Assembly (NCBI RefSeq): GCF_003970675.1
Contig: NZ_CP034563.1
Location: 1,121,501-1,185,500, forward strand
Reading direction: 5' to 3'
Length of the DNA stretch: 64,000 nt
From: Flammeovirga pectinis
Lineage (GTDB): Bacteria > Bacteroidota > Bacteroidia > Cytophagales > Flammeovirgaceae
Positions 1-64,000 of the stretch are shown one piece after another (position 1 is the stretch's first letter; each line of letters opens with the position of its first letter). The notes under the pieces were generated by a model. It had not been told where the DNA came from. It searched no databases and saw only the letters and a program-made list of their open reading frames with translations. The position numbers and the translations under genes are program-made.

Positions 1-62
1 AACAAAAAGAGTCTTTTATTGAAAACGATAATCCTAGAATTATTGTAAAAGAAGAAGAATAA
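1..62 (+). CDS. C-terminal tail of an unidentified protein (partial)
   Basis: Only the last 19 codons are inside the window. The frame starting at base 3 reads QKESFIENDNPRIIVKEEE and ends in TAA at 60-62, just before a strong hairpin terminator. The tail is acidic and has no recognisable motif, so the product cannot be named. The frame was chosen because it is open from the window edge and stops directly upstream of the terminator shared with the convergent gene. Confidence 0.5.
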   Translation, partial: QKESFIENDNPRIIVKEEE

Positions 63-80
63 ATATAAAAAGTATTTTTA

Positions 81-124
81 AAAAGAATGTCCCATTACTT
101 GATTAGTAATGGGGCATTCTTTTT
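81..124. terminator. Bidirectional terminator between convergent genes
   Basis: AAAGAATG and CCATTACT pair with AGTAATGG and CATTCTTT around a short loop. An A-run lies on the left and a T-run on the right, so the hairpin can end the upstream plus-strand gene and the minus-strand PLP enzyme gene. Confidence 0.75.
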
Positions 125-126
125 AC

Positions 127-1374
127 TTAAACCTTATTTAGAGACTCTTCGATATCCCAAATAATATCTTCAGCATTTTCAACACCAATAGATAACCTTA
201 CTAAACTAGAAGTAATGCCAAATTCTTCTCTTTCTTTAGGATCTACACCAATGTGTGTCATACTTGCAGGGTGTTGAGCAAGACTTTCTGTACTACCCAA
301 ACTTACCGCGAGTTTCATTAATTTTAAACCATTAAGGAATTTAAAAGCTTCTTTCTCTCCTCCTTTAATATCAAAAGATACCATTGCACCAGGAGAAGAA
401 TATTGCTTTTTATATAGTTTATAATCTTTGGTTCCTTTAGGTATTAGCCCTAAATAATGAACTTTATCAACTTTTGGGTGATCATTTAAGTACTTAGCAA
501 CTTTCTTTGCGTTACGCATTTGCTTCTCCATTCTCACTTTTAAAGTTTCTAAAGACCTTAAAAGTAACCATGCAGTATGCGGACCAACCATATTACCTAA
601 GAAGGTACGCAGTGTTTTAACTCTCTGCATTACTTCTTTATTTCCTAAAACTGCACCAGCAATTAAATCACTATGTCCGCCTATATATTTTGTAGCAGAA
701 TACATTACTAAATCAGCCCCTAATTCTAGTGGGTTAGACCACAAAGGTCCCATGTAAGTATTATCTACGGCAACGTGAACTTTTTTCTTTTTAGTTGAAA
801 ACTTTTTTGCAATTTTTACACAAGCTCCAATATCAAATAAATCGTTTGTAGGGTTTGCAGGAGATTCTAAATAAATTAATGATAAACGATCGGCCTTACC
901 ACTATCTTTTATCAATTTAATTAAATCCTTTTTAGTATGATGTGGTCTGAATGCAATACTAGTAACACCAATTTTCTTTAAAAGATCATGAATAAAATGA
1001 TCTGTACCACCATAAGTTGGAGCACTATATAATATTAAATCACCTGGAGCAGAAAATTCTAAAAGTACAGAACTAATTGCACTCATACCACTTTCAAATA
1101 CGGCACAATCCTCAGATTTATCCCATAAACAAAGTCGATCTTCTAAAATCTCTAGATTGGGGTTATTAATTCTACTATAAATAAGACCTAGGTTTTCGTT
1201 CTCACCTTTTTCTCTTAATCCATATGCAACTTCAAAAAAAGCTTTACCTTCTTCTGCTGTTTTAAATACAAAAGTCGACGTTTGAAAAATAGGTGGCTTT
1301 ACAGCACCTTCAGAAAGCTCAGGTTTATAACCATGAGTCATCATTAAACTTTCTGGATGGAATTTATGTGGCAT
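127..1374 (-). CDS. Cys/Met metabolism PLP-dependent enzyme (methionine gamma-lyase / cystathionine gamma-synthase type)
   Basis: The 415-residue length is normal for the cystathionine gamma-synthase/lyase family, which forms or cleaves C-S bonds using pyridoxal phosphate in the cytoplasm. Visible family features are the substrate and cofactor binding YSRINNPN segment, the aspartate region AVDNTYMGPLW, the Schiff-base lysine in SATKYIGGHSD near residue 230, and the C-terminal SLGSTESLAQHPASMTH block. The last block is typical of methionine gamma-lyase and cystathionine lyase/synthase proteins. The precise reaction cannot be fixed from sequence alone. The gene appears monocistronic, ending at the shared terminator, with a long gene-free region upstream. 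Confidence 0.85.
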   Translation of the reverse strand: MPHKFHPESLMMTHGYKPELSEGAVKPPIFQTSTFVFKTAEEGKAFFEVAYGLREKGENENLGLIYSRINNPNLEILEDRLCLWDKSEDCAVFESGMSAISSVLLEFSAPGDLILYSAPTYGGTDHFIHDLLKKIGVTSIAFRPHHTKKDLIKLIKDSGKADRLSLIYLESPANPTNDLFDIGACVKIAKKFSTKKKKVHVAVDNTYMGPLWSNPLELGADLVMYSATKYIGGHSDLIAGAVLGNKEVMQRVKTLRTFLGNMVGPHTAWLLLRSLETLKVRMEKQMRNAKKVAKYLNDHPKVDKVHYLGLIPKGTKDYKLYKKQYSSPGAMVSFDIKGGEKEAFKFLNGLKLMKLAVSLGSTESLAQHPASMTHIGVDPKEREEFGITSSLVRLSIGVENAEDIIWDIEESLNKV

Positions 1375-2332
1375 TTTAACTTTTTTAGTTAGGTGTTTAT
1401 AAGTACTCTCAAAAATTTATGGTTACTATTAATGATGATGTACCTATTGGTATATATGTTTAAATATGAATATGCTTTGATTATTTTAGAATTGCTAATA
1501 AAAATATCCTTTAACTTATAAATAGTTAATGTTTATAGCCATGAACTAGTTAATACTCAAACATATATTAAGCAATTTATACTACTTATATTTTATGATA
1601 CAGATTTAAAGCTTGACTATTTACAATTGTATTGCATAGATTAAAAATTAATAATTTTGTTTTTACTTTATATACTTACGTAATAATTGATTATCAAAAT
1701 GACCATAAATACCCCATTCTAGGCATTTTATGTGTAAGTAGTACGAAAAAAAAATATAGACAATAATTAAGATGAAAATCTAAATAGATAATCTATCGAC
1801 GACTGTAAATAGCAGACTATCCGTGCCTTAACTTAATGTATGAAAGTATTTATATTTAAAAATATAGAATTATAATTTATGATGATTAAACATTATTTTT
1901 CTAACTTTAAGTATATTCTTTTAATAGAATGAAAATTATTCTAACTTTATAATATCAAAACTTTTAAAGTTTATATTTTAAAAGTGATATTTAAGGGGAG
2001 AAAGAATTATTTATTAATTTTAACTCTTCTTATCTAATGTCTTAACATGTTATATATCTAACTAGTTATTACATTCCCCTATTTATTAGGGCAACTATTA
2101 ATAAGTGATTCTCTGTATAGAGTTTTACTTTAATAAAGATGTACTTACTTAGGGAATCCATACATTAGGATATCCCCCAATTAATAATGAGGCCCCTCTC
2201 TATTTTTTTAAAATATTGAGGGGTATTATTATGCCTAAATTTTAATATTCTGTTCCATCATTTTTTTAAATTGTAGTATTTTAACTTTCTTATATAACAA
2301 TTTTAACAACATACAGATTGATGGTGCTATTA
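1375..2332. other. Gene-free AT-rich spacer
   Basis: I found no convincing open reading frame or known RNA. It must contain the promoter of the minus-strand PLP enzyme. Two small hairpins stand out: CCCTA...TAGGG near 2087-2101 and CCCCTC...GAGGGG near 2194-2224. The second lacks a good T-run, so neither is called as a gene or terminator. Confidence 0.5.
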
Positions 2333-2490
2333 TTTGTCTGTCTATGAAAAATCATACAAATTGAGGTATCAATAAAGAAAACAAGAACGAAGTAACTTAA
2401 TTGTATTTCGATATAAAATATTAGTTGGAAGTTTGTTTGTTAGTTTAGTTTATAGAGAAAAAGACCCATGTTTTACATAGGTCTTTTTTA
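2333..2490 (+). ncRNA. Tandem small RNA candidate, copy 1
   Basis: This is the first of four copies of a ~125-nt block. A TTTG box at 2333-2336 lies 26 bases from an AATTG box at 2359-2363, the same spacing as in the other copies and reminiscent of the Bacteroidota -33/-7 promoter. The block from about 2364 is nearly identical in all four copies and ends in a terminator whose arms AAAAAGACC and GGTCTTTTT flank ATGT/ACAT. No ATG-initiated frame exists before the terminator, so it looks non-coding. Upstream sequence differs from copies 2-4. RNA function is unknown. Confidence 0.6.
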
Positions 2491-2697
2491 TTTTTACACA
2501 ATTTTATATCTAAAGTGACTACTATACCCAAATATTCATTCCCAAATTCTTTACAATCCCAAAATCAGATATTTTCTAAAATTTTGTTTATTTATTTATA
2601 TAATAAGTGATTAATTCTTCACTAATAATGTTAAATAGGAAGATTTAAATTTTATGATAGTACAATTTTAACAAAAGCGTAAATCTTACACAAATCT

Positions 2698-2855
2698 TTT
2701 GATTATGTAATTAATTATATTGTAATTGAGGTATCAATAAAGAAAACAAGAACGAAATAACTTAATTGTAATTCGTTATAAAATATTAGTTGGAAGTTTG
2801 TTTGTTAGTTTAGTTTATAAAGAAAAAGACCCATGTTTTACATAGGTCTTTTTTT
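2698..2855 (+). ncRNA. Tandem small RNA candidate, copy 2
   Basis: Second copy, 365 bases after the first. TTTG is at 2698-2701 and AATTG at 2724-2728, followed by the conserved body and the same terminator. Copies 2-4 also share an upstream block, starting with TGATAGTACAATTT around 2655, that copy 1 lacks. The duplicated unit therefore includes promoter and body. Multi-copy sRNA genes with individual promoters are known in other bacteria; that this is one is an inference. Confidence 0.6.
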
Positions 2856-3047
2856 ATTTTCCAATATTTAATCAAATTAAGTATATCCTACGATAATATT
2901 GAACACTCCTACCTTTCCGAATAATCTCATAATGAACTATTTCTATATAAAATAAATGATTGATTACTCACTTAAAATGCATAAATAAGACAATTTTAAT
3001 TATATGATAGTACAATTTCAATATAAACGTAAAACACACACAAAACA

Positions 3048-3205
3048 TTTGATTATATAAATAATTATATTGTAATTGAAGTATCAATAAAGAAAACAAG
3101 AACGAAATAACTTAATTGTATTTCGTTATAAAATATTAGTTGGAAGTTTGTTTGTTAGTTTAGTTTATAAAGAAAAAGACCCATGTTTTACATAGGTCTT
3201 TTTTT
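3048..3205 (+). ncRNA. Tandem small RNA candidate, copy 3
   Basis: Third copy, 350 bases after copy 2. TTTG is at 3048-3051 and AATTG at 3074-3078, again 26 bases apart. The body carries only single-base differences and ends in the same hairpin and T-run. The spacers between copies are much less conserved than the bodies, which argues for selection on the transcribed part and not only recent duplication. Confidence 0.6.
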
Positions 3206-3413
3206 AATTATATAAAATTATATTCTTAAATTCCATTATCAAACCAAATATATAGTATTACAACTTATGATATCTCAAAATTACTTATTTCCATCAAAAA
3301 ACCCTTTTTTAATCACTTCTGGATTGATTTATACTTCATTTAAGAAAAAAATAAGATAATTTTAATTATATGATAGTACAATTTCAATATAAGCGTAAAA
3401 CACACACAAAACA

Positions 3414-3571
3414 TTTGATTATATAAATAATTATATTGTAATTGAGGTATCAATAAAGAAAACAAGAACGAAATAACTTAATTGTAATTCGTTATAAAAT
3501 ATTAGTTGGAAGTTTGTTTGTTAGTTTAGTTTATAAGAAAAAGACCAGTGATATTCATTGGTCTTTTTTTG
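3414..3571 (+). ncRNA. Tandem small RNA candidate, copy 4 (divergent terminator)
   Basis: Fourth copy, with TTTG at 3414-3417 and AATTG at 3440-3444. The body is conserved, but the terminator loop and upper stem changed to GACCAGTGATATTCATTGGTC. The outer arms stay paired and the upper stem is replaced by another paired stem (TGA/TCA plus a G-T pair). The hairpin also sits at the 3' end of the convergent VF530-like gene, so the change may reflect sharing of this terminator. Confidence 0.6.
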
Positions 3572-3808
3572 TTATTTCTGTCTTTTTGTTTTTTGTAGAT
3601 ACAAATGTTCTACTTTTTCTCTAGCCCAAGGTGTTCTTCTCAAAAACTTTAAACTAGATTTTACAGACGGATCATTACTAAAACAATTTATTCTTATTCT
3701 ATGAGCAAGTTGATCCCATCCATAATAATCAACTAAATATTCTAGCATATCAGCAAGTTTAACTCCATGTAGTGGGTTATTTGGCTGTTTTTGATTCTTC
3801 TCTTCCAT
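3572..3808 (-). CDS. VF530 (DUF2132) family protein
   Basis: A 78-residue basic protein matching the small VF530 family: [21 protein letters not shown], then [28 protein letters not shown]. The family is widespread, small and alpha-helical, and described as DNA-binding from a solved structure; its cellular role is not established. The stop codon abuts the terminator shared with the fourth small RNA copy. The gene stands alone, divergent from the next plus-strand gene. Confidence 0.8.
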
Positions 3809-3909
3809 AGTACAAATGTATCAATTCTATTATTTAAGACCACCTTTATTATTTTTTATTGTCAGAATATTGTAGAAATTGCCATAATTCTAAACAACTA
3901 CTCTTCTTT

Positions 3910-4704
3910 ATGAAAGCTACTCTATTATTAGTACTCTGTATTATCAGTTTAAATGTTGCTGGACAAGGCAAAATAAATTCGATTCAAAAAGATGTACAAA
4001 CTAAAAAGTCATCTCCCTCTCCTAGCACTCAAAGTGGTGATGGAGATAAATATGATGAAGAAACAATGAATATTTTATTTACAATATTTAGGTTACTATT
4101 AATTGGAGCTCCACAAGATTTCCAATTACATAGATATGGTAGTGTAATTAAATTACAGAGATACCCTTACATGCAAAAGGGTTACGGTAGATATACACGT
4201 AATAAAGAATTAGCAACTAAATTCACATCAAGTCTTGAAATAAATGGTTTTTATGAGTCGAAAACTCTTTATGGTTTAAACTCACATTTCAATTTCTTTT
4301 TCATGCCTAAAATTAGTATTGACATTGAGGGTAGTTTTTATAGAGAAGAAATCTCTGAAAGAGAACAAAGTGATATGGGGCTTATGCACATTAATGCTAC
4401 GTACCACCGATTTGCTTTTACAGGTTTGGATACTTGGTTTGGTGTTGGATATTCTAGACTATTTCTAGGTGATGGTTTTGATGGAGCGAACTTTAATATA
4501 GGAACAGAAATTTTCTTTATGAAACCAATAAGCATATATACTAACTGGTATTTTGGTTCTTTTGATACAACTGAATTCCACGAAGGAAATATTGATTTAA
4601 AATGGTATGTTAACCGAATGTCTCTAAAATTAGGTTACCGTTTTCTTAAAATTGGAACTGCAACAATTAAAGGACCTGAGGTTGGTTTAGGAATCACGCT
4701 ATAA
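3910..4704 (+). CDS. Outer-membrane beta-barrel-like protein of unknown function
   Basis: The longest frame begins with a TTG at 3859. I prefer the ATG at 3910 because it gives a clean signal peptide, MKATLLLVLCIISLNVAGQG, and a 264-residue product. After a Ser/Pro-rich linker the protein alternates hydrophobic and aromatic strands (SLEINGFYESKTLYGLNSHF, WFGVGYSRLFLGDGF) and ends in a terminal strand, consistent with an outer-membrane barrel. No named family is recognised. It ends at a bidirectional terminator facing the GH92 genes. Confidence 0.7.
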   Translation: MKATLLLVLCIISLNVAGQGKINSIQKDVQTKKSSPSPSTQSGDGDKYDEETMNILFTIFRLLLIGAPQDFQLHRYGSVIKLQRYPYMQKGYGRYTRNKELATKFTSSLEINGFYESKTLYGLNSHFNFFFMPKISIDIEGSFYREEISEREQSDMGLMHINATYHRFAFTGLDTWFGVGYSRLFLGDGFDGANFNIGTEIFFMKPISIYTNWYFGSFDTTEFHEGNIDLKWYVNRMSLKLGYRFLKIGTATIKGPEVGLGITL

Positions 4705-4705
4705 A

Positions 4706-4745
4706 AAAAGAAGGCCATCAAAAATTAATTTGATGGCCTTCTTCG
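4706..4745. terminator. Bidirectional terminator
   Basis: AAGAAGGCCATCAAA pairs with TTTGATGGCCTTCTT around a five-base loop, directly after the plus-strand stop and 15 bases from the end of the convergent GH92 gene. Confidence 0.85.
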
Positions 4746-4759
4746 TAATTAAAATAAGA

Positions 4760-7066
4760 TTATAACTTCCCTGACATAGAGAATGGTGCACTGTCTTTTG
4801 CAGTTCCCCAGTCTTTATTAGGTTGATTACCCATTTCAAAAACAATCTCACCACCAGCCATAATTTGCTCGTGCGTTAAATATGTTTTGTTAAATGATTT
4901 TCCATTTAATGTAGCAGATTGTATATAAACATTCTCATCAGAATTGTTATTTGCTACCACAGTAAATGTTTTTCCGTTTTCTAAAGCCATTGTTGCTTTA
5001 CCAAACTCAGGAGATCCAATTGCGTATTCGTTTGTACCAGGAGCTACAGGATACATACCTAAAGCAGAGAATACATACCAAGCTGACGTCTGACCATTGT
5101 CTTCGTCACCACATAAACCATCTGGTGTTGGACTGTAAAGATCTTTTAAAACTTTACGAGCCCATTTTTGTGCTTTCCAAGGCTGACCTGCATAATCGTA
5201 TAGATAAATAGCATGTTGAATTGGCTGGTTACCATGTGCATACTGCCCAGTACCATATTTTTCATCTGCTACTTTCATTTCTGTAATCTCATGAATTTCA
5301 AACCCATAGTAATCATGGTTTGCAATAGATGGTGTTGTAAATATTGAATCTAGTTTTAAACCAAATGCTTTTTTACCACCCATTAATCTTGCTAATCCAG
5401 CAGGATCATGAAATACTGACCAAGTGTAATGCCAAGAAGAACCTTCTGTAAAAGCTCCACCCCATGCTTCTGGAATAAATGGCGTTTGCCAAGAACCATC
5501 TTTTAATTTAGCACGCATAAAGTTTGTACTTGGATCAAATACATTTTTATAATTGTTTGCTCTTTTAGCAAATAAATCAATTTCTGCTTGAGGTTTACCA
5601 AGAGCTTCTGCTAATTTCATGATACAATAATCATCATAAGCATATTCTAATGTTCTTGCAGTATTTTCATGAATACCAACATCGTAAGGAATGTAGCCTA
5701 AGTTGTTGTAATAATCTACACCCATACGGCCAACTGAACCTAGAGGACCGTGATTTTTAGTATTCTTGATAATAGCGGCATACAGTGTTTCAACATCATA
5801 TCCTCTAATTCCTTTTAAATAAGAATCTGCAATTAAAGATGCCGAGTTAGAACCAATCATACAATCTCTATGACCAGGTGAAGCCCATTCAGGTAACCAA
5901 CCACTTTCGTTATATGTATTCACTAAACCGCTCATAATATTGCTGTTCAATTCTGGATACATCACTGTAAAGAAAGGAAAAACTGCTCTAAACGTATCCC
6001 AGAAGCCATTATCAGTAAACATATAACCGTCTAATACTTCGCCATTATATGGAGAGTAGTGTACTAATTTATTGTCTACATCATACTCATAAAATTTACG
6101 AGGAAACAATAATGTACGGTACATAGAAGTATAGAAATTCTGCATACTTCTTTCAGAACCACCTTCAACCTTTAAGCGGTTAAACTGTTCGTTCCATGTA
6201 TATTGTGCTTCATTTTTAACTTCTTCAAAAGACTTATTTCCAATCTCTCTAGACAAGTTAATTTCTGCTTGCTCATGAGAAATGAATGATGAAGCAACTC
6301 TTGCTGTGATTACCTCACCTTCTTTTGTATTAAACTTAACATACCCTGCAGTTCTATCTGCTTTCAACTCTTTACTTGCAGTAGCTTCTTTTCCATTCCA
6401 AGTACCTTGTGTTGTAAATTCTTTATCAAATTGAATAACATAATAGTTAGCAAAGTTTTTAGGAACACCACCATGGTTGTTTGTTACGTAACCAATAATT
6501 TTCTTTTCTTCTGGAATTATCTTCACAAAAGAGCCCTGGTTATAACCATCTACTAATACTATTGCATCTTTAGTTTTAGGGAATGTAAACTGGAAAATTG
6601 CACCTCTTGTAGTTGGAGCAACTTCTGCTTTTGTATTATATGTTTCTAAATTAACACTGTAATAATGAGGTTTTGCAACTTCATTATCATGAGTGTATTT
6701 AGATTGTCTTTCTTTTTCATTAAACTTTACTTCACCAGTCATTGGGAAAATTGAAAATGCAGCATAATCATTTATCCACGGACTTGGTTGGTGTGTTTGT
6801 TTAATACCATTTATACTATCTTTTTGGTACATATATGCCCAACCATCGCCATTATTATTGGTTTGAGGTGTCCAGAAGTTCATTCCCCAAGGTGTGGCTA
6901 CAGCAGGATATGTATTTCCTGTAGATAATCTAAAATCTGATAATGAACCAACTTGAGTACTCACATACTTTGTGTAGTCGGTTAATACTTTCTTCTCTTC
7001 TTTTTGCGTACAAGCAAATAACAAAGAAGTGATGAAAGCGATTAATAAGTAATTTTTAAATTTCAT
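4760..7066 (-). CDS. GH92 family alpha-mannosidase lipoprotein (downstream copy)
   Basis: A 768-residue exo-alpha-mannosidase of glycoside hydrolase family 92, a calcium-dependent family that removes mannose from N-glycans or mannans. The N-terminus carries a lipoprotein signal ending LLFAC, so it is probably attached to a membrane. Family landmarks are YAHGNQPIQH near residue 609 and GDEDNGQTSAWYVFSALGMYPVAPG near residue 650, the region of the catalytic acidic residues in characterised members. It lies 22 bases downstream of a second GH92 gene on the same strand, so the two are probably cotranscribed. Linkage specificity cannot be read from the sequence. Confidence 0.9.
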   Translation of the reverse strand: MKFKNYLLIAFITSLLFACTQKEEKKVLTDYTKYVSTQVGSLSDFRLSTGNTYPAVATPWGMNFWTPQTNNNGDGWAYMYQKDSINGIKQTHQPSPWINDYAAFSIFPMTGEVKFNEKERQSKYTHDNEVAKPHYYSVNLETYNTKAEVAPTTRGAIFQFTFPKTKDAIVLVDGYNQGSFVKIIPEEKKIIGYVTNNHGGVPKNFANYYVIQFDKEFTTQGTWNGKEATASKELKADRTAGYVKFNTKEGEVITARVASSFISHEQAEINLSREIGNKSFEEVKNEAQYTWNEQFNRLKVEGGSERSMQNFYTSMYRTLLFPRKFYEYDVDNKLVHYSPYNGEVLDGYMFTDNGFWDTFRAVFPFFTVMYPELNSNIMSGLVNTYNESGWLPEWASPGHRDCMIGSNSASLIADSYLKGIRGYDVETLYAAIIKNTKNHGPLGSVGRMGVDYYNNLGYIPYDVGIHENTARTLEYAYDDYCIMKLAEALGKPQAEIDLFAKRANNYKNVFDPSTNFMRAKLKDGSWQTPFIPEAWGGAFTEGSSWHYTWSVFHDPAGLARLMGGKKAFGLKLDSIFTTPSIANHDYYGFEIHEITEMKVADEKYGTGQYAHGNQPIQHAIYLYDYAGQPWKAQKWARKVLKDLYSPTPDGLCGDEDNGQTSAWYVFSALGMYPVAPGTNEYAIGSPEFGKATMALENGKTFTVVANNNSDENVYIQSATLNGKSFNKTYLTHEQIMAGGEIVFEMGNQPNKDWGTAKDSAPFSMSGKL

Positions 7067-7088
7067 TTGATATGATATTGGATAGTAA

Positions 7089-9380
7089 TTAATTATCTAA
7101 TTGAAGTGATGAAACAGGTATATCTCCTTCTTTAGCACCAAATGCCTTATTTGGCTTAGGTCCCATTTTAAAAGTTAAAACGCCTCCTTCAGAAATTTGA
7201 TCTTGTGTGATATAACTTGTTGTAATTTCTTTTCCATTTAAAGACAGAGATTGAACGTATTTATTTTTATCAGAATTATTCTTTGCTACAACAATAAATG
7301 TTCTTCCATTGCCTAAGTCCATGCTTACTCTATCAAATATTGGAGAGCCGATGATATATTGTTTATCGCCTGGACAAACTGGATAAAAGCCCATTGCAGA
7401 GAAAATATACCAAGCCGACATTTGACCACAATCTTCGTTGTTAATCATACCATCGGGCTTATCAGAATACATTTCTGCCATTAATTTTCTTACCATTGCT
7501 TGCGTTTTCCAAGCCTCACCTACATAATTATATAAATACGGGTTTGCATGTCCTGGCTCGTCACCATGTGCGTAGCTTCCTACAAAACCAGATATATCTG
7601 CGTGTTCTTCTCCTTTCATTTCTAACTCTACACTAAATAATTGATCCAACTCTTTGGCAAAAGCAACTTTACCACCTTTCAATTCAATCAAATCACTTAC
7701 TGCGTGAGGTACAAAATAATCATAGGCCCATTTATTACCAGAAATCCAATGATCTTGTAATGGCTCCCATTGGTCCATCACTATATCACCAAACCATTCT
7801 CCGTTTGCTTTTTTAGGCCAAAACATTTTTCTTTCAGGATGATAAATATTTCTGAAATTATTCGCACGTTTCATGTAATAATTGTACTTATCAATATCTC
7901 CAATATCTTTAGCTAATTGAGCAATAACCCAATCCTCGTAAGCATACTCTAAAGTTTTTGATATATTTTTAGGTATATGAGCAGGAACATAGCCCAATTT
8001 TATATACTCATTTAAACCTCCATCACCATCAGAACTAGACACTTTATTAAAGTGTGCAATATCATCCATAGCAGCAAAAGCCTCTTTTTTATCAATATCA
8101 GCACCTTTCTGAATAGCATCGTAGATTACAGGAACAGATGGATAACCTATCATACAAGTGTTATCAACACCGCAAAGTTCCCATAATGGTAAATGATCTC
8201 CTGCATCTTTATAACGTGCAATTAGAGATCTACTAAAATCCTGAGAATATTCTGGAGTTAAAAAGCTAATTAAAGGCTTAGTTGCTCTAAAAGTATCCCA
8301 TGTAGAAAAACTTGAATAGTTGGTAAAACCTTCTGCTTTAAATGATTTCCCTAAAGCAACATATTTACCATCTATATCCATTGATAAGTTGGGTGCAATA
8401 AAGTTATGGTACACACCAGTATAAAAAATCCTACGTTGTTCTTTAGTACCACCTTCAACTTTAAATTTAGATAAAATACCATTCCATTGATTTTGAGCAT
8501 TCAATTGTGCTAAAGCAAAAGAATTATCTTTTTCGGAACGTAAATTCAATAATGCACCATTAGCACTCACTGCAGAAATACCAACTTTAACTTCTATACT
8601 TTCGCCTTCTCTAGTCCTAAAAGTTGCAAAGCCTTTTACATCTTTATCAATTACTTTTAAGTGCTTAGAAAATTTACCTGCTTTTGTTATTTTAAACGCA
8701 TCGTATGGTTTAGAAAATTCAGCAGAAAAATAAACATATCTTCTACCACCCCAACCTTCACTTAAACAGTAACCACTAATTTCTGTAGCAGAAGTTGTTT
8801 CTATTTTTGTCTCTAACACTTTACCAAAGATGATATTAGTTGGATCAAAAATTATATTCGCTTTCTCAGATTCTGGAAAAATATATTTATGAAACCCAAC
8901 TCGCTTACCCGCGGTTAATTCTGCAGTTACATTGTAATCTTCTAGATATACTTTATAAAACCCTGCTTCTGCTTTTTCATTTTCATGAGAAAATCTAGAT
9001 CTCCAACCTGTATCTGGTTTATCTTTTTCACCTGCCGTTATCTGTAATTCTCCAACAGTTGGCATAACTAATATATCTCCTAAATCAGACCAGCCTGTAC
9101 CACTTAGGTGAGTATGACTAAAACCTTTTAAAGTTGAATCTGAATAATGATACCCTGAACACCAATTCCATCCTTTTGTATCTGTATCAGGACTTAATTG
9201 AATCATAGAAAACGGTATTGTTGCACCTGGAAATGTATGCACGATTCCGCCAGTTCCGATAAATGGATCTACATTGTTAATTGGTTTTTCTTTGATAATT
9301 GGCTTATCATCTGATTTACAAGAGGTAAACAGAGAGATAATTAGAATTAATTGTAGTAATAAAAGGCTATTCCTCTTCAT
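7089..9380 (-). CDS. GH92 family alpha-mannosidase lipoprotein (upstream copy)
   Basis: A 763-residue GH92 enzyme with lipobox SLFTSC and the classic N-terminal NVDPFIGTGG...HTFPGATIPFSM block. Later motifs are YAHGDEPGHANPYLYNY near residue 605 and NNEDCGQMSAWYIFSAMGFYPV near residue 650. It resembles well-studied GH92 enzymes more closely than its downstream partner, which has GNQP where this one has GDEP. The difference suggests different substrates or linkages. No SusC/D pair is adjacent, so this is not a full polysaccharide-utilisation locus in the window. Confidence 0.9.
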   Translation of the reverse strand: MKRNSLLLLQLILIISLFTSCKSDDKPIIKEKPINNVDPFIGTGGIVHTFPGATIPFSMIQLSPDTDTKGWNWCSGYHYSDSTLKGFSHTHLSGTGWSDLGDILVMPTVGELQITAGEKDKPDTGWRSRFSHENEKAEAGFYKVYLEDYNVTAELTAGKRVGFHKYIFPESEKANIIFDPTNIIFGKVLETKIETTSATEISGYCLSEGWGGRRYVYFSAEFSKPYDAFKITKAGKFSKHLKVIDKDVKGFATFRTREGESIEVKVGISAVSANGALLNLRSEKDNSFALAQLNAQNQWNGILSKFKVEGGTKEQRRIFYTGVYHNFIAPNLSMDIDGKYVALGKSFKAEGFTNYSSFSTWDTFRATKPLISFLTPEYSQDFSRSLIARYKDAGDHLPLWELCGVDNTCMIGYPSVPVIYDAIQKGADIDKKEAFAAMDDIAHFNKVSSSDGDGGLNEYIKLGYVPAHIPKNISKTLEYAYEDWVIAQLAKDIGDIDKYNYYMKRANNFRNIYHPERKMFWPKKANGEWFGDIVMDQWEPLQDHWISGNKWAYDYFVPHAVSDLIELKGGKVAFAKELDQLFSVELEMKGEEHADISGFVGSYAHGDEPGHANPYLYNYVGEAWKTQAMVRKLMAEMYSDKPDGMINNEDCGQMSAWYIFSAMGFYPVCPGDKQYIIGSPIFDRVSMDLGNGRTFIVVAKNNSDKNKYVQSLSLNGKEITTSYITQDQISEGGVLTFKMGPKPNKAFGAKEGDIPVSSLQLDN

Positions 9381-9809
9381 TTTATACTTAGATTATTGGT
9401 ATTATTCTTATTTAAAAACGCACAATTACGCATAAACAAGCATTTACTTGCAAGATATTGGTGTTTTCATTAAAAACAAAGTTAGTATTTGTTCATTTTT
9501 TTGAGTTAAGATTTATTAAGTGTAAAAGAACACATTCGTTGGATTGATAAATTTAAATAGGATGATCTGAATCATTTTTTATACCAAAAATCAATTACTT
9601 TAATCTTTAAATAATACAGACTATATAACTCATTTTCTTTATTTTACATTAAAAAATCTTATGCTAAGAATTAAGAATGCAATTAATGTCAATTCAATAA
9701 AAATATATGTTTCCTATGTATAGGCATTTTCGGAACAAGAATTGTTTATGTAACTATTGTACGAATTAACAGCATTAAACAAAGGCATCTAATTTAAGGT
9801 GTTCAACAC
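9381..9809. other. Divergent intergenic region
   Basis: A 429-base AT-rich spacer between the minus-strand GH92 pair and the plus-strand T9SS pair. Apart from the minus-strand promoter candidate I see no gene, RNA or clear plus-strand promoter. Confidence 0.5.
9450..9480 (-). promoter_or_regulatory. Candidate Bacteroidota-type promoter for the GH92 pair
   Basis: On the minus strand a TTTG box (9477-9480) is followed after 19 bases by TATCTTGC (9450-9457), resembling the TTTG / TAnnTTTG consensus. It lies 70 bases upstream of the GH92 start codon. Confidence 0.35.
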
Positions 9810-10874
9810 ATGTATAGCAACTACAAATTAAAGCAAAACTTACTTTTTATATTCTTAAGCATTACTTCTGTAGCGTTTAGTCAAGATGCGCATTTGTCTC
9901 AATATTATGCAGCTCCTTTGTACTTAAACCCTGCATTAGTTGGTACTGCTGGAGATGGTAGAGCATCTTTAAACTATAGAAATCAATGGACGGGTTTACC
10001 ATCAAATTACATGACAATAATGTCTGCTTTTGATACACCTATTCCCTCTAAAAATATATCATTAGGTGTGCAAATACACGAGGATATCATGGGACATAAT
10101 GCTGGAATGATTCTAGACCGTACCATGTTTAATGCTACTGGTGGGTATAAATTCAAAATCAACAAAAAATATTCTTTAAGTTTTGGTTTGCAATTGGGTT
10201 TCGAGCAATCTTCTCTGGGTTTCTATAAGTTACTTTTTGGAGATCAAATAAATGATGATGGAATAACAGGCGATCCTACTAAAGACCGTGTATCTAATGA
10301 GTCTATCATCTACCCAGATATATCTTTTGGTTCTATGTTTTATGGTGAGAATTTTTGGTTTGGGTTATCGTTTTATCATATTAACCAACCATCAATCACT
10401 AGATTTCAAGAAGGATACGATAAACTCCCTTTACGGTTTTCTGCACAAGCTGGATATAGAATTCCCCTAACCTATAGATGGCACGGTAGTGTAGCAAATT
10501 ATGACGATAAGTTTGTTTCGTTTATGATGCACTATCAAGCACAAGGCACAAAAGATCAATTAAGCACAGGTGTTAACCTAAATTATAAACCTTTAATTCT
10601 TGGTGTTTGGTATCGAGGTCTAATATTAAAAGATAATGAACATCCAAGTCAATTTAACCACGATGCATTAGTTATAATGTCTGGATTACAAGTCAAACAA
10701 TTCACTTTTGGATATAGCTTTGACATGCCAATTGGTGGCTTACAATTATCAGAAGGAGTTTCTCATGAAATATCATTAAGATATGACTTTAATTTCTTCC
10801 CGGGATATAGGAAGAAAAACAGGAAAGGCAAAACTGGCTTACCAACTGATAAATGTCCTACTCCAAACTTCTAG
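9810..10874 (+). CDS. PorP/SprF family type IX secretion membrane protein
   Basis: A 354-residue outer-membrane protein with signal peptide (SVAFSQ) followed by DAHLSQYYAAPLYLNPALVGT and the YRNQWTGLP motif, the hallmark start of PorP/SprF proteins. The family acts with the type IX secretion system and is typically paired with a large cell-surface substrate; SprF is required for secretion of the adhesin SprB in gliding Bacteroidota. Here it precedes a 2684-residue type-B T9SS substrate by 12 bases, so it is most likely the partner for that protein. Confidence 0.9.
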   Translation: MYSNYKLKQNLLFIFLSITSVAFSQDAHLSQYYAAPLYLNPALVGTAGDGRASLNYRNQWTGLPSNYMTIMSAFDTPIPSKNISLGVQIHEDIMGHNAGMILDRTMFNATGGYKFKINKKYSLSFGLQLGFEQSSLGFYKLLFGDQINDDGITGDPTKDRVSNESIIYPDISFGSMFYGENFWFGLSFYHINQPSITRFQEGYDKLPLRFSAQAGYRIPLTYRWHGSVANYDDKFVSFMMHYQAQGTKDQLSTGVNLNYKPLILGVWYRGLILKDNEHPSQFNHDALVIMSGLQVKQFTFGYSFDMPIGGLQLSEGVSHEISLRYDFNFFPGYRKKNRKGKTGLPTDKCPTPNF

Positions 10875-10886
10875 CAATACGAAATA

Positions 10887-13800
10887 ATGAATAAACTGTA
10901 CAAACTAATCCTATTAATACTACTATCATTTTCCTCAATTATATCTTCTTACGGACAAGAGATTGTGGTAACTTCTGATGGTAAAACTTACAATTTAACC
11001 AATGGTGATGTTCCACAAGGTTGTAATGTTATAAGTGGAAATATCGAGTTAAGGGGTGTAAGTGGATTTGATTCTCTAAAATGGATATATAATAACGATG
11101 TTATTAATTTTGGAAATCCATCTAGCTTCTTTCTAAATACTCCAGGTGTTAATACTGTAACGGCTAGATACAAGAAAAATGGTATTAACAATGAACTCTC
11201 AGGAACTTTCAATGTTTTAGGTACTCCAGATGATGGTGATTTTACAACTTCAGCAATTGAAGGTTGTGAAGGTACTGCAATTACTTTTAATGCGAGTGCC
11301 GATTTTGAATATCAAGATATAAAATTTACTGTAGATGGTGTCAGTATTGCTGATGGTGGTAGTTATACCTTCAATAGAGATGGTAATTACTCCATTACTA
11401 TGGAAGGTAAAACCAAGGCAGGTTGTGATTTTATTGTACAAAAAACAAATTACATTACTATAATTGAGAGCTTCTCTATTACTGCAACGCCAAACAACAA
11501 TTCAAGTTGCACTGGAACACTTACACAGAACTTCACAGTTTCTTCTCCAGAAAGTGGTGTGAATTATACATGGGACTTTGGCGATGGAAATACCGCAAAT
11601 GGTACAAATGTAACACATACTTTTACCTCTTCTAATAGAGAAGATTTTACTGTTATTGTTACTGGTGAAAAAGTGGGTTGTTCTACTACAAAAGAAATTA
11701 CCATAGCCTTAAATGTTGCTTCTGATTTATTTGATTATACTACTCCATCTTCAGCATGTGCAACGTATGATGTTACTTTTACTTCTAACCTACCTGCTGC
11801 TTTTGATGGAGAAACAATTATATGGGATTTTGGTGATGGAAATTCACAAACTACAACTTTACCTTCTTCTATAACGCACAATTATACTTCTGCAAACACA
11901 ACGGTTAATGCAAGTGCAACTTTCAATGGTTGTACTGAAGATGTTTCTATTTCAATACCAGACTTGTTACCAAATACAATTAATATTTCTAGTAAATCAC
12001 AATATTGTAGTGCTCCTTATACTACAAATCTTACTGCCAACAATATTTCGGACTTACCAGCCTCTTTTGATTATTTTTGGAGAACATCCGATAATCAGAG
12101 GATTGATAATACGCCAACGGCAAATTTTACGTTTCCAAATTTTGGGACTAATTACACAATTGAATTAGTTGCTACAAAAAATGGAGAGGAATGTGTTTTA
12201 GACAATACATCAGTAAGAGCAAGAAGAATTAATGCTACTATATATAGTAGTAATGGAAATCAAGGTTGTGTCACTTTTAATTCGGATTTATCATATGATT
12301 TAAGGGTATTTGGAAGTAATATTGATTTAAGTGATGTTGTTTCTACTAACTGGGTGATTACTAAAGATGCAAATCCATTTGCAACAAGTACAGATTTAGT
12401 TTATAATTTCAATACTACAGAACATGGTGATTATCATTTTGAATTAGAAATTGAAACTGTTGACGGTTGTACTGCTACAGAAGATTTTGATATTGAAGTT
12501 GGTTTAGAAATCACACCAGATTTTACAGTAGATAATCCATTAATCTGTAATCAAACTATTAATACATTTACCAATACAACAGATTTAGCGGCACTTGGAA
12601 TTAACAGAAATGATGTTGTTTACGAATGGCAATATGTAAATGGCGGTGGATGGACTGTATCTAATGATCCAAATGGAAATGGTTCAAACTTCTATGAAAA
12701 TATACAAACTCCAGGAACAGTTGATGTTTCTTTAAGGGCTACTTATAAAGGTTGTACTTCTGCACCTGTTGTAGTTAGACAATTTGATATTGAAGGACCA
12801 TATGCTGAATTTGAATTTAATTTAACTGATAATTGTGACCCTAATTCTTTAGAAATTATCAATAACTCTTTAAATGCAGATAAACCTTTTGAATGGGAAG
12901 TTCTTGTAGATGGTAATACCTATAATTTTACAACAACAACTACTACTACGTTTAATTTAGTAGATGAAATTCCAGTTACTAACTTAACAACAGATGCCTA
13001 TTATACTATCACGCTTACTGCAAAAAATGCTGCAGGTTGTGAAGATATTTATGATAGTTCATACATTATTGATTCCAATCCATCCGCTGATATTACTTGG
13101 AATGGCACTTCTTCTGTAGGTATTTGTGCTAATGAAACCAAAACATTCAACCCTGGCAGTAGTATTGTCAGTAGTGATGGTACTTTTGAATGGGCATTAA
13201 CAAGAAATGGAACAGAATTAACGACTACTGAATATGCACTGATTGGTTTTGATAAATATACCTTCGAACCCAATGCTAGTTTTATAGATGATGGTACTTA
13301 TACTGTTAGTGTCGATATTATATTTAATGATGGTTGTACAGATTCTGACTCAAAAGGCCCTATAAATGTTTACTCTTTTGACATTACTCAAGAAGTTCAA
13401 GGAGAAAATCATTTTTGCTATGATGGAACAACTACAGATGATGCCATATACAGTGTAACGACAAATATTTCAAACTTAAGTGCGTATACTTGGGAATGGA
13501 CAATTGTTGGAAATGGATCAACTATTTATACAATTTCTGGCGATGAAAACAATTTAGAAGAATCAATTACATATAACTTCACAGATTTATTAAACGATCA
13601 AGATGATAATTATACAGTCACTTTTAAAATGATTTCTGATGCTTGTGAGAAAGAATCTTCTAAGACGGTGAAGGTCACAATGCCAGAAATTGATTTAAAT
13701 GATGCTGCTACAACTTATGCTTCTTATAATTTTCTTTGTGATGAAGTAGAAACATATATAGACCCTAAATTAGATAGAGGAAAAGTCTTTAAACCTGCAA

Positions 13801-16800
13801 ATAATAAAACTGTTTATAAATGGTTTAAAGTAGATGGCTCTAGTGAAACAGAAATCACAACGTTTAGTGAAGACAGAGGTGGAAATAATGTTATTTTTAA
13901 ATTCACTGATCTATCTCCTGGTGTTCAAACCTTACGTTTATTTGTTACAGACAGTTATGGGTGTACTGGAACTGATAACATTGAAATTACTGTACCTGAT
14001 TTACCAATTGGTGTAGCAGATTTTACTGCGTCTGCTGAAGAATTAGCATGTAGAGGTTCTATTTCGTTTGTTGATTATGCTAACGGGGAAGATGGAAACT
14101 CTCTTCCTAGATTTGATGTAAATGCTGATACAATAGAAATAGATTCGTGGACATGGCATATCACAAGAGATGCATCAGTAGATGAATTTTTCACAAAAGA
14201 TACAGGCATTTTTGATTACTTTTTTGATGCAGGTGAATACACCGTTCAACTAACTGTTGAAGACAAACAAGGATGTACTTATACTTCTGAAATCTTAAAC
14301 ATTAAAGTTGGGGGTGTTAGAGGAGAATTAGCAATTTCTAGAAAAGCAGGATATGCTCCTTTTAATGTAGATTTTGTAGGAACACCTTCTTATGTTAGTG
14401 ATGATGTTGACCCTACATTAATAGAATACATCTGGTTTTCTGGTGATGGATATAGTGAAACCAGTGATGAGAATTTTAGCTTTACCTACGATAGTGTTTT
14501 AGCTGTTGATAGAAATGCATTACCGGGGTTAATATTTAAGGATAATAACGGCTGTCAGTATCCTGCTAATTCTTTTGAACAGATTCAGATTTTAGCAGCA
14601 CCTAAAAGAACAGTAAACAATATTACAAGATGTATTACTGAAGGAGATACCACTTTAATAGTATCTGATGATAGCTTCATTCCTGCTAATTTAGACGAAA
14701 CTAATTATAGTTATACAGCAATAACAAAATACCAGTGGTATGTAGATAATGTAATCATTTCTTCTGCAGACAATGGAGATGTAGACAATGCAACTTTTAC
14801 TTACGGGACAACAGATACTCCTTTTACAATAGACCCAGATGATGCCAATGGTAAAACATATATCATCAAATCTTGGTTAGAAGCTACCTATACAGATAAA
14901 CTAGATGCTTCTAAAAGTTTTGTAGAAGAAGTCGCTTTTGATTCAGACACATTTACTGTTATTTATGATCCTCAACCAATTGCCGCTTTTACAAGTAACA
15001 CCCCTGTGTGTTTAAGCGATTCTTTACAACTTGATGCAAGTACAAGTGGTTTTGGAAGTTTTAATAGAGGAACAATAACATCTTATCATTGGGTTATTCC
15101 TACTGTAAAAGATACAGTAACAACTACACCAATTCTTACTATAAAGTTTGCAACGGAAGGAACGTACAATGTTTCACTAACAATAGAAAGTGATAATAGT
15201 TGTGCATCAAATACCATAAGTGAAGATATAATAATAAAACCTTTACCAATTGTAGACTTTAATGCACCAGCTGTTTGTTTAGGTGAAGATATTATCTTTG
15301 AAAACCTATCTACTTTTGAAGGAACAGCAATAACTGCAGATCCATCAATCATTACTAGTGTAGCATGGTATTTTGATTATGATGAGAACAATCCTCAAGC
15401 CGCAAACTCTACAGAAGTCTCTCCTACTTTTAAATTTACTGATGATGGTTTACATCAAATTAAACTAGAAGTATATACTTTAGAAGGCTGTGTAGATTCG
15501 GTCATTAAAGAAATAGAAATTTATGAACTCCCTACTATTACTCCTGATGAAGACCAATATATTTGTGAAGGAGAAAGCATTGACCTCTCTGTTTTAGGTG
15601 GAACTTCATTTACTTGGAGTACTGGAGAAACAACAAGGTCAATTACAGTTACGCCAACTAGTGATAGTACTTTTTATGTTGATGTTCTAAATAACTTTGG
15701 TTGTTTGAGTAAAGATTCTGTTATAATTTTTGTTATCCCGGAGTTTGAACAAACGGCAACTTTTGAAGAAGCTTGTGAAGGTGATACAATAACACTTACG
15801 GCAAATATTGTAGCTTATGAAAACACCGTAGAAGTAATAGAGTGGTCTACAGGTCAAACTACAGAAACTATTCAAGTTACAACTTCAGGTACATACAATG
15901 TAACAAATACAGTCACACATTTAGATGGAAAAGTATGTATCTTTACAAAATCTGTAGATGTAGAATTCCATACAAACCCAGGAGAAATTGAAAAGGATAC
16001 TGTTTATTGTTTTGATAATGGACCTATAACTTTAGCGGCTCCAGCCAATCCAAATTTTAGTTATTATTGGGAAGATACCGGAGAAACAACAGCAAATGTA
16101 CAAAGAACAATAGCCGGAATTTATACCGTTACTGTTACAGATAATACCTACCCTACAAATTGTGCTACAACTTCCAGTATTGAAGTTATTGCACCTTCTT
16201 CTGTTGCTTCTTTTATTTCTAATGAAGTTTGTTTTGGTGATACTACTGTTTTTGATGCTTCTGCTAGTACAGTTGATTATGGTGGTTTAGAAGTAGAATA
16301 CCATTGGGAATTAGGTATACATAAAGATACAATAACAACATCTGCTTCTTTAAATTATGCTTTCCCACAAGATGGTAATCATACTGTAGCACTTACTGTT
16401 ATTCCTGTAAATGGATGTCCTTCTCCAACAATTAATCAAAATGTTATTGTCAACGAATTACCTGTAGTTAATTTCTCTGCGGATGATGTCTGTTTTAATG
16501 AAACTGTTGTATTTAATAATCTCACAACTTACTTAGGTTCTACAATTACCGCTTCTAGCACAAATATTACGGCTATAAATTGGGATTTTGATTATGATGG
16601 AGTTACTCCAAATTGGTCAAGTAATGAATTATCTCCAACTCATATTTATCTAGATTCTGGTAGTTATACTGTTTTATTAGAAATAATTACGGATAAAGGG
16701 TGTTCACAACAAATAGTAAAATCAGTCACTGTTTATGAATTGCCTATTCCTGTAATATCAGAAGATTTATATATCTGTGAAGGAGAAAATACCGATCTAG

Positions 16801-18941
16801 AGGTTTCTGGGGGTGTTGCTTATTTATGGGAAAGTACTTCAGAAACTACTTCTTCTATAAATGTTGCACCTATTTCAGACCAAACATATGTTGTGAAGGT
16901 TATTAATGAGCATGGATGTATTAGTTATGATTCAGTAACCGTGTTTGTTATTCCTAAAATAAAAACAGAACAACTAATCTATGAAGTTTGTGCAGGAACA
17001 GAGGTAATTCTTGATGCTAGAATTGGTGATTATGAAAATGTAACAGAAAATTATCAATGGTCTACAAACGAAAATTCACCTACAATTGCTGTTCTCGAAC
17101 CAGGCACTTATTCAGTTATTAATACGGTTGAACATGAAAGTGGAAAAACTTGTACTTTCGAGCAAGAATATCAAGTAATACATAGGCCTATACCAGCTGG
17201 TTTTACATCATCCGATACTGTCTTTTGTTTTTCAAATGGCAATATTCGCTTAGATGCAACGGTTGGTAATAACTTTACCTACTATTGGGAAGATACTGGA
17301 GAAACAACACAATCTGTTGAACGTAGTCAGGGTGGTTTTTATACCGTTACCATAACAGATACTACATATCCTACTGAATGTGCTACAACAACTACAATTG
17401 AAGTTATTGCACCAACAACAACTGCTAATTTTATTTCTAACGAAGTTTGTTTTAATGAAACTTCTCTTTTAGATGCTACTTTAAGTACAGTAGATTATGA
17501 TGGACTTGATGTTGAGTATTATTGGAACTTTGGTAGTTTCGGTGATACAACAACAACAACCCCTACTTTAAATTATACTTTCCCTGCAGATGGACATCAT
17601 ACTGTGGAATTAACTGTAACTCCTGTTGGCGGATGTTCTTCTGAAGTATTTACAAGCAATGTCATCGTACATCAATTACCACTAGTTAGCTTCTCTACTG
17701 CTGATATTTGTATTACTGATATCGCAGTTTTTGATAACCTCTCTACATATCTAAATAATGAAGTAAAATCAAATGCAAATCAAATTACCTCTATTAAATG
17801 GGATTTTGATTATAATGGATCAACTCCAAATTGGACGAGTGAAGAGGTTTCTCCTAGATATCAATATACATCTATTGGAACATTTAAAGTTTTACTAGAG
17901 GTAACATCTGAGAAAGGCTGCCCTGTACAGTTCGAAAGTCAGATCACAATATTTGATACGCCAACCCCTATCTTAACAGAAGATTTATACATTTGTGAAG
18001 GCGAACAAACAACGCTTAAAATAGATGGTGGAGTTGCTTATCTATGGGAGAACACGAAAGAAACTACGCCTGAAATTACAGTTAGCCCAATTGAAGACGA
18101 AACATATATTGTAAAAGTGATTAACGAAACAGGTTGTATTTCTTACGACTCTGTAACTGTATTTGTAATTCCTCAAATAAAAACGGAACAGCTTGTATAT
18201 GAAGTATGTGAAGGCACTGAAGTACTCCTGGATGCAAGAGTTAGTGCGTACGATAATATTTTAGAAAATTACATTTGGTCAACGAATGAAAACACTTCTA
18301 CGATTACTGTATCTAACCCCGGAATTTATTCTGTGATTAATACAGTTGAACACGAAAGTGGAAAGATTTGTACTTTCGAACAAGAGTACCAAGTAATACA
18401 TAGACCTATACCAAATGGCTTTGCGGTTACGGATACTGTTATTTGTTTTGAAACAGAGTTTGAAATTACATTAGATGCACCAGAAGGTAATAATTTTGTG
18501 TATTATTGGGAAGACACAGGAGAAACTACAGCGAGCGTAATTAGAGAAGAAGAAGGAGAATATTCAGTTACAATAATTGACACTACATACCCTACTGATT
18601 GCGAAATTACAACTACTGTTTTTGTAGATGATATTTGTCCGCCTAGAGTATTTACACCAACTGCAATGACGCCTAATGGTGATGGCTTGAATGAAGAATT
18701 TCTTATTCGTTCTAAATATGCTCTTGATATAAAATTGAATATTTACAACCGTTGGGGTGAAATTATATTTAATAGAATATATACAAATTCTGATGATGCC
18801 CGTAAAGAAGGAAACGGTTGGAATGGAAAGCACAAAGGTAAAATAGTGCCTGGTGGTGTTTATTCTGTTATAGTAGAATTTACAAGTGAGTTAGATGGTA
18901 AACAACATCGTCAAGCAAATCACATTACTGTCATCAATTGA
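10887..18941 (+). CDS. Giant PKD/Ig-repeat surface adhesin with type-B T9SS sorting domain
   Basis: A 2684-residue secreted protein. It has a signal peptide ending SSYGQ, then many PKD-like domains (YTWDFGDGNTANGTNVTHTF, IIWDFGDGNSQTTT), each with paired cysteines. Residues from about 1363 to 2580 are three direct repeats of 406 residues. The C-terminal ~100 residues (PPRVFTPTAMTPNGDGLNEEF, IYNRWGEIIF, GNGWNGKHKG, VPGGVYSVIVEF) are a CHU_C/gliding-motility type-B sorting domain recognised by the T9SS. By analogy with SprB it probably decorates the surface and serves in adhesion or gliding, with the PorP/SprF protein encoded just upstream as partner. Confidence 0.9.
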   Translation: MNKLYKLILLILLSFSSIISSYGQEIVVTSDGKTYNLTNGDVPQGCNVISGNIELRGVSGFDSLKWIYNNDVINFGNPSSFFLNTPGVNTVTARYKKNGINNELSGTFNVLGTPDDGDFTTSAIEGCEGTAITFNASADFEYQDIKFTVDGVSIADGGSYTFNRDGNYSITMEGKTKAGCDFIVQKTNYITIIESFSITATPNNNSSCTGTLTQNFTVSSPESGVNYTWDFGDGNTANGTNVTHTFTSSNREDFTVIVTGEKVGCSTTKEITIALNVASDLFDYTTPSSACATYDVTFTSNLPAAFDGETIIWDFGDGNSQTTTLPSSITHNYTSANTTVNASATFNGCTEDVSISIPDLLPNTINISSKSQYCSAPYTTNLTANNISDLPASFDYFWRTSDNQRIDNTPTANFTFPNFGTNYTIELVATKNGEECVLDNTSVRARRINATIYSSNGNQGCVTFNSDLSYDLRVFGSNIDLSDVVSTNWVITKDANPFATSTDLVYNFNTTEHGDYHFELEIETVDGCTATEDFDIEVGLEITPDFTVDNPLICNQTINTFTNTTDLAALGINRNDVVYEWQYVNGGGWTVSNDPNGNGSNFYENIQTPGTVDVSLRATYKGCTSAPVVVRQFDIEGPYAEFEFNLTDNCDPNSLEIINNSLNADKPFEWEVLVDGNTYNFTTTTTTTFNLVDEIPVTNLTTDAYYTITLTAKNAAGCEDIYDSSYIIDSNPSADITWNGTSSVGICANETKTFNPGSSIVSSDGTFEWALTRNGTELTTTEYALIGFDKYTFEPNASFIDDGTYTVSVDIIFNDGCTDSDSKGPINVYSFDITQEVQGENHFCYDGTTTDDAIYSVTTNISNLSAYTWEWTIVGNGSTIYTISGDENNLEESITYNFTDLLNDQDDNYTVTFKMISDACEKESSKTVKVTMPEIDLNDAATTYASYNFLCDEVETYIDPKLDRGKVFKPANNKTVYKWFKVDGSSETEITTFSEDRGGNNVIFKFTDLSPGVQTLRLFVTDSYGCTGTDNIEITVPDLPIGVADFTASAEELACRGSISFVDYANGEDGNSLPRFDVNADTIEIDSWTWHITRDASVDEFFTKDTGIFDYFFDAGEYTVQLTVEDKQGCTYTSEILNIKVGGVRGELAISRKAGYAPFNVDFVGTPSYVSDDVDPTLIEYIWFSGDGYSETSDENFSFTYDSVLAVDRNALPGLIFKDNNGCQYPANSFEQIQILAAPKRTVNNITRCITEGDTTLIVSDDSFIPANLDETNYSYTAITKYQWYVDNVIISSADNGDVDNATFTYGTTDTPFTIDPDDANGKTYIIKSWLEATYTDKLDASKSFVEEVAFDSDTFTVIYDPQPIAAFTSNTPVCLSDSLQLDASTSGFGSFNRGTITSYHWVIPTVKDTVTTTPILTIKFATEGTYNVSLTIESDNSCASNTISEDIIIKPLPIVDFNAPAVCLGEDIIFENLSTFEGTAITADPSIITSVAWYFDYDENNPQAANSTEVSPTFKFTDDGLHQIKLEVYTLEGCVDSVIKEIEIYELPTITPDEDQYICEGESIDLSVLGGTSFTWSTGETTRSITVTPTSDSTFYVDVLNNFGCLSKDSVIIFVIPEFEQTATFEEACEGDTITLTANIVAYENTVEVIEWSTGQTTETIQVTTSGTYNVTNTVTHLDGKVCIFTKSVDVEFHTNPGEIEKDTVYCFDNGPITLAAPANPNFSYYWEDTGETTANVQRTIAGIYTVTVTDNTYPTNCATTSSIEVIAPSSVASFISNEVCFGDTTVFDASASTVDYGGLEVEYHWELGIHKDTITTSASLNYAFPQDGNHTVALTVIPVNGCPSPTINQNVIVNELPVVNFSADDVCFNETVVFNNLTTYLGSTITASSTNITAINWDFDYDGVTPNWSSNELSPTHIYLDSGSYTVLLEIITDKGCSQQIVKSVTVYELPIPVISEDLYICEGENTDLEVSGGVAYLWESTSETTSSINVAPISDQTYVVKVINEHGCISYDSVTVFVIPKIKTEQLIYEVCAGTEVILDARIGDYENVTENYQWSTNENSPTIAVLEPGTYSVINTVEHESGKTCTFEQEYQVIHRPIPAGFTSSDTVFCFSNGNIRLDATVGNNFTYYWEDTGETTQSVERSQGGFYTVTITDTTYPTECATTTTIEVIAPTTTANFISNEVCFNETSLLDATLSTVDYDGLDVEYYWNFGSFGDTTTTTPTLNYTFPADGHHTVELTVTPVGGCSSEVFTSNVIVHQLPLVSFSTADICITDIAVFDNLSTYLNNEVKSNANQITSIKWDFDYNGSTPNWTSEEVSPRYQYTSIGTFKVLLEVTSEKGCPVQFESQITIFDTPTPILTEDLYICEGEQTTLKIDGGVAYLWENTKETTPEITVSPIEDETYIVKVINETGCISYDSVTVFVIPQIKTEQLVYEVCEGTEVLLDARVSAYDNILENYIWSTNENTSTITVSNPGIYSVINTVEHESGKICTFEQEYQVIHRPIPNGFAVTDTVICFETEFEITLDAPEGNNFVYYWEDTGETTASVIREEEGEYSVTIIDTTYPTDCEITTTVFVDDICPPRVFTPTAMTPNGDGLNEEFLIRSKYALDIKLNIYNRWGEIIFNRIYTNSDDARKEGNGWNGKHKGKIVPGGVYSVIVEFTSELDGKQHRQANHITVIN
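14973..18627 (+). repeat. Three tandem 1218-bp in-frame repeats inside the adhesin gene
   Basis: Corresponding points such as the ATTGCACC codons after TIEV/SIEV recur at 16191 and 17409, exactly 1218 bases (406 codons) apart. Each unit starts with a (S/T)xxFxSNxxC segment and contains ICEGE, YYWEDTGETT and ISYDSVTVFVIP motifs. Units 2 and 3 are much more alike than unit 1, indicating stepwise duplication. Confidence 0.85.
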
Positions 18942-19090
18942 TAAATAAGTAATATAACATCAGATAGTTAGCAATATTTTCAATAAATAGCTTTCTATTT
19001 TACAAAAAACACATCGCTAAATAATCATATTAATCAAATAGCATTGTATATTGCCAGTTAATTACTAACAGTCTATAACTTTATATATAT

Positions 19091-20284
19091 ATGATGCTTT
19101 CAACAAAAAAGAAGAACGATGTTCTTAAGGATTTAGCATTACTTATTGCAGAAGAATCTGCAGAGATTATTGCGGCAAATCAAAAAGACCTAGAAAAAGC
19201 AGGTGACCTAGACCCCACTCTTGTTGATCGTTTGAAAGTAGACGAGAAAAAAGTAAAAGGTATGATGGCTTCTGTAAATGAAGTGATTGGTTTAGAAGAT
19301 CCTGAAGGACAAGTATTAAGTGCTTACGATCATCCTAATGGAATGAAAGTAGAAAACCGTGTTGTGCCTTTTGGTAAGATTTTAATTATTTATGAATCTA
19401 GACCAGATGTAACAATCGAGGCTGCTGTTAGTGCCTTTAAATCTGGTAATAAAATTCTTCTTAAAGGTGGTAAAGAAGCCCGTCAATCTAATTTAGTTTT
19501 GGTGGCTTTATGGCAAAAAGCTTTAGCACAAAATGGTGTAGCTACAGATTATGTAGAGTATCTTGATATTGATAGAGCCACTACTCAAAAACTTTTAGCA
19601 GAAAATACACATAATTTAGACCTTATTATTCCTAGAGGTGGAGAAGGTTTAATTAATTATATAAAACAAACTACTTCTGTTCCATTAATGATTAGTGGAC
19701 GTGGAAATAACTTTGTTTATGTTGATGAAAATACTGATTTTGAAATGGCTATTGACATTATATTAAATGGTAAAAGCCGTTTGAGTGTGTGTAATGCCAT
19801 TGATAAAGTATTGTTCAATAAAAATATTCCTGATCTTAGTTCTAAACTCAGTAATCTTGTAACAAGAGCAGAAGCAATTGGTCTGGATATACATGGCGAT
19901 GAAAAAGTAATTGCATTAGATAAAAAAATAAAAGCTTGTGACGTGAAAGACTTAATGCCACAAGAGTTTTTATCTGAAAAAATATTATTTGCTCAAGTAG
20001 ATTCTTTAGACGAAGCTATTGCAACAATTAATAAATACGCTGGTGGACACTCTGCTGTTATTGTAACAACAGATAAAGACACTGCTACAACGTTCCAATA
20101 CCAAGTAGATTGCGCTGCAGTTTACCATAACGCTTCTTCAAGATTTACAGATGGTGGTCAGTTTGGCTTTGGTGCCGAGATTGCTATAAGTACGCAAAAG
20201 CTTCATTTTAGAGGTCCTGTAGGTTTGGCACAATTGGTATCGAACAAATGGTTTATCTCTGGTGATGGACAAACAAGAAATTAA
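19091..20284 (+). CDS. proA: Gamma-glutamyl phosphate reductase (glutamate-5-semialdehyde dehydrogenase)
   Basis: A 397-residue enzyme that reduces gamma-glutamyl phosphate with NADPH, the second step of proline synthesis from glutamate. Family motifs are VPFGKILIIYESRPDVTIEA, the active-site cysteine in RLSVCNAID, and YAGGHSAVIVTTD. Two ATGs are adjacent at the start and either could serve. The gene lies two bases before proB, so the two pathway steps are made from one message. In many bacteria the order is proB-proA; here proA comes first. Confidence 0.93.
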   Translation: MMLSTKKKNDVLKDLALLIAEESAEIIAANQKDLEKAGDLDPTLVDRLKVDEKKVKGMMASVNEVIGLEDPEGQVLSAYDHPNGMKVENRVVPFGKILIIYESRPDVTIEAAVSAFKSGNKILLKGGKEARQSNLVLVALWQKALAQNGVATDYVEYLDIDRATTQKLLAENTHNLDLIIPRGGEGLINYIKQTTSVPLMISGRGNNFVYVDENTDFEMAIDIILNGKSRLSVCNAIDKVLFNKNIPDLSSKLSNLVTRAEAIGLDIHGDEKVIALDKKIKACDVKDLMPQEFLSEKILFAQVDSLDEAIATINKYAGGHSAVIVTTDKDTATTFQYQVDCAAVYHNASSRFTDGGQFGFGAEIAISTQKLHFRGPVGLAQLVSNKWFISGDGQTRN

Positions 20285-20286
20285 TA

Positions 20287-21051
20287 ATGAAACCAAGAAT
20301 TGTAGTTAAAATTGGCACCTCTACGCTTACTGCTGGAACCAGTATGATTTCAAGAGGTAAAATTGAAAACATAGGTAGACAGATTTTAAGTTTAAGAGAT
20401 ACATATGATATCATCTTAGTTTCTTCTGGTGCTGTTGCAACTGCAAAACAGTTTATCAATGTAAATGGAATGAAACACAATATGGTGCATTCCAAACAAG
20501 CATTATCAGCAATTGGTCAGCCGAAACTTTTACAAATCTATGCCGAAGTTTTTGGAGATTTTGATCTAAAAGTTGCTCAGTGTTTAATGACGTATAAAGA
20601 CTTTGATAATAAAGAATCAAAAGAAAATACTTTAAATACTGTAAATGAATTATTAGCACACGGCTTTATTCCTATTTTTAATGAGAATGACACTGTTGCT
20701 GTTGAGGAACTTATTTTAGGTGATAATGATAAATTATCTGCTTTAGTTGCATCTTTATTAAAAGCTGATAAGCTAATTATTGCTTCTGATATTGAAGGAT
20801 TATTTACTAAAAATCCAAATATTCATGATGATGCAGAATTAATTCCAGAAGTAAATGATCTGGAAATTATTAAGCAATATATAGATGAACGTGATAATGG
20901 ACTCGGTACTGGAGGTATGACTTCTAAGATTAGTGCCGCAAAAATATGCTTTGATGAAAATATAGAAGTTTACCTAGTGAATGGTGGGCGGACTAATTTT
21001 ATTCAGAGAAGTTTAGAAGGTAGTATAAGGTTTACAAAATTTAAACCCTAA
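20287..21051 (+). CDS. proB: Glutamate 5-kinase without PUA domain
   Basis: The first enzyme of proline synthesis, phosphorylating glutamate with ATP. At 254 residues it contains only the amino-acid-kinase domain (VVKIGTSTLTAG, VSSGAVATAK, NENDTVAVEEL, GLGTGGMTSKISAAKIC) and lacks the C-terminal PUA domain of the E. coli enzyme. Short forms are known and active in other bacteria. The PUA domain has been linked to feedback behaviour, so regulation by proline may differ. It follows proA and ends at a perfect palindromic terminator. Confidence 0.92.
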   Translation: MKPRIVVKIGTSTLTAGTSMISRGKIENIGRQILSLRDTYDIILVSSGAVATAKQFINVNGMKHNMVHSKQALSAIGQPKLLQIYAEVFGDFDLKVAQCLMTYKDFDNKESKENTLNTVNELLAHGFIPIFNENDTVAVEELILGDNDKLSALVASLLKADKLIIASDIEGLFTKNPNIHDDAELIPEVNDLEIIKQYIDERDNGLGTGGMTSKISAAKICFDENIEVYLVNGGRTNFIQRSLEGSIRFTKFKP

Positions 21052-21092
21052 AACAGAAAAGGTGAAGCTTTAAAGCTTCACCTTTTCTGTTT
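21051..21092. terminator. Perfect 42-base palindromic terminator
   Basis: The 21-base arms, AAACAGAAAAGGTGAAGCTTT and its exact complement, meet without a spacer. The A-rich and T-rich edges make it work in both directions between proB and the convergent DUF1648 gene. Confidence 0.85.
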
Positions 21093-21100
21093 ATAATCTC

Positions 21101-21610
21101 TTATTTAATTTTGGTCATTTTAAAATAATAAAAGATCGAAGTAGCTATTATTAAAACCAATACTATTGGTAAAAAAAACAGCGACATTCCAATTTTAATT
21201 CCTAAACCAATTTGTATTATCGTATAAGTTATATAAAGAAAAATCAGAATGACTTCTGTATTCAATACTCTAATTTGTTTTGTAGCGTATTTATATAAAT
21301 TCTTATAGTTTTCTTGTGTTACTTTAATAGGATAATTAAAAATATGAGGCACTTTATTCATAAAAAATAAGCCTACATATAAAAGAGTACCTAGAAAGGG
21401 TAAAATCCAAATTACTTTTTTACTAGAATAGGCATTTACCTCTCCTAGACCATTAAAATGTCTCGGTATTTCATCGGGTAAAACACTATAATAATAAACG
21501 GGCAGGGCAAACAAAACTATAAGAGATAGTAAACCTATGACTTCAATAATTCTATCATATACGTCAAGATCAATGTTTGCTTTAGGTTGGTATTTGATTC
21601 CTGTATTCAT
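21101..21610 (-). CDS. DUF1648 domain membrane protein
   Basis: A 169-residue protein with four hydrophobic segments. After the first comes LPDEIPRHFNGLGEVNAYSSK, the signature of DUF1648, a domain found in SdpI-like and other small membrane proteins. Function is unknown; SdpI members confer immunity to a peptide toxin, but that cannot be transferred to this protein. It lies downstream of, and 41 bases from, a GNAT gene on the same strand. Confidence 0.75.
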   Translation of the reverse strand: MNTGIKYQPKANIDLDVYDRIIEVIGLLSLIVLFALPVYYYSVLPDEIPRHFNGLGEVNAYSSKKVIWILPFLGTLLYVGLFFMNKVPHIFNYPIKVTQENYKNLYKYATKQIRVLNTEVILIFLYITYTIIQIGLGIKIGMSLFFLPIVLVLIIATSIFYYFKMTKIK

Positions 21611-21651
21611 GATTCTTCAATTTAATTAAGTCTTACTATTGTATACGTTTA

Positions 21652-22194
21652 TTAACACTTAATTGTTAGCCTTTCAAAATCCTTTTTTCTTATTTCCCAA
21701 TGGTTAACTTCTTGTTCAAAATTAAGTGATCCTGGTATAGTTCTATGTTTTTTTACAAAAGTAAATCCAATTTTTTTTAAGGTCTTATTTGGTGCATCAT
21801 TTTCTGCATAAGGAGAACAGTCTAAAACCTCTAAGTCAAAATTGTTGAAATAAAAAGGAAGACTCTTTTGCAGTAACGCTAACCCTATTCCTTTTCTACG
21901 TATATCTGTATTCCATATATGTAAATGCATATTTGCAGACTTTCCATATTTAATTAAGTTGATATTGGAATGTCCAACATCTTTACCATCAACTTCCCAT
22001 ATAAGTGCATAATTTTGTTTCTCTACCTTAGGTAACATTAGTTGAGTTTCTAACATATTTACCAAATCTTTACGTTCAGGTAATTTAGATACATCAACCC
22101 CTAAAGATGCTAAATAGTTATGGTCAGATTTTAGCCAGTAATCTGCTATTAATGAAATATCATTTGCTAATAATTCTCTTACGTTTGTTCTCAT
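21652..22194 (-). CDS. GNAT family N-acetyltransferase
   Basis: A 180-residue protein with the GNAT fold: an N-terminal helix region, the strand YALIWEVDGKDVGHSNINLI, the acetyl-CoA-binding segment IRRKGIGLALLQKSLPFYF (an R/Q-x-x-G-x-G/A type loop), and a C-terminal NDAPNKTLKKIGFTFVKK segment. The family moves an acetyl group from acetyl-CoA to an amine. The substrate is not evident. It may be cotranscribed with the DUF1648 gene. Confidence 0.8.
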   Translation of the reverse strand: MRTNVRELLANDISLIADYWLKSDHNYLASLGVDVSKLPERKDLVNMLETQLMLPKVEKQNYALIWEVDGKDVGHSNINLIKYGKSANMHLHIWNTDIRRKGIGLALLQKSLPFYFNNFDLEVLDCSPYAENDAPNKTLKKIGFTFVKKHRTIPGSLNFEQEVNHWEIRKKDFERLTIKC

Positions 22195-22384
22195 TCTAAT
22201 TTGCCTAAATTTCTATTTTCATATTACTCATGGTCTTGAGGTTTACTAAGTGTGAATTTATAAAACAAAACTTATACTAGCTAATTTCAATTTCATTGCA
22301 TTTTTATATTTATTTTCATGAATACAGTACTGTTCATTTTTCAAAAAGAATAGTATACTATATCGTAATAAATCAACTCAAAAA

Positions 22385-22398
22385 CTGATATTTATCAA
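22385..22398. promoter_or_regulatory. FNR/CRP-like palindromic box
   Basis: CTGATATTTATCAA matches the FNR-type consensus TTGAT-N4-ATCAA at nine of ten positions and lies 74 bases upstream of the cupin start codon. It suggests control by a Crp/Fnr-family regulator; none is encoded in the window. Confidence 0.4.
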
Positions 22399-22471
22399 AC
22401 AATTAATACATTGAGTATAGTACTTTTGGTGTATCAAAAATTAATTTAGAATACATCAAAAAAAGAATATT

Positions 22472-22822
22472 ATGAAATTTGCAGACATCCAAGAAGAGTT
22501 AGAATTCAATGAAAAAAAACCACTTATTAAGGTTTTATTCGAAACAGCTTTTACAAAAGAAATAAGAATTGCAATGAAAAAAGGTACGGTTATGAAGGAA
22601 CATAAAACTTCTTATCCTATTGTTGTTCAGATTGTAAAAGGGAATATAGATTTTGGTGTACAAAATGAAGTATTCGATTTAAACGAAGGAAAAATCCTTG
22701 CCTTAGATGGTGGTGTTCCTCATGATTTAAAAGCTAAAGAAGATAGTGTAATTAGATTAACATTAACTAAGAATGATGACGCAAATCGTGTAGTTAATGT
22801 TTCAAATATTACTATCGCGTAG
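22472..22822 (+). CDS. Small cupin-domain protein
   Basis: A 116-residue single-domain cupin. The two conserved cupin stretches appear as VMKEHKTSYPIVVQIVKGNIDFGV and LNEGKILALDGGVPHDLKA. The usual metal histidines are only partly present (H in KEHK, H in PHD), so metal binding is uncertain. Related small Bacteroidota cupins lie in redox or stress loci, and an FNR-like box upstream fits that idea. A small lipoprotein gene follows 38 bases later. Confidence 0.75.
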   Translation: MKFADIQEELEFNEKKPLIKVLFETAFTKEIRIAMKKGTVMKEHKTSYPIVVQIVKGNIDFGVQNEVFDLNEGKILALDGGVPHDLKAKEDSVIRLTLTKNDDANRVVNVSNITIA

Positions 22823-22860
22823 TGCACTATTTTTAAGAATTAAAACGCTAAATAATCAGT

Positions 22861-23268
22861 ATGAAAAACCTATTCTATATTCTGTTTTGCTTATGTATTG
22901 GAATATCTTGTACAAAGGTTGAATCTAATAGTAATAAACAAGTACTTACATTAAATGAAGGCAATAAATGGAAAGTAGATACTGAAATGAAAAGCAGTAT
23001 TGATAAATCTCAAGAGTTAATTTTAATATTTAATTCTAACCAAAAAAATGACTATAATAAACTAGCTAATGATTTAAAATATCAAAACGATGTTCTAATT
23101 AAAAGCTGTACTATGACTGGAGAAAGTCATGAGATGCTTCATAAATGGCTTGTACCAAATATGAAACTTATTGATAGTCTATCAAAGGCTACTAAGCCTA
23201 ATGAACAAAAAGAAATAGTTGTTGAGTTGATTGAATCATACAACACATTTAACACCTACTTCAATTAA
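22861..23268 (+). CDS. Small lipoprotein of unknown function
   Basis: A 135-residue protein with a signal peptide ending in lipobox GISC. The mature part is helical and charged (GNKWKVDTEMKSSIDKSQELI, then CTMTGESHEMLHKWLVPNMKLIDSL) and resembles small Bacteroidota lipoproteins with an HxxLHxW-type segment, but no function is known. It probably forms an operon with the cupin gene and ends at a strong terminator. Confidence 0.65.
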   Translation: MKNLFYILFCLCIGISCTKVESNSNKQVLTLNEGNKWKVDTEMKSSIDKSQELILIFNSNQKNDYNKLANDLKYQNDVLIKSCTMTGESHEMLHKWLVPNMKLIDSLSKATKPNEQKEIVVELIESYNTFNTYFN

Positions 23269-23312
23269 AAATAAGAGGTTGAAAAAATTAATTTTTTCAA
23301 CCTCTTATTTTT
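23267..23312. terminator. Bidirectional terminator
   Basis: A perfect 46-base palindrome built on AATAAGAGGTTG and CAACCTCTTATT, with A- and T-runs at its edges. It lies between the plus-strand lipoprotein gene and the convergent SDR gene. Confidence 0.85.
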
Positions 23313-23343
23313 GCATTTTTATAAACTGATAACTTAGAAAAAA

Positions 23344-24276
23344 TTAAGCTACTTCTTCAGCAATTTGTAAGAATGCCTTTCTAAATGAATGATTTGAAAG
23401 ACCTGTATTCATAGGTTTTTGATCTACAAGCCTACCTATTGTCTTCCCTTCTGGTGCACCGATAAGATCACCAGATTGTCCATATTTCCCGTCTAAGCAA
23501 TCCGCATATTTTTGTGCTGCTTCTTTTGGACCTTGTGCCATACCAAAGAGTTTCATCATAGGGAAGCCTACTCTTTCAAATATTATACGTTTAACAGTAG
23601 GTACGTTTACTAATCCATTGGTTCCAGCGGTTAAACCAGGAGAAAACCAGATATATTCATGTTCTAAATCTTGTTCCGCTAATTCTTGAATTAACAAGCC
23701 ACTCATAAATTTAGAAATACCAAGAGCATCAATATCTTTATATTTACCTTTTCCATTATAGACTGCAGAAGTAAGATCATCTACAGAGTCATATACTGGT
23801 TTTGTAATCATACCTTCTATACCACGTGCACCCTCTCCACCTGCAAATACTATTCTTCCACCACTAGCAATAAGATCATTTTGTAATAATGCCTTCAAGG
23901 TAATATAAGAACCCATTACATTCTGGTATATGGTTTTTTCAATTCTATTTCCTTTATTATTTTCAATAAACTGGAAATCATCAGAAACAATCATTCCACC
24001 AGCTTGGAAAAACACAATATCAAATTTCTCCTTTTTAGGTAGATTTGTAACAGCAGATACAATTGCCTCTTTACTTTGCATATCAAAACCTCCTCTTGCA
24101 TCTAGAGTATTATTTAATTTTAAAGAAGTCCTCAAATCATCTGCTTTTTGTTGTGTTCTACAAGCGAGTACAATTCTCTTAGCTCCTTTTTCTAATAGAA
24201 TTTTCACAGTTTCAATACCAATACCTCCATTTGCACCAGTAATTAGAATAGACGCGTTTTTAATTTTTGATTCCAT
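23344..24276 (-). CDS. Short-chain dehydrogenase/reductase-like protein with atypical active site
   Basis: A 310-residue SDR-type protein. The dinucleotide-binding motif GANGGIG is intact near residue 14, and RIVLACR supports nucleotide binding. The usual NAAG appears as QAGG, and the position of the YxxxK catalytic motif reads ALGISK, so the catalytic tyrosine seems to be absent. It may be a divergent enzyme or a binding protein. It starts one base after the SRPBCC gene and is surely cotranscribed with it, downstream of an AraC-type regulator. Confidence 0.75.
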   Translation of the reverse strand: MESKIKNASILITGANGGIGIETVKILLEKGAKRIVLACRTQQKADDLRTSLKLNNTLDARGGFDMQSKEAIVSAVTNLPKKEKFDIVFFQAGGMIVSDDFQFIENNKGNRIEKTIYQNVMGSYITLKALLQNDLIASGGRIVFAGGEGARGIEGMITKPVYDSVDDLTSAVYNGKGKYKDIDALGISKFMSGLLIQELAEQDLEHEYIWFSPGLTAGTNGLVNVPTVKRIIFERVGFPMMKLFGMAQGPKEAAQKYADCLDGKYGQSGDLIGAPEGKTIGRLVDQKPMNTGLSNHSFRKAFLQIAEEVA

Positions 24277-24277
24277 C

Positions 24278-24841
24278 TTAGTTATATAATTTTTTAATTC
24301 GTTTGAAATTTTCTGGGTTAACCTCTTCTCCAGTTAAAGCGTAATGCTGTATAGCTATTGCATAATCTTCAATACCTTTTTTAAACTTTCCTTTGGCAAG
24401 CATACCTAAAAAAGCAGGATTAGTTCTATAAACCATGGTTAGAGAAATTGTTGTAGCAGTATCATTAATTACTTCTAAATTATAGAGCATATAACTTTGA
24501 GTTGTATCAATAGGTAAGCCATTAACACCAAGAATTTCTGCTTTAAAAGAGTATTCCTCTTCATTATATTCAGTCATTCTTTCTCTTGTGAATTTCTTAC
24601 CATTATCAGAAAAGCTACATAATCGTTCACAACCCTCTCCATTCAAAGGTGTACCTTCAACATAATGAGATGCTGAAAGTTGAGGATGTGATTTTGCTAT
24701 ATCAGCATAATTTTCTCCAACTATAGTCCAAACAGAATCTGTAGAAACTGCAATTTCTCTAGTAACAGTAAAAGACTGGGTTTGGGCAAACAAGTTTCCA
24801 GAAAGTAATACCGTTAAGGTAAAAGTTAGCATTGTTTTCAT
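24278..24841 (-). CDS. Secreted SRPBCC/polyketide-cyclase-like protein
   Basis: The frame runs back to 24892, but the ATG at 24841 is preferred because it gives a standard signal peptide, MKTMLTFTLTVLLSGNLFAQ, and a 187-residue product. The body resembles the START/SRPBCC fold (VTREIAVSTDSVWTIVGENYADIAKSHP, then GEGCERLCSFSDNGKKFTRERMTEYNEEE), which binds hydrophobic ligands in a deep cavity. It is exported, unlike most members. It lies between an AraC regulator and an SDR gene on one strand, suggesting a small regulated pathway. Confidence 0.75.
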   Translation of the reverse strand: MKTMLTFTLTVLLSGNLFAQTQSFTVTREIAVSTDSVWTIVGENYADIAKSHPQLSASHYVEGTPLNGEGCERLCSFSDNGKKFTRERMTEYNEEEYSFKAEILGVNGLPIDTTQSYMLYNLEVINDTATTISLTMVYRTNPAFLGMLAKGKFKKGIEDYAIAIQHYALTGEEVNPENFKRIKKLYN

Positions 24842-24935
24842 TTGTAATTGTTTTTTGGTACAGTACAAATATCTACACAATTCTAAGCACACTGTGGTAT
24901 TAATAGCTCAAGTATTAGAAGTATTGGTTCAATGG

Positions 24936-25766
24936 CTATTTCCTTAATTCTGATGGCGACGAATTATAATATTTTTTATAAGATTTGGAAAAGTAACTCA
25001 CATCACTGAATCCACAATCATAGGCAATTTCTGATATGGTTCGTGATGTTGTTTTTAATAATGTTTGTGCTTTATCTAAACGTTTAGATGTAATGTATTT
25101 ATTTGGTGATGTTCCGAAAACTGATTGAAACTTTCGTTTAAAAGAGGATACACTTAGTGAACAAAGAAAAGCTAAGTCTTCGATATTAAGTTCTTCAAAT
25201 ATATTTTTAGCTATTATCTCTTTAAACTCATATTCTTTTGCTCTAAATAAATTACCAAATATGCTTTTTGTATCTCCAGATTTGTCTGTATTAATGAGAA
25301 TTGAAATCAGTTCTTTAATTTTTATATTGATGATATCTTCTGTAAAAACATCATTATTTTCTATATAAAGTTGAAGGGAAGTAAAGTAAGAAGTTATTAA
25401 AGCGTGATTATCTACTTTAACAATTGATTGATTATAATTATGGTCTACTTCTACAAACCAATTAGGTAGATCATTATTATAAATATGATGTAACAAAGCA
25501 GATGTAAGTTGAAAAACAATAACAACGGTAGTTTCATTATTAGGATTTTCAAGCCAAGTATTAATAAAGTTATCCGTCTTCATTATCAATGTATCTCCAG
25601 TAATCAACTCAATATCTTTATTGGCAGAATATAAATGAGATTCACCATTAACAACATACACAATTCTTGCTTCATCTATTAATTCATCAGTAATTTTTTT
25701 AGGGGATAAAAATTCAATTTTTCCGAGTACCACCCAGTCTTTAATACTGTATTTAATTAACTTCAT
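24936..25766 (-). CDS. AraC family transcriptional regulator
   Basis: A 276-residue regulator with an N-terminal cupin-like sensing half and a C-terminal double helix-turn-helix. Characteristic are LAFLCSLSVSSFKRKFQSVFGTSPNKYI and the ISEIAYDCGFSDVSYFSKSYKKYYNSSPSE signature. It lies 94 bases upstream of the SRPBCC-SDR pair on the same strand and is probably its local activator; the ligand is unknown. Confidence 0.85.
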   Translation of the reverse strand: MKLIKYSIKDWVVLGKIEFLSPKKITDELIDEARIVYVVNGESHLYSANKDIELITGDTLIMKTDNFINTWLENPNNETTVVIVFQLTSALLHHIYNNDLPNWFVEVDHNYNQSIVKVDNHALITSYFTSLQLYIENNDVFTEDIINIKIKELISILINTDKSGDTKSIFGNLFRAKEYEFKEIIAKNIFEELNIEDLAFLCSLSVSSFKRKFQSVFGTSPNKYITSKRLDKAQTLLKTTSRTISEIAYDCGFSDVSYFSKSYKKYYNSSPSELRK

Positions 25767-25880
25767 ATAGATTATAGGAAAAGAATATTAGTTTGAATTT
25801 AATGAAACTATCATCCAAGTTTAATTAAAATTTCATACTCTAAAAACATAAAAACAGGTTTATCAATAAGTACTTTATTA

Positions 25881-27197
25881 CAATACTTCGGTAAAATAAT
25901 ATATTTTTCAAGCAGCAATTTGACCTAATTTTCGAATCATCTCAAATTGCTGTTTATTTTTTTCAACATCTACATCAATTCGAAATACACTAAAAATCTT
26001 TTTTAGTATTAACTCATTGAAATAGAGTGTTTTTATGTTAGCCATTGAAAAGGGTCCTCTTTCCTTTTTTTCTTGATTGATCCAATGAAAAGCCTTAGCA
26101 ATTGAGACAGAAGTAAGTGCCATATTAGTATGAAAATGAATTTTATTTTTACTTATTCCTTGACAACCTGTAAGACTTGTATGCTGTTTTGCATCTCGAA
26201 AAAGAAATTCTATGTGAAAACGTAATCTGTAATAATTGAAAATTTGGAAGGCCTCTTGATTTAGATCTGTTGAAAAGAATATTTTTTGCTTGAGCTTTTG
26301 ATTTTTAAATTGAACAAGTGCAATCATTACTTCTCTTTTTAAAGCAACGCTATAAATTTTTGCAGAGTACAAATAATATAAGTCTGTATCATCTTCTAAC
26401 TGAAAAATATCGAGATCAATATTTTTCCAGTCTACTTTTCCGTTGAATTTTTTAGGTCTACCGCGTTTTCCTGTTTTTGGTCCTTCAAATAAATACCTTG
26501 CATTCATATCACCTCTAAATCGACTAAGTACAGTAAAGCCAGCCTCATCTAATGGTCGAACAAACTTTTCTTTTGCAAAATAAGCATCAGCTACAACATA
26601 CTTAGAATGCGTCAATAATTGCTCTTTATGTGTAAGCAAAGTGGATGCATAATGGTCAACTAAACTCATGCCTTTCTCCTTTAATTCTGTAATTGAAGGC
26701 GTTTGGATTGCATCATAATGAAAGGCATTACGACTTTCTACATCAACAATTCCAATACCTGATAAATCCAATCCTTTTTGAGCTTTACCAGCACATCCGG
26801 ACCAATATTTCCCTAAACCATAGGTTTTCTTACCACTTTTACTGAGGTAAACAGGATCGAAAGCTATTATTTTTTCATCACCACAATGTTCATTGATCAA
26901 ATGATGATTAAATTCTGAAAAAGAAAAACCTGATTCGAAATTATTTCGGTAAGTTTTTTCACTATATGAACCATACCTTGATAACTGAAGAAAATTAATT
27001 TTCCCCTTGATACTCAAGAAGAGTATAAAACATTCTGTTAAAAAGTTGACTTTACTTTTTCTTAAGTCAGACATTTTTGATAATATTGGTCCTATGAAAG
27101 CTCTGCTTTCCATAATTAGCTGTTTTTTGTTGGTAGGACTTCAAAAATACAGCTTTTTATGTTTTATAGGGATTTTGAAAAAATTACCGAAGTATTG
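25881..27197 (-). mobile_element. IS4-family insertion sequence with 14-bp inverted repeats
   Basis: The ends are CAATACTTCGGTAA on the left and its exact complement on the right, 1317 bases apart, flanked by TTATTA on both sides (25875-25880 and 27198-27203), a likely 6-bp target duplication. One intact transposase gene fills the element, so it is probably a recent and possibly active insertion. It lies just outside the left end of the cassette array. Confidence 0.85.
25908..27113 (-). CDS. IS4-family DDE transposase
   Basis: A 401-residue transposase. The acidic triad is visible: D in IIAFDPVYLSK, D in YVVADAYFAK, and E in YYRLRFHIEFLFRDAKQH. The last segment fits the IS4 Y-(2)-R-(3)-E-(6)-K signature exactly. 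The frame is complete. The terminal inverted repeats lie 27 and 84 bases outside the coding region. Confidence 0.9.
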   Translation of the reverse strand: MESRAFIGPILSKMSDLRKSKVNFLTECFILFLSIKGKINFLQLSRYGSYSEKTYRNNFESGFSFSEFNHHLINEHCGDEKIIAFDPVYLSKSGKKTYGLGKYWSGCAGKAQKGLDLSGIGIVDVESRNAFHYDAIQTPSITELKEKGMSLVDHYASTLLTHKEQLLTHSKYVVADAYFAKEKFVRPLDEAGFTVLSRFRGDMNARYLFEGPKTGKRGRPKKFNGKVDWKNIDLDIFQLEDDTDLYYLYSAKIYSVALKREVMIALVQFKNQKLKQKIFFSTDLNQEAFQIFNYYRLRFHIEFLFRDAKQHTSLTGCQGISKNKIHFHTNMALTSVSIAKAFHWINQEKKERGPFSMANIKTLYFNELILKKIFSVFRIDVDVEKNKQQFEMIRKLGQIAA

Positions 27198-27458
27198 TTA
27201 TTAAAAACACTTAATATACAGTATATCTTATTCTCTATTTGGGAAATTAACCTTCTTTGTCAATTTACTATTTAGTGTATTATGGTTATCCCTTAAGAAA
27301 GGTGGTACTAAAAATTTCATGTACTGTAGTCTAATAGTATAAACCATGAGCATTAATTCTGAACATCATTAAGTCGACTTTTTTTTCTTGTATTTTCATT
27401 CATCTCTTACGATCTATTTAGGTTTTATTTAATAACAATGTACAGTTTTTTTAATTAT

Positions 27459-27523
27459 TGCCAATTTAAATGCTAAACTACGAGCGTGAAAACATTGGGC
27501 AACCATGAAGTTTTAGCTATTGT
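27459..27523 (+). repeat. attC-like site A0, left half (split by group II intron)
   Basis: TGCTAAACT (27471-27479) pairs with AGTTTTAGC (27509-27517), leaving one unpaired base, as in site A5. The outer left box, TGCCAAT, is degenerate. The right box is cut by the intron: ATTGT at 27519-27523 joins TATAC at 31933 to rebuild GTTATAC. This is the leftmost recognisable site of the array. Confidence 0.55.
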
Positions 27524-27675
27524 GTGTATCCAAAATAGGCACAGTCTTATTTTAAAGATAAAATTATCTTCTAGAGGGTGCAAGTCCCTTATATGCGGGA
27601 TTGTATATATTAATCGAAAACTACACCACTTATTACTTCAAAAGTGCAGCACTTTCAAACCAAAAATAATGGCTT

Positions 27676-28443
27676 TTATTCAGTATTTGCAAGTAAATTT
27701 TCTTTTGTTTTTTTCATTCTGTAGGATTCTCCATTCATGTTGATATAAATTGATTGGTGATTTAACCTGTCTACCATTGCAGCCGTTAATACTTTATCAT
27801 GAAAAATTTCAGTCCATCTATCGAAGCCTAAATTTGTAGTAATGATGGTTGATTTATTATCTGTTCTGATAGAAAGTAATGAAAATAACATTTCTGCCGA
27901 AGCCTTATCGAAGGAGATATATCCAAATTCATCACAGATGACAAGGTCATATTTTTCGAATCTATTTTCAAAAACTGTTTGACTTCTACTTTCTTTAGCT
28001 TCTCTGAGCTGAGTGACTAATCTTGGCACAGAAGTGAAAAGAACAGAGTAGCCTTCCATGCATGCTTTTACGCCTAACCCTATTGCCATATGCGTCTTTC
28101 CAGTACCAGGATTACCCGCTAAAATTACATTCTGCTTTTCTTCTAAAAAAGAAAGTTCATTTAACAAGGGTAATTTGGCTTGAGCATCTTGGGGTAAGTC
28201 ATTTAGCACAAGATCATGGAGGTATTTCATGGAAGGAAAATGAGCTCTTTTGAGTCGTTCCTTATGTCTTCTTTCAATTCGATGATGATACTCTAACTCT
28301 AACAGCTCTAATAAAAAATCTTCGTATGTTTTATTTTCAATAATAGCTTGCTTCGCTATTTTCGAAAACTCTTTATTGATAATAGACAACCGTAAATCTT
28401 TAGTCAGTAATGCGATACGGTCTTTGTGATGTATTGATTTCAT
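27676..28443 (-). CDS. istB: IS21-type helper ATPase
   Basis: A 255-residue IstB-type AAA+ protein, related to DnaC, that assists the IstA transposase in target capture. It has the Walker A GNPGTGKTH, Walker B VICDEFG, and the family segments YHHRIERRHKERLKRAHFP and TAAMVDRLNHQS. Its start lies 9 bases after the end of istA. The frame is complete. Confidence 0.92.
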   Translation of the reverse strand: MKSIHHKDRIALLTKDLRLSIINKEFSKIAKQAIIENKTYEDFLLELLELEYHHRIERRHKERLKRAHFPSMKYLHDLVLNDLPQDAQAKLPLLNELSFLEEKQNVILAGNPGTGKTHMAIGLGVKACMEGYSVLFTSVPRLVTQLREAKESRSQTVFENRFEKYDLVICDEFGYISFDKASAEMLFSLLSIRTDNKSTIITTNLGFDRWTEIFHDKVLTAAMVDRLNHQSIYINMNGESYRMKKTKENLLANTE

Positions 28444-28452
28444 CTTTTTATT

Positions 28453-29991
28453 TTAGTTTTGTAATGAAGAAGTATTCATTTGAGAATGTGCTAATAATAG
28501 CCGTTCACTATACTGTTCTATTTCATCCTCTTTAGAAGTGACAGCAGATGGGGTTTCTGCACTATAAAGCATTTGTAAAAGAGCATAATCGATTTTACTT
28601 TGAGGTGCTTTCTGCTGGTAAAACTCTATTTTCTCTTCCAACTCTTTAATGCTAATCTTCTCTGTACGCATCCATTGGAGTACTTGTATGTATTCCTTTT
28701 CATTTCCTTTAAAAAACTGATGATAAAGTGTTTTAAAACCTGTTTGTACTTGTTGTAATGCACTTGAGTGAGCCAAAGCCCCTGGTTTTTTAGAGAAGGT
28801 ATTCAAGTAGTCATAAATATCAATATACCATTGATTTTTAGTGTGATGCCTCATTTTAGTGACAATGATTTGCTCTTTGTCATCTAAAACATGAAATCTT
28901 GACGTTTCTATTTTTAAAGTGACGTACTTTCTTTTTAGCTTTTCGGGAATGGAATAATGATTACTATCCAAATAAACACAATGGTATTTATTGATCGCTA
29001 ACTTCTTTAAAATAGCAGTTTGGTAAGCTGTTACAGGAACTGATCGCATATAGTTTAGTTCTTCTTTTAAGAGAACTTCTGCTACTTCTTTTTGTGCTTT
29101 AGGGGGCTTATTATTAAGTAGAATAAGTTGTTGTTCTAAATGGAGATTCGCCTTCTCTAAATCATCAAATTTTGTTGACAGACTAAACGATTTTCTACGG
29201 ATATACTCAACACTACGTTCTACATTTCCTTTTTCATTACCACTATAAGCATTACAAAAGCGATATTGAAACTGATAATAAGCAGATAGTTTCAAGAGCT
29301 CATCTGTGGCAATTTTCTCTTTAGGATTATAGGAATATTTCTTAACAGCAACTCTCATATTATCGTAAACAATTTCTTTCGGAACACCTCCAATATGATA
29401 AAGAAACAGATTATGACTTTCTAGAAAGCTCTGCATATCCTGACGGTAGAATAAGTAAGCCCAACGGTAATTGCTATACTTATTCGTAAATACAGCCATC
29501 TGTAGCCTTCTTTCCTGCCCACCTAGTTCAAGACGAACTTCACCCCAATCAAACTCAATATTTTCTCCTGCCTGATAAGACTGTTTAAGGTAGATTTTCT
29601 GGTGGTTGGATTGCTCTTGTTTACGAACATAATTACAAACAGTAGTATACCCAATGAGGTGCCCTTTTTGCTGTAAATACTCATAAATGTCATGCTTATT
29701 CATGAGTTGTTTAGAACGCCCTTTCTGTCTATTCTCTTTGTTTCTATTCAAACAATCTGCAATATCTTCAACTACTTCTACTGTTAATCTTTTCTTGGGA
29801 CGAGAGGTGATTTCCCGATATTGAGGAGCACTTAATATATTGGTTCCTGATTGTTGAAGAACTTCATGTTCATCAATATATTTTTTGACTGTTCTAAAGT
29901 TAAGACCCAGCTCACGAGCTAAGCTTCTTTTTGATTTTCCATTGGTGTAGTAACCTACGATTACTGCAGCTTTTTTATTCATACTAATCAC
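28453..29991 (-). CDS. istA: IS21-type transposase
   Basis: A 512-residue DDE transposase of the IS21 family. It has an N-terminal helix-turn-helix region (YYTNGKSKRSLARELGLNFRTVKKYI), an rve integrase core starting EFDWGEVRLELGG with the first catalytic D, YDNMRVAVKKYS with the second, and CNAYSGNEKGNVERSVEYIRR with the catalytic E. The C-terminal half is the usual IstA tail. It is intact and upstream of istB. Confidence 0.92.
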   Translation of the reverse strand: MISMNKKAAVIVGYYTNGKSKRSLARELGLNFRTVKKYIDEHEVLQQSGTNILSAPQYREITSRPKKRLTVEVVEDIADCLNRNKENRQKGRSKQLMNKHDIYEYLQQKGHLIGYTTVCNYVRKQEQSNHQKIYLKQSYQAGENIEFDWGEVRLELGGQERRLQMAVFTNKYSNYRWAYLFYRQDMQSFLESHNLFLYHIGGVPKEIVYDNMRVAVKKYSYNPKEKIATDELLKLSAYYQFQYRFCNAYSGNEKGNVERSVEYIRRKSFSLSTKFDDLEKANLHLEQQLILLNNKPPKAQKEVAEVLLKEELNYMRSVPVTAYQTAILKKLAINKYHCVYLDSNHYSIPEKLKRKYVTLKIETSRFHVLDDKEQIIVTKMRHHTKNQWYIDIYDYLNTFSKKPGALAHSSALQQVQTGFKTLYHQFFKGNEKEYIQVLQWMRTEKISIKELEEKIEFYQQKAPQSKIDYALLQMLYSAETPSAVTSKEDEIEQYSERLLLAHSQMNTSSLQN

Positions 29992-30572
29992 ATTTAAGTA
30001 TCTACAAAAAGTAAATACTATTCAAATTTAATTTCGATTAGTGCTGCACTTTTTAAGTAATAGGGTGTTGCAGTTTTGGGTTAATACTTACAGGGATACG
30101 ATCCCGAAGCATTAGCAAGTGACAAGGTGGTTTTCCGTGAGGAATGCACTGAAGTAAGTCAAACGGCAAAAGTTGGTATTGACAAACATTCCTGAGAACG
30201 AGAGTTTGAAAGTATATCGCAAAGCGAGACATAAGAGGCATCATTAATGGGATGAGCAAGCACATCTTTGTGAAGTCCAAAGGCGATCTAGCTCCACGAC
30301 TATGCTGTGGCTTAATGATGTAGATATAGCAGTGATCAATGGAAAGAAGGTGTCCTTACTTGGGGAGATCTCTTCGTTGCAGATTCAACAAGAGAAGTCA
30401 GCCGAGGTCGTAGTAGGTAATAAAAGTACCGACAAGTTTCGGAGAACTCACCTTACTGAAGGACTGAAGGTTACAGTGTCTCAAATTTTTAATGGAGGCA
30501 AGAAATGTTGACACAGCAGTGGAATTTCTTGCTAGCCTTAAAGAAGAGAGACTAGGAATTTTAATGTAGATT

Positions 30573-31847
30573 ATGATAGAAAAAGTTGTATCAAAAGTAA
30601 ACATGTATAACGCTTATAAGCGTGTTTTTAGTAATGGCGGTGGTGCTGGTGTCGATGGAATGACCCTCGTTAGATTGCACTTTCACCTTAACAAGACATG
30701 GCCTATCAAAAAGCAACTTCTACTAGAAGGTCGGTTTCTTCCACAACCTATAAAAGGTGTGGAAATTCCAAAACCTAATGGCAAGAAGCGACTTCTTGGT
30801 ATTCCTACTGTTGAGGATCGACTTATTCAACAAGCAATGCTCCAGGTATTATCTCCTATTTTTGATAAAGATTTTTCTACACATAGTTATGGATTTAGAC
30901 CCAATAAAAGTGCACATCAAGCACTTCAAACATCACTAGCTTATATCAATAATGGCTATCAGAAAATTATAGATATTGATCTGAAAAGTTTCTTCGACGA
31001 AGTAGATCATAGTATTTTACTAGAACTAGTCTATAGAAAAGTAAAATGCTCAATGGTCATGAAATTACTTCGAAAGTTTCTAAGAGCTCCTATTTTAATT
31101 CAAGGGAAATTACAGAAAAGACGAAAAGGTGTTCCTCAAGGAGGCCCATTAAGTCCGTTACTTTCTAATATTGTCTTACATGAATTGGATCAAATTCTAG
31201 AAGCTAGAGGTTTACTTTTTATACGATTTGCTGATGATTTCAGTATCTACACAAAGTCTGCAAAAGCAGCCAAACGTGTAGGAAATAGTATCTATTGTTT
31301 TCTAAAAGAACATCTAAAACTTCCAATAAATAGAGAGAAAAGTGGGCTAAGGAAACCGCATCAATTTGAGGTACTCGGCTACACTTTTGTTCCTAGTTAT
31401 AAGAAGGGTGCTAAAGGGAAATTTCAGTTAGTGGCAAAACAAAAAGCATGGGAAAGATTGAAATATTCTCTAAAAGAGGTCACTTGTAAAACCAAACCTA
31501 TGCGTTTTGACGAACGCATCAAGAAACTTCTAGAAGTGCAACGTGGATGGGTGAATTATTTTAAGCTAGGAAGCATCAAGTTGAAACTTAAAAAGTTAGA
31601 CGAATGGCTTCGAAATAGGCTTCGTTACTGCATTTGGCACGACTGGAAGAAACCCGAACGTAAGCGTAAAAACTTAATCCGTTTAGGTATTCCTCAAGGT
31701 CAGGCATATGCATGGAGTCGAACGCGAAAAGGTGGTTGGGCTGTAGCTCAAAGTCCTATTCTTAACACAACAATTACGTTGGGTAGGTTAAGACAAAGAG
31801 GCTACATTTCTATGATAGATATTTACACTAAGACAACCGAAAAGTAG
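30573..31847 (+). CDS. Group II intron reverse transcriptase/maturase
   Basis: A 424-residue intron-encoded protein. The RT motifs are in order: GVDGMTL, FLPQPIKGVEIPKPNGKKRLLGIPTVEDRLIQQA, YGFRPNKSAHQA, IDIDLKSFFDEVDH, RKGVPQGGPLSPLLSNIVL, the catalytic FADDFSIY, and INREKSGLRKPHQFEVLGYTF. A maturase/X region follows (FDERIKKLLEVQRGWVNYFKLGSIK, then RLRYCIWHDWKKPERKRKNLIRLGIP). No HNH endonuclease domain is seen, in line with class C introns, which lack one. It would splice the intron and copy it into new sites, but its RNA is now interrupted in the 5' part by an IS21 element. Confidence 0.92.
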   Translation: MIEKVVSKVNMYNAYKRVFSNGGGAGVDGMTLVRLHFHLNKTWPIKKQLLLEGRFLPQPIKGVEIPKPNGKKRLLGIPTVEDRLIQQAMLQVLSPIFDKDFSTHSYGFRPNKSAHQALQTSLAYINNGYQKIIDIDLKSFFDEVDHSILLELVYRKVKCSMVMKLLRKFLRAPILIQGKLQKRRKGVPQGGPLSPLLSNIVLHELDQILEARGLLFIRFADDFSIYTKSAKAAKRVGNSIYCFLKEHLKLPINREKSGLRKPHQFEVLGYTFVPSYKKGAKGKFQLVAKQKAWERLKYSLKEVTCKTKPMRFDERIKKLLEVQRGWVNYFKLGSIKLKLKKLDEWLRNRLRYCIWHDWKKPERKRKNLIRLGIPQGQAYAWSRTRKGGWAVAQSPILNTTITLGRLRQRGYISMIDIYTKTTEK

Positions 31848-31932
31848 CCAACCGCCGTATACGAGACCCGTACGTACGGTGGTGTGAGAGGCTCTCCCTG
31901 TCAGTTCTTACTGACGGGGCGGTCTACTCGAT

Positions 31933-32330
31933 TATACTGTGTATATTTTTGTATTTCTAATTGTATTATGAAAGTACTGAGACTTAAAAGTTTTACCAAA
32001 CGTGAACATGATTAATTGAGAAAAATCTAAAATTAAGCTGAACGTTGAAAGACTAAACCAATTTTTAATACTCTGACTTAATTGAAAAGTGAATTGACTT
32101 TTGACCAATTTCGTGTTGAAAAATATCCTTTCTATTAGTTTAATTCTTCAGACAGAAATGACTTCACTCCTGTTCCAATTTTTATTCATACTAAACCGTG
32201 CGAATCGCACGACTGCAAAAAATGAGAACGATAATAACTAATGCTTTCTGCGGGTGAATCACCCGTGATTGAAAACTTGAAGTTTAAAACCTACGTGCAT
32301 TATGCAGATGCACTCACATAGATTATACAG
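31933..32330. repeat. Non-coding cassette, copy 1
   Basis: First of five near-identical ~400-base non-coding bodies. It starts in the 3' exon of the group II intron with TATACTGTGTATATTTTTG and ends before site A1. It contains two palindromes with AAT loops, CGTGCGAATCGCACG (32197-32211) and CGGGTGAATCACCCG (32251-32265). The longest frames starting with ATG that I checked around these are about 13 codons. Confidence 0.75.
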
Positions 32331-32397
32331 TATAACGCACTGACTAAATTGCGTAGAGGACGTGTCGGCCGATATGCTAATTTAGTTGATGTTATGC
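32331..32397. repeat. attC-like site A1
   Basis: Outer boxes TATAACG and GTTATGC flank a hairpin pairing GACTAAATT-GC with GC-T-AATTTAGT, with one unpaired base, around a GTGTCGGCCGATATG core. Confidence 0.75.
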
Positions 32398-32791
32398 TGT
32401 GTATATTTTTGTGTTTCTAATTGTATTCTGAAAGTACTGAGACTTAAAAGTTTTACCAAACGTGAACATGATTAATTGACAAAAAATCTAAAATTAAACT
32501 GAACGTTGAAAGACTAAACCAATTTTTAATACTCTGACTTAATTGAAAAGTGAATTGACTTTTGACCAATTTCGTGTTGAGAAACATCCTTTCTAATCGT
32601 TTAATTCTTCATACAGAAATGACTTCACTCCTGTTTCAATTTTTATTCATACTATACCGTGCGAATCGCACGACTGCAAAAAATGAGAAACATAATAACT
32701 AATGCTTTCTGCGGGTGAATCACCCGTGATTGAAAACTTGAAGTTTACAACCTACGTGCATTATGCAGATGAACTCGCATAGATTATACAG
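32398..32791. repeat. Non-coding cassette, copy 2 (compensated ends)
   Basis: Second copy of the non-coding cassette. Its left end GTTATGCTGT and right end ACAGCATAAC both differ from the other copies by one base, and the two changes compensate each other so the ends stay fully complementary. Both AAT-loop palindromes are preserved. Confidence 0.75.
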
Positions 32792-32858
32792 CATAACGCA
32801 CTGACTAAATTGCGTAGAGGACGTGTCGGCCGATATGCTAATTTAGTTGATGTTATAC
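32792..32858. repeat. attC-like site A2
   Basis: Boxes CATAACG and GTTATAC with the same inner hairpin as A1. It lies exactly 461 bases after A1. Confidence 0.75.
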
Positions 32859-33251
32859 TGTGTATATTTTTGTATTTCTAATTGTATTCTGAAAGTACTG
32901 AGACTTAAAAGTTTTACCAAACGTGAACATGATTAATTGAGAAAAATCTAAAATTAAACTGAACGTTGAAAGACTAAACCAATTTTTAATACTCTGACTT
33001 AATTGAAAAGTGAATTGACTTTTGACCAATTTCGTGTTGAAAAATATCCTTTCTATTAGTTTAATTCTTCAGACAGAAATGACTTCACTCCTGTTTCAAT
33101 TTTTATTCATACTAAACCGTGCGAATCGCACGACTGCAAAAAATGTGAACCATAATAACTAATGCTTTCTGCGGGTGAATCACCCGTGATTGAAAACTTG
33201 AAGTTTGCAACCTACGTGCATTATGCAGATGCACTCGCATAGATTATACAG
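32859..33251. repeat. Non-coding cassette, copy 3
   Basis: Third tandem copy, with the ends GTTATACTGT and ACAGTATAAC complementary over ten bases and both internal palindromes intact. Confidence 0.75.
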
Positions 33252-33318
33252 TATAACGCTTTGACTAAACTGCGAAGAGGACGTGTCGGCCGATATGCAG
33301 ATTTAGTTGATGTTAGCA
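33252..33318. repeat. attC-like site A3
   Basis: Boxes TATAACG and GTTAGCA. The hairpin variant GACTAAACTGCGAAG / GCAGATTTAGT keeps the same core. It lies 12 bases beyond the stop of the lipoprotein cassette gene. Confidence 0.75.
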
Positions 33319-33330
33319 ACTGTGACTATT

Positions 33331-34080
33331 TTAATTAATAATTTCTTCAGTGATAATACTATCTAAAAAGGTTATTGCTAGGTTGCCGTTACTTATTGAA
33401 TAAGTATAATGATTAGTCTCTGTTTTTCTTTCGTAACCTCCTTCAGATAAATCTTCATCAAAGATATTCTTTTCTACAACATATAGGGTTGAATCAGTTT
33501 TCCAATTTTCTGAAGAAGTTGTATGCCAACCTCCATCTCCTCCATAAATACCAAAATTAAAAATATTCTTTATTATATAATCTTTTGTATCTATTGATAT
33601 GAGAAACATTGTTCTACAGCAAACCTCATCTTCTTCAATGATCCTAAAATAAAAATAGTTACCTACTACAAAGTGGTCTATTAAGTAGAATGAATTATAA
33701 TCGTCAAATTTAAGTAAATCCTTTCCTAATGGTTCACCTTTTATATGAGACAGGAGTTCAGGTGGAAGATTTTTTAGTTGTTTATTAAAAGAAAACACTT
33801 CCTCGTAATTTAATTTCATGAGTCTTAAAGGTGTAGTATCTTTAATATAACCAATAAGAAATTCAAGGTCATTGGAATCCATAGGCTTACTATTAACTTT
33901 ATCTAATTCTACATCTTTTTTTTGAATTTCTTTAAGTGGTTTATTTTTTAAAGTATTCCTTTCTAAAACTATTTCCTGAGATATATCTAAATTTTTTGAT
34001 TTGATTTTATGTTTTGATTTTTCAATACAACCTTGAAGTAAAAGTATAAATGCAAAAAGTAGAATCAGATTATTTATCAT
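33331..34080 (-). CDS. Cassette-encoded lipoprotein of unknown function
   Basis: A 249-residue protein with a lipoprotein signal (lipobox LLQGC) and a Lys/Glu-rich linker to about residue 65, then a compact domain with two adjacent cysteines (DEVCCRTMFLISIDTKDYII) and a GIYGGDGGWHTT stretch. I do not recognise a family. It fills a cassette of about 860 bases between sites A3 and A4, whose ends GTTAGCAACT and AGTTGCTAAC are complementary over ten bases. The stop lies close to A3, as expected for a minus-strand cassette gene. Confidence 0.7.
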   Translation of the reverse strand: MINNLILLFAFILLLQGCIEKSKHKIKSKNLDISQEIVLERNTLKNKPLKEIQKKDVELDKVNSKPMDSNDLEFLIGYIKDTTPLRLMKLNYEEVFSFNKQLKNLPPELLSHIKGEPLGKDLLKFDDYNSFYLIDHFVVGNYFYFRIIEEDEVCCRTMFLISIDTKDYIIKNIFNFGIYGGDGGWHTTSSENWKTDSTLYVVEKNIFDEDLSEGGYERKTETNHYTYSISNGNLAITFLDSIITEEIIN

Positions 34081-34112
34081 TTTAATAGAAAGTTATTTTG
34101 AAAGACAATAGT

Positions 34113-34180
34113 TGCTAACGAATTGACTAAACTGCGAAGCGGACGTGTCGGCCGATATGCAGATTTAGTTGATGTTATAC
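34113..34180. repeat. attC-like site A4
   Basis: Boxes TGCTAAC and GTTATAC, with the A3-type hairpin (GACTAAACTGCGAAG / GCAGATTTAGT). Confidence 0.75.
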
Positions 34181-34573
34181 TGTGTATATTTTTGTATTTC
34201 TAATTGTATTCTGAAAGTACTGAGACTTAAAAGTTTTACCAAACGTGAACATGATTAATTGAGAAAAATCTAAAATTAAGCTGAACGTTGAAAGACTAAA
34301 CCAATTTTTAATACTCTGACTTAATTGAAAAGTGAATTGACTTTTGACCAATTTCGTGTTGAAAAATATCCTTTCTATTAGTTTAATTCCTCAGACAGAA
34401 ATGACTTCACTCCTGTTTCAATTTTTATTCATACTATACCGTGCGAATCGCACGACTGCAAAAAATGAGAACCATAATAAATAATGCTTTCTGCGGGTGA
34501 ATCACCCGTGATTGAAAACTTGAAGTTTACAACCTACGTGTATTATGCAGATGCACTCGCATAGATTATACAG
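34181..34573. repeat. Non-coding cassette, copy 4
   Basis: Fourth copy of the non-coding cassette, now isolated from the first three by the lipoprotein cassette. Both AAT-loop palindromes are preserved. Confidence 0.75.
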
Positions 34574-34643
34574 TATAACGAAATTGCTAAACTGCGAGCG
34601 AGGTCTCGTCGACCGAGACTTGGAGTTTTAGCTGATGTTGAAC
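34574..34643. repeat. attC-like site A5 (variant)
   Basis: Boxes TATAACG and GTTGAAC. The inner stem is different in sequence: TGCTAAACTGCGAGCG with AGTTTTAGC, one unpaired base, and a GGTCTCGTCGACCGAGACT core. Related to the split site A0. Confidence 0.7.
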
Positions 34644-34778
34644 AAAAGCTTCGCTAGCTAAAGCCCACAATCTCTTACCTTTAGAACTTAATTGAGTTTT
34701 TAAATTATAGTTTACTAAGATGAAAAAAAAGAGACAATAGTCGAAAAAGCGAAACGTGTTGTTCCTGATTTCAAAAAC

Positions 34779-35612
34779 ATGTTTGATCAAGTGTATCAAA
34801 ACATGACACTCAGTGGAAAATCTTCTTCTACTTTTCAAAACTACATCCGTACTATCGCTAGTATCTCATTGTATTTTAAAAAGATTCCACTTGAACTTTC
34901 CGACGATCAAATTAATGATTATCTGCTTCTTCTCAAAGAAAAACAAAACACTTCTTACACAATCTTTAAACATTATGTCTATGCTTTAAGATATGTCTTT
35001 AGATTAAGTGACAGAGATGATCGGGCCATACAATTACCCTCTTTGAAACGAAATGATACTATCCCTGATATTCTCTCTGTGGAAGAATGTAAAATCATTT
35101 TCAAAACACCTAAATATTTAAAACACCGTGTGTTATTTGCTTTAACCTACTCAGCAGGACTCAGAATAAGAGAAGTCGCCCGACTTAAAGTAGCTGATTT
35201 AGATTTTGATCGTATGACAATATATATACGCGATACAAAATACAGTAAGAATAGAATTGTTCCTCTCTCTAAAACTATGAAAGTTGGATTAGAAAAGTAT
35301 CTAAAACACGTAAGACCAAAGTTATGGTTATTTGAAGGATACGACTCCAATAAACACTTGGCTACAAATTCCATCGGATCATTATTCAGAGAAACTTTGA
35401 AGAAAACCAATATCAAAAAAAGAGTAACCATTCATACTTTAAGACATACCTATGCTACACATTGTATTGAAATGGGCATGGATCCTTTTACTTTAAAAGA
35501 ACTTTTGGGGCATGAAGCTTTACAAACAACCATGCTTTACCTCAATCTAGCTACCGTAAAAAAATCCAATTCCTTTTCTCCTTTTGATAAAATCTATGAA
35601 ACCAAAAATTGA
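34779..35612 (+). CDS. Tyrosine recombinase accompanying the IS91-type transposase
   Basis: A 277-residue site-specific recombinase. It has a SAM-like core-binding half, then the catalytic set: R in SAGLRIREVARL, K in DTKYSKNRIVPL, H-x-x-R in HTLRHTYATH, H in LLGHEALQTTM and Y in LYLNLA. Some IS91-family elements are described with such an extra recombinase. An upstream ATG at 34720 is followed by eight A and is out of frame; one more A would add residues like ETIVEKAKRVVPDFKN, so the N-terminus may be frameshifted or rely on slippage. It overlaps the transposase gene. Confidence 0.85.
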   Translation: MFDQVYQNMTLSGKSSSTFQNYIRTIASISLYFKKIPLELSDDQINDYLLLLKEKQNTSYTIFKHYVYALRYVFRLSDRDDRAIQLPSLKRNDTIPDILSVEECKIIFKTPKYLKHRVLFALTYSAGLRIREVARLKVADLDFDRMTIYIRDTKYSKNRIVPLSKTMKVGLEKYLKHVRPKLWLFEGYDSNKHLATNSIGSLFRETLKKTNIKKRVTIHTLRHTYATHCIEMGMDPFTLKELLGHEALQTTMLYLNLATVKKSNSFSPFDKIYETKN

Positions 35613-36744
35613 GATTGCTGAGATTCTTCATTCTCAATCTTTTTGGAGGCATTCTACTCAATTTCTGGCTACACAAAAAAAGGATTTACACGCCATGACT
35701 TTATGTAGAACGGCAAAACTTGGTAGACATATTGATCATTGTGGAAACTGTAAGGAAATCCGCATCTCTTATAATAGTTGCAGGAATAGAAACTGCCCTA
35801 AATGTCAGGCAACCTATAGAGAAAAATGGATTACAAAAAGAGAAGAAGAAGTCTTAAATGTACCTTATTTTCATACTGTTTTTACTATTCCGCATGTGCT
35901 AAATGACCTCTGTTTACACAACCCCGAAAAGATGTATACTCTTCTTTTCAAGGCGACTTGGAATACCCTTAAAACTTTTGGAGAAAGTACACTCAAGGGT
36001 GAAATGGGCATGATTGCAGTACTGCATACTTGGGGACAAAACTTAAGTTTGCACCCTCACCTGCATTGCATTATTCCAGGTGGTGCATTAGTAAATGGAA
36101 AACATTGGAAAGGAAGTGACAAAACAGGAAAATACCTTTTCAGTGCTAAAGGACTTGCTAAAATGTTTAGAGCGAAACTTTTAGCATTAATACGAAAAGA
36201 TGCTCATTTATATTCTTTTTTCACTGCTGAAATAGCTAGAAAATGTTTTGAAAAAGAATGGGTCGTCTATGCAAAAAGACCTTTTGGCGGTGCAAAACAA
36301 ATCATTGAATACTTAGGGAGATATACCCATAAAACTGCCATCTCTAATCATAGATTATTGCACTATTCTGACAAGAAAGTCACCTTCTCTTACAAAGATT
36401 ACAGAAATGGTGCGAAGAAAAATGAAATGACGCTTTCGGATGTAGAATTCATTAGAAGATATACGCAACATCTACTTCCAAAAGGGTTTAGAAGAATCAG
36501 ACATTTTGGCTTTTACAATGGAGCAATCAAGAAAGTAAAGATTGAAAAAATAAGAAAATCAATCGGACAAGAAACTCCGAAAATAAAAGAATGGGATTGG
36601 ATTAAACTGTCAAAAGAAAAACTAGGGTATGATCCTCTTTTATGTACTTGTTGTGGTAAAAGAGAGATGGTTATAATGCCTCGATTTGCTTCTCAAAGAG
36701 CTCCACCAAATCAGCAGAATGTAACGGAAAACAATTTAAAGTAA
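35584..36744 (+). CDS. IS91-family (HUH, Y1-type) transposase
   Basis: A 386-residue rolling-circle transposase. It has an N-terminal zinc-binding region (HCGNCKEIRISYNSCRNRNC, PKC), the HUH motif in LHPHLHCIIPGG near residue 160, and the catalytic tyrosine region YLGRYTHKTAISNHR near residue 245. A C-terminal LLCTCCGKREM may bind a second zinc. The start overlaps the recombinase gene by 29 bases; a second ATG at 35596 is equally possible. The protein seems full length and possibly active. Confidence 0.9.
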   Translation: MIKSMKPKIEIAEILHSQSFWRHSTQFLATQKKDLHAMTLCRTAKLGRHIDHCGNCKEIRISYNSCRNRNCPKCQATYREKWITKREEEVLNVPYFHTVFTIPHVLNDLCLHNPEKMYTLLFKATWNTLKTFGESTLKGEMGMIAVLHTWGQNLSLHPHLHCIIPGGALVNGKHWKGSDKTGKYLFSAKGLAKMFRAKLLALIRKDAHLYSFFTAEIARKCFEKEWVVYAKRPFGGAKQIIEYLGRYTHKTAISNHRLLHYSDKKVTFSYKDYRNGAKKNEMTLSDVEFIRRYTQHLLPKGFRRIRHFGFYNGAIKKVKIEKIRKSIGQETPKIKEWDWIKLSKEKLGYDPLLCTCCGKREMVIMPRFASQRAPPNQQNVTENNLK

Positions 36745-36991
36745 TAGATTTTTACTTCATTTTTTTGCTTATGAAAGTAAGCCCAGAGGCATACACCCCA
36801 AACTTGATGAAAATACTAATTTCTCATTAAGTTGGGGAATCTAATCTTCTTGAAAAAGTAATAAATGAAGAAGAAAATGAGATTATAGCTATCTCAAAAA
36901 AAACTATGCATTAAAAAAGACCTCTCATGAAAATGAAAAGTCTATCCTAACTCCCATACAGGGAAATGTATTTCAAGCAAACAACGCCTTT

Positions 36992-37040
36992 GTTCAACTA
37001 GGGCTTAAATTTTGGCCTTTCAAGCCAATCTAAGCCCTAA
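36992..37040. repeat. attC-like site A6a (short, atypical)
   Basis: GTTCAAC is followed by TAGGGCTTA...TAAGCCCTA with TTGGC/GCCAA inside, then ATTGTAA where GTTGTAA is expected. The last box still matches the far end of the adjoining cassette over TTGTAAATA, so the boundary is real although the crossover G is an A. The hairpin could also terminate the minus-strand gene at 37059. Confidence 0.55.
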
Positions 37041-37058
37041 TTATTGTAAATAGTGCTT

Positions 37059-37604
37059 TTAATTTGTTTCATTTATTTTTTTAATTCTAACCCATTTAAA
37101 AATTATCCAAATATATTCTACCTTATAATTCAACATTTGTTCATTGTAAAACATGGCGTGATAATCTTTATGAGTTGAAAAGCTCTCTACTAACTCAACT
37201 TTTGTGTAAAAAAAAGGGATTTCATTAATTTTACAAGCTGCAAAGCGAATGTAATTGTAAGCATTCTCTTCTTTAATTTTTTCATTATAAAACTCCAGAT
37301 GATTTCTGAAAAAATCCGACTTTTGAACTTTAACAGAATTACTCTTTTTATATCTTTTAGGATTAGTTTCTCCTACAATTTTTTCAACCTTTTCAATGTC
37401 ATTAAAAAACTCATTTCTACATGATGTAAAATAGAAACTATTCCAAATAGAATCATTTTCAACATTATATTTATTTGAAAGTCTTCTATTATTGAACTCT
37501 TTAAATTCATTAAATATTTGTTTTTCTAGTATAGAATCTCCAATTAGTAAATACAACCCAATTTGAAGAGTAAAAACAGTAAAGATTACTTTCTTAGTAG
37601 TCAT
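37059..37604 (-). CDS. Cassette-encoded secreted or membrane-anchored protein, unknown
   Basis: A 181-residue protein with one N-terminal hydrophobic segment (VIFTVFTLQIGLYLLIG) that acts as a signal or anchor, followed by a charged domain with two cysteines (TSCRNEF, FAACKINEIP) and a C-terminal hydrophobic YIWIIFKWVRIKK patch. No family is recognised. It forms one cassette of about 680 bases between A6a and A6, with the stop 18 bases from A6a. Confidence 0.65.
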   Translation of the reverse strand: MTTKKVIFTVFTLQIGLYLLIGDSILEKQIFNEFKEFNNRRLSNKYNVENDSIWNSFYFTSCRNEFFNDIEKVEKIVGETNPKRYKKSNSVKVQKSDFFRNHLEFYNEKIKEENAYNYIRFAACKINEIPFFYTKVELVESFSTHKDYHAMFYNEQMLNYKVEYIWIIFKWVRIKKINETN

Positions 37605-37652
37605 TTTTTTTTAATATCAAATTTTGAGATTTTGGTTGGACTTACGCATTAT

Positions 37653-37720
37653 TTACAACGCACTGACTAAATTGCGTAGAGGACGTGTCGGCCGATATGC
37701 TAATTTAGTTGATGTTATAC
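37653..37720. repeat. attC-like site A6
   Basis: Boxes TTACAAC and GTTATAC around the A1-type hairpin. Confidence 0.75.
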
Positions 37721-38113
37721 TGTGTATATTTTCGTATTTCTAATTGTATTCTGAAAGTACTGAGACTTAAAAGTTTTACCAAACGTGAACATGATTAATT
37801 GAGAAAAATCTAAAATTAAACTGAACGTTGAAAGACTAAACCAATTTTTAATACTCTGACTTAATTGAAAAGTGAATTGACTTTTGACCAATTTCGTGTT
37901 GAAAAATATCCTTTCTATTAGTTTAATTCTTCAGACAGAAATGACTTCACTCCTGTTCCAATTTTTATTCATAATAAACCGTGCGAATCGCACGACTGCA
38001 AAAAATGAGAACCATAATAACTAATACTTTCTGCGGGTGAATCACCCGTGATTGAAAACTTGAAGTTTACAACCTACGTGCATTATGCAGATGCACTCGC
38101 ATAGATTATACAG
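37721..38113. repeat. Non-coding cassette, copy 5
   Basis: Fifth copy, separated from the others by the IS91 cassette and one gene cassette. Ends are complementary (GTTATACTGT / ACAGTATAAC) and both palindromes are conserved. Confidence 0.75.
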
Positions 38114-38180
38114 TATAACGGGTTGACTAAATAGCGTAGAGGACGTGTCGGCCGATATGCTAATTTAGTTGATGTTAACC
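38114..38180. repeat. attC-like site A7
   Basis: Boxes TATAACG and GTTAACC around the same type of hairpin, with ATAGCG in place of ATTGCG in the left arm. Confidence 0.75.
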
Positions 38181-38202
38181 ACAGTTAAAGTTAAGTAATA
38201 GT

Positions 38203-38808
38203 TTAATAATTAAGAGAAGATGTTAAATCTAAAGATGGAGGTATTTCAAATCCATTATCTTTTATAAAATCTCTTGTTTCCATTAATGCAAAGCCTAATA
38301 AATTTAAGCCTCGCCAAAAGTGGACATTTCTGGAAGAATCACTATCTTTTGTTAAACCAATACCCCAAATTGTATCTACAGGACTAGCTTCAACCAATAC
38401 TCTTGATTGCGTATTTAGAAGATATTCTCCCATTTTCTTATGTTCAGTAAATTTATAAATATTGCCAATTTTTACAATCTCATAACGATACTTTTTCCAT
38501 ACCTCTTCGTCAAAGTTTTTTACTTGTCTACCTAGATCTTTTGCTTCTCCAGGTTTTTGACAATTAATGATTTGTTGATACACTATTTCATCGCCAAATA
38601 ATCTAGCTTTTTCGGCCATCATCCAATGTTCGGTAGTCAAGTAAGTAATACCTTTTATTGTAAAAGAGCTTTCATACCATTGACTAAAACAAAAGTTTCC
38701 TACTTCTTCTTTATGATTTTGTGTATGACCCCAAAAGAATAAAAACTTTATTGACGTATTTGATTCCTCTTTAATTTTTAGCCATTCAAGAGAATATTTT
38801 GCTTCCAT
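38203..38808 (-). CDS. NADAR-domain protein (YbiA-like), cassette-encoded
   Basis: A 201-residue NADAR/DUF1768 protein. Clear motifs are FCFSQWYESSFTIKGITYLTTEHWMMAEKARLF, IINCQKPGEAKDLGRQV and VDTIWGIGL...WRGLNLLGFALMETRD. The family includes YbiA, an N-glycosidase acting on riboflavin-pathway intermediates, and NADAR proteins reported to remove ADP-ribose from nucleic acid in toxin-antitoxin and defence contexts. Which activity applies here is unknown. The gene fills the cassette between A7 and A8, with ends GTTAACCACA and TGTGGTTAAC complementary over ten bases. Confidence 0.85.
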   Translation of the reverse strand: MEAKYSLEWLKIKEESNTSIKFLFFWGHTQNHKEEVGNFCFSQWYESSFTIKGITYLTTEHWMMAEKARLFGDEIVYQQIINCQKPGEAKDLGRQVKNFDEEVWKKYRYEIVKIGNIYKFTEHKKMGEYLLNTQSRVLVEASPVDTIWGIGLTKDSDSSRNVHFWRGLNLLGFALMETRDFIKDNGFEIPPSLDLTSSLNY

Positions 38809-38852
38809 TATATTGTATTGTTTCTATATGCTATTTACTTGATAATAATTGT

Positions 38853-38920
38853 GGTTAACGTTTCTTGTATGGTGCGTTTGCTGCCCGAAGGGAGCAAATG
38901 AACTATACAAATTGTTGTGT
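38853..38920. repeat. attC-like site A8 (different sequence family)
   Basis: Boxes GGTTAAC and GTTGTGT flank an unrelated hairpin: TTGTATgGTgCgTTTGCT pairs with AGCAAAtGaACtATACAA around GCCCGAAGGG. The architecture of the other sites is kept with different bases. The stop of the PhyH gene lies within it. Confidence 0.7.
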
Positions 38921-39646
38921 GCTGGCTTTTTTTATTCCATAATGTTCCAACCAAGCCAGCGGTTCGGTTAGATTATGTCGATTAAACTCTAAATGTATTA
39001 CTCGCCTTTTCTTTCCGTTTGTGGTTCTATTCGAAGCATGTAAAGTCAGAGGTTTCATTAACATTACTCCACCTTTTTCTACTTCACAGATAAATTCATT
39101 TTCTAAATTCCAATCTTTTGAGTCAGCACGAATTATTCCATTTAAGTGAGATTTCGGAATTACTTTTAAAGCTCCATTATTTTTGTCCGTTTTGTCCAAA
39201 TGAATTCGAATGGTTATTGTGTCTTTTAAAATCTCAATCGGTGGTTGAACTCCGAATTGTCCTTTTTTAAAAGTCCAATTCACATAATTTTCCAAATCGG
39301 CTTTTTGATTAACTGATATGCTCAAATCTTGGTGATAAGCAACGAACCAATTCGATTCGCTTGGTTTGTCAAAATAAATGGCTTTTGTCAGGAAATATTG
39401 GGATTCGGAAAGGTTAGAAATTAAATCAATCAGTTTTCTGTTAAACAAGAGACTACTTAATTCAGGCACATTTTTAATTAATTGTCTAATTGCAAACAAG
39501 TCCTTTGTTTTCATAAACGAATTTCCGTCCTGTTCAGCATTTTCGATACAAGCTAAAATTTCGCTTAATTCGTTGTCTGAATACAAGTCAGCTAATACTG
39601 AATATCCATTTTCTTCAAGTTCTATTTTATTCTTTTTGTAATTCAT
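38903..39646 (-). CDS. Phytanoyl-CoA dioxygenase (PhyH) family protein, cassette-encoded
   Basis: A 247-residue Fe(II)/2-oxoglutarate-type dioxygenase. It has the metal-binding H-x-D in VAYHQDLSISV, the NNGALKVIPKSHLNGIIR strand, and the distal histidine and arginine in LTLHASNRTTNGKKRRVIHLEF. The family hydroxylates diverse small molecules; the substrate is not predictable. It fills the cassette between A8 and A9, with ends GTTGTGTGC and GCACACAAC complementary over nine bases. Its codon use looks less AT-rich than its neighbours, in line with separate origin. Confidence 0.85.
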   Translation of the reverse strand: MNYKKNKIELEENGYSVLADLYSDNELSEILACIENAEQDGNSFMKTKDLFAIRQLIKNVPELSSLLFNRKLIDLISNLSESQYFLTKAIYFDKPSESNWFVAYHQDLSISVNQKADLENYVNWTFKKGQFGVQPPIEILKDTITIRIHLDKTDKNNGALKVIPKSHLNGIIRADSKDWNLENEFICEVEKGGVMLMKPLTLHASNRTTNGKKRRVIHLEFNRHNLTEPLAWLEHYGIKKASTQQFV

Positions 39647-39658
39647 TTTTCAACTTGC

Positions 39659-39727
39659 ACACAACGGCACTGACTAAACTGCGAAGAGGACGTGTCGGCC
39701 GATATGCAGATTTAGTTGATGTTGTGC
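39659..39727. repeat. attC-like site A9
   Basis: Boxes ACACAAC and GTTGTGC around the A3-type hairpin (GACTAAACTGCGAAG / GCAGATTTAGT). Confidence 0.75.
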
Positions 39728-39737
39728 TTTCGTGATT

Positions 39738-40412
39738 TTAATTTGCTGGACTTTCAAAAACAAATTCTGATAAACAGACATCATTGTATTTGGTTCCAGG
39801 GTACAGTTCTATAATTTCGAATTTTAAGACGTCATTGTCTTTTAATGTGAATTTTCCATTTAGATTATATTCGCTTTTAAAAAATTCTTGAATATTCACT
39901 TTTTGATATTGCCAACTATCTGAAAGTTCAATAAGACAAACAGGATAGTTATTAAGATACATCTTTAATTGTTTTATTCTTCCATTTTCTAACCACAACT
40001 TTTCAGACTTACAATAACCGTTAAAAACTTCAATTATTCCTGAGAAGCAATAAACTTTACCATAACCTTCATATGAGTTTTTCCAATTGAACTGAAATGA
40101 AAAACTTTCTCCGATTCCATTACCTTCTTCTCCTTCAACCCATGCTGTTGTTAAGTTCAAATCAGATAAGTTATTAACTGAATAATTTAGATTTTCATTT
40201 TCTTTTAAAGTTGAACTAGCGGAAGCAGTCCCAATTAAACCAGAATGATAACCCCAAAATTCGCCATTGATTTGATCTATAAGTTTTGAAACATATTCAT
40301 CATCTGAAGGTTTTGCTATTTTAGAATAGATTACTTTCAACTCATTTTCCTGAGCAATACAATAGTTTAAACCTAATAGTTCAATTATTAATATGAATAA
40401 TAGTTTTCTCAA
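39738..40412 (-). CDS. Secreted protein with NADase-type glycan-binding (discoidin-like) domain, cassette-encoded
   Basis: A 224-residue protein with a signal peptide ending NYCIAQ. From about residue 58 it shows TASASSTLKENENLNYSVNN and LSDLNLTTAWVEGEEGNGIGES, the signature of the discoidin-like domain annotated as NADase-type glycan-binding. No catalytic domain is visible, so a carbohydrate-binding surface role is likely. It fills the cassette between A9 and A10, with ends GTTGTGCTT and AAGCACAAC complementary; the stop is 10 bases from A9. Confidence 0.75.
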   Translation of the reverse strand: MRKLLFILIIELLGLNYCIAQENELKVIYSKIAKPSDDEYVSKLIDQINGEFWGYHSGLIGTASASSTLKENENLNYSVNNLSDLNLTTAWVEGEEGNGIGESFSFQFNWKNSYEGYGKVYCFSGIIEVFNGYCKSEKLWLENGRIKQLKMYLNNYPVCLIELSDSWQYQKVNIQEFFKSEYNLNGKFTLKDNDVLKFEIIELYPGTKYNDVCLSEFVFESPAN

Positions 40413-40437
40413 GCTTGTAATTAGTTTGGTACATGAA

Positions 40438-40505
40438 GCACAACGCGTTGACTAAACTGCGAAGCGGACGTATCGGCCGATATGCAGATTTAGTTGATGT
40501 TGTGT
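40438..40505. repeat. attC-like site A10
   Basis: Boxes GCACAAC and GTTGTGT around the A3-type hairpin. Confidence 0.75.
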
Positions 40506-40510
40506 ACTTT

Positions 40511-41236
40511 TTATATTATCTCTTTATATTCTCGACCATTAAATCCATCATGAACCAAAATTATTTCCGTTCTCTTCATTAAAACTTGACTAGATAGATA
40601 TAATTCGAACCTTTTAAAGAAATTAATATTTTCAGTGTCTTCCCAATATATATTGAATACTGGAATTTGTAATTCATAGCTTTCAATGTTGTCTTTTAAT
40701 AAGACAGCTCCATTCCCTGAATCATTGAAGAAACCATGTTTCATAAGTTCATCTCCTAAGTATTTATAATTATTATTATATGTTCCATTATAATAAATTG
40801 TATTACCACTAGCATCGTAATTGTATTTTTCTCCTTCAAAAGGTGGAGTTAGAAATGAAAATATAAACAATAAAATTAAAATAGAAATGACACCAATTAA
40901 GCTTATACCTAAACCTTTCCAAATTGACTGTTTTTCTCCTCCATTATTAAAAAACTCCAACAAATCCTTATTTTGATATCTTTCTACAATTAAGGAAATA
41001 ATTATAGTATAAAATAAAGGGATTATTTGTTTTGGAATATCTGATAATATTTTATCAGAAGCTAGAAATAAAAATGAGAACAGTATTATTGAAAATGCTA
41101 ATGTGATAATTATTGTCAGTTTTGCTTCCTTTTCTTTGTTTAACTTTGAAAAATTGTGATAAATCAAAATTCCCCCTGCAAGAGGACCTCCAATAAATGT
41201 TGCTAAATTAATTGTTTTAAAAGAGTATAACTTCAT
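40511..41236 (-). CDS. Cassette-encoded integral membrane protein, unknown
   Basis: A 241-residue protein with four predicted membrane helices (ATFIGGPLAGGILIYH, LTIIITLAFSIILFSFLFLA, IIPLFYTIIISLIVERY, GLGISLIGVISILILLFIFSFL) and a ~105-residue soluble C-terminal domain containing YWEDTENINFFKRFELYLSS. The N-terminal half resembles small Bacteroidota proteins of unknown function. It is the cassette nearest the recombinase gene, with ends GTTGTGTAC and GTACACAAC complementary over nine bases, the position where a newly inserted cassette would be expected. Confidence 0.65.
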   Translation of the reverse strand: MKLYSFKTINLATFIGGPLAGGILIYHNFSKLNKEKEAKLTIIITLAFSIILFSFLFLASDKILSDIPKQIIPLFYTIIISLIVERYQNKDLLEFFNNGGEKQSIWKGLGISLIGVISILILLFIFSFLTPPFEGEKYNYDASGNTIYYNGTYNNNYKYLGDELMKHGFFNDSGNGAVLLKDNIESYELQIPVFNIYWEDTENINFFKRFELYLSSQVLMKRTEIILVHDGFNGREYKEII

Positions 41237-41271
41237 AGGTAAAATTGAAAGTTTTTAGATATATGAATTGT

Positions 41272-41322
41272 ACACAACATTTTATAAACTCAATTAAAAT
41301 AATGTCACTAATTGAGTTGTAG
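41272..41322. repeat. attI- or attC-like site A11 next to the recombinase gene
   Basis: ACACAAC is followed by AACTCAATTA...TAATTGAGTT, which overlaps GTTGTAG. It lies between the last cassette and the 3' end of the recombinase gene, where a primary (attI-like) site could be. The hairpin could alternatively be only a terminator. Confidence 0.45.
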
Positions 41323-41338
41323 GATATATTTATTGCGT

Positions 41339-42511
41339 TTATTCCATCTCGTCAAGAGGAGACTTGAACCCCTGGATGACCTTAGTGGAAACGTGTGTGT
41401 AAATTTCAGTTGTTTTACTTGAGTTATGACCAAGTAAAGTTTGAATATAACGTAAATCAACACCACTTTCTAACATGTGAGTGGCAAAACTATGTCGTAA
41501 TGTATGTACTGTTGCAGGTTTATTCATTTTAGCAATAACTTTTGCTCTCTTAAAAATATTCTGAACACTACTCATACTGTAACGTTTTTGCTTAGGACCC
41601 TCAAATAAATATACCTTTGGTTTAAATATTTTAAAATATTCTCTTAAAATTTCTAATGCCTTTTGAGATAGAATTGTTTGTCTATCTTTATTCCCCTTCC
41701 CTCCTGAAATCGAAATAGTCATTCTATCTGAATTGACATCTGTAATTTTCAACTTTACACATTCACTAATCCTTAAACCAGCAGAGTAAATTAACATTAT
41801 AATTGCTTTGTGTTTAAGATTTTTACAGGCATTTATTATAGAGATTACTTCTTGTTTTGATAAAACATTAGGTAGCTTTTCTTCTTTTCTAGGCCTATCT
41901 ACATGAAAATATTGAGTATCCATACCTACAATCTTCTCAAAATAGAATTTAATTGCATTTAAAGCCTGATTCTGATAAGATGTAGACTTCTTTTTATCTC
42001 TTACGACATGTAATAAATACTGCTCTATATGTGTCTTATCTAATTCTAAAATTGGTGTTTCTATAAAATAATATAGAAACTGAGAGAATACACACAAATA
42101 AGCATCTGCAGTATTATAAGCATATCTTCTACGCTCTAAATGATCTATCATTTTTAATAAAGCTTCTTTAATATGTGCATGTTTCACTCTACTATAACGT
42201 ATATATAAAGTTTTATAAGTATCCTTCTCTTCTGTAGATAAATAAGATGCAGGCTTATAACCATAAAATGCATTAGAATCTATCCAACAAATACCTTTAA
42301 ATGTTTTAATTATACTTTTTAAATGAGCTTTTGTATTTGGAACATAAACACATTGTAAAACTTCATTCCATTTTCTATTTGGAATAGTTTTTATCAATGT
42401 TTTAATTCCATCAGTCCATGGGAAATCAATTCTAATGTATTTATTTCCTTCTATTTGAATATGACTCAACTTAATATTTGTTCTTGATGATGACTTTGTT
42501 TGTAATTCCAT
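41339..42511 (-). CDS. Tyrosine recombinase adjoining the cassette array (integron-integrase-like candidate)
   Basis: A 390-residue recombinase. The first ~90 residues form an extra domain (IRIDFPWTDGIKTLIKTIPNRKW), then a SAM-like core-binding domain, then the catalytic set: R in SAGLRISECVKL, K in GKGNKDRQTIL, H-x-x-R in HTLRHSFATHMLESGVD, H in LLGHNSSKT and Y in EIYTHVS. KPATVHTLRHSFAT and the C-terminal GFKSPLD recall integron integrases, but the extra segment IntI proteins carry between the second and third catalytic patches is missing. Its 3' end faces the array, unlike classical integrons. Confidence 0.85.
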   Translation of the reverse strand: MELQTKSSSRTNIKLSHIQIEGNKYIRIDFPWTDGIKTLIKTIPNRKWNEVLQCVYVPNTKAHLKSIIKTFKGICWIDSNAFYGYKPASYLSTEEKDTYKTLYIRYSRVKHAHIKEALLKMIDHLERRRYAYNTADAYLCVFSQFLYYFIETPILELDKTHIEQYLLHVVRDKKKSTSYQNQALNAIKFYFEKIVGMDTQYFHVDRPRKEEKLPNVLSKQEVISIINACKNLKHKAIIMLIYSAGLRISECVKLKITDVNSDRMTISISGGKGNKDRQTILSQKALEILREYFKIFKPKVYLFEGPKQKRYSMSSVQNIFKRAKVIAKMNKPATVHTLRHSFATHMLESGVDLRYIQTLLGHNSSKTTEIYTHVSTKVIQGFKSPLDEME

Positions 42512-42597
42512 TGTCTTAAATTTTAATGTTTAAAACAAAATTCATCAATAAATTAGTATTAACCGGTGAATAAACGGATACTTCCGTTTGTCATCAC

Positions 42598-42996
42598 TTA
42601 AGTTGATTTGCCCATTTTTGAAAATGATTTTTCTAAAAAATATCCAGTTAAAGTTCCAATAGTATATGCAAATAAATCACTCATTAAAAAACCACGCCCC
42701 AATACTAGTGCTACAAATCTGTTTGTCCTTAAATTGACAATCCAATCTGCCTGATACAGTTGTTGGAGCTCAATTAAATAACAAATAAATACGCTATATA
42801 TTAAAATCCATCTCGAATCTTTCTTATTAAAGACAAAGCCAACAATAAAATAAATCATCAATGCATAAAGGTAATCTCCTACTCCGCTGTAAATAAGTGT
42901 ATTTAAAAATTTACTACGAGTTAATAGACCTATTACAATTATAAAAGCAATTATTATAATGTATAACTTTCTATTTCTTAAATAATGATTCTCCAA
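42598..42996 (-). CDS. DUF2809 family membrane protein
   Basis: A 132-residue protein with four hydrophobic segments and the DUF2809 signature: GDYLYALMIYFIVGF, ICYLIELQQLYQADWI, and GRGFLMSDLFAYTIGTLTGYFLE. Function of this VanZ-like family is unknown. It lies 86 bases upstream of the recombinase gene on the same strand, outside the cassette array, and seems part of the resident chromosome. Confidence 0.8.
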   Translation of the reverse strand: MENHYLRNRKLYIIIIAFIIVIGLLTRSKFLNTLIYSGVGDYLYALMIYFIVGFVFNKKDSRWILIYSVFICYLIELQQLYQADWIVNLRTNRFVALVLGRGFLMSDLFAYTIGTLTGYFLEKSFSKMGKST

Positions 42997-43123
42997 ATTT
43001 CAAAAATTTGTTTTATATAATTTGAGTTCTCAATTATATATCAAATACTTATTTACTCCTACATACTAAACCAAAGGTAATATGAATTAGTGGTATATAA
43101 TTTTGCTTTAGTACTCAATTAAA

Positions 43124-43378
43124 TTACTCCCTTTTTTTTAATTCAGCATTAATTGCCTTGATAGATTTTCGTTGTAGAGGAAGTATTGCGATACAAGAAA
43201 ACACAACTGAAAGCAATGGAATAAAAATCATTTTATTCTCCTGTGCGATTATGCAATAAGTAGTTGTAATTAATAGAACAGTTAAAATCCCAATTAAAGC
43301 TCCTATAAGTGTTCTCACACCTTTTAATTGGTTTAGTAATTGTTCATTAGTCTTACTTATTAATTCATTTTTCATCAA
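43124..43378 (-). CDS. Small two-helix membrane protein
   Basis: An 84-residue protein. NEQLLNQLKGVRTLIGALIGILTVLLI starts the first membrane helix and MIFIPLLSVVFSCIAILPL is the second; the ends are charged. It resembles small Bacteroidota proteins sometimes labelled redox-active disulfide protein 2, although only lone cysteines are present. It begins directly after the stop of the preceding membrane protein gene and is cotranscribed with it. Confidence 0.65.
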   Translation of the reverse strand: MMKNELISKTNEQLLNQLKGVRTLIGALIGILTVLLITTTYCIIAQENKMIFIPLLSVVFSCIAILPLQRKSIKAINAELKKRE

Positions 43379-43921
43379 TTACTTAGTTGTAATATTTTCA
43401 TAAATTTCATCTTCAGAAATCTGTCTGAAAGAAAATTTATATCCTTCATAGAGTGCTATACCATAAAATATTATATCCATTGGATTAAATGTAGAAGTCA
43501 TAATTTCTGGTATCAACGTAAAGTCAATTAAAGTAAGCGTTTCTACAATTGTCATACCTTGCTCGTTTGCAACTAACCAAATAATTGTCATAAAATTGCC
43601 TAATACACAACCTAATAATGCCATTGCTGCACCTACAATACCAAATATCTGATCTACTCCTTTTCCAAATAATCTAGTAGTATAACCTACTAATAAACCT
43701 ACTGCTACAGCCATATAACCAATCTGATAATCGGTTGCTACAGTAATTGCAGCCCATGCTATACCACCAATAACGGCAGCAATTAAACCGCCAATAAATG
43801 CCATTGGTAAATTTTGATCTAGCTTTATTTGCTCCATAAAATGAAGAAACTTTTCTTCTGCTGCTTTCTTTTGATTTTGTTCTAAGTTTGCGTCTTCAAG
43901 TAATTGATTGTTATTTTCCAT
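43379..43921 (-). CDS. Multi-pass membrane protein of unknown function
   Basis: The frame opens at 43966, but the ATG at 43921 (MENNNQLLED) is a more likely start, giving 180 residues. An acidic, helical N-terminus precedes about four membrane segments (LPMAFIGGLIAAVIGGIAWAAI, MAVAVGLLVGYTTRL, FGIVGAAMALLGCVLGNFMTII, and one near GIALYEGY). Similar proteins with a GG-rich first helix and a VGxxxRxxGKG loop are common in Bacteroidota with no known role. It is upstream of and abutting the small two-helix gene. Confidence 0.7.
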   Translation of the reverse strand: MENNNQLLEDANLEQNQKKAAEEKFLHFMEQIKLDQNLPMAFIGGLIAAVIGGIAWAAITVATDYQIGYMAVAVGLLVGYTTRLFGKGVDQIFGIVGAAMALLGCVLGNFMTIIWLVANEQGMTIVETLTLIDFTLIPEIMTSTFNPMDIIFYGIALYEGYKFSFRQISEDEIYENITTK

Positions 43922-44078
43922 TTTTAAAAGTGGTTTTAGATAAAAAAGAGGGTTAGTCTGATACACCCGTTTATAAATACATTACTAGTATATTTTTCAA
44001 TAATAGTCTTTTATATATTGAAATACATTAGTAACTTTCTTCTTAACGATTCTAATAACTAATAAATCTCTGCTTACA

Positions 44079-44486
44079 ATGATACATAAGACTTGCTTAG
44101 CTTGTAATACAAAAATTATTAAAGGACGAAGTGACAGGAAATTTTGCTCAGAATCTTGCCGAGCAACCTATAACTATAACCTGCGTAAGGTTAAAAATAA
44201 TGGTATAACTATACATCAAGAAATCTTAAAGAAAAACAATAAGATCCTTAAACAGCTTGTTCCAAATGGACATGGTACAATCCGTAAAAAATTAGCAAGC
44301 GAATTAGGATATAATTTCAACTATTTCACTCACTTCTATAAAACGAATAAGGGAATTTATTATTTCTGCTACGACTTTGGTTTCCAACCGATCACTAAAG
44401 GTAGTGCCGAGAAAATGTTGGTTGTACAGTGGCAGAATTATATGGAAAGACAACAATTTGACCCTTGGTCAAGAGTTGTAAAGTAA
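44079..44486 (+). CDS. Small zinc-ribbon protein
   Basis: A 135-residue protein. The N-terminus has CLACNTKIIKGRSDRKFCSESC, a CxxC...CxxxC zinc ribbon of the type found in DUF2116-like proteins. The rest is basic and helical, with GHGTIRKKLASELGYNFNYFTH and an aromatic YYFCYDFGFQPI stretch. The ribbon suggests nucleic acid or protein binding, but no function is known. It is divergent from the membrane protein pair to its left. Confidence 0.7.
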   Translation: MIHKTCLACNTKIIKGRSDRKFCSESCRATYNYNLRKVKNNGITIHQEILKKNNKILKQLVPNGHGTIRKKLASELGYNFNYFTHFYKTNKGIYYFCYDFGFQPITKGSAEKMLVVQWQNYMERQQFDPWSRVVK

Positions 44487-44540
44487 GAGTTGTTAGCCTT
44501 GTTCATGTTTTTATAGATTAAAAGAGTTGTAAGTTAGTAA

Positions 44541-44614
44541 CCAGATAAATTGAATTGAAGTTATTATTTTTTGGCATGGCTTCGCCACGTCAGTCACATT
44601 ACAATAACTTATTT
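44541..44614. other. Intergenic inverted repeat
   Basis: AAGTTATT (about 44558-44565) pairs with AATAACTT, with TGGCttcGCCA between. It is a stable hairpin of unknown role between convergent genes. The order GTT...AAC is the reverse of an attC site, so it is not counted as one. Confidence 0.3.
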
Positions 44615-44637
44615 TAGTCGCATAAATATAGATTATT

Positions 44638-45003
44638 TTATTGGCGTTCCAAAATATACATATCCGACATTTTGCTACTTATTTTATTTCCTTTTGAATC
44701 AAGTTGTTGCAAATTTCCATTAGTAAATAAGTATAAGAATGCTCCGTGTTTTCTACCTTTTAATTTCACTATATTATTTTCTACAGTAAAAGAGCCTCTC
44801 TCCATTTTTATTCTATCAGATTTACCCATGTATTCAGATGTTAACATAAAAGTTGAATCTTTTGTAAGTACAATACCTGTTTTAATTCCAGAACAATCTG
44901 CACATGGGATCATACCTTTGTATTTCCCTATAACGGATTCACTTTGTGGTGCACAAGAGAAAAATGAAATAAGTAAAACGGATAAAAATAATATGTTACG
45001 CAT
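44638..45003 (-). CDS. NlpE N-terminal domain lipoprotein
   Basis: The frame extends to 45066, but the ATG at 45003 gives a standard lipoprotein signal, MRNILFLSVLLISFFSCA, and a 121-residue product. The mature protein has GKYKGMIPCADCSGIKTGIVL, the CxxC-containing start of the NlpE domain, which in E. coli senses surface contact and copper and activates the Cpx response. This short form has only the N-terminal barrel. No two-component system is adjacent. Confidence 0.8.
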   Translation of the reverse strand: MRNILFLSVLLISFFSCAPQSESVIGKYKGMIPCADCSGIKTGIVLTKDSTFMLTSEYMGKSDRIKMERGSFTVENNIVKLKGRKHGAFLYLFTNGNLQQLDSKGNKISSKMSDMYILERQ

Positions 45004-45066
45004 ATAGATAAAAAATTGAGTTATGTTAAAGTTGACTTCAAATATAAAAATGTTTTTTACAATCAT

Positions 45067-45473
45067 GAAATAATTTTTTGTACAAAAGTAAATTGATTCA
45101 GTTACTACTATTATTTACAATAAAAATGTTTCCACTTTACCAAAAAAAGGTATTAATTAAAGAATTTAATAAGCTATTGATCGCTAAAAATTAATTCTCA
45201 ACTTTTAATTACTAAATTCTTAATACAAGAGAACAATTTTGTAATAAATAGAGTTTAAAATCATGATAAATCAAATTGCAGAATAAGAACTAAATAGATA
45301 AATAGTGTTTTTTTGGTGTAAAAATAGATTTGGTATTACACTTTAGAACATTGTTTAGAATTTTATGTTACTGTTTTTCAATATCTAAAAAAAATTATAA
45401 TTTAAAACTTAATTCTAAACGGTTTACATACTAACTTAGAGTTGTATTTACACAATCATTTTTTATAATAATT
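45067..45473. other. Divergent intergenic region
   Basis: About 400 bases of AT-rich DNA between the NlpE-like gene and the metallo-hydrolase gene. I see no open frame, RNA gene or clear promoter pair. Confidence 0.5.
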
Positions 45474-46895
45474 ATGAGACTCACTTTTTGGGGTGCTGCA
45501 CAACAAGTAACAGGAAGCATGGCAATGCTAACCTTAGACGATGGATATCAAGTACTAATTGATTGTGGTATTGATATGGCTAATCTTTCTGAAAAAGACC
45601 CTATTTACCCAAATTCAGCATTCCCTTTTGATGCTACATTAGTAAATGTAGTACTTCTAACGCACGCTCATCTCGATCATTCTGGGAAATTACCCAACTT
45701 ATATAAAGAAGGTTACGAAGGACAAATTTTATGTACTTCGCCAACCGCAGATTTATCTAGAATATTGTTAGAAGATTCTGCTAGAATTAACCAGCGGAAA
45801 TTAAAGGCCTACAACAAGAAAAAAACAAAAGGTCAATCTATAGATCATTATACTTTTATACCTGATAATCTGTATACAGAAAGTGATGTAAACAACACTA
45901 TGAATGAGGTTGTTCCTATTCAATTTTCAAGAAGGTTTAATGTAAAACCTGGTTTATGGGTTACGTTTTTACCTGCAGGTCATCTGTTAGGTGCTGCACA
46001 TATTTATATTGAAGTTGAAGAGAATAACGAAAGAAAAACATTTCTTTTTAGTGGTGATATTGGGCGTAAAGACTACCCTCTTTTAATTGATCCTGTAGAA
46101 GTTCCTCAGGCAGATTACGTAATCTGCGAAACGACTTATGGAAACAGAGAACATACTAAAATTGTAGACTCTGCAAAAGAAATTCAAGATGTTATAAAGC
46201 GTACTTGTATTGATATGCCAGGACGTTTAATTGTTCCTGCTTTTAGTATTGGTAGAACGCAAGCTGTTTTATTTGAAATGCACAAACTTTTTGAGGCCAA
46301 TAAACTACCTCCTATTAAAGTTTTTGCAGATAGCCCTCTTGCTATGCAGAGTAATCACATTTATGAAAGATACTCCTATCTTTTAAATAAAGAAGCTAAA
46401 GAATTTAAAGAAGACAATGATAGTTTATTCAATTTTGAAAACATTGAATATGCACAAAAACAAAACGATAGTAAGGCAATTTCTAACTACACAGAAGCTT
46501 GTATTATTATCTCTTCTTCTGGAATGTTAGAAGGTGGTAGAATTCAACATCACATACAGGCCAATATGGAAAATCCTTATGCAACGGTATTAATGGTAGG
46601 ATATTCTGCTGAAGGAACTTTAGGAGCTCGCTTACGTGACAATGAAGGTTTTCTACGCATGGGTAGTGAAGAACATAGAGTACATTGTAAAATTGAACAA
46701 ACAGATTCTTTTAGTGGTCATGGTGATGTAAATGATTTACAAAACTTTATCAGTCAACAAGATAAAAACAAGGTGACTCAAATATTTTTAAGTCATGGTG
46801 AAGAAGAATCTATGATTGCTTTCAAAGAAAGAATTGAAAATTTAGGATATAAAAACGTTGTGATCCCTACTAAAGGGCATGAATTTATAGTATAA
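45474..46895 (+). CDS. Beta-CASP metallo-beta-lactamase-fold hydrolase (RNA-processing type)
   Basis: A 473-residue protein of the CPSF73/YSH1-like MBL family, which cleaves RNA with two zinc ions. Visible motifs are WGAAQQVTGSMAML, the zinc-binding LTHAHLDHSG near residue 65, GHLLGAAHIYIE, the FLFSGDIGRKDYPLL strand, then the beta-CASP region (CETTYGNREH, IVPAFSIGRTQAVLFEMH) and C-terminal SSSGMLEGGRIQHH and FSGHGD. The final HGEEESMIAFKERI block supports an RNase-type exonuclease or endonuclease. Its stop overlaps the next start by one base (TAATG). Confidence 0.9.
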   Translation: MRLTFWGAAQQVTGSMAMLTLDDGYQVLIDCGIDMANLSEKDPIYPNSAFPFDATLVNVVLLTHAHLDHSGKLPNLYKEGYEGQILCTSPTADLSRILLEDSARINQRKLKAYNKKKTKGQSIDHYTFIPDNLYTESDVNNTMNEVVPIQFSRRFNVKPGLWVTFLPAGHLLGAAHIYIEVEENNERKTFLFSGDIGRKDYPLLIDPVEVPQADYVICETTYGNREHTKIVDSAKEIQDVIKRTCIDMPGRLIVPAFSIGRTQAVLFEMHKLFEANKLPPIKVFADSPLAMQSNHIYERYSYLLNKEAKEFKEDNDSLFNFENIEYAQKQNDSKAISNYTEACIIISSSGMLEGGRIQHHIQANMENPYATVLMVGYSAEGTLGARLRDNEGFLRMGSEEHRVHCKIEQTDSFSGHGDVNDLQNFISQQDKNKVTQIFLSHGEEESMIAFKERIENLGYKNVVIPTKGHEFIV

Positions 46896-47803
46896 TGAAA
46901 AGGGTAACTTTAATTGGGGCTGGAAAAGTAGCCACTCATTTAGGAACAGCATTAGAAGACAATGGTATAATTATTCAAGAGGTCTTTAGCAGAGATATTA
47001 AAAAAGCACGAAGCCTTGCTCGTAGATTTTATGATGCAAGACCTACTGATTCTTTAAACTTTAAAAGTAGCTATTCAGAGGTTTTTATAATTGCTGTAAG
47101 TGATAATGCTATCTCTGATGTTGCTGAACAAATTGTATTACCAAATCACAATGCAATACTTGCGCACACTTCAGGTGCTACACCTTTAGAATCACTTGCT
47201 GGAAGTTCTCTGTATACTGGTATTTTCTATCCTCTACAAACATTTTCTTTTGATAAGACAGTCGATTTTTCTCAAATTCCAGTCTGTATTGATGCAACTA
47301 CTAAAGGTGCTTTAGATAGGCTTGCAGAATTAGCTCACCGACTAACCCCTAAGGTTTTTCATCTTACAAATGAAGAAAGAAAAAAGCTACATATTTCTGC
47401 TGTTTTTGCCTGTAATTTTACTAATTATTTAATGGAAGTATCATCTCAAATGGCAGACGAAGCTGGAATGGCTTTCCAAGACCTTAAACATTTAGTTGAT
47501 GAGACAATAGAGAAAGCATTTACTTTAGAAGCTCCTATAGATGGACAAACAGGACCTGCAATTCGAAAAGATATTAAGACTATAAAACGCCATCAAGAGT
47601 CTTTAACTACTACTCACCCTAATTTTTTACCAATTTATCAAATGATGACTGACGCAATTCAAGGTAAAGTTGGACAATACAAAACTGCTCATGAAGTAGA
47701 AATTGATAGGTTAGAAAAAGAACGTTTACTAATCGAAGAACAAATTGAAAAAGAAAGAGCTGCTTCTGGTTTAAGTCAAGAAGACGAAGATTATATAGCT
47801 TAA
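46895..47803 (+). CDS. Rossmann-fold DUF2520 protein
   Basis: A 302-residue protein with an N-terminal NAD(P)-binding motif (VTLIGAGKVATHLGTAL) and the DUF2520 C-terminal helical domain (ERKKLHISAVFACNFTNYLMEVS, then TGPAIRKDIKTIKRHQESL). It looks like a ProC/6-phosphogluconate-type oxidoreductase without assigned substrate. The C-terminal ~50 residues are a charged coiled coil (EVEIDRLEKERLLIEEQIEKERA). It is translationally coupled to the beta-CASP gene. Confidence 0.85.
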   Translation: MKRVTLIGAGKVATHLGTALEDNGIIIQEVFSRDIKKARSLARRFYDARPTDSLNFKSSYSEVFIIAVSDNAISDVAEQIVLPNHNAILAHTSGATPLESLAGSSLYTGIFYPLQTFSFDKTVDFSQIPVCIDATTKGALDRLAELAHRLTPKVFHLTNEERKKLHISAVFACNFTNYLMEVSSQMADEAGMAFQDLKHLVDETIEKAFTLEAPIDGQTGPAIRKDIKTIKRHQESLTTTHPNFLPIYQMMTDAIQGKVGQYKTAHEVEIDRLEKERLLIEEQIEKERAASGLSQEDEDYIA

Positions 47804-47856
47804 TATAAAATCACCACAAACATTCTATAGCATTACATATCAGCTATTTACAAAAA

Positions 47857-47899
47857 CAAAAGCCACCTTTAACTTAATAAGTCAAAGATGGCTTTTTAT
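47857..47899. terminator. Bidirectional terminator
   Basis: AAAAGCCACCTTTAACTTA pairs with GTCAAAGATGGCTTTTT (few mismatches), between the DUF2520 gene and the convergent thioredoxin-fold gene. Confidence 0.8.
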
Positions 47900-47915
47900 T
47901 TTTCCTATGAAAAAT

Positions 47916-49037
47916 TTATTGATTTAGAAAAGATAATGCTTTATCTATTTCAGCATCCAATTGCTTTACTTGTTTAGGACTTCCACCACCGCCAATTTTA
48001 GCATATCTGATTATTCTATTTGGGTCTACTATTAAGATATAAGGATATTTTTTTATACCTAACGGCTGAGTTATATAACTTCCTTCACCAGCTACTTGAA
48101 ATTTTATATTTTTAAATTTCACAAACTGTTCTGTTTCATAATCCTTATTTAAACTCACACCAATAAATTCAACATTTTGGTTTTTGTATTTCTCTTGTAA
48201 GTCATTTACTGTTTTGTATAAATAATTACAAGGATTACATTTTTCATAAAAGAATACAAAAAACATAACATGATCAGTATTTTTTCTTGTGTCAATTTTC
48301 TTATCGTCTAACGTAAGTATTTTTAAATGAGGTATCTTATCGCCTACTCTTTCAAATTTTTCTTCTGCAATAATTTCTTTAGCTTTTAACGATCTTTCTT
48401 TGTATTCTTCTTTGGTATAAATAGTAAAACCATATAAAGAAAAATGCTCTTTCGGTACATCGTGTGTATATGTTATAGATTTTGCTGTTAGAGTGATGTA
48501 GCCTAGTTTTTTATCAAAAATTACAGTCTCTAATGCAAACCCCTTAGCAGTTGAACGATGATTATAAGTTAAACCTAGCTCTTCGGTAGTATAGATTTCT
48601 TTTACCTGACCTTTCACTTTTAAAGTATATTTTTGACATTCAATACCAGCAATTGTTTTGGTCTTTCCTTTTATCTTTTTTGCATTTCTTTGCCATTGCC
48701 CAAAATCTTTAGAAATGGCATATCTAGTTGCATCTTCAAACTTACAAGTATATTGTTTTCGTTCGTTATAATCTAGTAGCGTAAATACATCAAAGTCTCT
48801 ACTTTTATTAGTATAAATTCTTCTCATTACTAACCTGTCTTTGTTATAAAGTACAGTTACCTCATTGTAGAATAAACTTTGACTCCTTTCCTCTTTTGTA
48901 AGTTTTCTTTCAAATTTGACATCAAAATTTACCACTACAGCTCCTTGTAGTTTTTTTACTTTTTCTGTTCTGTAATCAGCTTGAGCAAATGCTGTAGTCG
49001 TAGTAATAAATAATAGTAATATGGCGAAGATTTTCAT
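47916..49037 (-). CDS. Secreted thioredoxin-fold (TlpA-like) protein with N-terminal GLPGLI-like domain
   Basis: A 373-residue exported protein (signal peptide ending TTAFAQ). Residues ~20-210 form a beta-rich domain of the type fused or adjacent to GLPGLI proteins. Residues ~230-373 are a TlpA/AhpC-like domain with the redox motif CNPC in FFYEKCNPCNYLYK and the cis-proline region IKKYPYILIVDPNRIIRYAKIG. It probably reduces or isomerises disulfides in the periplasm or transfers electrons to envelope proteins. The gene stands alone between a terminator and the CHAT gene. Confidence 0.8.
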   Translation of the reverse strand: MKIFAILLLFITTTTAFAQADYRTEKVKKLQGAVVVNFDVKFERKLTKEERSQSLFYNEVTVLYNKDRLVMRRIYTNKSRDFDVFTLLDYNERKQYTCKFEDATRYAISKDFGQWQRNAKKIKGKTKTIAGIECQKYTLKVKGQVKEIYTTEELGLTYNHRSTAKGFALETVIFDKKLGYITLTAKSITYTHDVPKEHFSLYGFTIYTKEEYKERSLKAKEIIAEEKFERVGDKIPHLKILTLDDKKIDTRKNTDHVMFFVFFYEKCNPCNYLYKTVNDLQEKYKNQNVEFIGVSLNKDYETEQFVKFKNIKFQVAGEGSYITQPLGIKKYPYILIVDPNRIIRYAKIGGGGSPKQVKQLDAEIDKALSFLNQ

Positions 49038-49190
49038 TTTAGCTTATCAGTAATAGTCATAAAAAATAAATGACTTGAAAGTTAAATGAATTAAGAATAA
49101 CTACCATAAGCACAATTAAACTGTGTCAGAAATAATCCATTTTATGTTAATAGTAGTATCCAAAATCGTTATAACTAGAAATGTCTTCTT

Positions 49191-52100
49191 CTAGTTAACT
49201 AAAATAAACGCACCCCAATAGTATGGTTTCACATATTCTTTCTTAACAACAAGTTGAGCCTCTCTAAATGCTATTTCTTTATTTCCTGTTGCCATCCACC
49301 TTTCGTAAAAAGTATTCATTAATAGCTGAGTCGCTCTATCATCTACACTCCATAAACTCATTATTATCGATTTTGCACCTGCTATACTAAATGCATATTG
49401 CAAACCAGAAATACCATCACCTTCTGATACATCTGTTAAACCAGTTTGACAAGCAGAAAGGATCACTAATCTTGTATTTTTTAAGTTAAGTGATTTTGCT
49501 TCATAAGCAGTTAGAATACCATCATTCCCTGTTTCATAAATAGAATTAATATCTTTTGTATACCTATCAGAAATTTCAGAAAAGAATAAACCAGATTTTA
49601 ATAAAGCATTTGAAGATACCGGATTAGACAATTTATTAATATAAAAACCGTGCGTTGCTATATGTAAAATTGATGGCGATGTCTTTAAATTTTTTATATA
49701 ATTTTCTGTTGCTTTTTCTCTGGTAAGTGATGTAACATTCCAGTTTTTAGATTTAAATAATGCTTCCGTATTTTGCACCTCTTTAGCAGTTGCAGGGAGA
49801 TCATCCAATTCAAAAAAGTAACTATCATCGTCTTCACTTTCTTCCATAGATCTGCTCAAAGCTTCTCTACTTTCAAGAGTAGAAAACTCTGGGTTACCTA
49901 TTAACAGTATGTCTTTATTGTTGAACTTTTGATCTTTTGATCTAAAAACTTGTGATGTACTTGTTACTAATCGAATTTTATCTTCTTCTATAACATTCTT
50001 TCCAGTTTCTGGGTTTTTGAGGATATTTAAACTCAATAAATTGTAAACAGCATCATTACTAACAATAATAGAAGGCTCTTCTAAAGCTAAAGAATCTACA
50101 AATGTTTTTATTGGTTTCCAATAAGAAGTATAAGGGTCTACTGCAGAAGATGATGTCCCTTTAAAAGTAAGCGATCTACTTGCTGGTGAAGTAGTTTTAG
50201 TATAGCTTTTTAAAGCTATTCCTTCCAATTTATCAGCAGTTCCAATCTCAATTAAATAAGGTACCTCACTCTTTTTATGGATACCTAAAGCAATGTATTT
50301 AGAAATAGAATCTTGTACATCGTTAATTTTAATTATCTCTACAGCCACTTCATTTTCATTTAAATCCGATTGTATATCAGACCAATCAATGTAGTTTTTT
50401 TCAAGTTTAGCATCTCCTACTGCATCGCTAGCATAAACCAAAGATTTCTCTAGATTATTAATCCTATCTCTTGTTACAAAAGAATTGTAACCTACTTCTT
50501 TTCGTTCTGATTTCGACATATAATTCACCGCTGCTAATTGCGACTTCATAGCTGTCATTACGTCTAAATAATTATCAAATCTTAGTTCATCGCGATAAGC
50601 TCCTAAATCATTTATCTTTTTATTTCTAGTAATTGCCTCGTTCAGAAAATACTTTCTATAATTAAGTTGAATATTATAACACTGACTCAACATGGCATCC
50701 GATACATTTTCTCCTTGCATAATAAATATGGTAAAGAAGAAAGAAAATACTTTTTTAGTATTATGTATGTATTGGATTTTTTCATCCTCACTAGAAAATT
50801 TTAAATTCTTTTCATACTGAGAAAAACGCATATTTGTTGCCTTAATAATTATCTTCTCAGCTTGGCGCATTTCTCCTTTTAGAGCCTGTATATATGCTAT
50901 TCTTCCTAAAAGTGCGGGTTGATAAATTGACTCATCACTAAACGAATTAATTAGCTTATTGTATTGATCTAATGCTTTATCAATTTCTCCTTTATCAACA
51001 AGGATATTTGCAATGGCATCTATAATAATTAATGAATAGTATTCTCCAGATTGAATACCTAATTTTTGAGAAATCGATAAAGCTAATTCATAAGCTGTTT
51101 GAGCCTTATCAAGTTGGTTGTTTAAGGTATAATAAATACCCTTTAAATAATTCACTCTCACCATTAAGTAATGGTATTTTTGGCATTTCTCAACAATTAA
51201 GTTTTCACAATTCTCTATTCTCTCTAAAGTACCAATAGTATCATTTAACGATAGTGTAGCATTAACATCGCTCAATACAATTTTTATGTAATCTATTGTA
51301 TTGGTCATTTCTCTTCTTTTCAGAAATTTTAGTTCTGTTGATGCAGCTTTTTTGGCATCATCTAATCTACCTAAGACCAAATCCAAATCTACCAATGCTA
51401 CTACTGCAGAATTATAATGAGAAGTGTAATATACTTTCTCTTGCCTAATAAGTGATATTAGTTCTGTAACATGTAACTCGGCATCTATATAATCCCCTTT
51501 CATGAAACTTAGCTTACCTTTTAAACTGAGATAATAATAGCTTAGGCTTCTTTTATCGTAATTTGTTGCTTCAATTTTAGTTAAATAATCTTCTGCATTC
51601 TGTATATAACCTTGATTAATATTTATCTTTGCTAAGTCTAAAAGTACTTCTGTAAATTCGTTTTTATCAAAAGAATCTGGGTTGTAATGTCCTTCTATAT
51701 TTACTAATAAACGTTTTGCTGTTTCAAATTTAGATTGCCTTTTGTAGACTTTAGCAATTTTATGTAAACCAATAAAATACCAAGGGTGTGCTTTACCAAG
51801 TGTAACTGCAATGTTTTTCTCAAACTTATTATAATAGGATAATGCAATATCAAAATTCTCTTTAAGCATCATTGCATCACCGAAAGTTAATACTACTTGT
51901 GCATATAATGGGCTATTAACTTGGTTAAGTTCAACAACAGCTTTATCTACCATTTTTAATAGTTCAGATGCTTCTGTTGGTTTGTACCATTTAACATACA
52001 AATCTGCTAAAAGAACCTTAATCCATTCTGGTTGTATGTATACTTTACCGGTTTTATTGTACTGAATTTCATTAAATTCTAAAGCATCAAAAAACAAACT

Positions 52101-52670
52101 TTCAGCTTCTAAAAAATTACCTTTAAGTTGTTCTATTAATGCTTTATTTAATATAGTATAGCCATAATCAATATGTTCTTTAGATAATGTTTTCTGATAG
52201 ATTACCTCTACTTCATTTAAATATCCTAAAGCCCCAAATAAATCGTGTTGTTGTGTTTTACAAAGTATCAAAAGGTTTAATGCCAAGCCGTAGTCTGGAT
52301 ATAGCCAACCTGTTGTTTTATTCATTATGGCTATTGCCTCTTCTAAATGATGGATTGAAAGTTTATATTCTCTTCTACCAATGCACAGTTTTGAAGAAAA
52401 TATTAATGGAACTACAAGGTTAACTGATATTTCTCCATGTTTTTCTTTAATCTCATTAATCCATTGTATCGATAATTCTTTCGCTTCAATTAATCTTCCA
52501 CTTTGTTGTAAAGTAGTTAGAGAATCAACGTACAAACGTTCATTATTAATTGTATTCGCATTGCAAAACTGAACTGTACAGAACAGTAATGATAATATGA
52601 GTAGTAGATTTTTCACAGTAGTAATTCTAGGAGACTTGTAGTTTGAAAACAGTAGTATAGTTATGAACAC
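49191..52670 (-). CDS. TPR-CHAT domain protein (caspase-like protease candidate)
   Basis: A 1159-residue protein. The N-terminus has a signal peptide; a GTG start at 52616 would give the cleaner VKNLLLILSLLFCTVQFCNA, so the true start is uncertain. Residues ~50-650 are tetratricopeptide-like helix pairs. The C-terminal ~350 residues are a CHAT domain with the His-Cys dyad in ILHIATHGFY near residue 1003 and LSACQTGLTDVSEGDG near 1068. CHAT is related to caspases and separase, and some bacterial CHAT proteins are proteases. Here it is exported, and no partner gene is adjacent. Confidence 0.85.
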   Translation of the reverse strand: MFITILLFSNYKSPRITTVKNLLLILSLLFCTVQFCNANTINNERLYVDSLTTLQQSGRLIEAKELSIQWINEIKEKHGEISVNLVVPLIFSSKLCIGRREYKLSIHHLEEAIAIMNKTTGWLYPDYGLALNLLILCKTQQHDLFGALGYLNEVEVIYQKTLSKEHIDYGYTILNKALIEQLKGNFLEAESLFFDALEFNEIQYNKTGKVYIQPEWIKVLLADLYVKWYKPTEASELLKMVDKAVVELNQVNSPLYAQVVLTFGDAMMLKENFDIALSYYNKFEKNIAVTLGKAHPWYFIGLHKIAKVYKRQSKFETAKRLLVNIEGHYNPDSFDKNEFTEVLLDLAKININQGYIQNAEDYLTKIEATNYDKRSLSYYYLSLKGKLSFMKGDYIDAELHVTELISLIRQEKVYYTSHYNSAVVALVDLDLVLGRLDDAKKAASTELKFLKRREMTNTIDYIKIVLSDVNATLSLNDTIGTLERIENCENLIVEKCQKYHYLMVRVNYLKGIYYTLNNQLDKAQTAYELALSISQKLGIQSGEYYSLIIIDAIANILVDKGEIDKALDQYNKLINSFSDESIYQPALLGRIAYIQALKGEMRQAEKIIIKATNMRFSQYEKNLKFSSEDEKIQYIHNTKKVFSFFFTIFIMQGENVSDAMLSQCYNIQLNYRKYFLNEAITRNKKINDLGAYRDELRFDNYLDVMTAMKSQLAAVNYMSKSERKEVGYNSFVTRDRINNLEKSLVYASDAVGDAKLEKNYIDWSDIQSDLNENEVAVEIIKINDVQDSISKYIALGIHKKSEVPYLIEIGTADKLEGIALKSYTKTTSPASRSLTFKGTSSSAVDPYTSYWKPIKTFVDSLALEEPSIIVSNDAVYNLLSLNILKNPETGKNVIEEDKIRLVTSTSQVFRSKDQKFNNKDILLIGNPEFSTLESREALSRSMEESEDDDSYFFELDDLPATAKEVQNTEALFKSKNWNVTSLTREKATENYIKNLKTSPSILHIATHGFYINKLSNPVSSNALLKSGLFFSEISDRYTKDINSIYETGNDGILTAYEAKSLNLKNTRLVILSACQTGLTDVSEGDGISGLQYAFSIAGAKSIIMSLWSVDDRATQLLMNTFYERWMATGNKEIAFREAQLVVKKEYVKPYYWGAFILVN

Positions 52671-52949
52671 TAAAATTAGTTCATTGATTCTTTTTATAAA
52701 AATAATCTTAACGATATATAAGATAAATACAAATAAACTCTTCTACAAGATTTCTATTTAAAGATTCCTCTTTTGCTAAAATCTATCTGTTTTACTTTAA
52801 TTTTTTAATCAATTGTGAATTATTTTGTAATAAGACCACTATAAAATTACCATAGGATAACAAAGTCAAAAAGAGTGTAACCTAAACTTCAAATAAATAG
52901 TTTACCATTAAACAATCAAATACTTCTACATCATTAAAATTTATATAAA

Positions 52950-53438
52950 ATGAAAAATAATATTCTATTTACAGTAATTATAGCATTAGCTTCTTTTGTT
53001 TCTTCTTGTTCTACTTCTAATGATTTAGAGCCTATTTTTCCAGAAGCATCTGCCCCAGTTTATGATGATGATATTAATTATGGTAAAGATAACCCACTTG
53101 AAGATGGTGATGCAGATTATACTAATGATGCAATTCCGAATGGAATAATTTATTCTTGTACCTTTGTAAGTAGATTGGGTAAAGAGCTTGTTAATAATGA
53201 TGGTTTCACTTTAAATAGTTCTGGTTATACCCATGATGAAACAGGTCAATTATCATATATAGTTGATGTAACTTCTCCTGATGGGCAACAAATTAGGTAT
53301 AAAGCAGAGTATGACTCACGTCAATTTGTGCTAACCATTAAAAATTGTGATACTACTAATGTTACTATTTTCTATGCTATTGAGACTGAGTATGGTTCTT
53401 CAATAAACAACCCAGATTTTCAATTACCATGTAAATAA
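52950..53438 (+). CDS. Small lipoprotein of unknown function
   Basis: A 162-residue protein with lipobox SSC after a signal peptide, a low-complexity acidic linker (YDDDINYGKDNPLEDGDADYTND), then a small domain with two cysteines. Such linkers place a domain away from the membrane. No family is recognised. It stands alone, divergent from the CHAT gene and convergent with the LolA-like gene. Confidence 0.65.
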   Translation: MKNNILFTVIIALASFVSSCSTSNDLEPIFPEASAPVYDDDINYGKDNPLEDGDADYTNDAIPNGIIYSCTFVSRLGKELVNNDGFTLNSSGYTHDETGQLSYIVDVTSPDGQQIRYKAEYDSRQFVLTIKNCDTTNVTIFYAIETEYGSSINNPDFQLPCK

Positions 53439-53452
53439 ATAAAAGATACTAC

Positions 53453-53488
53453 ACCACAAAAGGAGAGCTTAGGTTCTCCTTTTGTGGT
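53453..53488. terminator. Bidirectional terminator
   Basis: ACCACAAAAGGAGA pairs with TCTCCTTTTGTGGT around a short loop, between convergent genes. Confidence 0.85.
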
Positions 53489-53493
53489 TATTG

Positions 53494-54225
53494 CTATTTT
53501 TTTAGATTTGCTTTATTGAATACATTATCAGATATAGGTACATTGTCTTGCATTTCTAAAACGACAAAATCTGTTCCTTTACCATCTTTTAAAACATCTT
53601 TATAATTCATTTTAAAAGGATAATATCTTCCATTTACAAGGCGAATGTCTTGCATGTTTACAGTTTTCAACATCTGTCCACTTTTGGCAAATAAATCTTG
53701 ACGCATTACAGCAAAGTGTTTCTTTTCTACCCACATTTTCATTTTTGGATAAGAAATATCCTCCACTTTTGCATCTAGTTCCATAATATAACACTCCTCT
53801 CCATTCATCTCCTCTTCACCAACAATTTTTGGTATATACATTTCTACAAGTTTTCGTTCTTGCATCATGTCTTCATAAGACATATCGGAACCATTTACAG
53901 ATTGTCTTAACATGTGGCCAGAAATCTGAATAGTACGGTCAGATGATGGAGAATATATCCAAAGTTTGTCATCTAGCTTCAACATCTTTGTTCCCTTTTC
54001 TCTTGCAGGAGATAAGTACTCAGAAAAGGTATCATTGGTACCTCTAGAATAGGCATCCATCACAATTTCTTTGTTTTTCCTTTTTCCATATACAATCATC
54101 TTTGATTTTGTGATTTTTGTATTTGAAAACATATTTTCATCAATCTTCTTGAGCATTGCTACAGGATCTTGAGCATTTGTGAAGCTTGTGATCAGTAGGA
54201 ATGCTAGTGTAAATATTTTTTTCAT
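53494..54225 (-). CDS. LolA-like outer-membrane lipoprotein-sorting protein
   Basis: A 243-residue exported protein (signal peptide ending TSFTNA). The motifs KMLKLDDKLWIYSPSSDRTIQISGHMLRQSVNGSDMSYEDMM and DISYPKMKMWVEKKHFAVMRQDLFAKSG are typical of the LolA-like sorting family (DUF1329/LolA-like) that carries lipids or lipoproteins across the periplasm. It is the last gene of an operon with two permeases, an ATPase, an outer-membrane barrel and a TetR regulator. This arrangement suggests a lipid or lipoprotein transport system. Confidence 0.85.
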   Translation of the reverse strand: MKKIFTLAFLLITSFTNAQDPVAMLKKIDENMFSNTKITKSKMIVYGKRKNKEIVMDAYSRGTNDTFSEYLSPAREKGTKMLKLDDKLWIYSPSSDRTIQISGHMLRQSVNGSDMSYEDMMQERKLVEMYIPKIVGEEEMNGEECYIMELDAKVEDISYPKMKMWVEKKHFAVMRQDLFAKSGQMLKTVNMQDIRLVNGRYYPFKMNYKDVLKDGKGTDFVVLEMQDNVPISDNVFNKANLKK

Positions 54226-54243
54226 GCTATGACTTTTTTTTAT

Positions 54244-55515
54244 TTAGACTCCTAATTCGTTAAATAACTCAGATGTTTGTCGTTTAAAAATACCCCTACC
54301 AGATAATAATGCACCTAAAAAAGTAGCGATTACGCCAGGGAAAAATCCTATCCAAAATTGAGTGGGAACAATTTGAGCTCTAATAACATTAGAAATCAAA
54401 ACATTTACATTACCTGTCATTTCGGAGATATCTAAACCCACTTCTTGAAGATATAGTGTAATGAGCAATCCGAAAATGGTACCTATTACAGAACCAATTA
54501 CACCTACAACTACAGATTCCATTAATAATGACTTATAAATAGCCCTTTTAGATTCCCCCATTGCAATACGAATACCGAATTCAGTATATCTTCTTAAACC
54601 TCCTAAAAGGCCTGTATTCCAAAGAACTATAGACATTGCAATAATGAAGAAAATACTAAAAATAGAACTAATAGAGTTGGCCATATCAAGCATGTTACTT
54701 AAACCATTCTGATCTCTTAATGCTAACATTTCTGGAGCGTATTCATCTTTATCGTTCTCAAAAGAGGCATTGTATGTTGTTTTTATTTCGTTGATTCTTT
54801 CCTCATCGTAAACTCCGTTTTGTAAGAAACCATAAATCTCTTGTGCCGCATCGGCCATATCTAAGATGTTTTCAGCATCCTTAGTATCAATAATAAAAGT
54901 ACGATCGTCCATTACAGACATTCCAAACTCGACAGCTCCAACGTAAGTGAAGTTTTGGAACGACATACTTCCGTCCATTGTTGATCCAAAATAAGTAATT
55001 GTATCACCAATTTTAACACCCATACGTTTTGCTAAACCTTGCCCTAAAAGCATTTCAAAAGGTCCACTTGGAAGACGACCTTCTACAATGTTTTCAGCAA
55101 TATTCATACGTTTTAAATCTGCATTATTAGAGGATAAATCAAAAGCAATACCTCCTGCAACACCTTGTGTTTTTGTTTGTCCATTCTTATCAGGGACATC
55201 CAAAATACCTCCAAAATTAAAACGTCTTACCCAGTCTACATCAGGATATTTTTCATCTAAATCTGCAATAACATCACTCGCATCTAGAAGTGATAAATCT
55301 AAAGGCTTTTGTGCAATATTCTTTACATATTCCCGCGTCATAACTTTCATATGACCCGTACCAAATCGAGCATTCTGATCAATCATATCACCCGTCATTC
55401 CTTTGATGTAACCCACAAAGAATACGGTAAGGGTAACCCCTAAGCTTACAACAATTATAGGAAGTAAACTTCTGCTTTTGTCTCTAATGAGACCTTTAAA
55501 TAAAAATTCAAACAT
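54244..55515 (-). CDS. ABC transporter permease (FtsX/MacB/LolC type)
   Basis: A 423-residue permease with the N-terminal helix, a large periplasmic domain (~residues 40-270), and three C-terminal helices around IAMSIVLWNTGLLGGLRRYTEFGIRIAMGESKRAIYKSLLMES. This is the MacB/LolC fold that couples ATP hydrolysis to lipoprotein or lipid extraction. It pairs with the second permease, whose stop overlaps its start by one base. The fold fits export of a hydrophobic cargo. Confidence 0.88.
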   Translation of the reverse strand: MFEFLFKGLIRDKSRSLLPIIVVSLGVTLTVFFVGYIKGMTGDMIDQNARFGTGHMKVMTREYVKNIAQKPLDLSLLDASDVIADLDEKYPDVDWVRRFNFGGILDVPDKNGQTKTQGVAGGIAFDLSSNNADLKRMNIAENIVEGRLPSGPFEMLLGQGLAKRMGVKIGDTITYFGSTMDGSMSFQNFTYVGAVEFGMSVMDDRTFIIDTKDAENILDMADAAQEIYGFLQNGVYDEERINEIKTTYNASFENDKDEYAPEMLALRDQNGLSNMLDMANSISSIFSIFFIIAMSIVLWNTGLLGGLRRYTEFGIRIAMGESKRAIYKSLLMESVVVGVIGSVIGTIFGLLITLYLQEVGLDISEMTGNVNVLISNVIRAQIVPTQFWIGFFPGVIATFLGALLSGRGIFKRQTSELFNELGV

Positions 55516-56690
55516 TATTTCTTTCCTTTAAGCGCGTCTACTGTGTTCATTTTAGCAATCTTACGTACAGGTAAATAACTGATCAATGCAGAAAGTGTTA
55601 CTACCCAAAATACTGTTTTTGTAAACAGTTCTACGGTCAGTAAAGGGTAAATATATTCACCTATCGTTATTCCCATTCCTCTTGATTGTTCTAAATTAGA
55701 AGTCATAGGAATGCCTACTTCTCCAAGCCAACCAATAAGTGGAAAAGCTATTATTGAACCTACTGTAGCCGCAATTATGGCATACATCGTTCCTTCTAAA
55801 GTGAATAAAAAGATCACTCTTTTCTTAGTAAAACCTAAAGCGATGTATGTACCGATTTCTTTTTGTCTTTTGAAAACTGAAAATACCTGAGAATCAAAAA
55901 TGGCAATTAGAGCAATCAACATTAAAATTCCATAAAGAAAAGAAGATCCTCCTTTCTTCAGTTCAATGAGGTTATAAAACTCCGAAAGCAATTCATCTTT
56001 TGTTTCAAAAAGCCACGTTGTATTTGATTGTTGATTAAAAGTTTCGTCTGCTAAAAGATAAGTTGCATTTTGTGTCAACCCCGTTAGTTCACCTAAACGA
56101 TCAAGAGCAATCCAAATTTGCCCTGCATCTACAGTAGGTACATTGGTATCAAAAATACCTACAATTGTGATATTCTGAGCATCGAATGTTCCGTTTTTAT
56201 CCTTCCAACGCATCAAAATTTCATCACCTATTTTAAAGTGATTGCTTTGTGCCATTGACTGCCCAATGAGTACTGGAATATTTGCCTTACTTTCTTCTAA
56301 AAGATGAGTGGGTAAAGCTACAACTTTCTGATCTGAAGGTATACCTTTTAAAGATACAGGTATCATTCGTCCTTGAGGATAAATATTTGCTTGTCGAATT
56401 AATACTGGTGTTAAGTGCTTGTCTTTTTCATAAACACCTTGTCCGCTTTCAATTGTAAAAGGATCTAGTTTATCGTACTTAGGGTGGATAACGTGACCAT
56501 GAGCAAATTCCCATGCTATCTGATCTCTAATACCTTGATGCTCCCAACCTGCATACATGCTGTTAAAGAATAAAATCATTACAAAAGCCAAGGCCAAAGT
56601 GATGATTGTAAGCCAAGTTCTCAATCCAGAACTAATTATATTTCTGAATGCTAATCGAAAACTCAACCCTATCTTGTATAGTGTATTCAT
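55515..56690 (-). CDS. ABC transporter permease (FtsX/MacB/LolE type)
   Basis: A 391-residue permease with the same plan: an N-terminal helix, a periplasmic domain and a C-terminal FtsX domain (IDSQVFSVFKRQKEIGTYIALGFTKKRVIFLFTLEGTMYAI appears in the FtsX region). It follows the ATPase gene by four bases. With the second permease it likely forms a LolCE-like heterodimer. Confidence 0.88.
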   Translation of the reverse strand: MNTLYKIGLSFRLAFRNIISSGLRTWLTIITLALAFVMILFFNSMYAGWEHQGIRDQIAWEFAHGHVIHPKYDKLDPFTIESGQGVYEKDKHLTPVLIRQANIYPQGRMIPVSLKGIPSDQKVVALPTHLLEESKANIPVLIGQSMAQSNHFKIGDEILMRWKDKNGTFDAQNITIVGIFDTNVPTVDAGQIWIALDRLGELTGLTQNATYLLADETFNQQSNTTWLFETKDELLSEFYNLIELKKGGSSFLYGILMLIALIAIFDSQVFSVFKRQKEIGTYIALGFTKKRVIFLFTLEGTMYAIIAATVGSIIAFPLIGWLGEVGIPMTSNLEQSRGMGITIGEYIYPLLTVELFTKTVFWVVTLSALISYLPVRKIAKMNTVDALKGKK

Positions 56691-56694
56691 TTTC

Positions 56695-57387
56695 TTAAAT
56701 AATTTCGTCTTTTTTTACTTTACCATCTTCTAATGAAATCACTCTGCTTAGGTATTCAATTACTTTTGTATCATGAGAAGAAAAGACAAAAGTGATTCCC
56801 AAATCTTTGTTCAATTTCTTTAAAATATCCATAATTTTATACGCATTTGTTGAGTCCAAATTTGCTGTTGGTTCATCTGCTAAAACTATATCTGGCTTTT
56901 TTACAATTGACCTTGCAATAGCAACACGTTGTGCTTGTCCTCCAGAAATTTGAGAAGGTTTTTTATTGGCAATATCTGCCAAACCTACCCATTCCAAAGC
57001 TTGCATTACGGCTGCTTTTCTTTCTCCTTTTGATTGTTTTTGAAGTAATAATGGAAACTCTACATTTTCAAAAATGGTATAAACTGGCAGAAGGTTATAG
57101 CTCTGAAAAATAAAGCCAATATGTTCATTTCTAAGTTGTGCAGATTCCTCATCAGATTTAGCAGCTACATTTTTACCACTAATTAGAATCTCTCCTTCTG
57201 ATGGTTCATCTAAAGCACCTACTAAGTTTAGTAATGTCGTTTTTCCAGATCCACTAGGTCCAATAAGACCTGTAAATTCTCCTTTTTTAATATCAAGTTT
57301 GATATTACTAAGGGCCGTAAATTCCGTTTCCCCTACAGGAAAACGTTTTGTTACGTTCTTGATTTCGATGATGTTGTTTGTGTCCAT
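56695..57387 (-). CDS. ABC transporter ATP-binding protein (LolD/MacB-like)
   Basis: A 230-residue ATPase with Walker A GPSGSGKTTLLN, Q-loop FIFQSYNLLPVYTIFENVEFPLLLQ, signature SGGQAQRVAIARS, Walker B DIVLADEPTANLDS and switch histidine SSHD. The Q-loop region matches the LolD/MacB class that drives type VII ABC (mechanotransmission) transporters. It sits directly upstream of its two permeases. Confidence 0.92.
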   Translation of the reverse strand: MDTNNIIEIKNVTKRFPVGETEFTALSNIKLDIKKGEFTGLIGPSGSGKTTLLNLVGALDEPSEGEILISGKNVAAKSDEESAQLRNEHIGFIFQSYNLLPVYTIFENVEFPLLLQKQSKGERKAAVMQALEWVGLADIANKKPSQISGGQAQRVAIARSIVKKPDIVLADEPTANLDSTNAYKIMDILKKLNKDLGITFVFSSHDTKVIEYLSRVISLEDGKVKKDEII

Positions 57388-57432
57388 ATATCTATAGTTT
57401 CGTATTTATCGTTGTTCCTGTTTCAATTGTTA

Positions 57433-58575
57433 TTAATGATTCAAAACTGCCATTAATCGAATGCCAAAACCAGGTGTGAATTGGTTCAAGTCATTTGTAG
57501 CAATTGGAGCAGAATTATCTGTAGTTGGGTTATAATATACCATTACATAACCTGTCCATATATTAAAATCGTGGTTATAAGTACCATAAAACCCGTTGCC
57601 TTTATTGGTCCAATCTCTATAAAGCATAAGCGAAATATTATCGAAAAAACTTAATGGGTAATTTAATGAAAAGGCAGTTGTATTGCCTTTGTATTCGGCA
57701 TGGTCAAACGCTTCACCGTACCATGTAAAGAGGTGTTCCCCTACTATATTTAAACCGCTACCAATTGGTAGTGTATAATCCATTCCAATATCAAATAAAG
57801 TCTGATTGGTGAGGATACCGATGTTTTCTTTGGTCTTTGTATAGGTCCCTTCAAACCATACACCTACTCCTAAATCCCATTTTCCATCAATACCTATTCT
57901 ATTTTCGGGAGTTTCAATATAAAGTGGATTGTCTACATCCCAGCGTGTATCTAAAACTGCTTCTCTATGATGGTAAGAAAAAGCAATTTCACCTTTGGGT
58001 GTAGGCAGTTGCAATCTGCCACCTAATTCTGGAATATCTTTCACCGTTTGTAAAGCGTCATATCCTCTTCTTTCTTCATTACCATATAATGCCCAAAACC
58101 AAACGTTGGCATTATTTCTAAAATAGTAACGTCCTAAAGCTGCATAAACACCATTCGTTAAACCTAAAGGATCTCTTGGATCTATTTGGTTAAACCATTG
58201 CATAGGACGTAATAATGTGGATGAGCCAAAATCTATTTTTTGTAGTCCAACTCTAACTTCACTATTACCATATTCATACCTAACCCACGCTCTGTAAGGT
58301 GCAATAGTACCGTCCCAAACAGGTGTTCCATTTACATATTGAACAGACCCGTATAAGTTGGCTGAAACAAAAGCAGAAAAAGAGTTTAAGGAATCGAATT
58401 TATGTTCGAATTTTAGTTCTGGAATATACCTAGCACCACTCCATAAATTAAGTTCTACGGCCTCTGGAGAGTATGTTGTAAACCCCACTAACATCCCGTT
58501 AAAATCTAGTTCTGATTGTGCATAACCTGTATTTATATATACTAAAGATAGTAGTAAAAGTATATGTTTCTTCAT
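57433..58575 (-). CDS. Outer-membrane porin-like beta-barrel protein
   Basis: The longest frame starts at 58611, but the ATG at 58575 gives MKKHILLLLSLVYINTGYAQ, a normal signal peptide, and a 380-residue product. The body is a series of amphipathic strands ending in LNQFTPGFGIRLMAVLNH. Strand-rich sections such as RVGLQKIDFGSSTLLRPMQW resemble DUF1302-like or capsule-type porins. With the LolA-like protein and the ABC complex it could form a trans-envelope pathway. It starts five bases after the TetR stop. Confidence 0.8.
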   Translation of the reverse strand: MKKHILLLLSLVYINTGYAQSELDFNGMLVGFTTYSPEAVELNLWSGARYIPELKFEHKFDSLNSFSAFVSANLYGSVQYVNGTPVWDGTIAPYRAWVRYEYGNSEVRVGLQKIDFGSSTLLRPMQWFNQIDPRDPLGLTNGVYAALGRYYFRNNANVWFWALYGNEERRGYDALQTVKDIPELGGRLQLPTPKGEIAFSYHHREAVLDTRWDVDNPLYIETPENRIGIDGKWDLGVGVWFEGTYTKTKENIGILTNQTLFDIGMDYTLPIGSGLNIVGEHLFTWYGEAFDHAEYKGNTTAFSLNYPLSFFDNISLMLYRDWTNKGNGFYGTYNHDFNIWTGYVMVYYNPTTDNSAPIATNDLNQFTPGFGIRLMAVLNH

Positions 58576-58580
58576 ATCAA

Positions 58581-59156
58581 TTACTTTGAAATACCACTTA
58601 AACCAAAACAAAATAAATGCATTGTATTAGCAATTAATTCTTCTGTTGAATTAAATAAACTAAGGTTCTTTTCATCTTCAATAAAAGTTTGAAAATGTTC
58701 TATCATAGCAATAATAAAAGCAACACTTAAATCTTCATTAACTTCACCATTAGCTTTTGCTTTAAGTATTTCTTGAATGAAAAGAGCCTGCCCTTCATTT
58801 TTCATTTCAGAGAGTCGTCCAATTAAATTATCATTGTTAGTATAGAGTTGCATTAACTCAAGTAAAAATTCTTTACTAAATGATTTTGAAAATTTAATTT
58901 TTAATGCAATTAATTCAATCAACTTATCTTTAAAAGTGATATCCTTTTCTACCATGCTTTTATATTCTAGCATAGCTTTAGCATTGAGGTCTTCTAAAAT
59001 GTATATGATTAAGTCTTCCTTATTACTATAACTTCTATAAAAAGTCATTTTAGATACTCCAGATTTCTCAAGAATATCAGTAACGCTTACCTTTTTAATT
59101 CCGTACTTAAAAAAGAGTTCTTTTGCTACTTCACAAATTTTATCTTTTGCCTTCAT
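58581..59156 (-). CDS. TetR family transcriptional regulator
   Basis: The frame starts at 59177, but the ATG at 59156 (MKAKDKICEVAKELFFKYG) matches the usual TetR start and lies closer to a palindromic operator. The HTH is VSVTDILEKSGVSKMTFYRSYSNKEDLI. The C-terminal ligand domain is helical, as usual. As the first gene of the transporter operon it is most likely a repressor of that operon. Confidence 0.88.
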   Translation of the reverse strand: MKAKDKICEVAKELFFKYGIKKVSVTDILEKSGVSKMTFYRSYSNKEDLIIYILEDLNAKAMLEYKSMVEKDITFKDKLIELIALKIKFSKSFSKEFLLELMQLYTNNDNLIGRLSEMKNEGQALFIQEILKAKANGEVNEDLSVAFIIAMIEHFQTFIEDEKNLSLFNSTEELIANTMHLFCFGLSGISK

Positions 59157-59180
59157 AATGTTACTATATTTTACCAATGA

Positions 59181-59193
59181 TACTAATTTAGTA
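59181..59193. promoter_or_regulatory. Palindromic operator candidate for TetR
   Basis: TACTAATTTAGTA is a perfect 13-base palindrome (arms TACTAA/TTAGTA around one T). It lies 24 bases upstream of the TetR start codon, a usual place for autoregulation. A weaker TACTATTTTA half lies 20 bases further upstream. Confidence 0.5.
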
Positions 59194-59235
59194 ACAATTT
59201 ATTAAAATAGTATCAACACGTGATTTTAAACATAA

Positions 59236-59271
59236 AAAAACTGCTTCAATATCTCTACTGAAGCAGTTTTT
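59236..59271 (-). terminator. Terminator after the MscS-type gene
   Basis: AAAAACTGCTTCA pairs with TGAAGCAGTTTTT around a ten-base loop, directly downstream of the minus-strand channel gene. Confidence 0.8.
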
Positions 59272-59288
59272 AACTTTTGTTTCTTTAT

Positions 59289-59894
59289 TTATTCAAACCT
59301 ATTAAGGTTATCTTCAATTATATCTTTTTGTTTTCTTGCATTTTTACGGTACCGCTTAATTGGTTTCTGTAAAGCCAAGTTATTTGGGTAAGAAACCTCT
59401 ACATCATCTTCTGTAATAATTCTAATATTAAATAAGGTGATATTAATAATAGTCCCCTCTACAGAGTTATCTCCACCATCTTGAATACGAACATAATCTC
59501 CAATTTTAAAAGGATAGGCAAAAAACAAAATTAACGATGCCGTTATGTTACTTAACATAGACCAAGATGCTACAAATGCAACCCCTAATAATGTAAAAAT
59601 AGACGCTAAATACACCGCAATACCCTGAAAGGATACCTCCCATGTAATTATTAAGCCTACTATAATTAACATAGACATTAGAAAACCAAAGAAATTACCT
59701 ACATATACTTTTCTATGTACAGAAAACCCTTTGTTGTCTGCATACCTTGCTAGATACTTCTTTACAATAGATTGCCCGATAAAAGAAAGTACAATAATAA
59801 CCCCCGTAACTAGTATTTTTATATTGATTGGTTCCATTGGAATAAAATTATTAAATCGTAATTTTTTATTGTTCAAAGATATACTTCTTTCCAA
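59289..59894 (-). CDS. Small mechanosensitive channel (MscS family)
   Basis: A protein of up to 201 residues; the internal ATG at 59837 (MEPINIKILVTG) is also plausible and starts just before the first membrane helix. Three hydrophobic segments precede the MscS pore helix region (IFTLLGVAFVASWSMLSNITASLILF) and the beta domain (FKIGDYVRIQDGGDNSVEGTIINITLFNIRI...SYPNNLALQKPI). It is shorter than E. coli MscS. The channel opens under membrane tension to relieve osmotic stress. Confidence 0.85.
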   Translation of the reverse strand: MERSISLNNKKLRFNNFIPMEPINIKILVTGVIIVLSFIGQSIVKKYLARYADNKGFSVHRKVYVGNFFGFLMSMLIIVGLIITWEVSFQGIAVYLASIFTLLGVAFVASWSMLSNITASLILFFAYPFKIGDYVRIQDGGDNSVEGTIINITLFNIRIITEDDVEVSYPNNLALQKPIKRYRKNARKQKDIIEDNLNRFE

Positions 59895-60064
59895 ATATAT
59901 AAGAATAGTAAATTACTAATAAGTATAAAACGGTGATATATTGAATATAGTTATTTGCAATGAAGAAAACTGTGAATAAATATAACCTACTTTAGAATCT
60001 GCTTTTATTTTTATTGAAATACTTACGAATAGATTAAATTAATAATAACCAAATAAGTAAATCT

Positions 60065-61858
60065 ATGAAGAAGTTATTAAACCTAATTTTTGTCTTTGTT
60101 ATTACAACCTCTACTGTGTTTAGTCAATACACGCTCACAGATAGCGATGTGGTAGTTACAAGCGGAAGACTAGTAAGTTGTTCATATTCTTTTAGTGATA
60201 CAGATATCATAATTCCTTCGACTTTAGATAATCAAACAGTAACTATTATTGGTACTTCTGCCTTTGAAAATAAAGGGATTACTTCAGTAAAACTACCATC
60301 AACACTTACTGATTTTGAAGTTGCTTGTTTTAGAAACAATGCCTTAACTTCTATTGTAATCCCTAACTCTGTCACTAGAATAGAAAATTTTATTTTTGAG
60401 GATAACAATATTAATTCTATAACATTTCCATCAACACTTAAAGAAATTGGAAACCAAGCTTTTTATGATAACCAACTAACAACGGTTAGTATTCCAAATA
60501 CTGTAACAAGTATTAGTCCCAATGCTTTCGGAAACAATTCTTCTTTAAGTAGTGTGACCTTACCTACTCATCCAAATAGTTTATATTCTTATACTTGGGC
60601 AGAGGTAAATAATCCAACCAATACAAATGTAACGTCTTTTACAGATTTTACTAAAGGATTTTCTGCAACTATAAATTTCAACGGAATTAGAGTTACTGGA
60701 TTAGTAAACGGAGAAGATAATATAGCTATTGCAGTAACAGGTGATCTGTCTTCATCTACAACATATAATAATGGAGACACTTATACTGTTGAAGTACCCG
60801 TTGGTTCTGATATTGTTATTACACCTTCTAAAACTGGGAAAGTCTTTACACCAACTTCTTATAGCTATACTAACTTAACAGCGAATAAATCAGCTCAAGA
60901 TTTCCAACAGTATTATACAATTACCTATCATAATACTTATGGAGTAGCAAACACAAACAACACTACATTTAATCCAATACATAATAATGTAACTATTCCT
61001 ATAACTGATCTTGCATATGATAGCAGAAATGGATATACATTTGGCGGATGGTACACTGAAAGCACATTCACAAACTCTAAAACACAATTTACAAATGCAG
61101 ATAGAACTGATATTAGCCTGTACGCTAAATGGATATTAATTGATTATAGAATTAGTTATGAGAATTTACCAAGCAATGTTACAAATCCAAATCCATCAAC
61201 ATATACCATTGAAAGTCCTGATATAATTTTACAAGAATTAGCTACTACTGCTTTTTATACTTTTTACGGTTGGTATCATGATGGCTTTTTTAAGAATCTA
61301 GTCGGTGAAGGAGTAGTTGCAATTCCAAATGGTAGTACTGGTTTTGTTGAGTTTACATTAGATTTTTGTTATAACATAACTATTAATTATGAGAATGTTT
61401 TTAATGCCACAAACCCTAATCCTGCTTACTTTCATTGTAAATCTGATGCAATAACATTACAAAATTTAGTGAGAGAGAATTATAGTTTCTTAGGTTGGTA
61501 TTCTGATGCAGAACTAACACAACCAGTTATTGGAGAAGCAGTTGAGGCCAATCCAACCAATCTAGCTATACGAACATATTATGCTAAATGGTCTGAAGAA
61601 GGGGTAACAAGCTTGGAAGATAGATTACAAAATTTAATTAATGTATATCCAAATCCTGTTAACGATCAACTGACCTTAGACCTTTCTTCTCTTAAAGAAA
61701 AAGTTACTTTAAACATTTATACAATAGATAATAAATTACTTAAAACGATTGATTTGCATAAAACAAATCAGATTCCTTTTAATTATACTAAAGGTATATA
61801 CCTAATAGAAATTATTAATCAGAAAACGAGTATTATCAAAAAGATTATAAAGAACTAA
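60065..61858 (+). CDS. BspA-like leucine-rich surface protein with InlB B-repeats and type-A T9SS tail
   Basis: A 597-residue secreted protein (signal peptide ending TVFSQ). Residues ~55-180 are BspA-type LRR_5 repeats (IGTSAFENKGITSVKLPSTL, ALTSIVIPNSVTRIENFIF, LKEIGNQAFYDNQLTTVSIP). Residues ~295-500 hold InlB B-repeat-like units (GYTFGGWYTESTF...LYAKW; NYSFLGWYSDAEL...YYAKW). The last ~75 residues (INVYPNPVNDQLTLDL, GIYLIEI) are a type-A T9SS sorting domain. It is probably a cell-surface adhesion or binding protein. Confidence 0.9.
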   Translation: MKKLLNLIFVFVITTSTVFSQYTLTDSDVVVTSGRLVSCSYSFSDTDIIIPSTLDNQTVTIIGTSAFENKGITSVKLPSTLTDFEVACFRNNALTSIVIPNSVTRIENFIFEDNNINSITFPSTLKEIGNQAFYDNQLTTVSIPNTVTSISPNAFGNNSSLSSVTLPTHPNSLYSYTWAEVNNPTNTNVTSFTDFTKGFSATINFNGIRVTGLVNGEDNIAIAVTGDLSSSTTYNNGDTYTVEVPVGSDIVITPSKTGKVFTPTSYSYTNLTANKSAQDFQQYYTITYHNTYGVANTNNTTFNPIHNNVTIPITDLAYDSRNGYTFGGWYTESTFTNSKTQFTNADRTDISLYAKWILIDYRISYENLPSNVTNPNPSTYTIESPDIILQELATTAFYTFYGWYHDGFFKNLVGEGVVAIPNGSTGFVEFTLDFCYNITINYENVFNATNPNPAYFHCKSDAITLQNLVRENYSFLGWYSDAELTQPVIGEAVEANPTNLAIRTYYAKWSEEGVTSLEDRLQNLINVYPNPVNDQLTLDLSSLKEKVTLNIYTIDNKLLKTIDLHKTNQIPFNYTKGIYLIEIINQKTSIIKKIIKN

Positions 61859-61983
61859 AAAGCTTTATCAGTAACTTTGAGTTCAAATTAACTGGTTATC
61901 TTTTCTTTAATAGGTTAGTAAGTCTGAATAAGCTACTGTTAATGAAAAAGATTTGAAATTGCTGATTGATTTATTGGCAGAGT

Positions 61984-62013
61984 AACCCCCACAAGTTTTT
62001 AGTTTGTGGGGTT
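61984..62013. terminator. Terminator
   Basis: AACCCCCACAA pairs with TTTGTGGGGTT (one bulged base), followed by a T-rich stretch, downstream of the BspA-like gene. Confidence 0.75.
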
Positions 62014-62099
62014 TCTTTATTGTTTTTATAAGTTGCAAATTTATTTAACTGGAGATTTTAGAAACGTCTACGAGTTAATACTCAAAGCAGTGGGTGAAA

Positions 62100-62717
62100 T
62101 TAATGATTTGCATAATTAATATTTCTTGTCACTTTATATTCATAGATTAAAGAATCAGCTTCATAATAAAGTTCATCTCTTTTTATCCAATTTCCTCTTT
62201 CATCATTAACATAGTTTTCATAATTATAGTAATAATTACGCCCTACTTTTTTAACTAAATGGCCTAATTTATAACTGTATGAAATTTTATCAATAATATC
62301 ATTATTTTCATCATACACCTTTTCTAAATAATATAAATCGTTTTTCATGTTAATGATAGATCTATTTAGTCTTTTGTTATTTTGGAAGAATGAAGTTTCT
62401 AAAGTAGAATCATTTTTTATTTTTATTTCTTTACCAGTAAATTGATTTTCATTTACAATGCCTATAGTATAAATACCTAATTTTGAAATAACACCGTATT
62501 CAAAACCTAACAATTCATTATTATGAATAGCATTAAATTCAATAAGTTGAAAATTTTCAAATTTATAGATAAATAGAACTTCTTGCCTATTTCTTTGCTG
62601 AAGTTCATTTATTTCTAAAATATTATCTCTTAATGAAGGCTCTAATAAGTAGTTTATTTTCTTATCAGAGCATGATATAAAGCAGATAAATAATATTAGC
62701 ATACTTAAATATTTCAT
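62100..62717 (-). CDS. Lipoprotein downstream of a decayed RHS locus (possible immunity protein)
   Basis: A 205-residue lipoprotein (lipobox CFISC). The mature part has repeated short motifs like RNYYYNYENYVNDERGNWIKRDELYYEADSL, resembling YD-type or MORN-like strand repeats, but no named family fits. It starts 23 bases after the remnant of an RHS-type toxin gene on the same strand, where an immunity gene would normally sit. Its role as immunity protein is inferred from position only. Confidence 0.65.
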   Translation of the reverse strand: MKYLSMLILFICFISCSDKKINYLLEPSLRDNILEINELQQRNRQEVLFIYKFENFQLIEFNAIHNNELLGFEYGVISKLGIYTIGIVNENQFTGKEIKIKNDSTLETSFFQNNKRLNRSIINMKNDLYYLEKVYDENNDIIDKISYSYKLGHLVKKVGRNYYYNYENYVNDERGNWIKRDELYYEADSLIYEYKVTRNINYANH

Positions 62718-62740
62718 AACTATTCATTTAATTCTCTTAT

Positions 62741-62917
62741 TTATTCTACTGTATCACCTTTCGACCTAAGTATATGTCCTTTGCTTATTACTCTGCCTGA
62801 TGGAAATCTAATTTTCATCAAATCTATTATCTCACCATCTGGCACTTTTACACCATTAGAGCGAGGAACAACTTTTGACTTTTGTTGATTTACATATTTA
62901 TCAGTTGTAAGTTTCAT
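62741..62917 (-). pseudogene. Small frame from the 3' end of an RHS/polymorphic toxin gene (part 2)
   Basis: A 58-codon frame (MKLTTDKYVNQQKSK, then SNGVKVPDGEIIDLMKIRF, then SKGHILRSKGDTVE). It overlaps the end of the next upstream small frame by one base (TGATG). Codons in its frame continue upstream of the ATG as YDGKLFREAL, so it is most easily read as the last part of a longer frameshifted gene. Confidence 0.5.
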
Positions 62918-63075
62918 CAATGCTTCCCTAAATAATTTTCCATCATAGAAAAAATATTATTTGCTCTCTGTTCTATTTCCATTCCATCAATCATATCTAT
63001 GACTTTATCGCCTAACTTAGGTTTATCAAATTTAATTGATGGATAGTCATTACCGCTACTTAAAAAACCTCTCAT
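62917..63075 (-). pseudogene. Small frame from an RHS/polymorphic toxin gene (part 1)
   Basis: A 52-codon frame (MRGFLSSGNDYPSIKF, then LGDKVIDMIDGMEIEQRA, then NNIFSMMENYLGKH), preceded in frame by SFLYSDYDR. It overlaps the next frame by one base. It could be a genuine tiny gene, but its place between an RHS core fragment and the other frame suggests a degraded C-terminal toxin region. Confidence 0.45.
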
Positions 63076-63121
63076 CCTATCATAATCACTATATAAAAAT
63101 GATTTTGTAGCTTAAAAATGA

Positions 63122-63302
63122 AGTATTATTACCTGTCAGTAGTGTAAAAAAAAATTTCCATCAAAAGTGATTCAGAACCAAGGTGATTACTTAACTCGTA
63201 ACTTCTATAAGTTAATCCAGCTGCAGAAAGGTCTAAATCAGTAGGTTTAAATTGTCCTAACCTGCTACTACCATAAATAGGTACTTCTGAAACCTATTGT
63301 TA
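63122..63302 (-). pseudogene. RHS core fragment
   Basis: The minus strand reads VSEVPIYGSSRLGQFKPTD and then GLTYRSYELSNHLGSESLL before a stop. EVPIYGSSRLG and YEL(T/S)NHLG are the hallmark end of RHS-associated cores, where the next residues should be NVL. There is no start codon and the frame is closed on both sides, so this is a remnant with a deletion. Confidence 0.65.
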
Positions 63303-63362
63303 GAAATTCCAACTCAAAATTAACTTAATGACAACATAAATATAATTAGTTTTATACTAACA

Positions 63363-63393
63363 AAAGCCACCCCAAAAATATTGAGATGGCTTT
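63363..63393 (-). terminator. Terminator of the receptor gene
   Basis: AAAAGCCA pairs with TGGCTTT (with CCAA/TTGAG inside), just downstream of the minus-strand outer-membrane receptor gene. Confidence 0.65.
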
Positions 63394-63418
63394 CATTTAT
63401 AGAAAATAGATAAATTAA

Positions 63419-64000
63419 TTAAAATTCCTTATTACCAAATTCGCTCTTAACACCTTTAGATTTATTCTTTAAGCTATTAAAATTGTAAGTAATATTTATA
63501 ATAATCTGATCTACCTCATATACATAATTTGTAGTGGTATAGAAACTGTTATCAACAACTGCATTCGCATTTGCATCATAACCATACGCTGTATAATCAC
63601 CAGAGGTAGTAATACGTTGTTCGTTGGTTTCTAGTACACCCATATCCATGTTTAACCACTGTACATTAACGGCTAAACGATCGTTTAAGAATGTTTTCTT
63701 TACAGATAAGTTAGGACTGTAGAATCTTGAATCTTGACCTTGTGCCGTAATTCTTTCTGATAAGTAATTAAAAGCAAAGTTTAAGCTCAATGTTTTAGTG
63801 ATATCAAAAGTCGAATTTACATTAAAGCTATATTGCCATGCTTGAGTATCAATTGGCATAGAAACTAATAATAAGTTATCAGTATCGTCATAGTTAAACT
63901 CTCCAGTAATATGATCGTGATAAACGTTACCTCCTAAGTAGAAATCCCACCAATCTGTAATTTTTAAACTAGTACCAAGTTCAAAACCAAATACCTGACT
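63419..64000 (-). CDS. Outer-membrane receptor beta-barrel, C-terminal part (partial)
   Basis: The last 193 codons of a TonB-dependent-receptor-like or OMP_b-brl_3 protein; the 5' part lies beyond the window edge. The visible part is all barrel strands, such as TDWWDFYLGGNVYHDHITGEF, SFNVNSTFDITKTLSLNFAF and DRLAVNVQWLNMDMGVLET, ending in a terminal IIINITYNFNSLK strand and a short charged tail. The substrate cannot be inferred. Confidence 0.75.
   Translation of the reverse strand, partial: SQVFGFELGTSLKITDWWDFYLGGNVYHDHITGEFNYDDTDNLLLVSMPIDTQAWQYSFNVNSTFDITKTLSLNFAFNYLSERITAQGQDSRFYSPNLSVKKTFLNDRLAVNVQWLNMDMGVLETNEQRITTSGDYTAYGYDANANAVVDNSFYTTTNYVYEVDQIIINITYNFNSLKNKSKGVKSEFGNKEF

Follow-up and report, generated by a model that had tools for sequence, protein, structure and literature searches.

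When an intron has settled within one of the repeated hairpins of a cassette-like array, what kind of site has it chosen, and what does the choice say about the array? This question is raised by a locus of Flammeovirga pectinis (NZ_CP034563.1), analysed here in a window, i.e. the whole stretch of DNA under study, of 64 000 nucleotides. A first-pass annotation had proposed a nested insertion, and copies in the genome together with homologues bear it out: an attC-like hairpin is split by a group IIC intron, and the intron is split by an IS21 transposon whose ends have had to be corrected (Table 1). The reading favoured here, with a probability of about 0.86, is that a IIC intron of a mainly Bacteroidota lineage reached its place by retrotransposition, entering an attC-like hairpin of a cassette array on the bottom strand, and that an IS21 element struck later.

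Table 1. Features of the nested locus and neighbouring array (window positions; R1 is the Bacteroidota hairpin model)
Feature	Position	Strand	Remarks
5′ exon, left part of split attC-like hairpin (bottom strand)	27459–27523	+	Stem GCTAAACT / AGTTTTAGC; outer box CCAAT instead of YYAAC, or alternative outer box at 27431–27440
Intron, 5′ part	27524–27601	+	Begins GTGTATCC (L009 and L002 begin GTGTGCCC); final five bases GGGAT, the IS21 target duplication
IS21-family element, 2491 bp	27602–30092	-	Ends TGTA..TACA; one of three near-identical genomic copies
istB (ATPase helper), 255 aa	27676–28443	-	PF01695, 215.8 bits
istA (transposase), 512 aa	28453–29991	-	PF22483, 35.8 (above cut-off 27); PF00665, 27.6 (below cut-off 32.6)
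Intron, 3′ part	30093–31932	+	Opens with second GGGAT copy
Intron domain I region	30131–30354	+	RF02001, 43.2 bits (gathering score 32)
About 34 nt extra relative to L009, at EBS1-type motif	30189–30228	+	L009 has GACGAACAG there
Intron domain region	30366–30464	+	RF01998, 37.1 bits (gathering score 35)
Intron-encoded reverse transcriptase/maturase, class C, 424 aa	30573–31847	+	Pfam RVT_1 and GIIM
Domains V–VI with CGC; intron 3′ end	31850–31932	+	RF00029, 38.9 bits (gathering score 40); ends ..CTACTCGAT
3′ exon TATAC.. (remainder of R″ box) and cassette-like unit owning the split site	31933–32340	-	Unit recurs in window
Uninterrupted attC-like array site, on intron's strand	32328–32401	+	R1 weak
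Further attC-like array sites	32789–32862, 33249–33322, 34111–34184, 37651–37724, 38111–38184, 39657–39731, 40436–40509	+	R1 weak
attC-like array site seen by eye	34580–34645	+	Missed by R1
attC-like site, top window match to R1	38851–38924	+	31.2 bits, E 3.5e-5
Tyrosine recombinase at array end, 390 aa	41339–42511	-	No IntI-specific insert

The intron

The intron lies at 27524–31932 within ..TATTGT/TATAC (a slash marks the junction), and its exons read ..GCTATTGT / TATACTG.. These limits, proposed at first sight, hold: another copy in this genome (L002) has the same 5′ start GTGT.. and 3′ end ..CTACTCGAT/T, and so do homologues inserted elsewhere. The sequence GT/GTGT is repetitive, and the 5′ junction is ambiguous by 2 nt from sequence alone. 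As had been noted, the window reads TTGT/T at the R″ box, with the intron opposite to the cassette genes. Removal of the intron rebuilds a GTTATAC box, and the right exon indeed starts a 460-bp unit, further copies of which follow GTTATAC or GTTATGC in the window. The ORF list has no reading frame of 80 aa in the cassette-like unit that owns the split site.

Assignment to group IIC is based on a class C intron-encoded protein and on ribozyme domains that include domains V and VI. The reverse transcriptase (RT) is placed in class C by its best solved relatives, GsI-IIC RT and 7uim (351 bits for GsI-IIC RT, 341.9 for the next), and it matches TIGR04416 with 377.2 bits (cut-off 300). Its Pfam matches are RVT_1 and GIIM only, with no endonuclease domain among them. 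Domain V (AACCGCCGTATACG...) carries CGC, the IIC triad. The domain V–VI match falls just short of the gathering score; those of relatives, at the 3′ end, score 40.3 to 42.1 bits where listed. Rfam searches of 18 loci return intron and tRNA families alone.

With the IS and one GGGAT taken out, the intron measures 1913 nt (4409 - 2491 - 5), which replaces an earlier figure of 1.94 kb. The bases joined at the IS junction differ by one base from L002 and from L009, an intact copy in F. pacifica (GCGGGATACGATCCCG vs GCGGGGTACGATCCCG). The window copy has probably lost the capacity to splice or to move, since an IS21 lies inside it and some 34 bases are added where the EBS1-type motif lies.

The IS21 element

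The IS21 transposase has matches at three places in the genome (the window's included), and the three DNA copies agree at 99.96–100% over 2491 bp. The stretch common to them, TGTATATATTAAT...TTAATACTTACA, defines the ends of the element. Target duplications of 5 bp are GGGAT in the window (27597–27601 / 30093–30097), ATCAC in L151 and TAATG in L153. The presence of istA plus istB, the TG..CA ends and the short duplications are all as in the IS21 family, and nothing unusual is seen.

The three-copy comparison does not sustain the limits proposed earlier, 27615–30080 with a TTAAT duplication; TTAAT falls within the IS ends. A stem of the intron that was thought to re-form from CGGGAT..TGTA and TACA..ATCCCG on removal of the IS falls with these limits, as its TGTA..TACA part is the terminal repeat of IS21 itself. 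A further reading, that the window intron has 24 additional bp next to the IS, was discarded after the same comparison.

Insertion sites of the intron lineage

Relatives were found by short peptides, and the best 79 of 174 were taken as loci. Site statistics cover 60 distinct sites, i.e. the window and 59 other copies; they leave out L021 and L058 (whose 3′ ends are misaligned), L073 (which duplicates L072), L031 (which lies directly against another intron) and loci where only one intron end is present, where at most 110 bases precede the intron or where fewer than 10 follow it. GT/T is found at all 60 sites and TGT/T at 58. At 42 of the 60 sites an AAC lies no more than 12 nt ahead of the left arm of the upstream hairpin, compared with 13% in shuffled upstream sequence, and its offset is -8 or -9 in 36 of these 42. 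At 18 sites AAC is missing from the expected place. These include the site of L002, which pairs across the insertion junction despite the missing AAC, and that of L003, an intact sister copy with an RT 98% identical to the window's, which follows a terminator-like hairpin. Because of these 18 sites, target specificity is not exclusive.

The EBS1-type motif is ACAG in 50 of 59 distinct introns and ACAA in one; none was found in eight. Another candidate for this motif, ACAAACA, occurs in just two of 69 intron rows and is superseded by ACAG/ACAA (51 of 59 distinct introns). In two annotated loci, the nearest genes flanking the intron on both sides are on the opposite strand. A search for copies elsewhere, suggested with the original observation, yields L002 and other relatives, mostly at attC-like hairpins. 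As to whether homologues differ in ends, domain V or type of site, the ends and domain V agree, and so do most sites; L003 disagrees.

The case is weakest at the window's own site, which has no AAC at the expected place and an ambiguous outer box. When rejoined, the site aligns to the array site at 34570–34655 with a score of 42, which is reached by none of 1000 shuffles. The left half alone scores 40 against the same array site and 36 against an unrelated place (41181). The strongest pairing of TATTGT/TATA is with AATAACAATG at 27431–27440, beyond the start at 27459 that was first proposed. The left border is therefore uncertain, given the close half-site scores, the failed AAC test and a best pairing that lies outside 27459.

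Hairpin arrays and the array-end recombinase

Twenty-two uninterrupted copies of the hairpin were aligned (A1). Compensatory changes are seen in 16 of 21 pairs, the R boxes AAC/GTT are conserved, and all 22 sites are on the strand of the RT. The same holds for all 70 matches, those at split sites among them, that R1 gives at E <= 0.01 in a search of 50 intron loci. Of 119 Bacteroidia genomes sampled, 87 have matches to R1, with 27 to 150 candidate places scored in each genome. The short repeats of the window score weakly, at 9.6 to 16.7 bits; matches off the array score alike, and the second-best match in the window is one of these (23262–23316, minus strand, E 0.061). The arrays have R and L boxes and one orientation, and the sites alternate with opposite-strand ORFs: all 24 sites in 40 kb are on the minus strand, and in the first 20 kb, 18 of the 21 ORFs that reach 90 aa are on the plus strand. 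R1 misses the sites of three plasmids that carry class 1 integron regions; the filters there were stricter, and no place passed the first look.

The insert of IntI1 (44 columns) is missing from the window recombinase (P0006), and all three array-end recombinases compared, the window's among them, are without it. This IntI-specific insert is described as essential in IntI. P0006 scores 218.3 bits against the integrase profile TIGR02249, below the cut-off of 265, and no integrase passes that cut-off in any of 38 genomes (own included) or in P. filamentus. An IntI integrase with the IntI-specific additional domain is thus not what stands at the array end of the window. The window and P. filamentus each have a recombinase where the array ends, as do at least six of 11 genomes chosen for clustered sites. 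A second protein, P0002, was ruled out as the array's integrase; it precedes an IS91-type transposase (Y2_Tnp, Zn_Tnp_IS91).

Like integrons and CALINs, the window-type arrays consist of same-strand AAC..GTT hairpins that alternate with ORFs, with a recombinase at one end. Unlike them, the recombinase has no IntI insert and its activity is putative, and the hairpin model has no match on class 1 integron plasmids. In the literature, Bacteroidota are named among integron-bearing phyla (PMC8618304, PMC9668308) and Polaribacter phage attC sites are described, one of them recombined by IntI1 (PMC9892861), which to that extent lessens the novelty of the arrays. Among titles and abstracts of open-licence papers, none was found on introns in Bacteroidota attC-like sites, nor on such arrays.

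Relationship to known introns and alternative explanations

IIC-attC introns such as S.ma.I2 are described as entering the attC bottom strand at R″, with TTGT/T, opposite to the cassettes (PMC7923331). The lineage studied here follows this pattern; the window has TTGT/T and the right strand, and fails the AAC test. The lineage acts as group IIC-attC introns do, though its protein lies outside the clade of the class 1 integron introns. The comparison with IIC-attC introns suggested at the outset thus stands for class C, site and orientation, and does not stand for the RT, which is in a separate clade; hosts are mainly Bacteroidota, and the hairpins targeted are about 135 nt long. Kl.pn.I3 is a group IIC-attC intron as well. 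The references in the RT tree are L117–L119, three introns next to cassettes of class 1 integrons; the stretches of L117 and L119 have an intI1 annotation, and that of L118 is without it and has sul1, qacEdelta1 and cassette genes. They took the place of plasmid matches L110–L115, which were dropped: L110–L113 follow terminator-like hairpins (by eye), the 5′ end of L114 was not found and that of L115 is unclear. The tree holds 47 rows out of 92 distinct RT rows. Proteins from F. pacifica and G001 (L003, L004, L075) are absent from it, having been collapsed into identical rows outside the selection, and its label 'term' covers ten rows, of which L114, L115 and L123 have no demonstrated terminator position.

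It might be supposed that the window intron is a plain member of the class 1, proteobacterial IIC-attC lineage that recently moved into Bacteroidota. The insertion rule and strand are alike, and L117–L119 also read TTGT/T by eye, but RT identity to L117–L119 is only 37–39%. The Bacteroidota family forms one clade (100/99), whereas L117–L119 group with other, mostly terminator-type introns (99/96). A tree forced to unite the two is worse by 18.1 log units (AU p 0.043), a modest rejection with three reference rows only; the tree thus does not support membership in the known IIC-attC protein lineage, and such a transfer is unlikely. Very unlikely is generic IIC behaviour, whereby any terminator-like hairpin with a T-rich tail is recognized and the attC look is incidental. 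L003 and the 18 sites without AAC would fit, as would distant plasmid class C introns that lie after terminator-like hairpins by eye (L110–L113, L116, L120 and L122, with L114, L115 and L123 indeterminate). The terminator introns, among which GsI-IIC stands as a class C protein, share with the window's family a class C RT and AACCGCC in the domain V region. However, theirs follow hairpins with T-rich tails (by eye), whereas the window's family mostly splits GTT within the stem. The GTT split at every one of the 60 junctions and, in 36, an AAC at a near-fixed offset across the stem argue against generic recognition, as do hairpins of the same kind that stand uninterrupted in same-strand arrays with covarying stems.

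Somewhat less improbable, though still doubtful, is that the repeats are hairpins of another mobile system (e.g. IS200/IS605-like or REP-like), with intron and recombinase as mere neighbours. The lack of any integrase above the TIGR02249 cut-off in the 38 genomes and P. filamentus and the blindness of R1 to the class 1 plasmid sites are in keeping with this. Against it are the alternation of sites with opposite-strand ORFs, the recurrence of a recombinase at the array end and the conserved AAC/GTT boxes.

Mechanism and significance

Retrotransposition into the attC-like hairpin may have proceeded as follows. The intron ribonucleoprotein would recognize the folded, single-stranded bottom strand, in which the hairpin takes the role of IBS2, and EBS1, ACAG in the majority of relatives, would pair with IBS1 (YTGT). 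The intron RNA would then reverse-splice after TGT, and the endonuclease-less RT would copy it from a replication-fork primer. A hairpin in place of IBS2 and replication-fork priming are described for IIC introns (PMC7923331, PMC4424553). Afterwards, an IS21 copy entered intron domain I and duplicated GGGAT.

The choice of this site had been taken as independent evidence that the host machinery sees attC hairpins. What stands is independent evidence that a hairpin with an R box of attC type is exposed. Use by the host recombinase does not follow, because the selector is the intron ribonucleoprotein, L003 lies at a terminator-like hairpin and the recombinase is without the IntI insert.

On balance, it is somewhat probable that environmental Bacteroidia widely hold an integron-like system, with arrays of attC-like hairpins of about 135 nt and their cassettes, a XerA/IntI-like tyrosine recombinase without the insert at the head, and a IIC intron lineage of its own that adapted to R″ independently of the class 1 integron introns. 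Such a system would be under-detected, because its integrase scores below the cut-off of the standard model. Group II introns are a natural probe of single-stranded DNA hairpins, and their insertion points flag R″ boxes without any integron model; here they led to the covarying hairpin family that is matched so widely in Bacteroidia. The intact copies at two sites in F. pacifica provide material for studies of hairpin choice by IIC introns. If the insert-less recombinase moves these cassettes, integron-type recombination would not require the IntI insert, and an extensive system of gene exchange in an abundant phylum would become testable.

Structure of the nested insertion

The 64-kb window of Flammeovirga pectinis carries a genuine nested insertion: an IS21 element within a class C group II intron, which itself interrupts an attC-like hairpin. 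The first-pass annotation had proposed this nesting and had placed the IS21 ends at 27615 and 30080, with a TTAAT duplication and TGTA/TACA arms of an intron stem. An IstA protein search of the own genome located three matching places, and the IS21 copies there are 99.96–100% identical in DNA from TGTATATATTAAT through TTAATACTTACA. This comparison contradicts the proposed ends (see table); the TTAAT and the TGTA/TACA arms are both part of IS21 itself. The 5-bp duplications differ from copy to copy (GGGAT, ATCAC and TAATG), and without IS21 and one GGGAT the intron is 1913 nt in length. Elsewhere in the genome another of the IS21 copies (L149, G000:C2:130000-137000) adjoins three sites matched by R1, a model of the Bacteroidota attC-like hairpin.

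The intron ends given earlier stand, with exons ..TATTGT and TATACTG, and are set by a second copy in the same genome (L002) and by copies from Flammeovirga pacifica. The reverse transcriptase (RT) of L002 is 98% identical to that of the window; this copy is without IS21 and has an internal deletion of ~520 nt that includes the ORF start. Relative to one F. pacifica copy (L009), which has GACGAACAG there, the window intron has ~34 extra nt at 30189-30228. The window RT contains RVT_1 and GIIM domains and scores above the cut-off of the group II RT/maturase model, and its best solved relative is the GsI-IIC RT.

Features of the window and of comparable arrays
Feature	Position	Strand	Remarks
Own genome (G000)	window at G000:C2:1121501-1185500		6.68 Mb, three contigs
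DDE transposase gene	25908-27113		left of array; inverted repeats at both sides by eye (25888-27200)
Array of attC-like repeats	~27459-40509	plus	strand given for the repeats found by repeat and pattern search
Intron	27524-31932		
IS21	27602-30092		
Intron domain I–IV pieces	30131-30354; 30366-30464		Rfam
RT ORF	30573-31847		
Intron domains V–VI	31850-31932		Rfam, score slightly below threshold
460-bp unit, five near-identical copies	31933-38122		within array
IS91-type pair (tyrosine recombinase, Y2 transposase)	34779-36744		inside array, after attC-like site 34580-34645
Array gene, NADAR domain	38203-38808		
Array gene, NADase translocation/glycan-binding domain	39738-40412		
Tyrosine recombinase P0006	41339-42511	minus	at array; without IntI-specific insert (alignment)
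Array-end tyrosine recombinases	L145:372-1526; L147:1283-2140		without IntI-specific insert (alignment)
Polaribacter filamentus large array	G038:C13:1451317-1535384	one strand	~135-nt attC-like hairpins, ORFs between

Insertion sites of the intron family

A scan of bacterial genomes, from which the best 79 of 174 relatives were kept as loci, places 76 of the 79 in Bacteroidota by record title (the genus assignment is our own); the remaining three, L014, L037 and L052, come from metagenome assemblies. A junction table built from intron-end profiles yielded 60 distinct sites with both ends, the window included. The junction reads GT/T in all 60 and TGT/T in 58. An ACAG motif is present in 50 of 59 distinct introns and ACAA in one, with neither in eight; this motif is probably EBS1, ACAG being complementary to YTGT. 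Introns also occur in tandem at L031:141-142, where the second copy starts right at the 3′ end of the first (..CTACTCGAT/GTGTG..), and L063:96 is possibly a second such case.

Upstream of the junction, a stem with AAC at most 12 nt before its left arm is found at 42 of the 60 sites, as against 13% with shuffled upstream sequence, and the AAC lies at offset −8 or −9 in 36 of these 42. AAC..GT/T corresponds to the attC R box, and the intron interrupts this box in R″. The 18 sites that fail the AAC test are those of the window, L002, the terminator-like L003 of F. pacifica and 15 more, some of which carry GAC, CATC or CACC at the expected position. At three of these 15 the best stem is at the extreme start of the stretch examined. 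The L002 hairpin pairs across the intron junction, yet failed the test. In the window the strongest pairing of TATTGT/TATA is with AATAACAATG at 27431-27440; therefore the outer box may be there, and not at the CCAAT just right of 27459. The window's own site is thus ambiguous and counts slightly against the main explanation; a rival reading, generic IIC behaviour, becomes marginally less unlikely.

Uninterrupted hairpins and their orientation

A profile of empty sites detected uninterrupted copies beside introns. The 22 that were aligned have an R box, a stem of 12 + 4 bp with five unpaired columns on the left and one on the right, and a long terminal part. Compensatory changes, which alter both sides and preserve pairing, are seen at 16 of the 21 pairs. 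The strand of the RT is that of all 22 sites, and, with split sites counted, all 70 R1 matches (E ≤ 0.01) in 50 intron loci are on the RT's strand. At the two annotated loci the nearest genes left and right of the intron are on the opposite strand, and more distant genes run both ways. In one P. filamentus array, 24 of 24 sites within the initial 40 kb are minus-strand, whereas among the 21 ORFs that reach 90 aa within the initial 20 kb, 18 are plus-strand. The window array has several minus-strand ORFs; no ORF of at least 80 aa is listed in the first of its five 460-bp cassette-like units. This arrangement matches integron cassettes in which the intron occupies the bottom strand of attC. In the excerpt from PMC7923331, IIC-attC introns insert at R″ in TTGT/T, in the orientation opposite to the cassettes, and the present arrays and introns are like those described there in orientation and site.

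Large one-strand arrays of ~135-nt hairpins with intervening ORFs recur in many Bacteroidia genomes. R1 sites (E ≤ 1e-8) occur in 87 of 119 evenly drawn Bacteroidia genomes, and the intron (E ≤ 1e-130) in seven, the own genome among them. In a control with 11 plasmid records, three of them with class 1 integron regions, R1 gave no match at E ≤ 1, none passing the first filter, and when run unfiltered on 11 local stretches its best was only E 0.9. R1 is therefore blind to attC sites of those class 1 regions. In layout the Bacteroidota sites are attC-like, but they fall outside the sequence family of attC in the three plasmid regions tested. Within the window, a single site scores well with R1 (38851-38924, E 3.5e-5). 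R1 also matches eight short repeats with the expected position and orientation, but at low scores (E 0.07 to 2.8), and off-array matches score similarly (best 23262-23316, minus strand, E 0.061). The short sites are therefore tied to the longer ones mainly via the R box, the orientation and the intron's choice.

Relation to introns of class 1 integrons

Three reference introns (L117–L119) beside class 1 integron cassettes, with intI1 annotated near two of them, follow by eye the same insertion rule, and their RTs are 37–39% identical to those of the present family. In an RT tree of 47 rows, the 32 present-family rows form one clade (100/99). L117–L119 form a separate clade (100/100), joined with nine other class C introns (99/96), most of which sit after terminator-like hairpins. 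A tree that forces both attC-seeking groups into one is worse by 18.1 log units (AU p 0.043). This argues modestly against a single attC-seeking clade, given that the reference rows number three and that the program warns of long branches in the outgroup.

The array recombinase

P0006, at the end of the window array, scores below the cut-off of two models: 218.3 bits for integron integrases (cut-off 265) and 216.1 bits for the XerA type (cut-off 220). No match above the integron integrase cut-off was found in 38 genomes, the own included, nor in P. filamentus. An additional domain is a defining feature of IntI (excerpt of PMC9668308), and Bacteroidota are listed among the phyla with integrons (excerpt of PMC8618304). 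In alignment with the IntI1 of L117, a 44-column insert is missing from P0006, from the P. filamentus array-head recombinase and from one beside an array of G009, the three recombinases that the alignment covered.

Of 11 genomes picked for clustered sites, nine have a P0006 relative (E ≤ 1e-40), the G065 copy with an internal stop; G093 and G070 have none at that threshold. In six of the 11 (G127, G113, G065, G048, G139 and G129) the relative shares a contig with a run of listed sites and lies 1.1 to 5.4 kb from its end, always the same one. In G069 it lies at the opposite end, and in G133 and G092 its contig has no R1 site among those listed. Four of the six are transcribed toward the array, like the recombinases of the window and P. 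filamentus; the other two are transcribed away from it, like that of G009.

The intron had been taken as independent evidence that the host machinery sees these sites as attC hairpins. It does show exposed attC-like hairpins; that the neighbouring recombinase recombines them is suggested by layout. The intron itself comes from a mainly Bacteroidota lineage that acts like the IIC-attC introns but, by its RT sequence, is not placed inside the known IIC-attC lineage.
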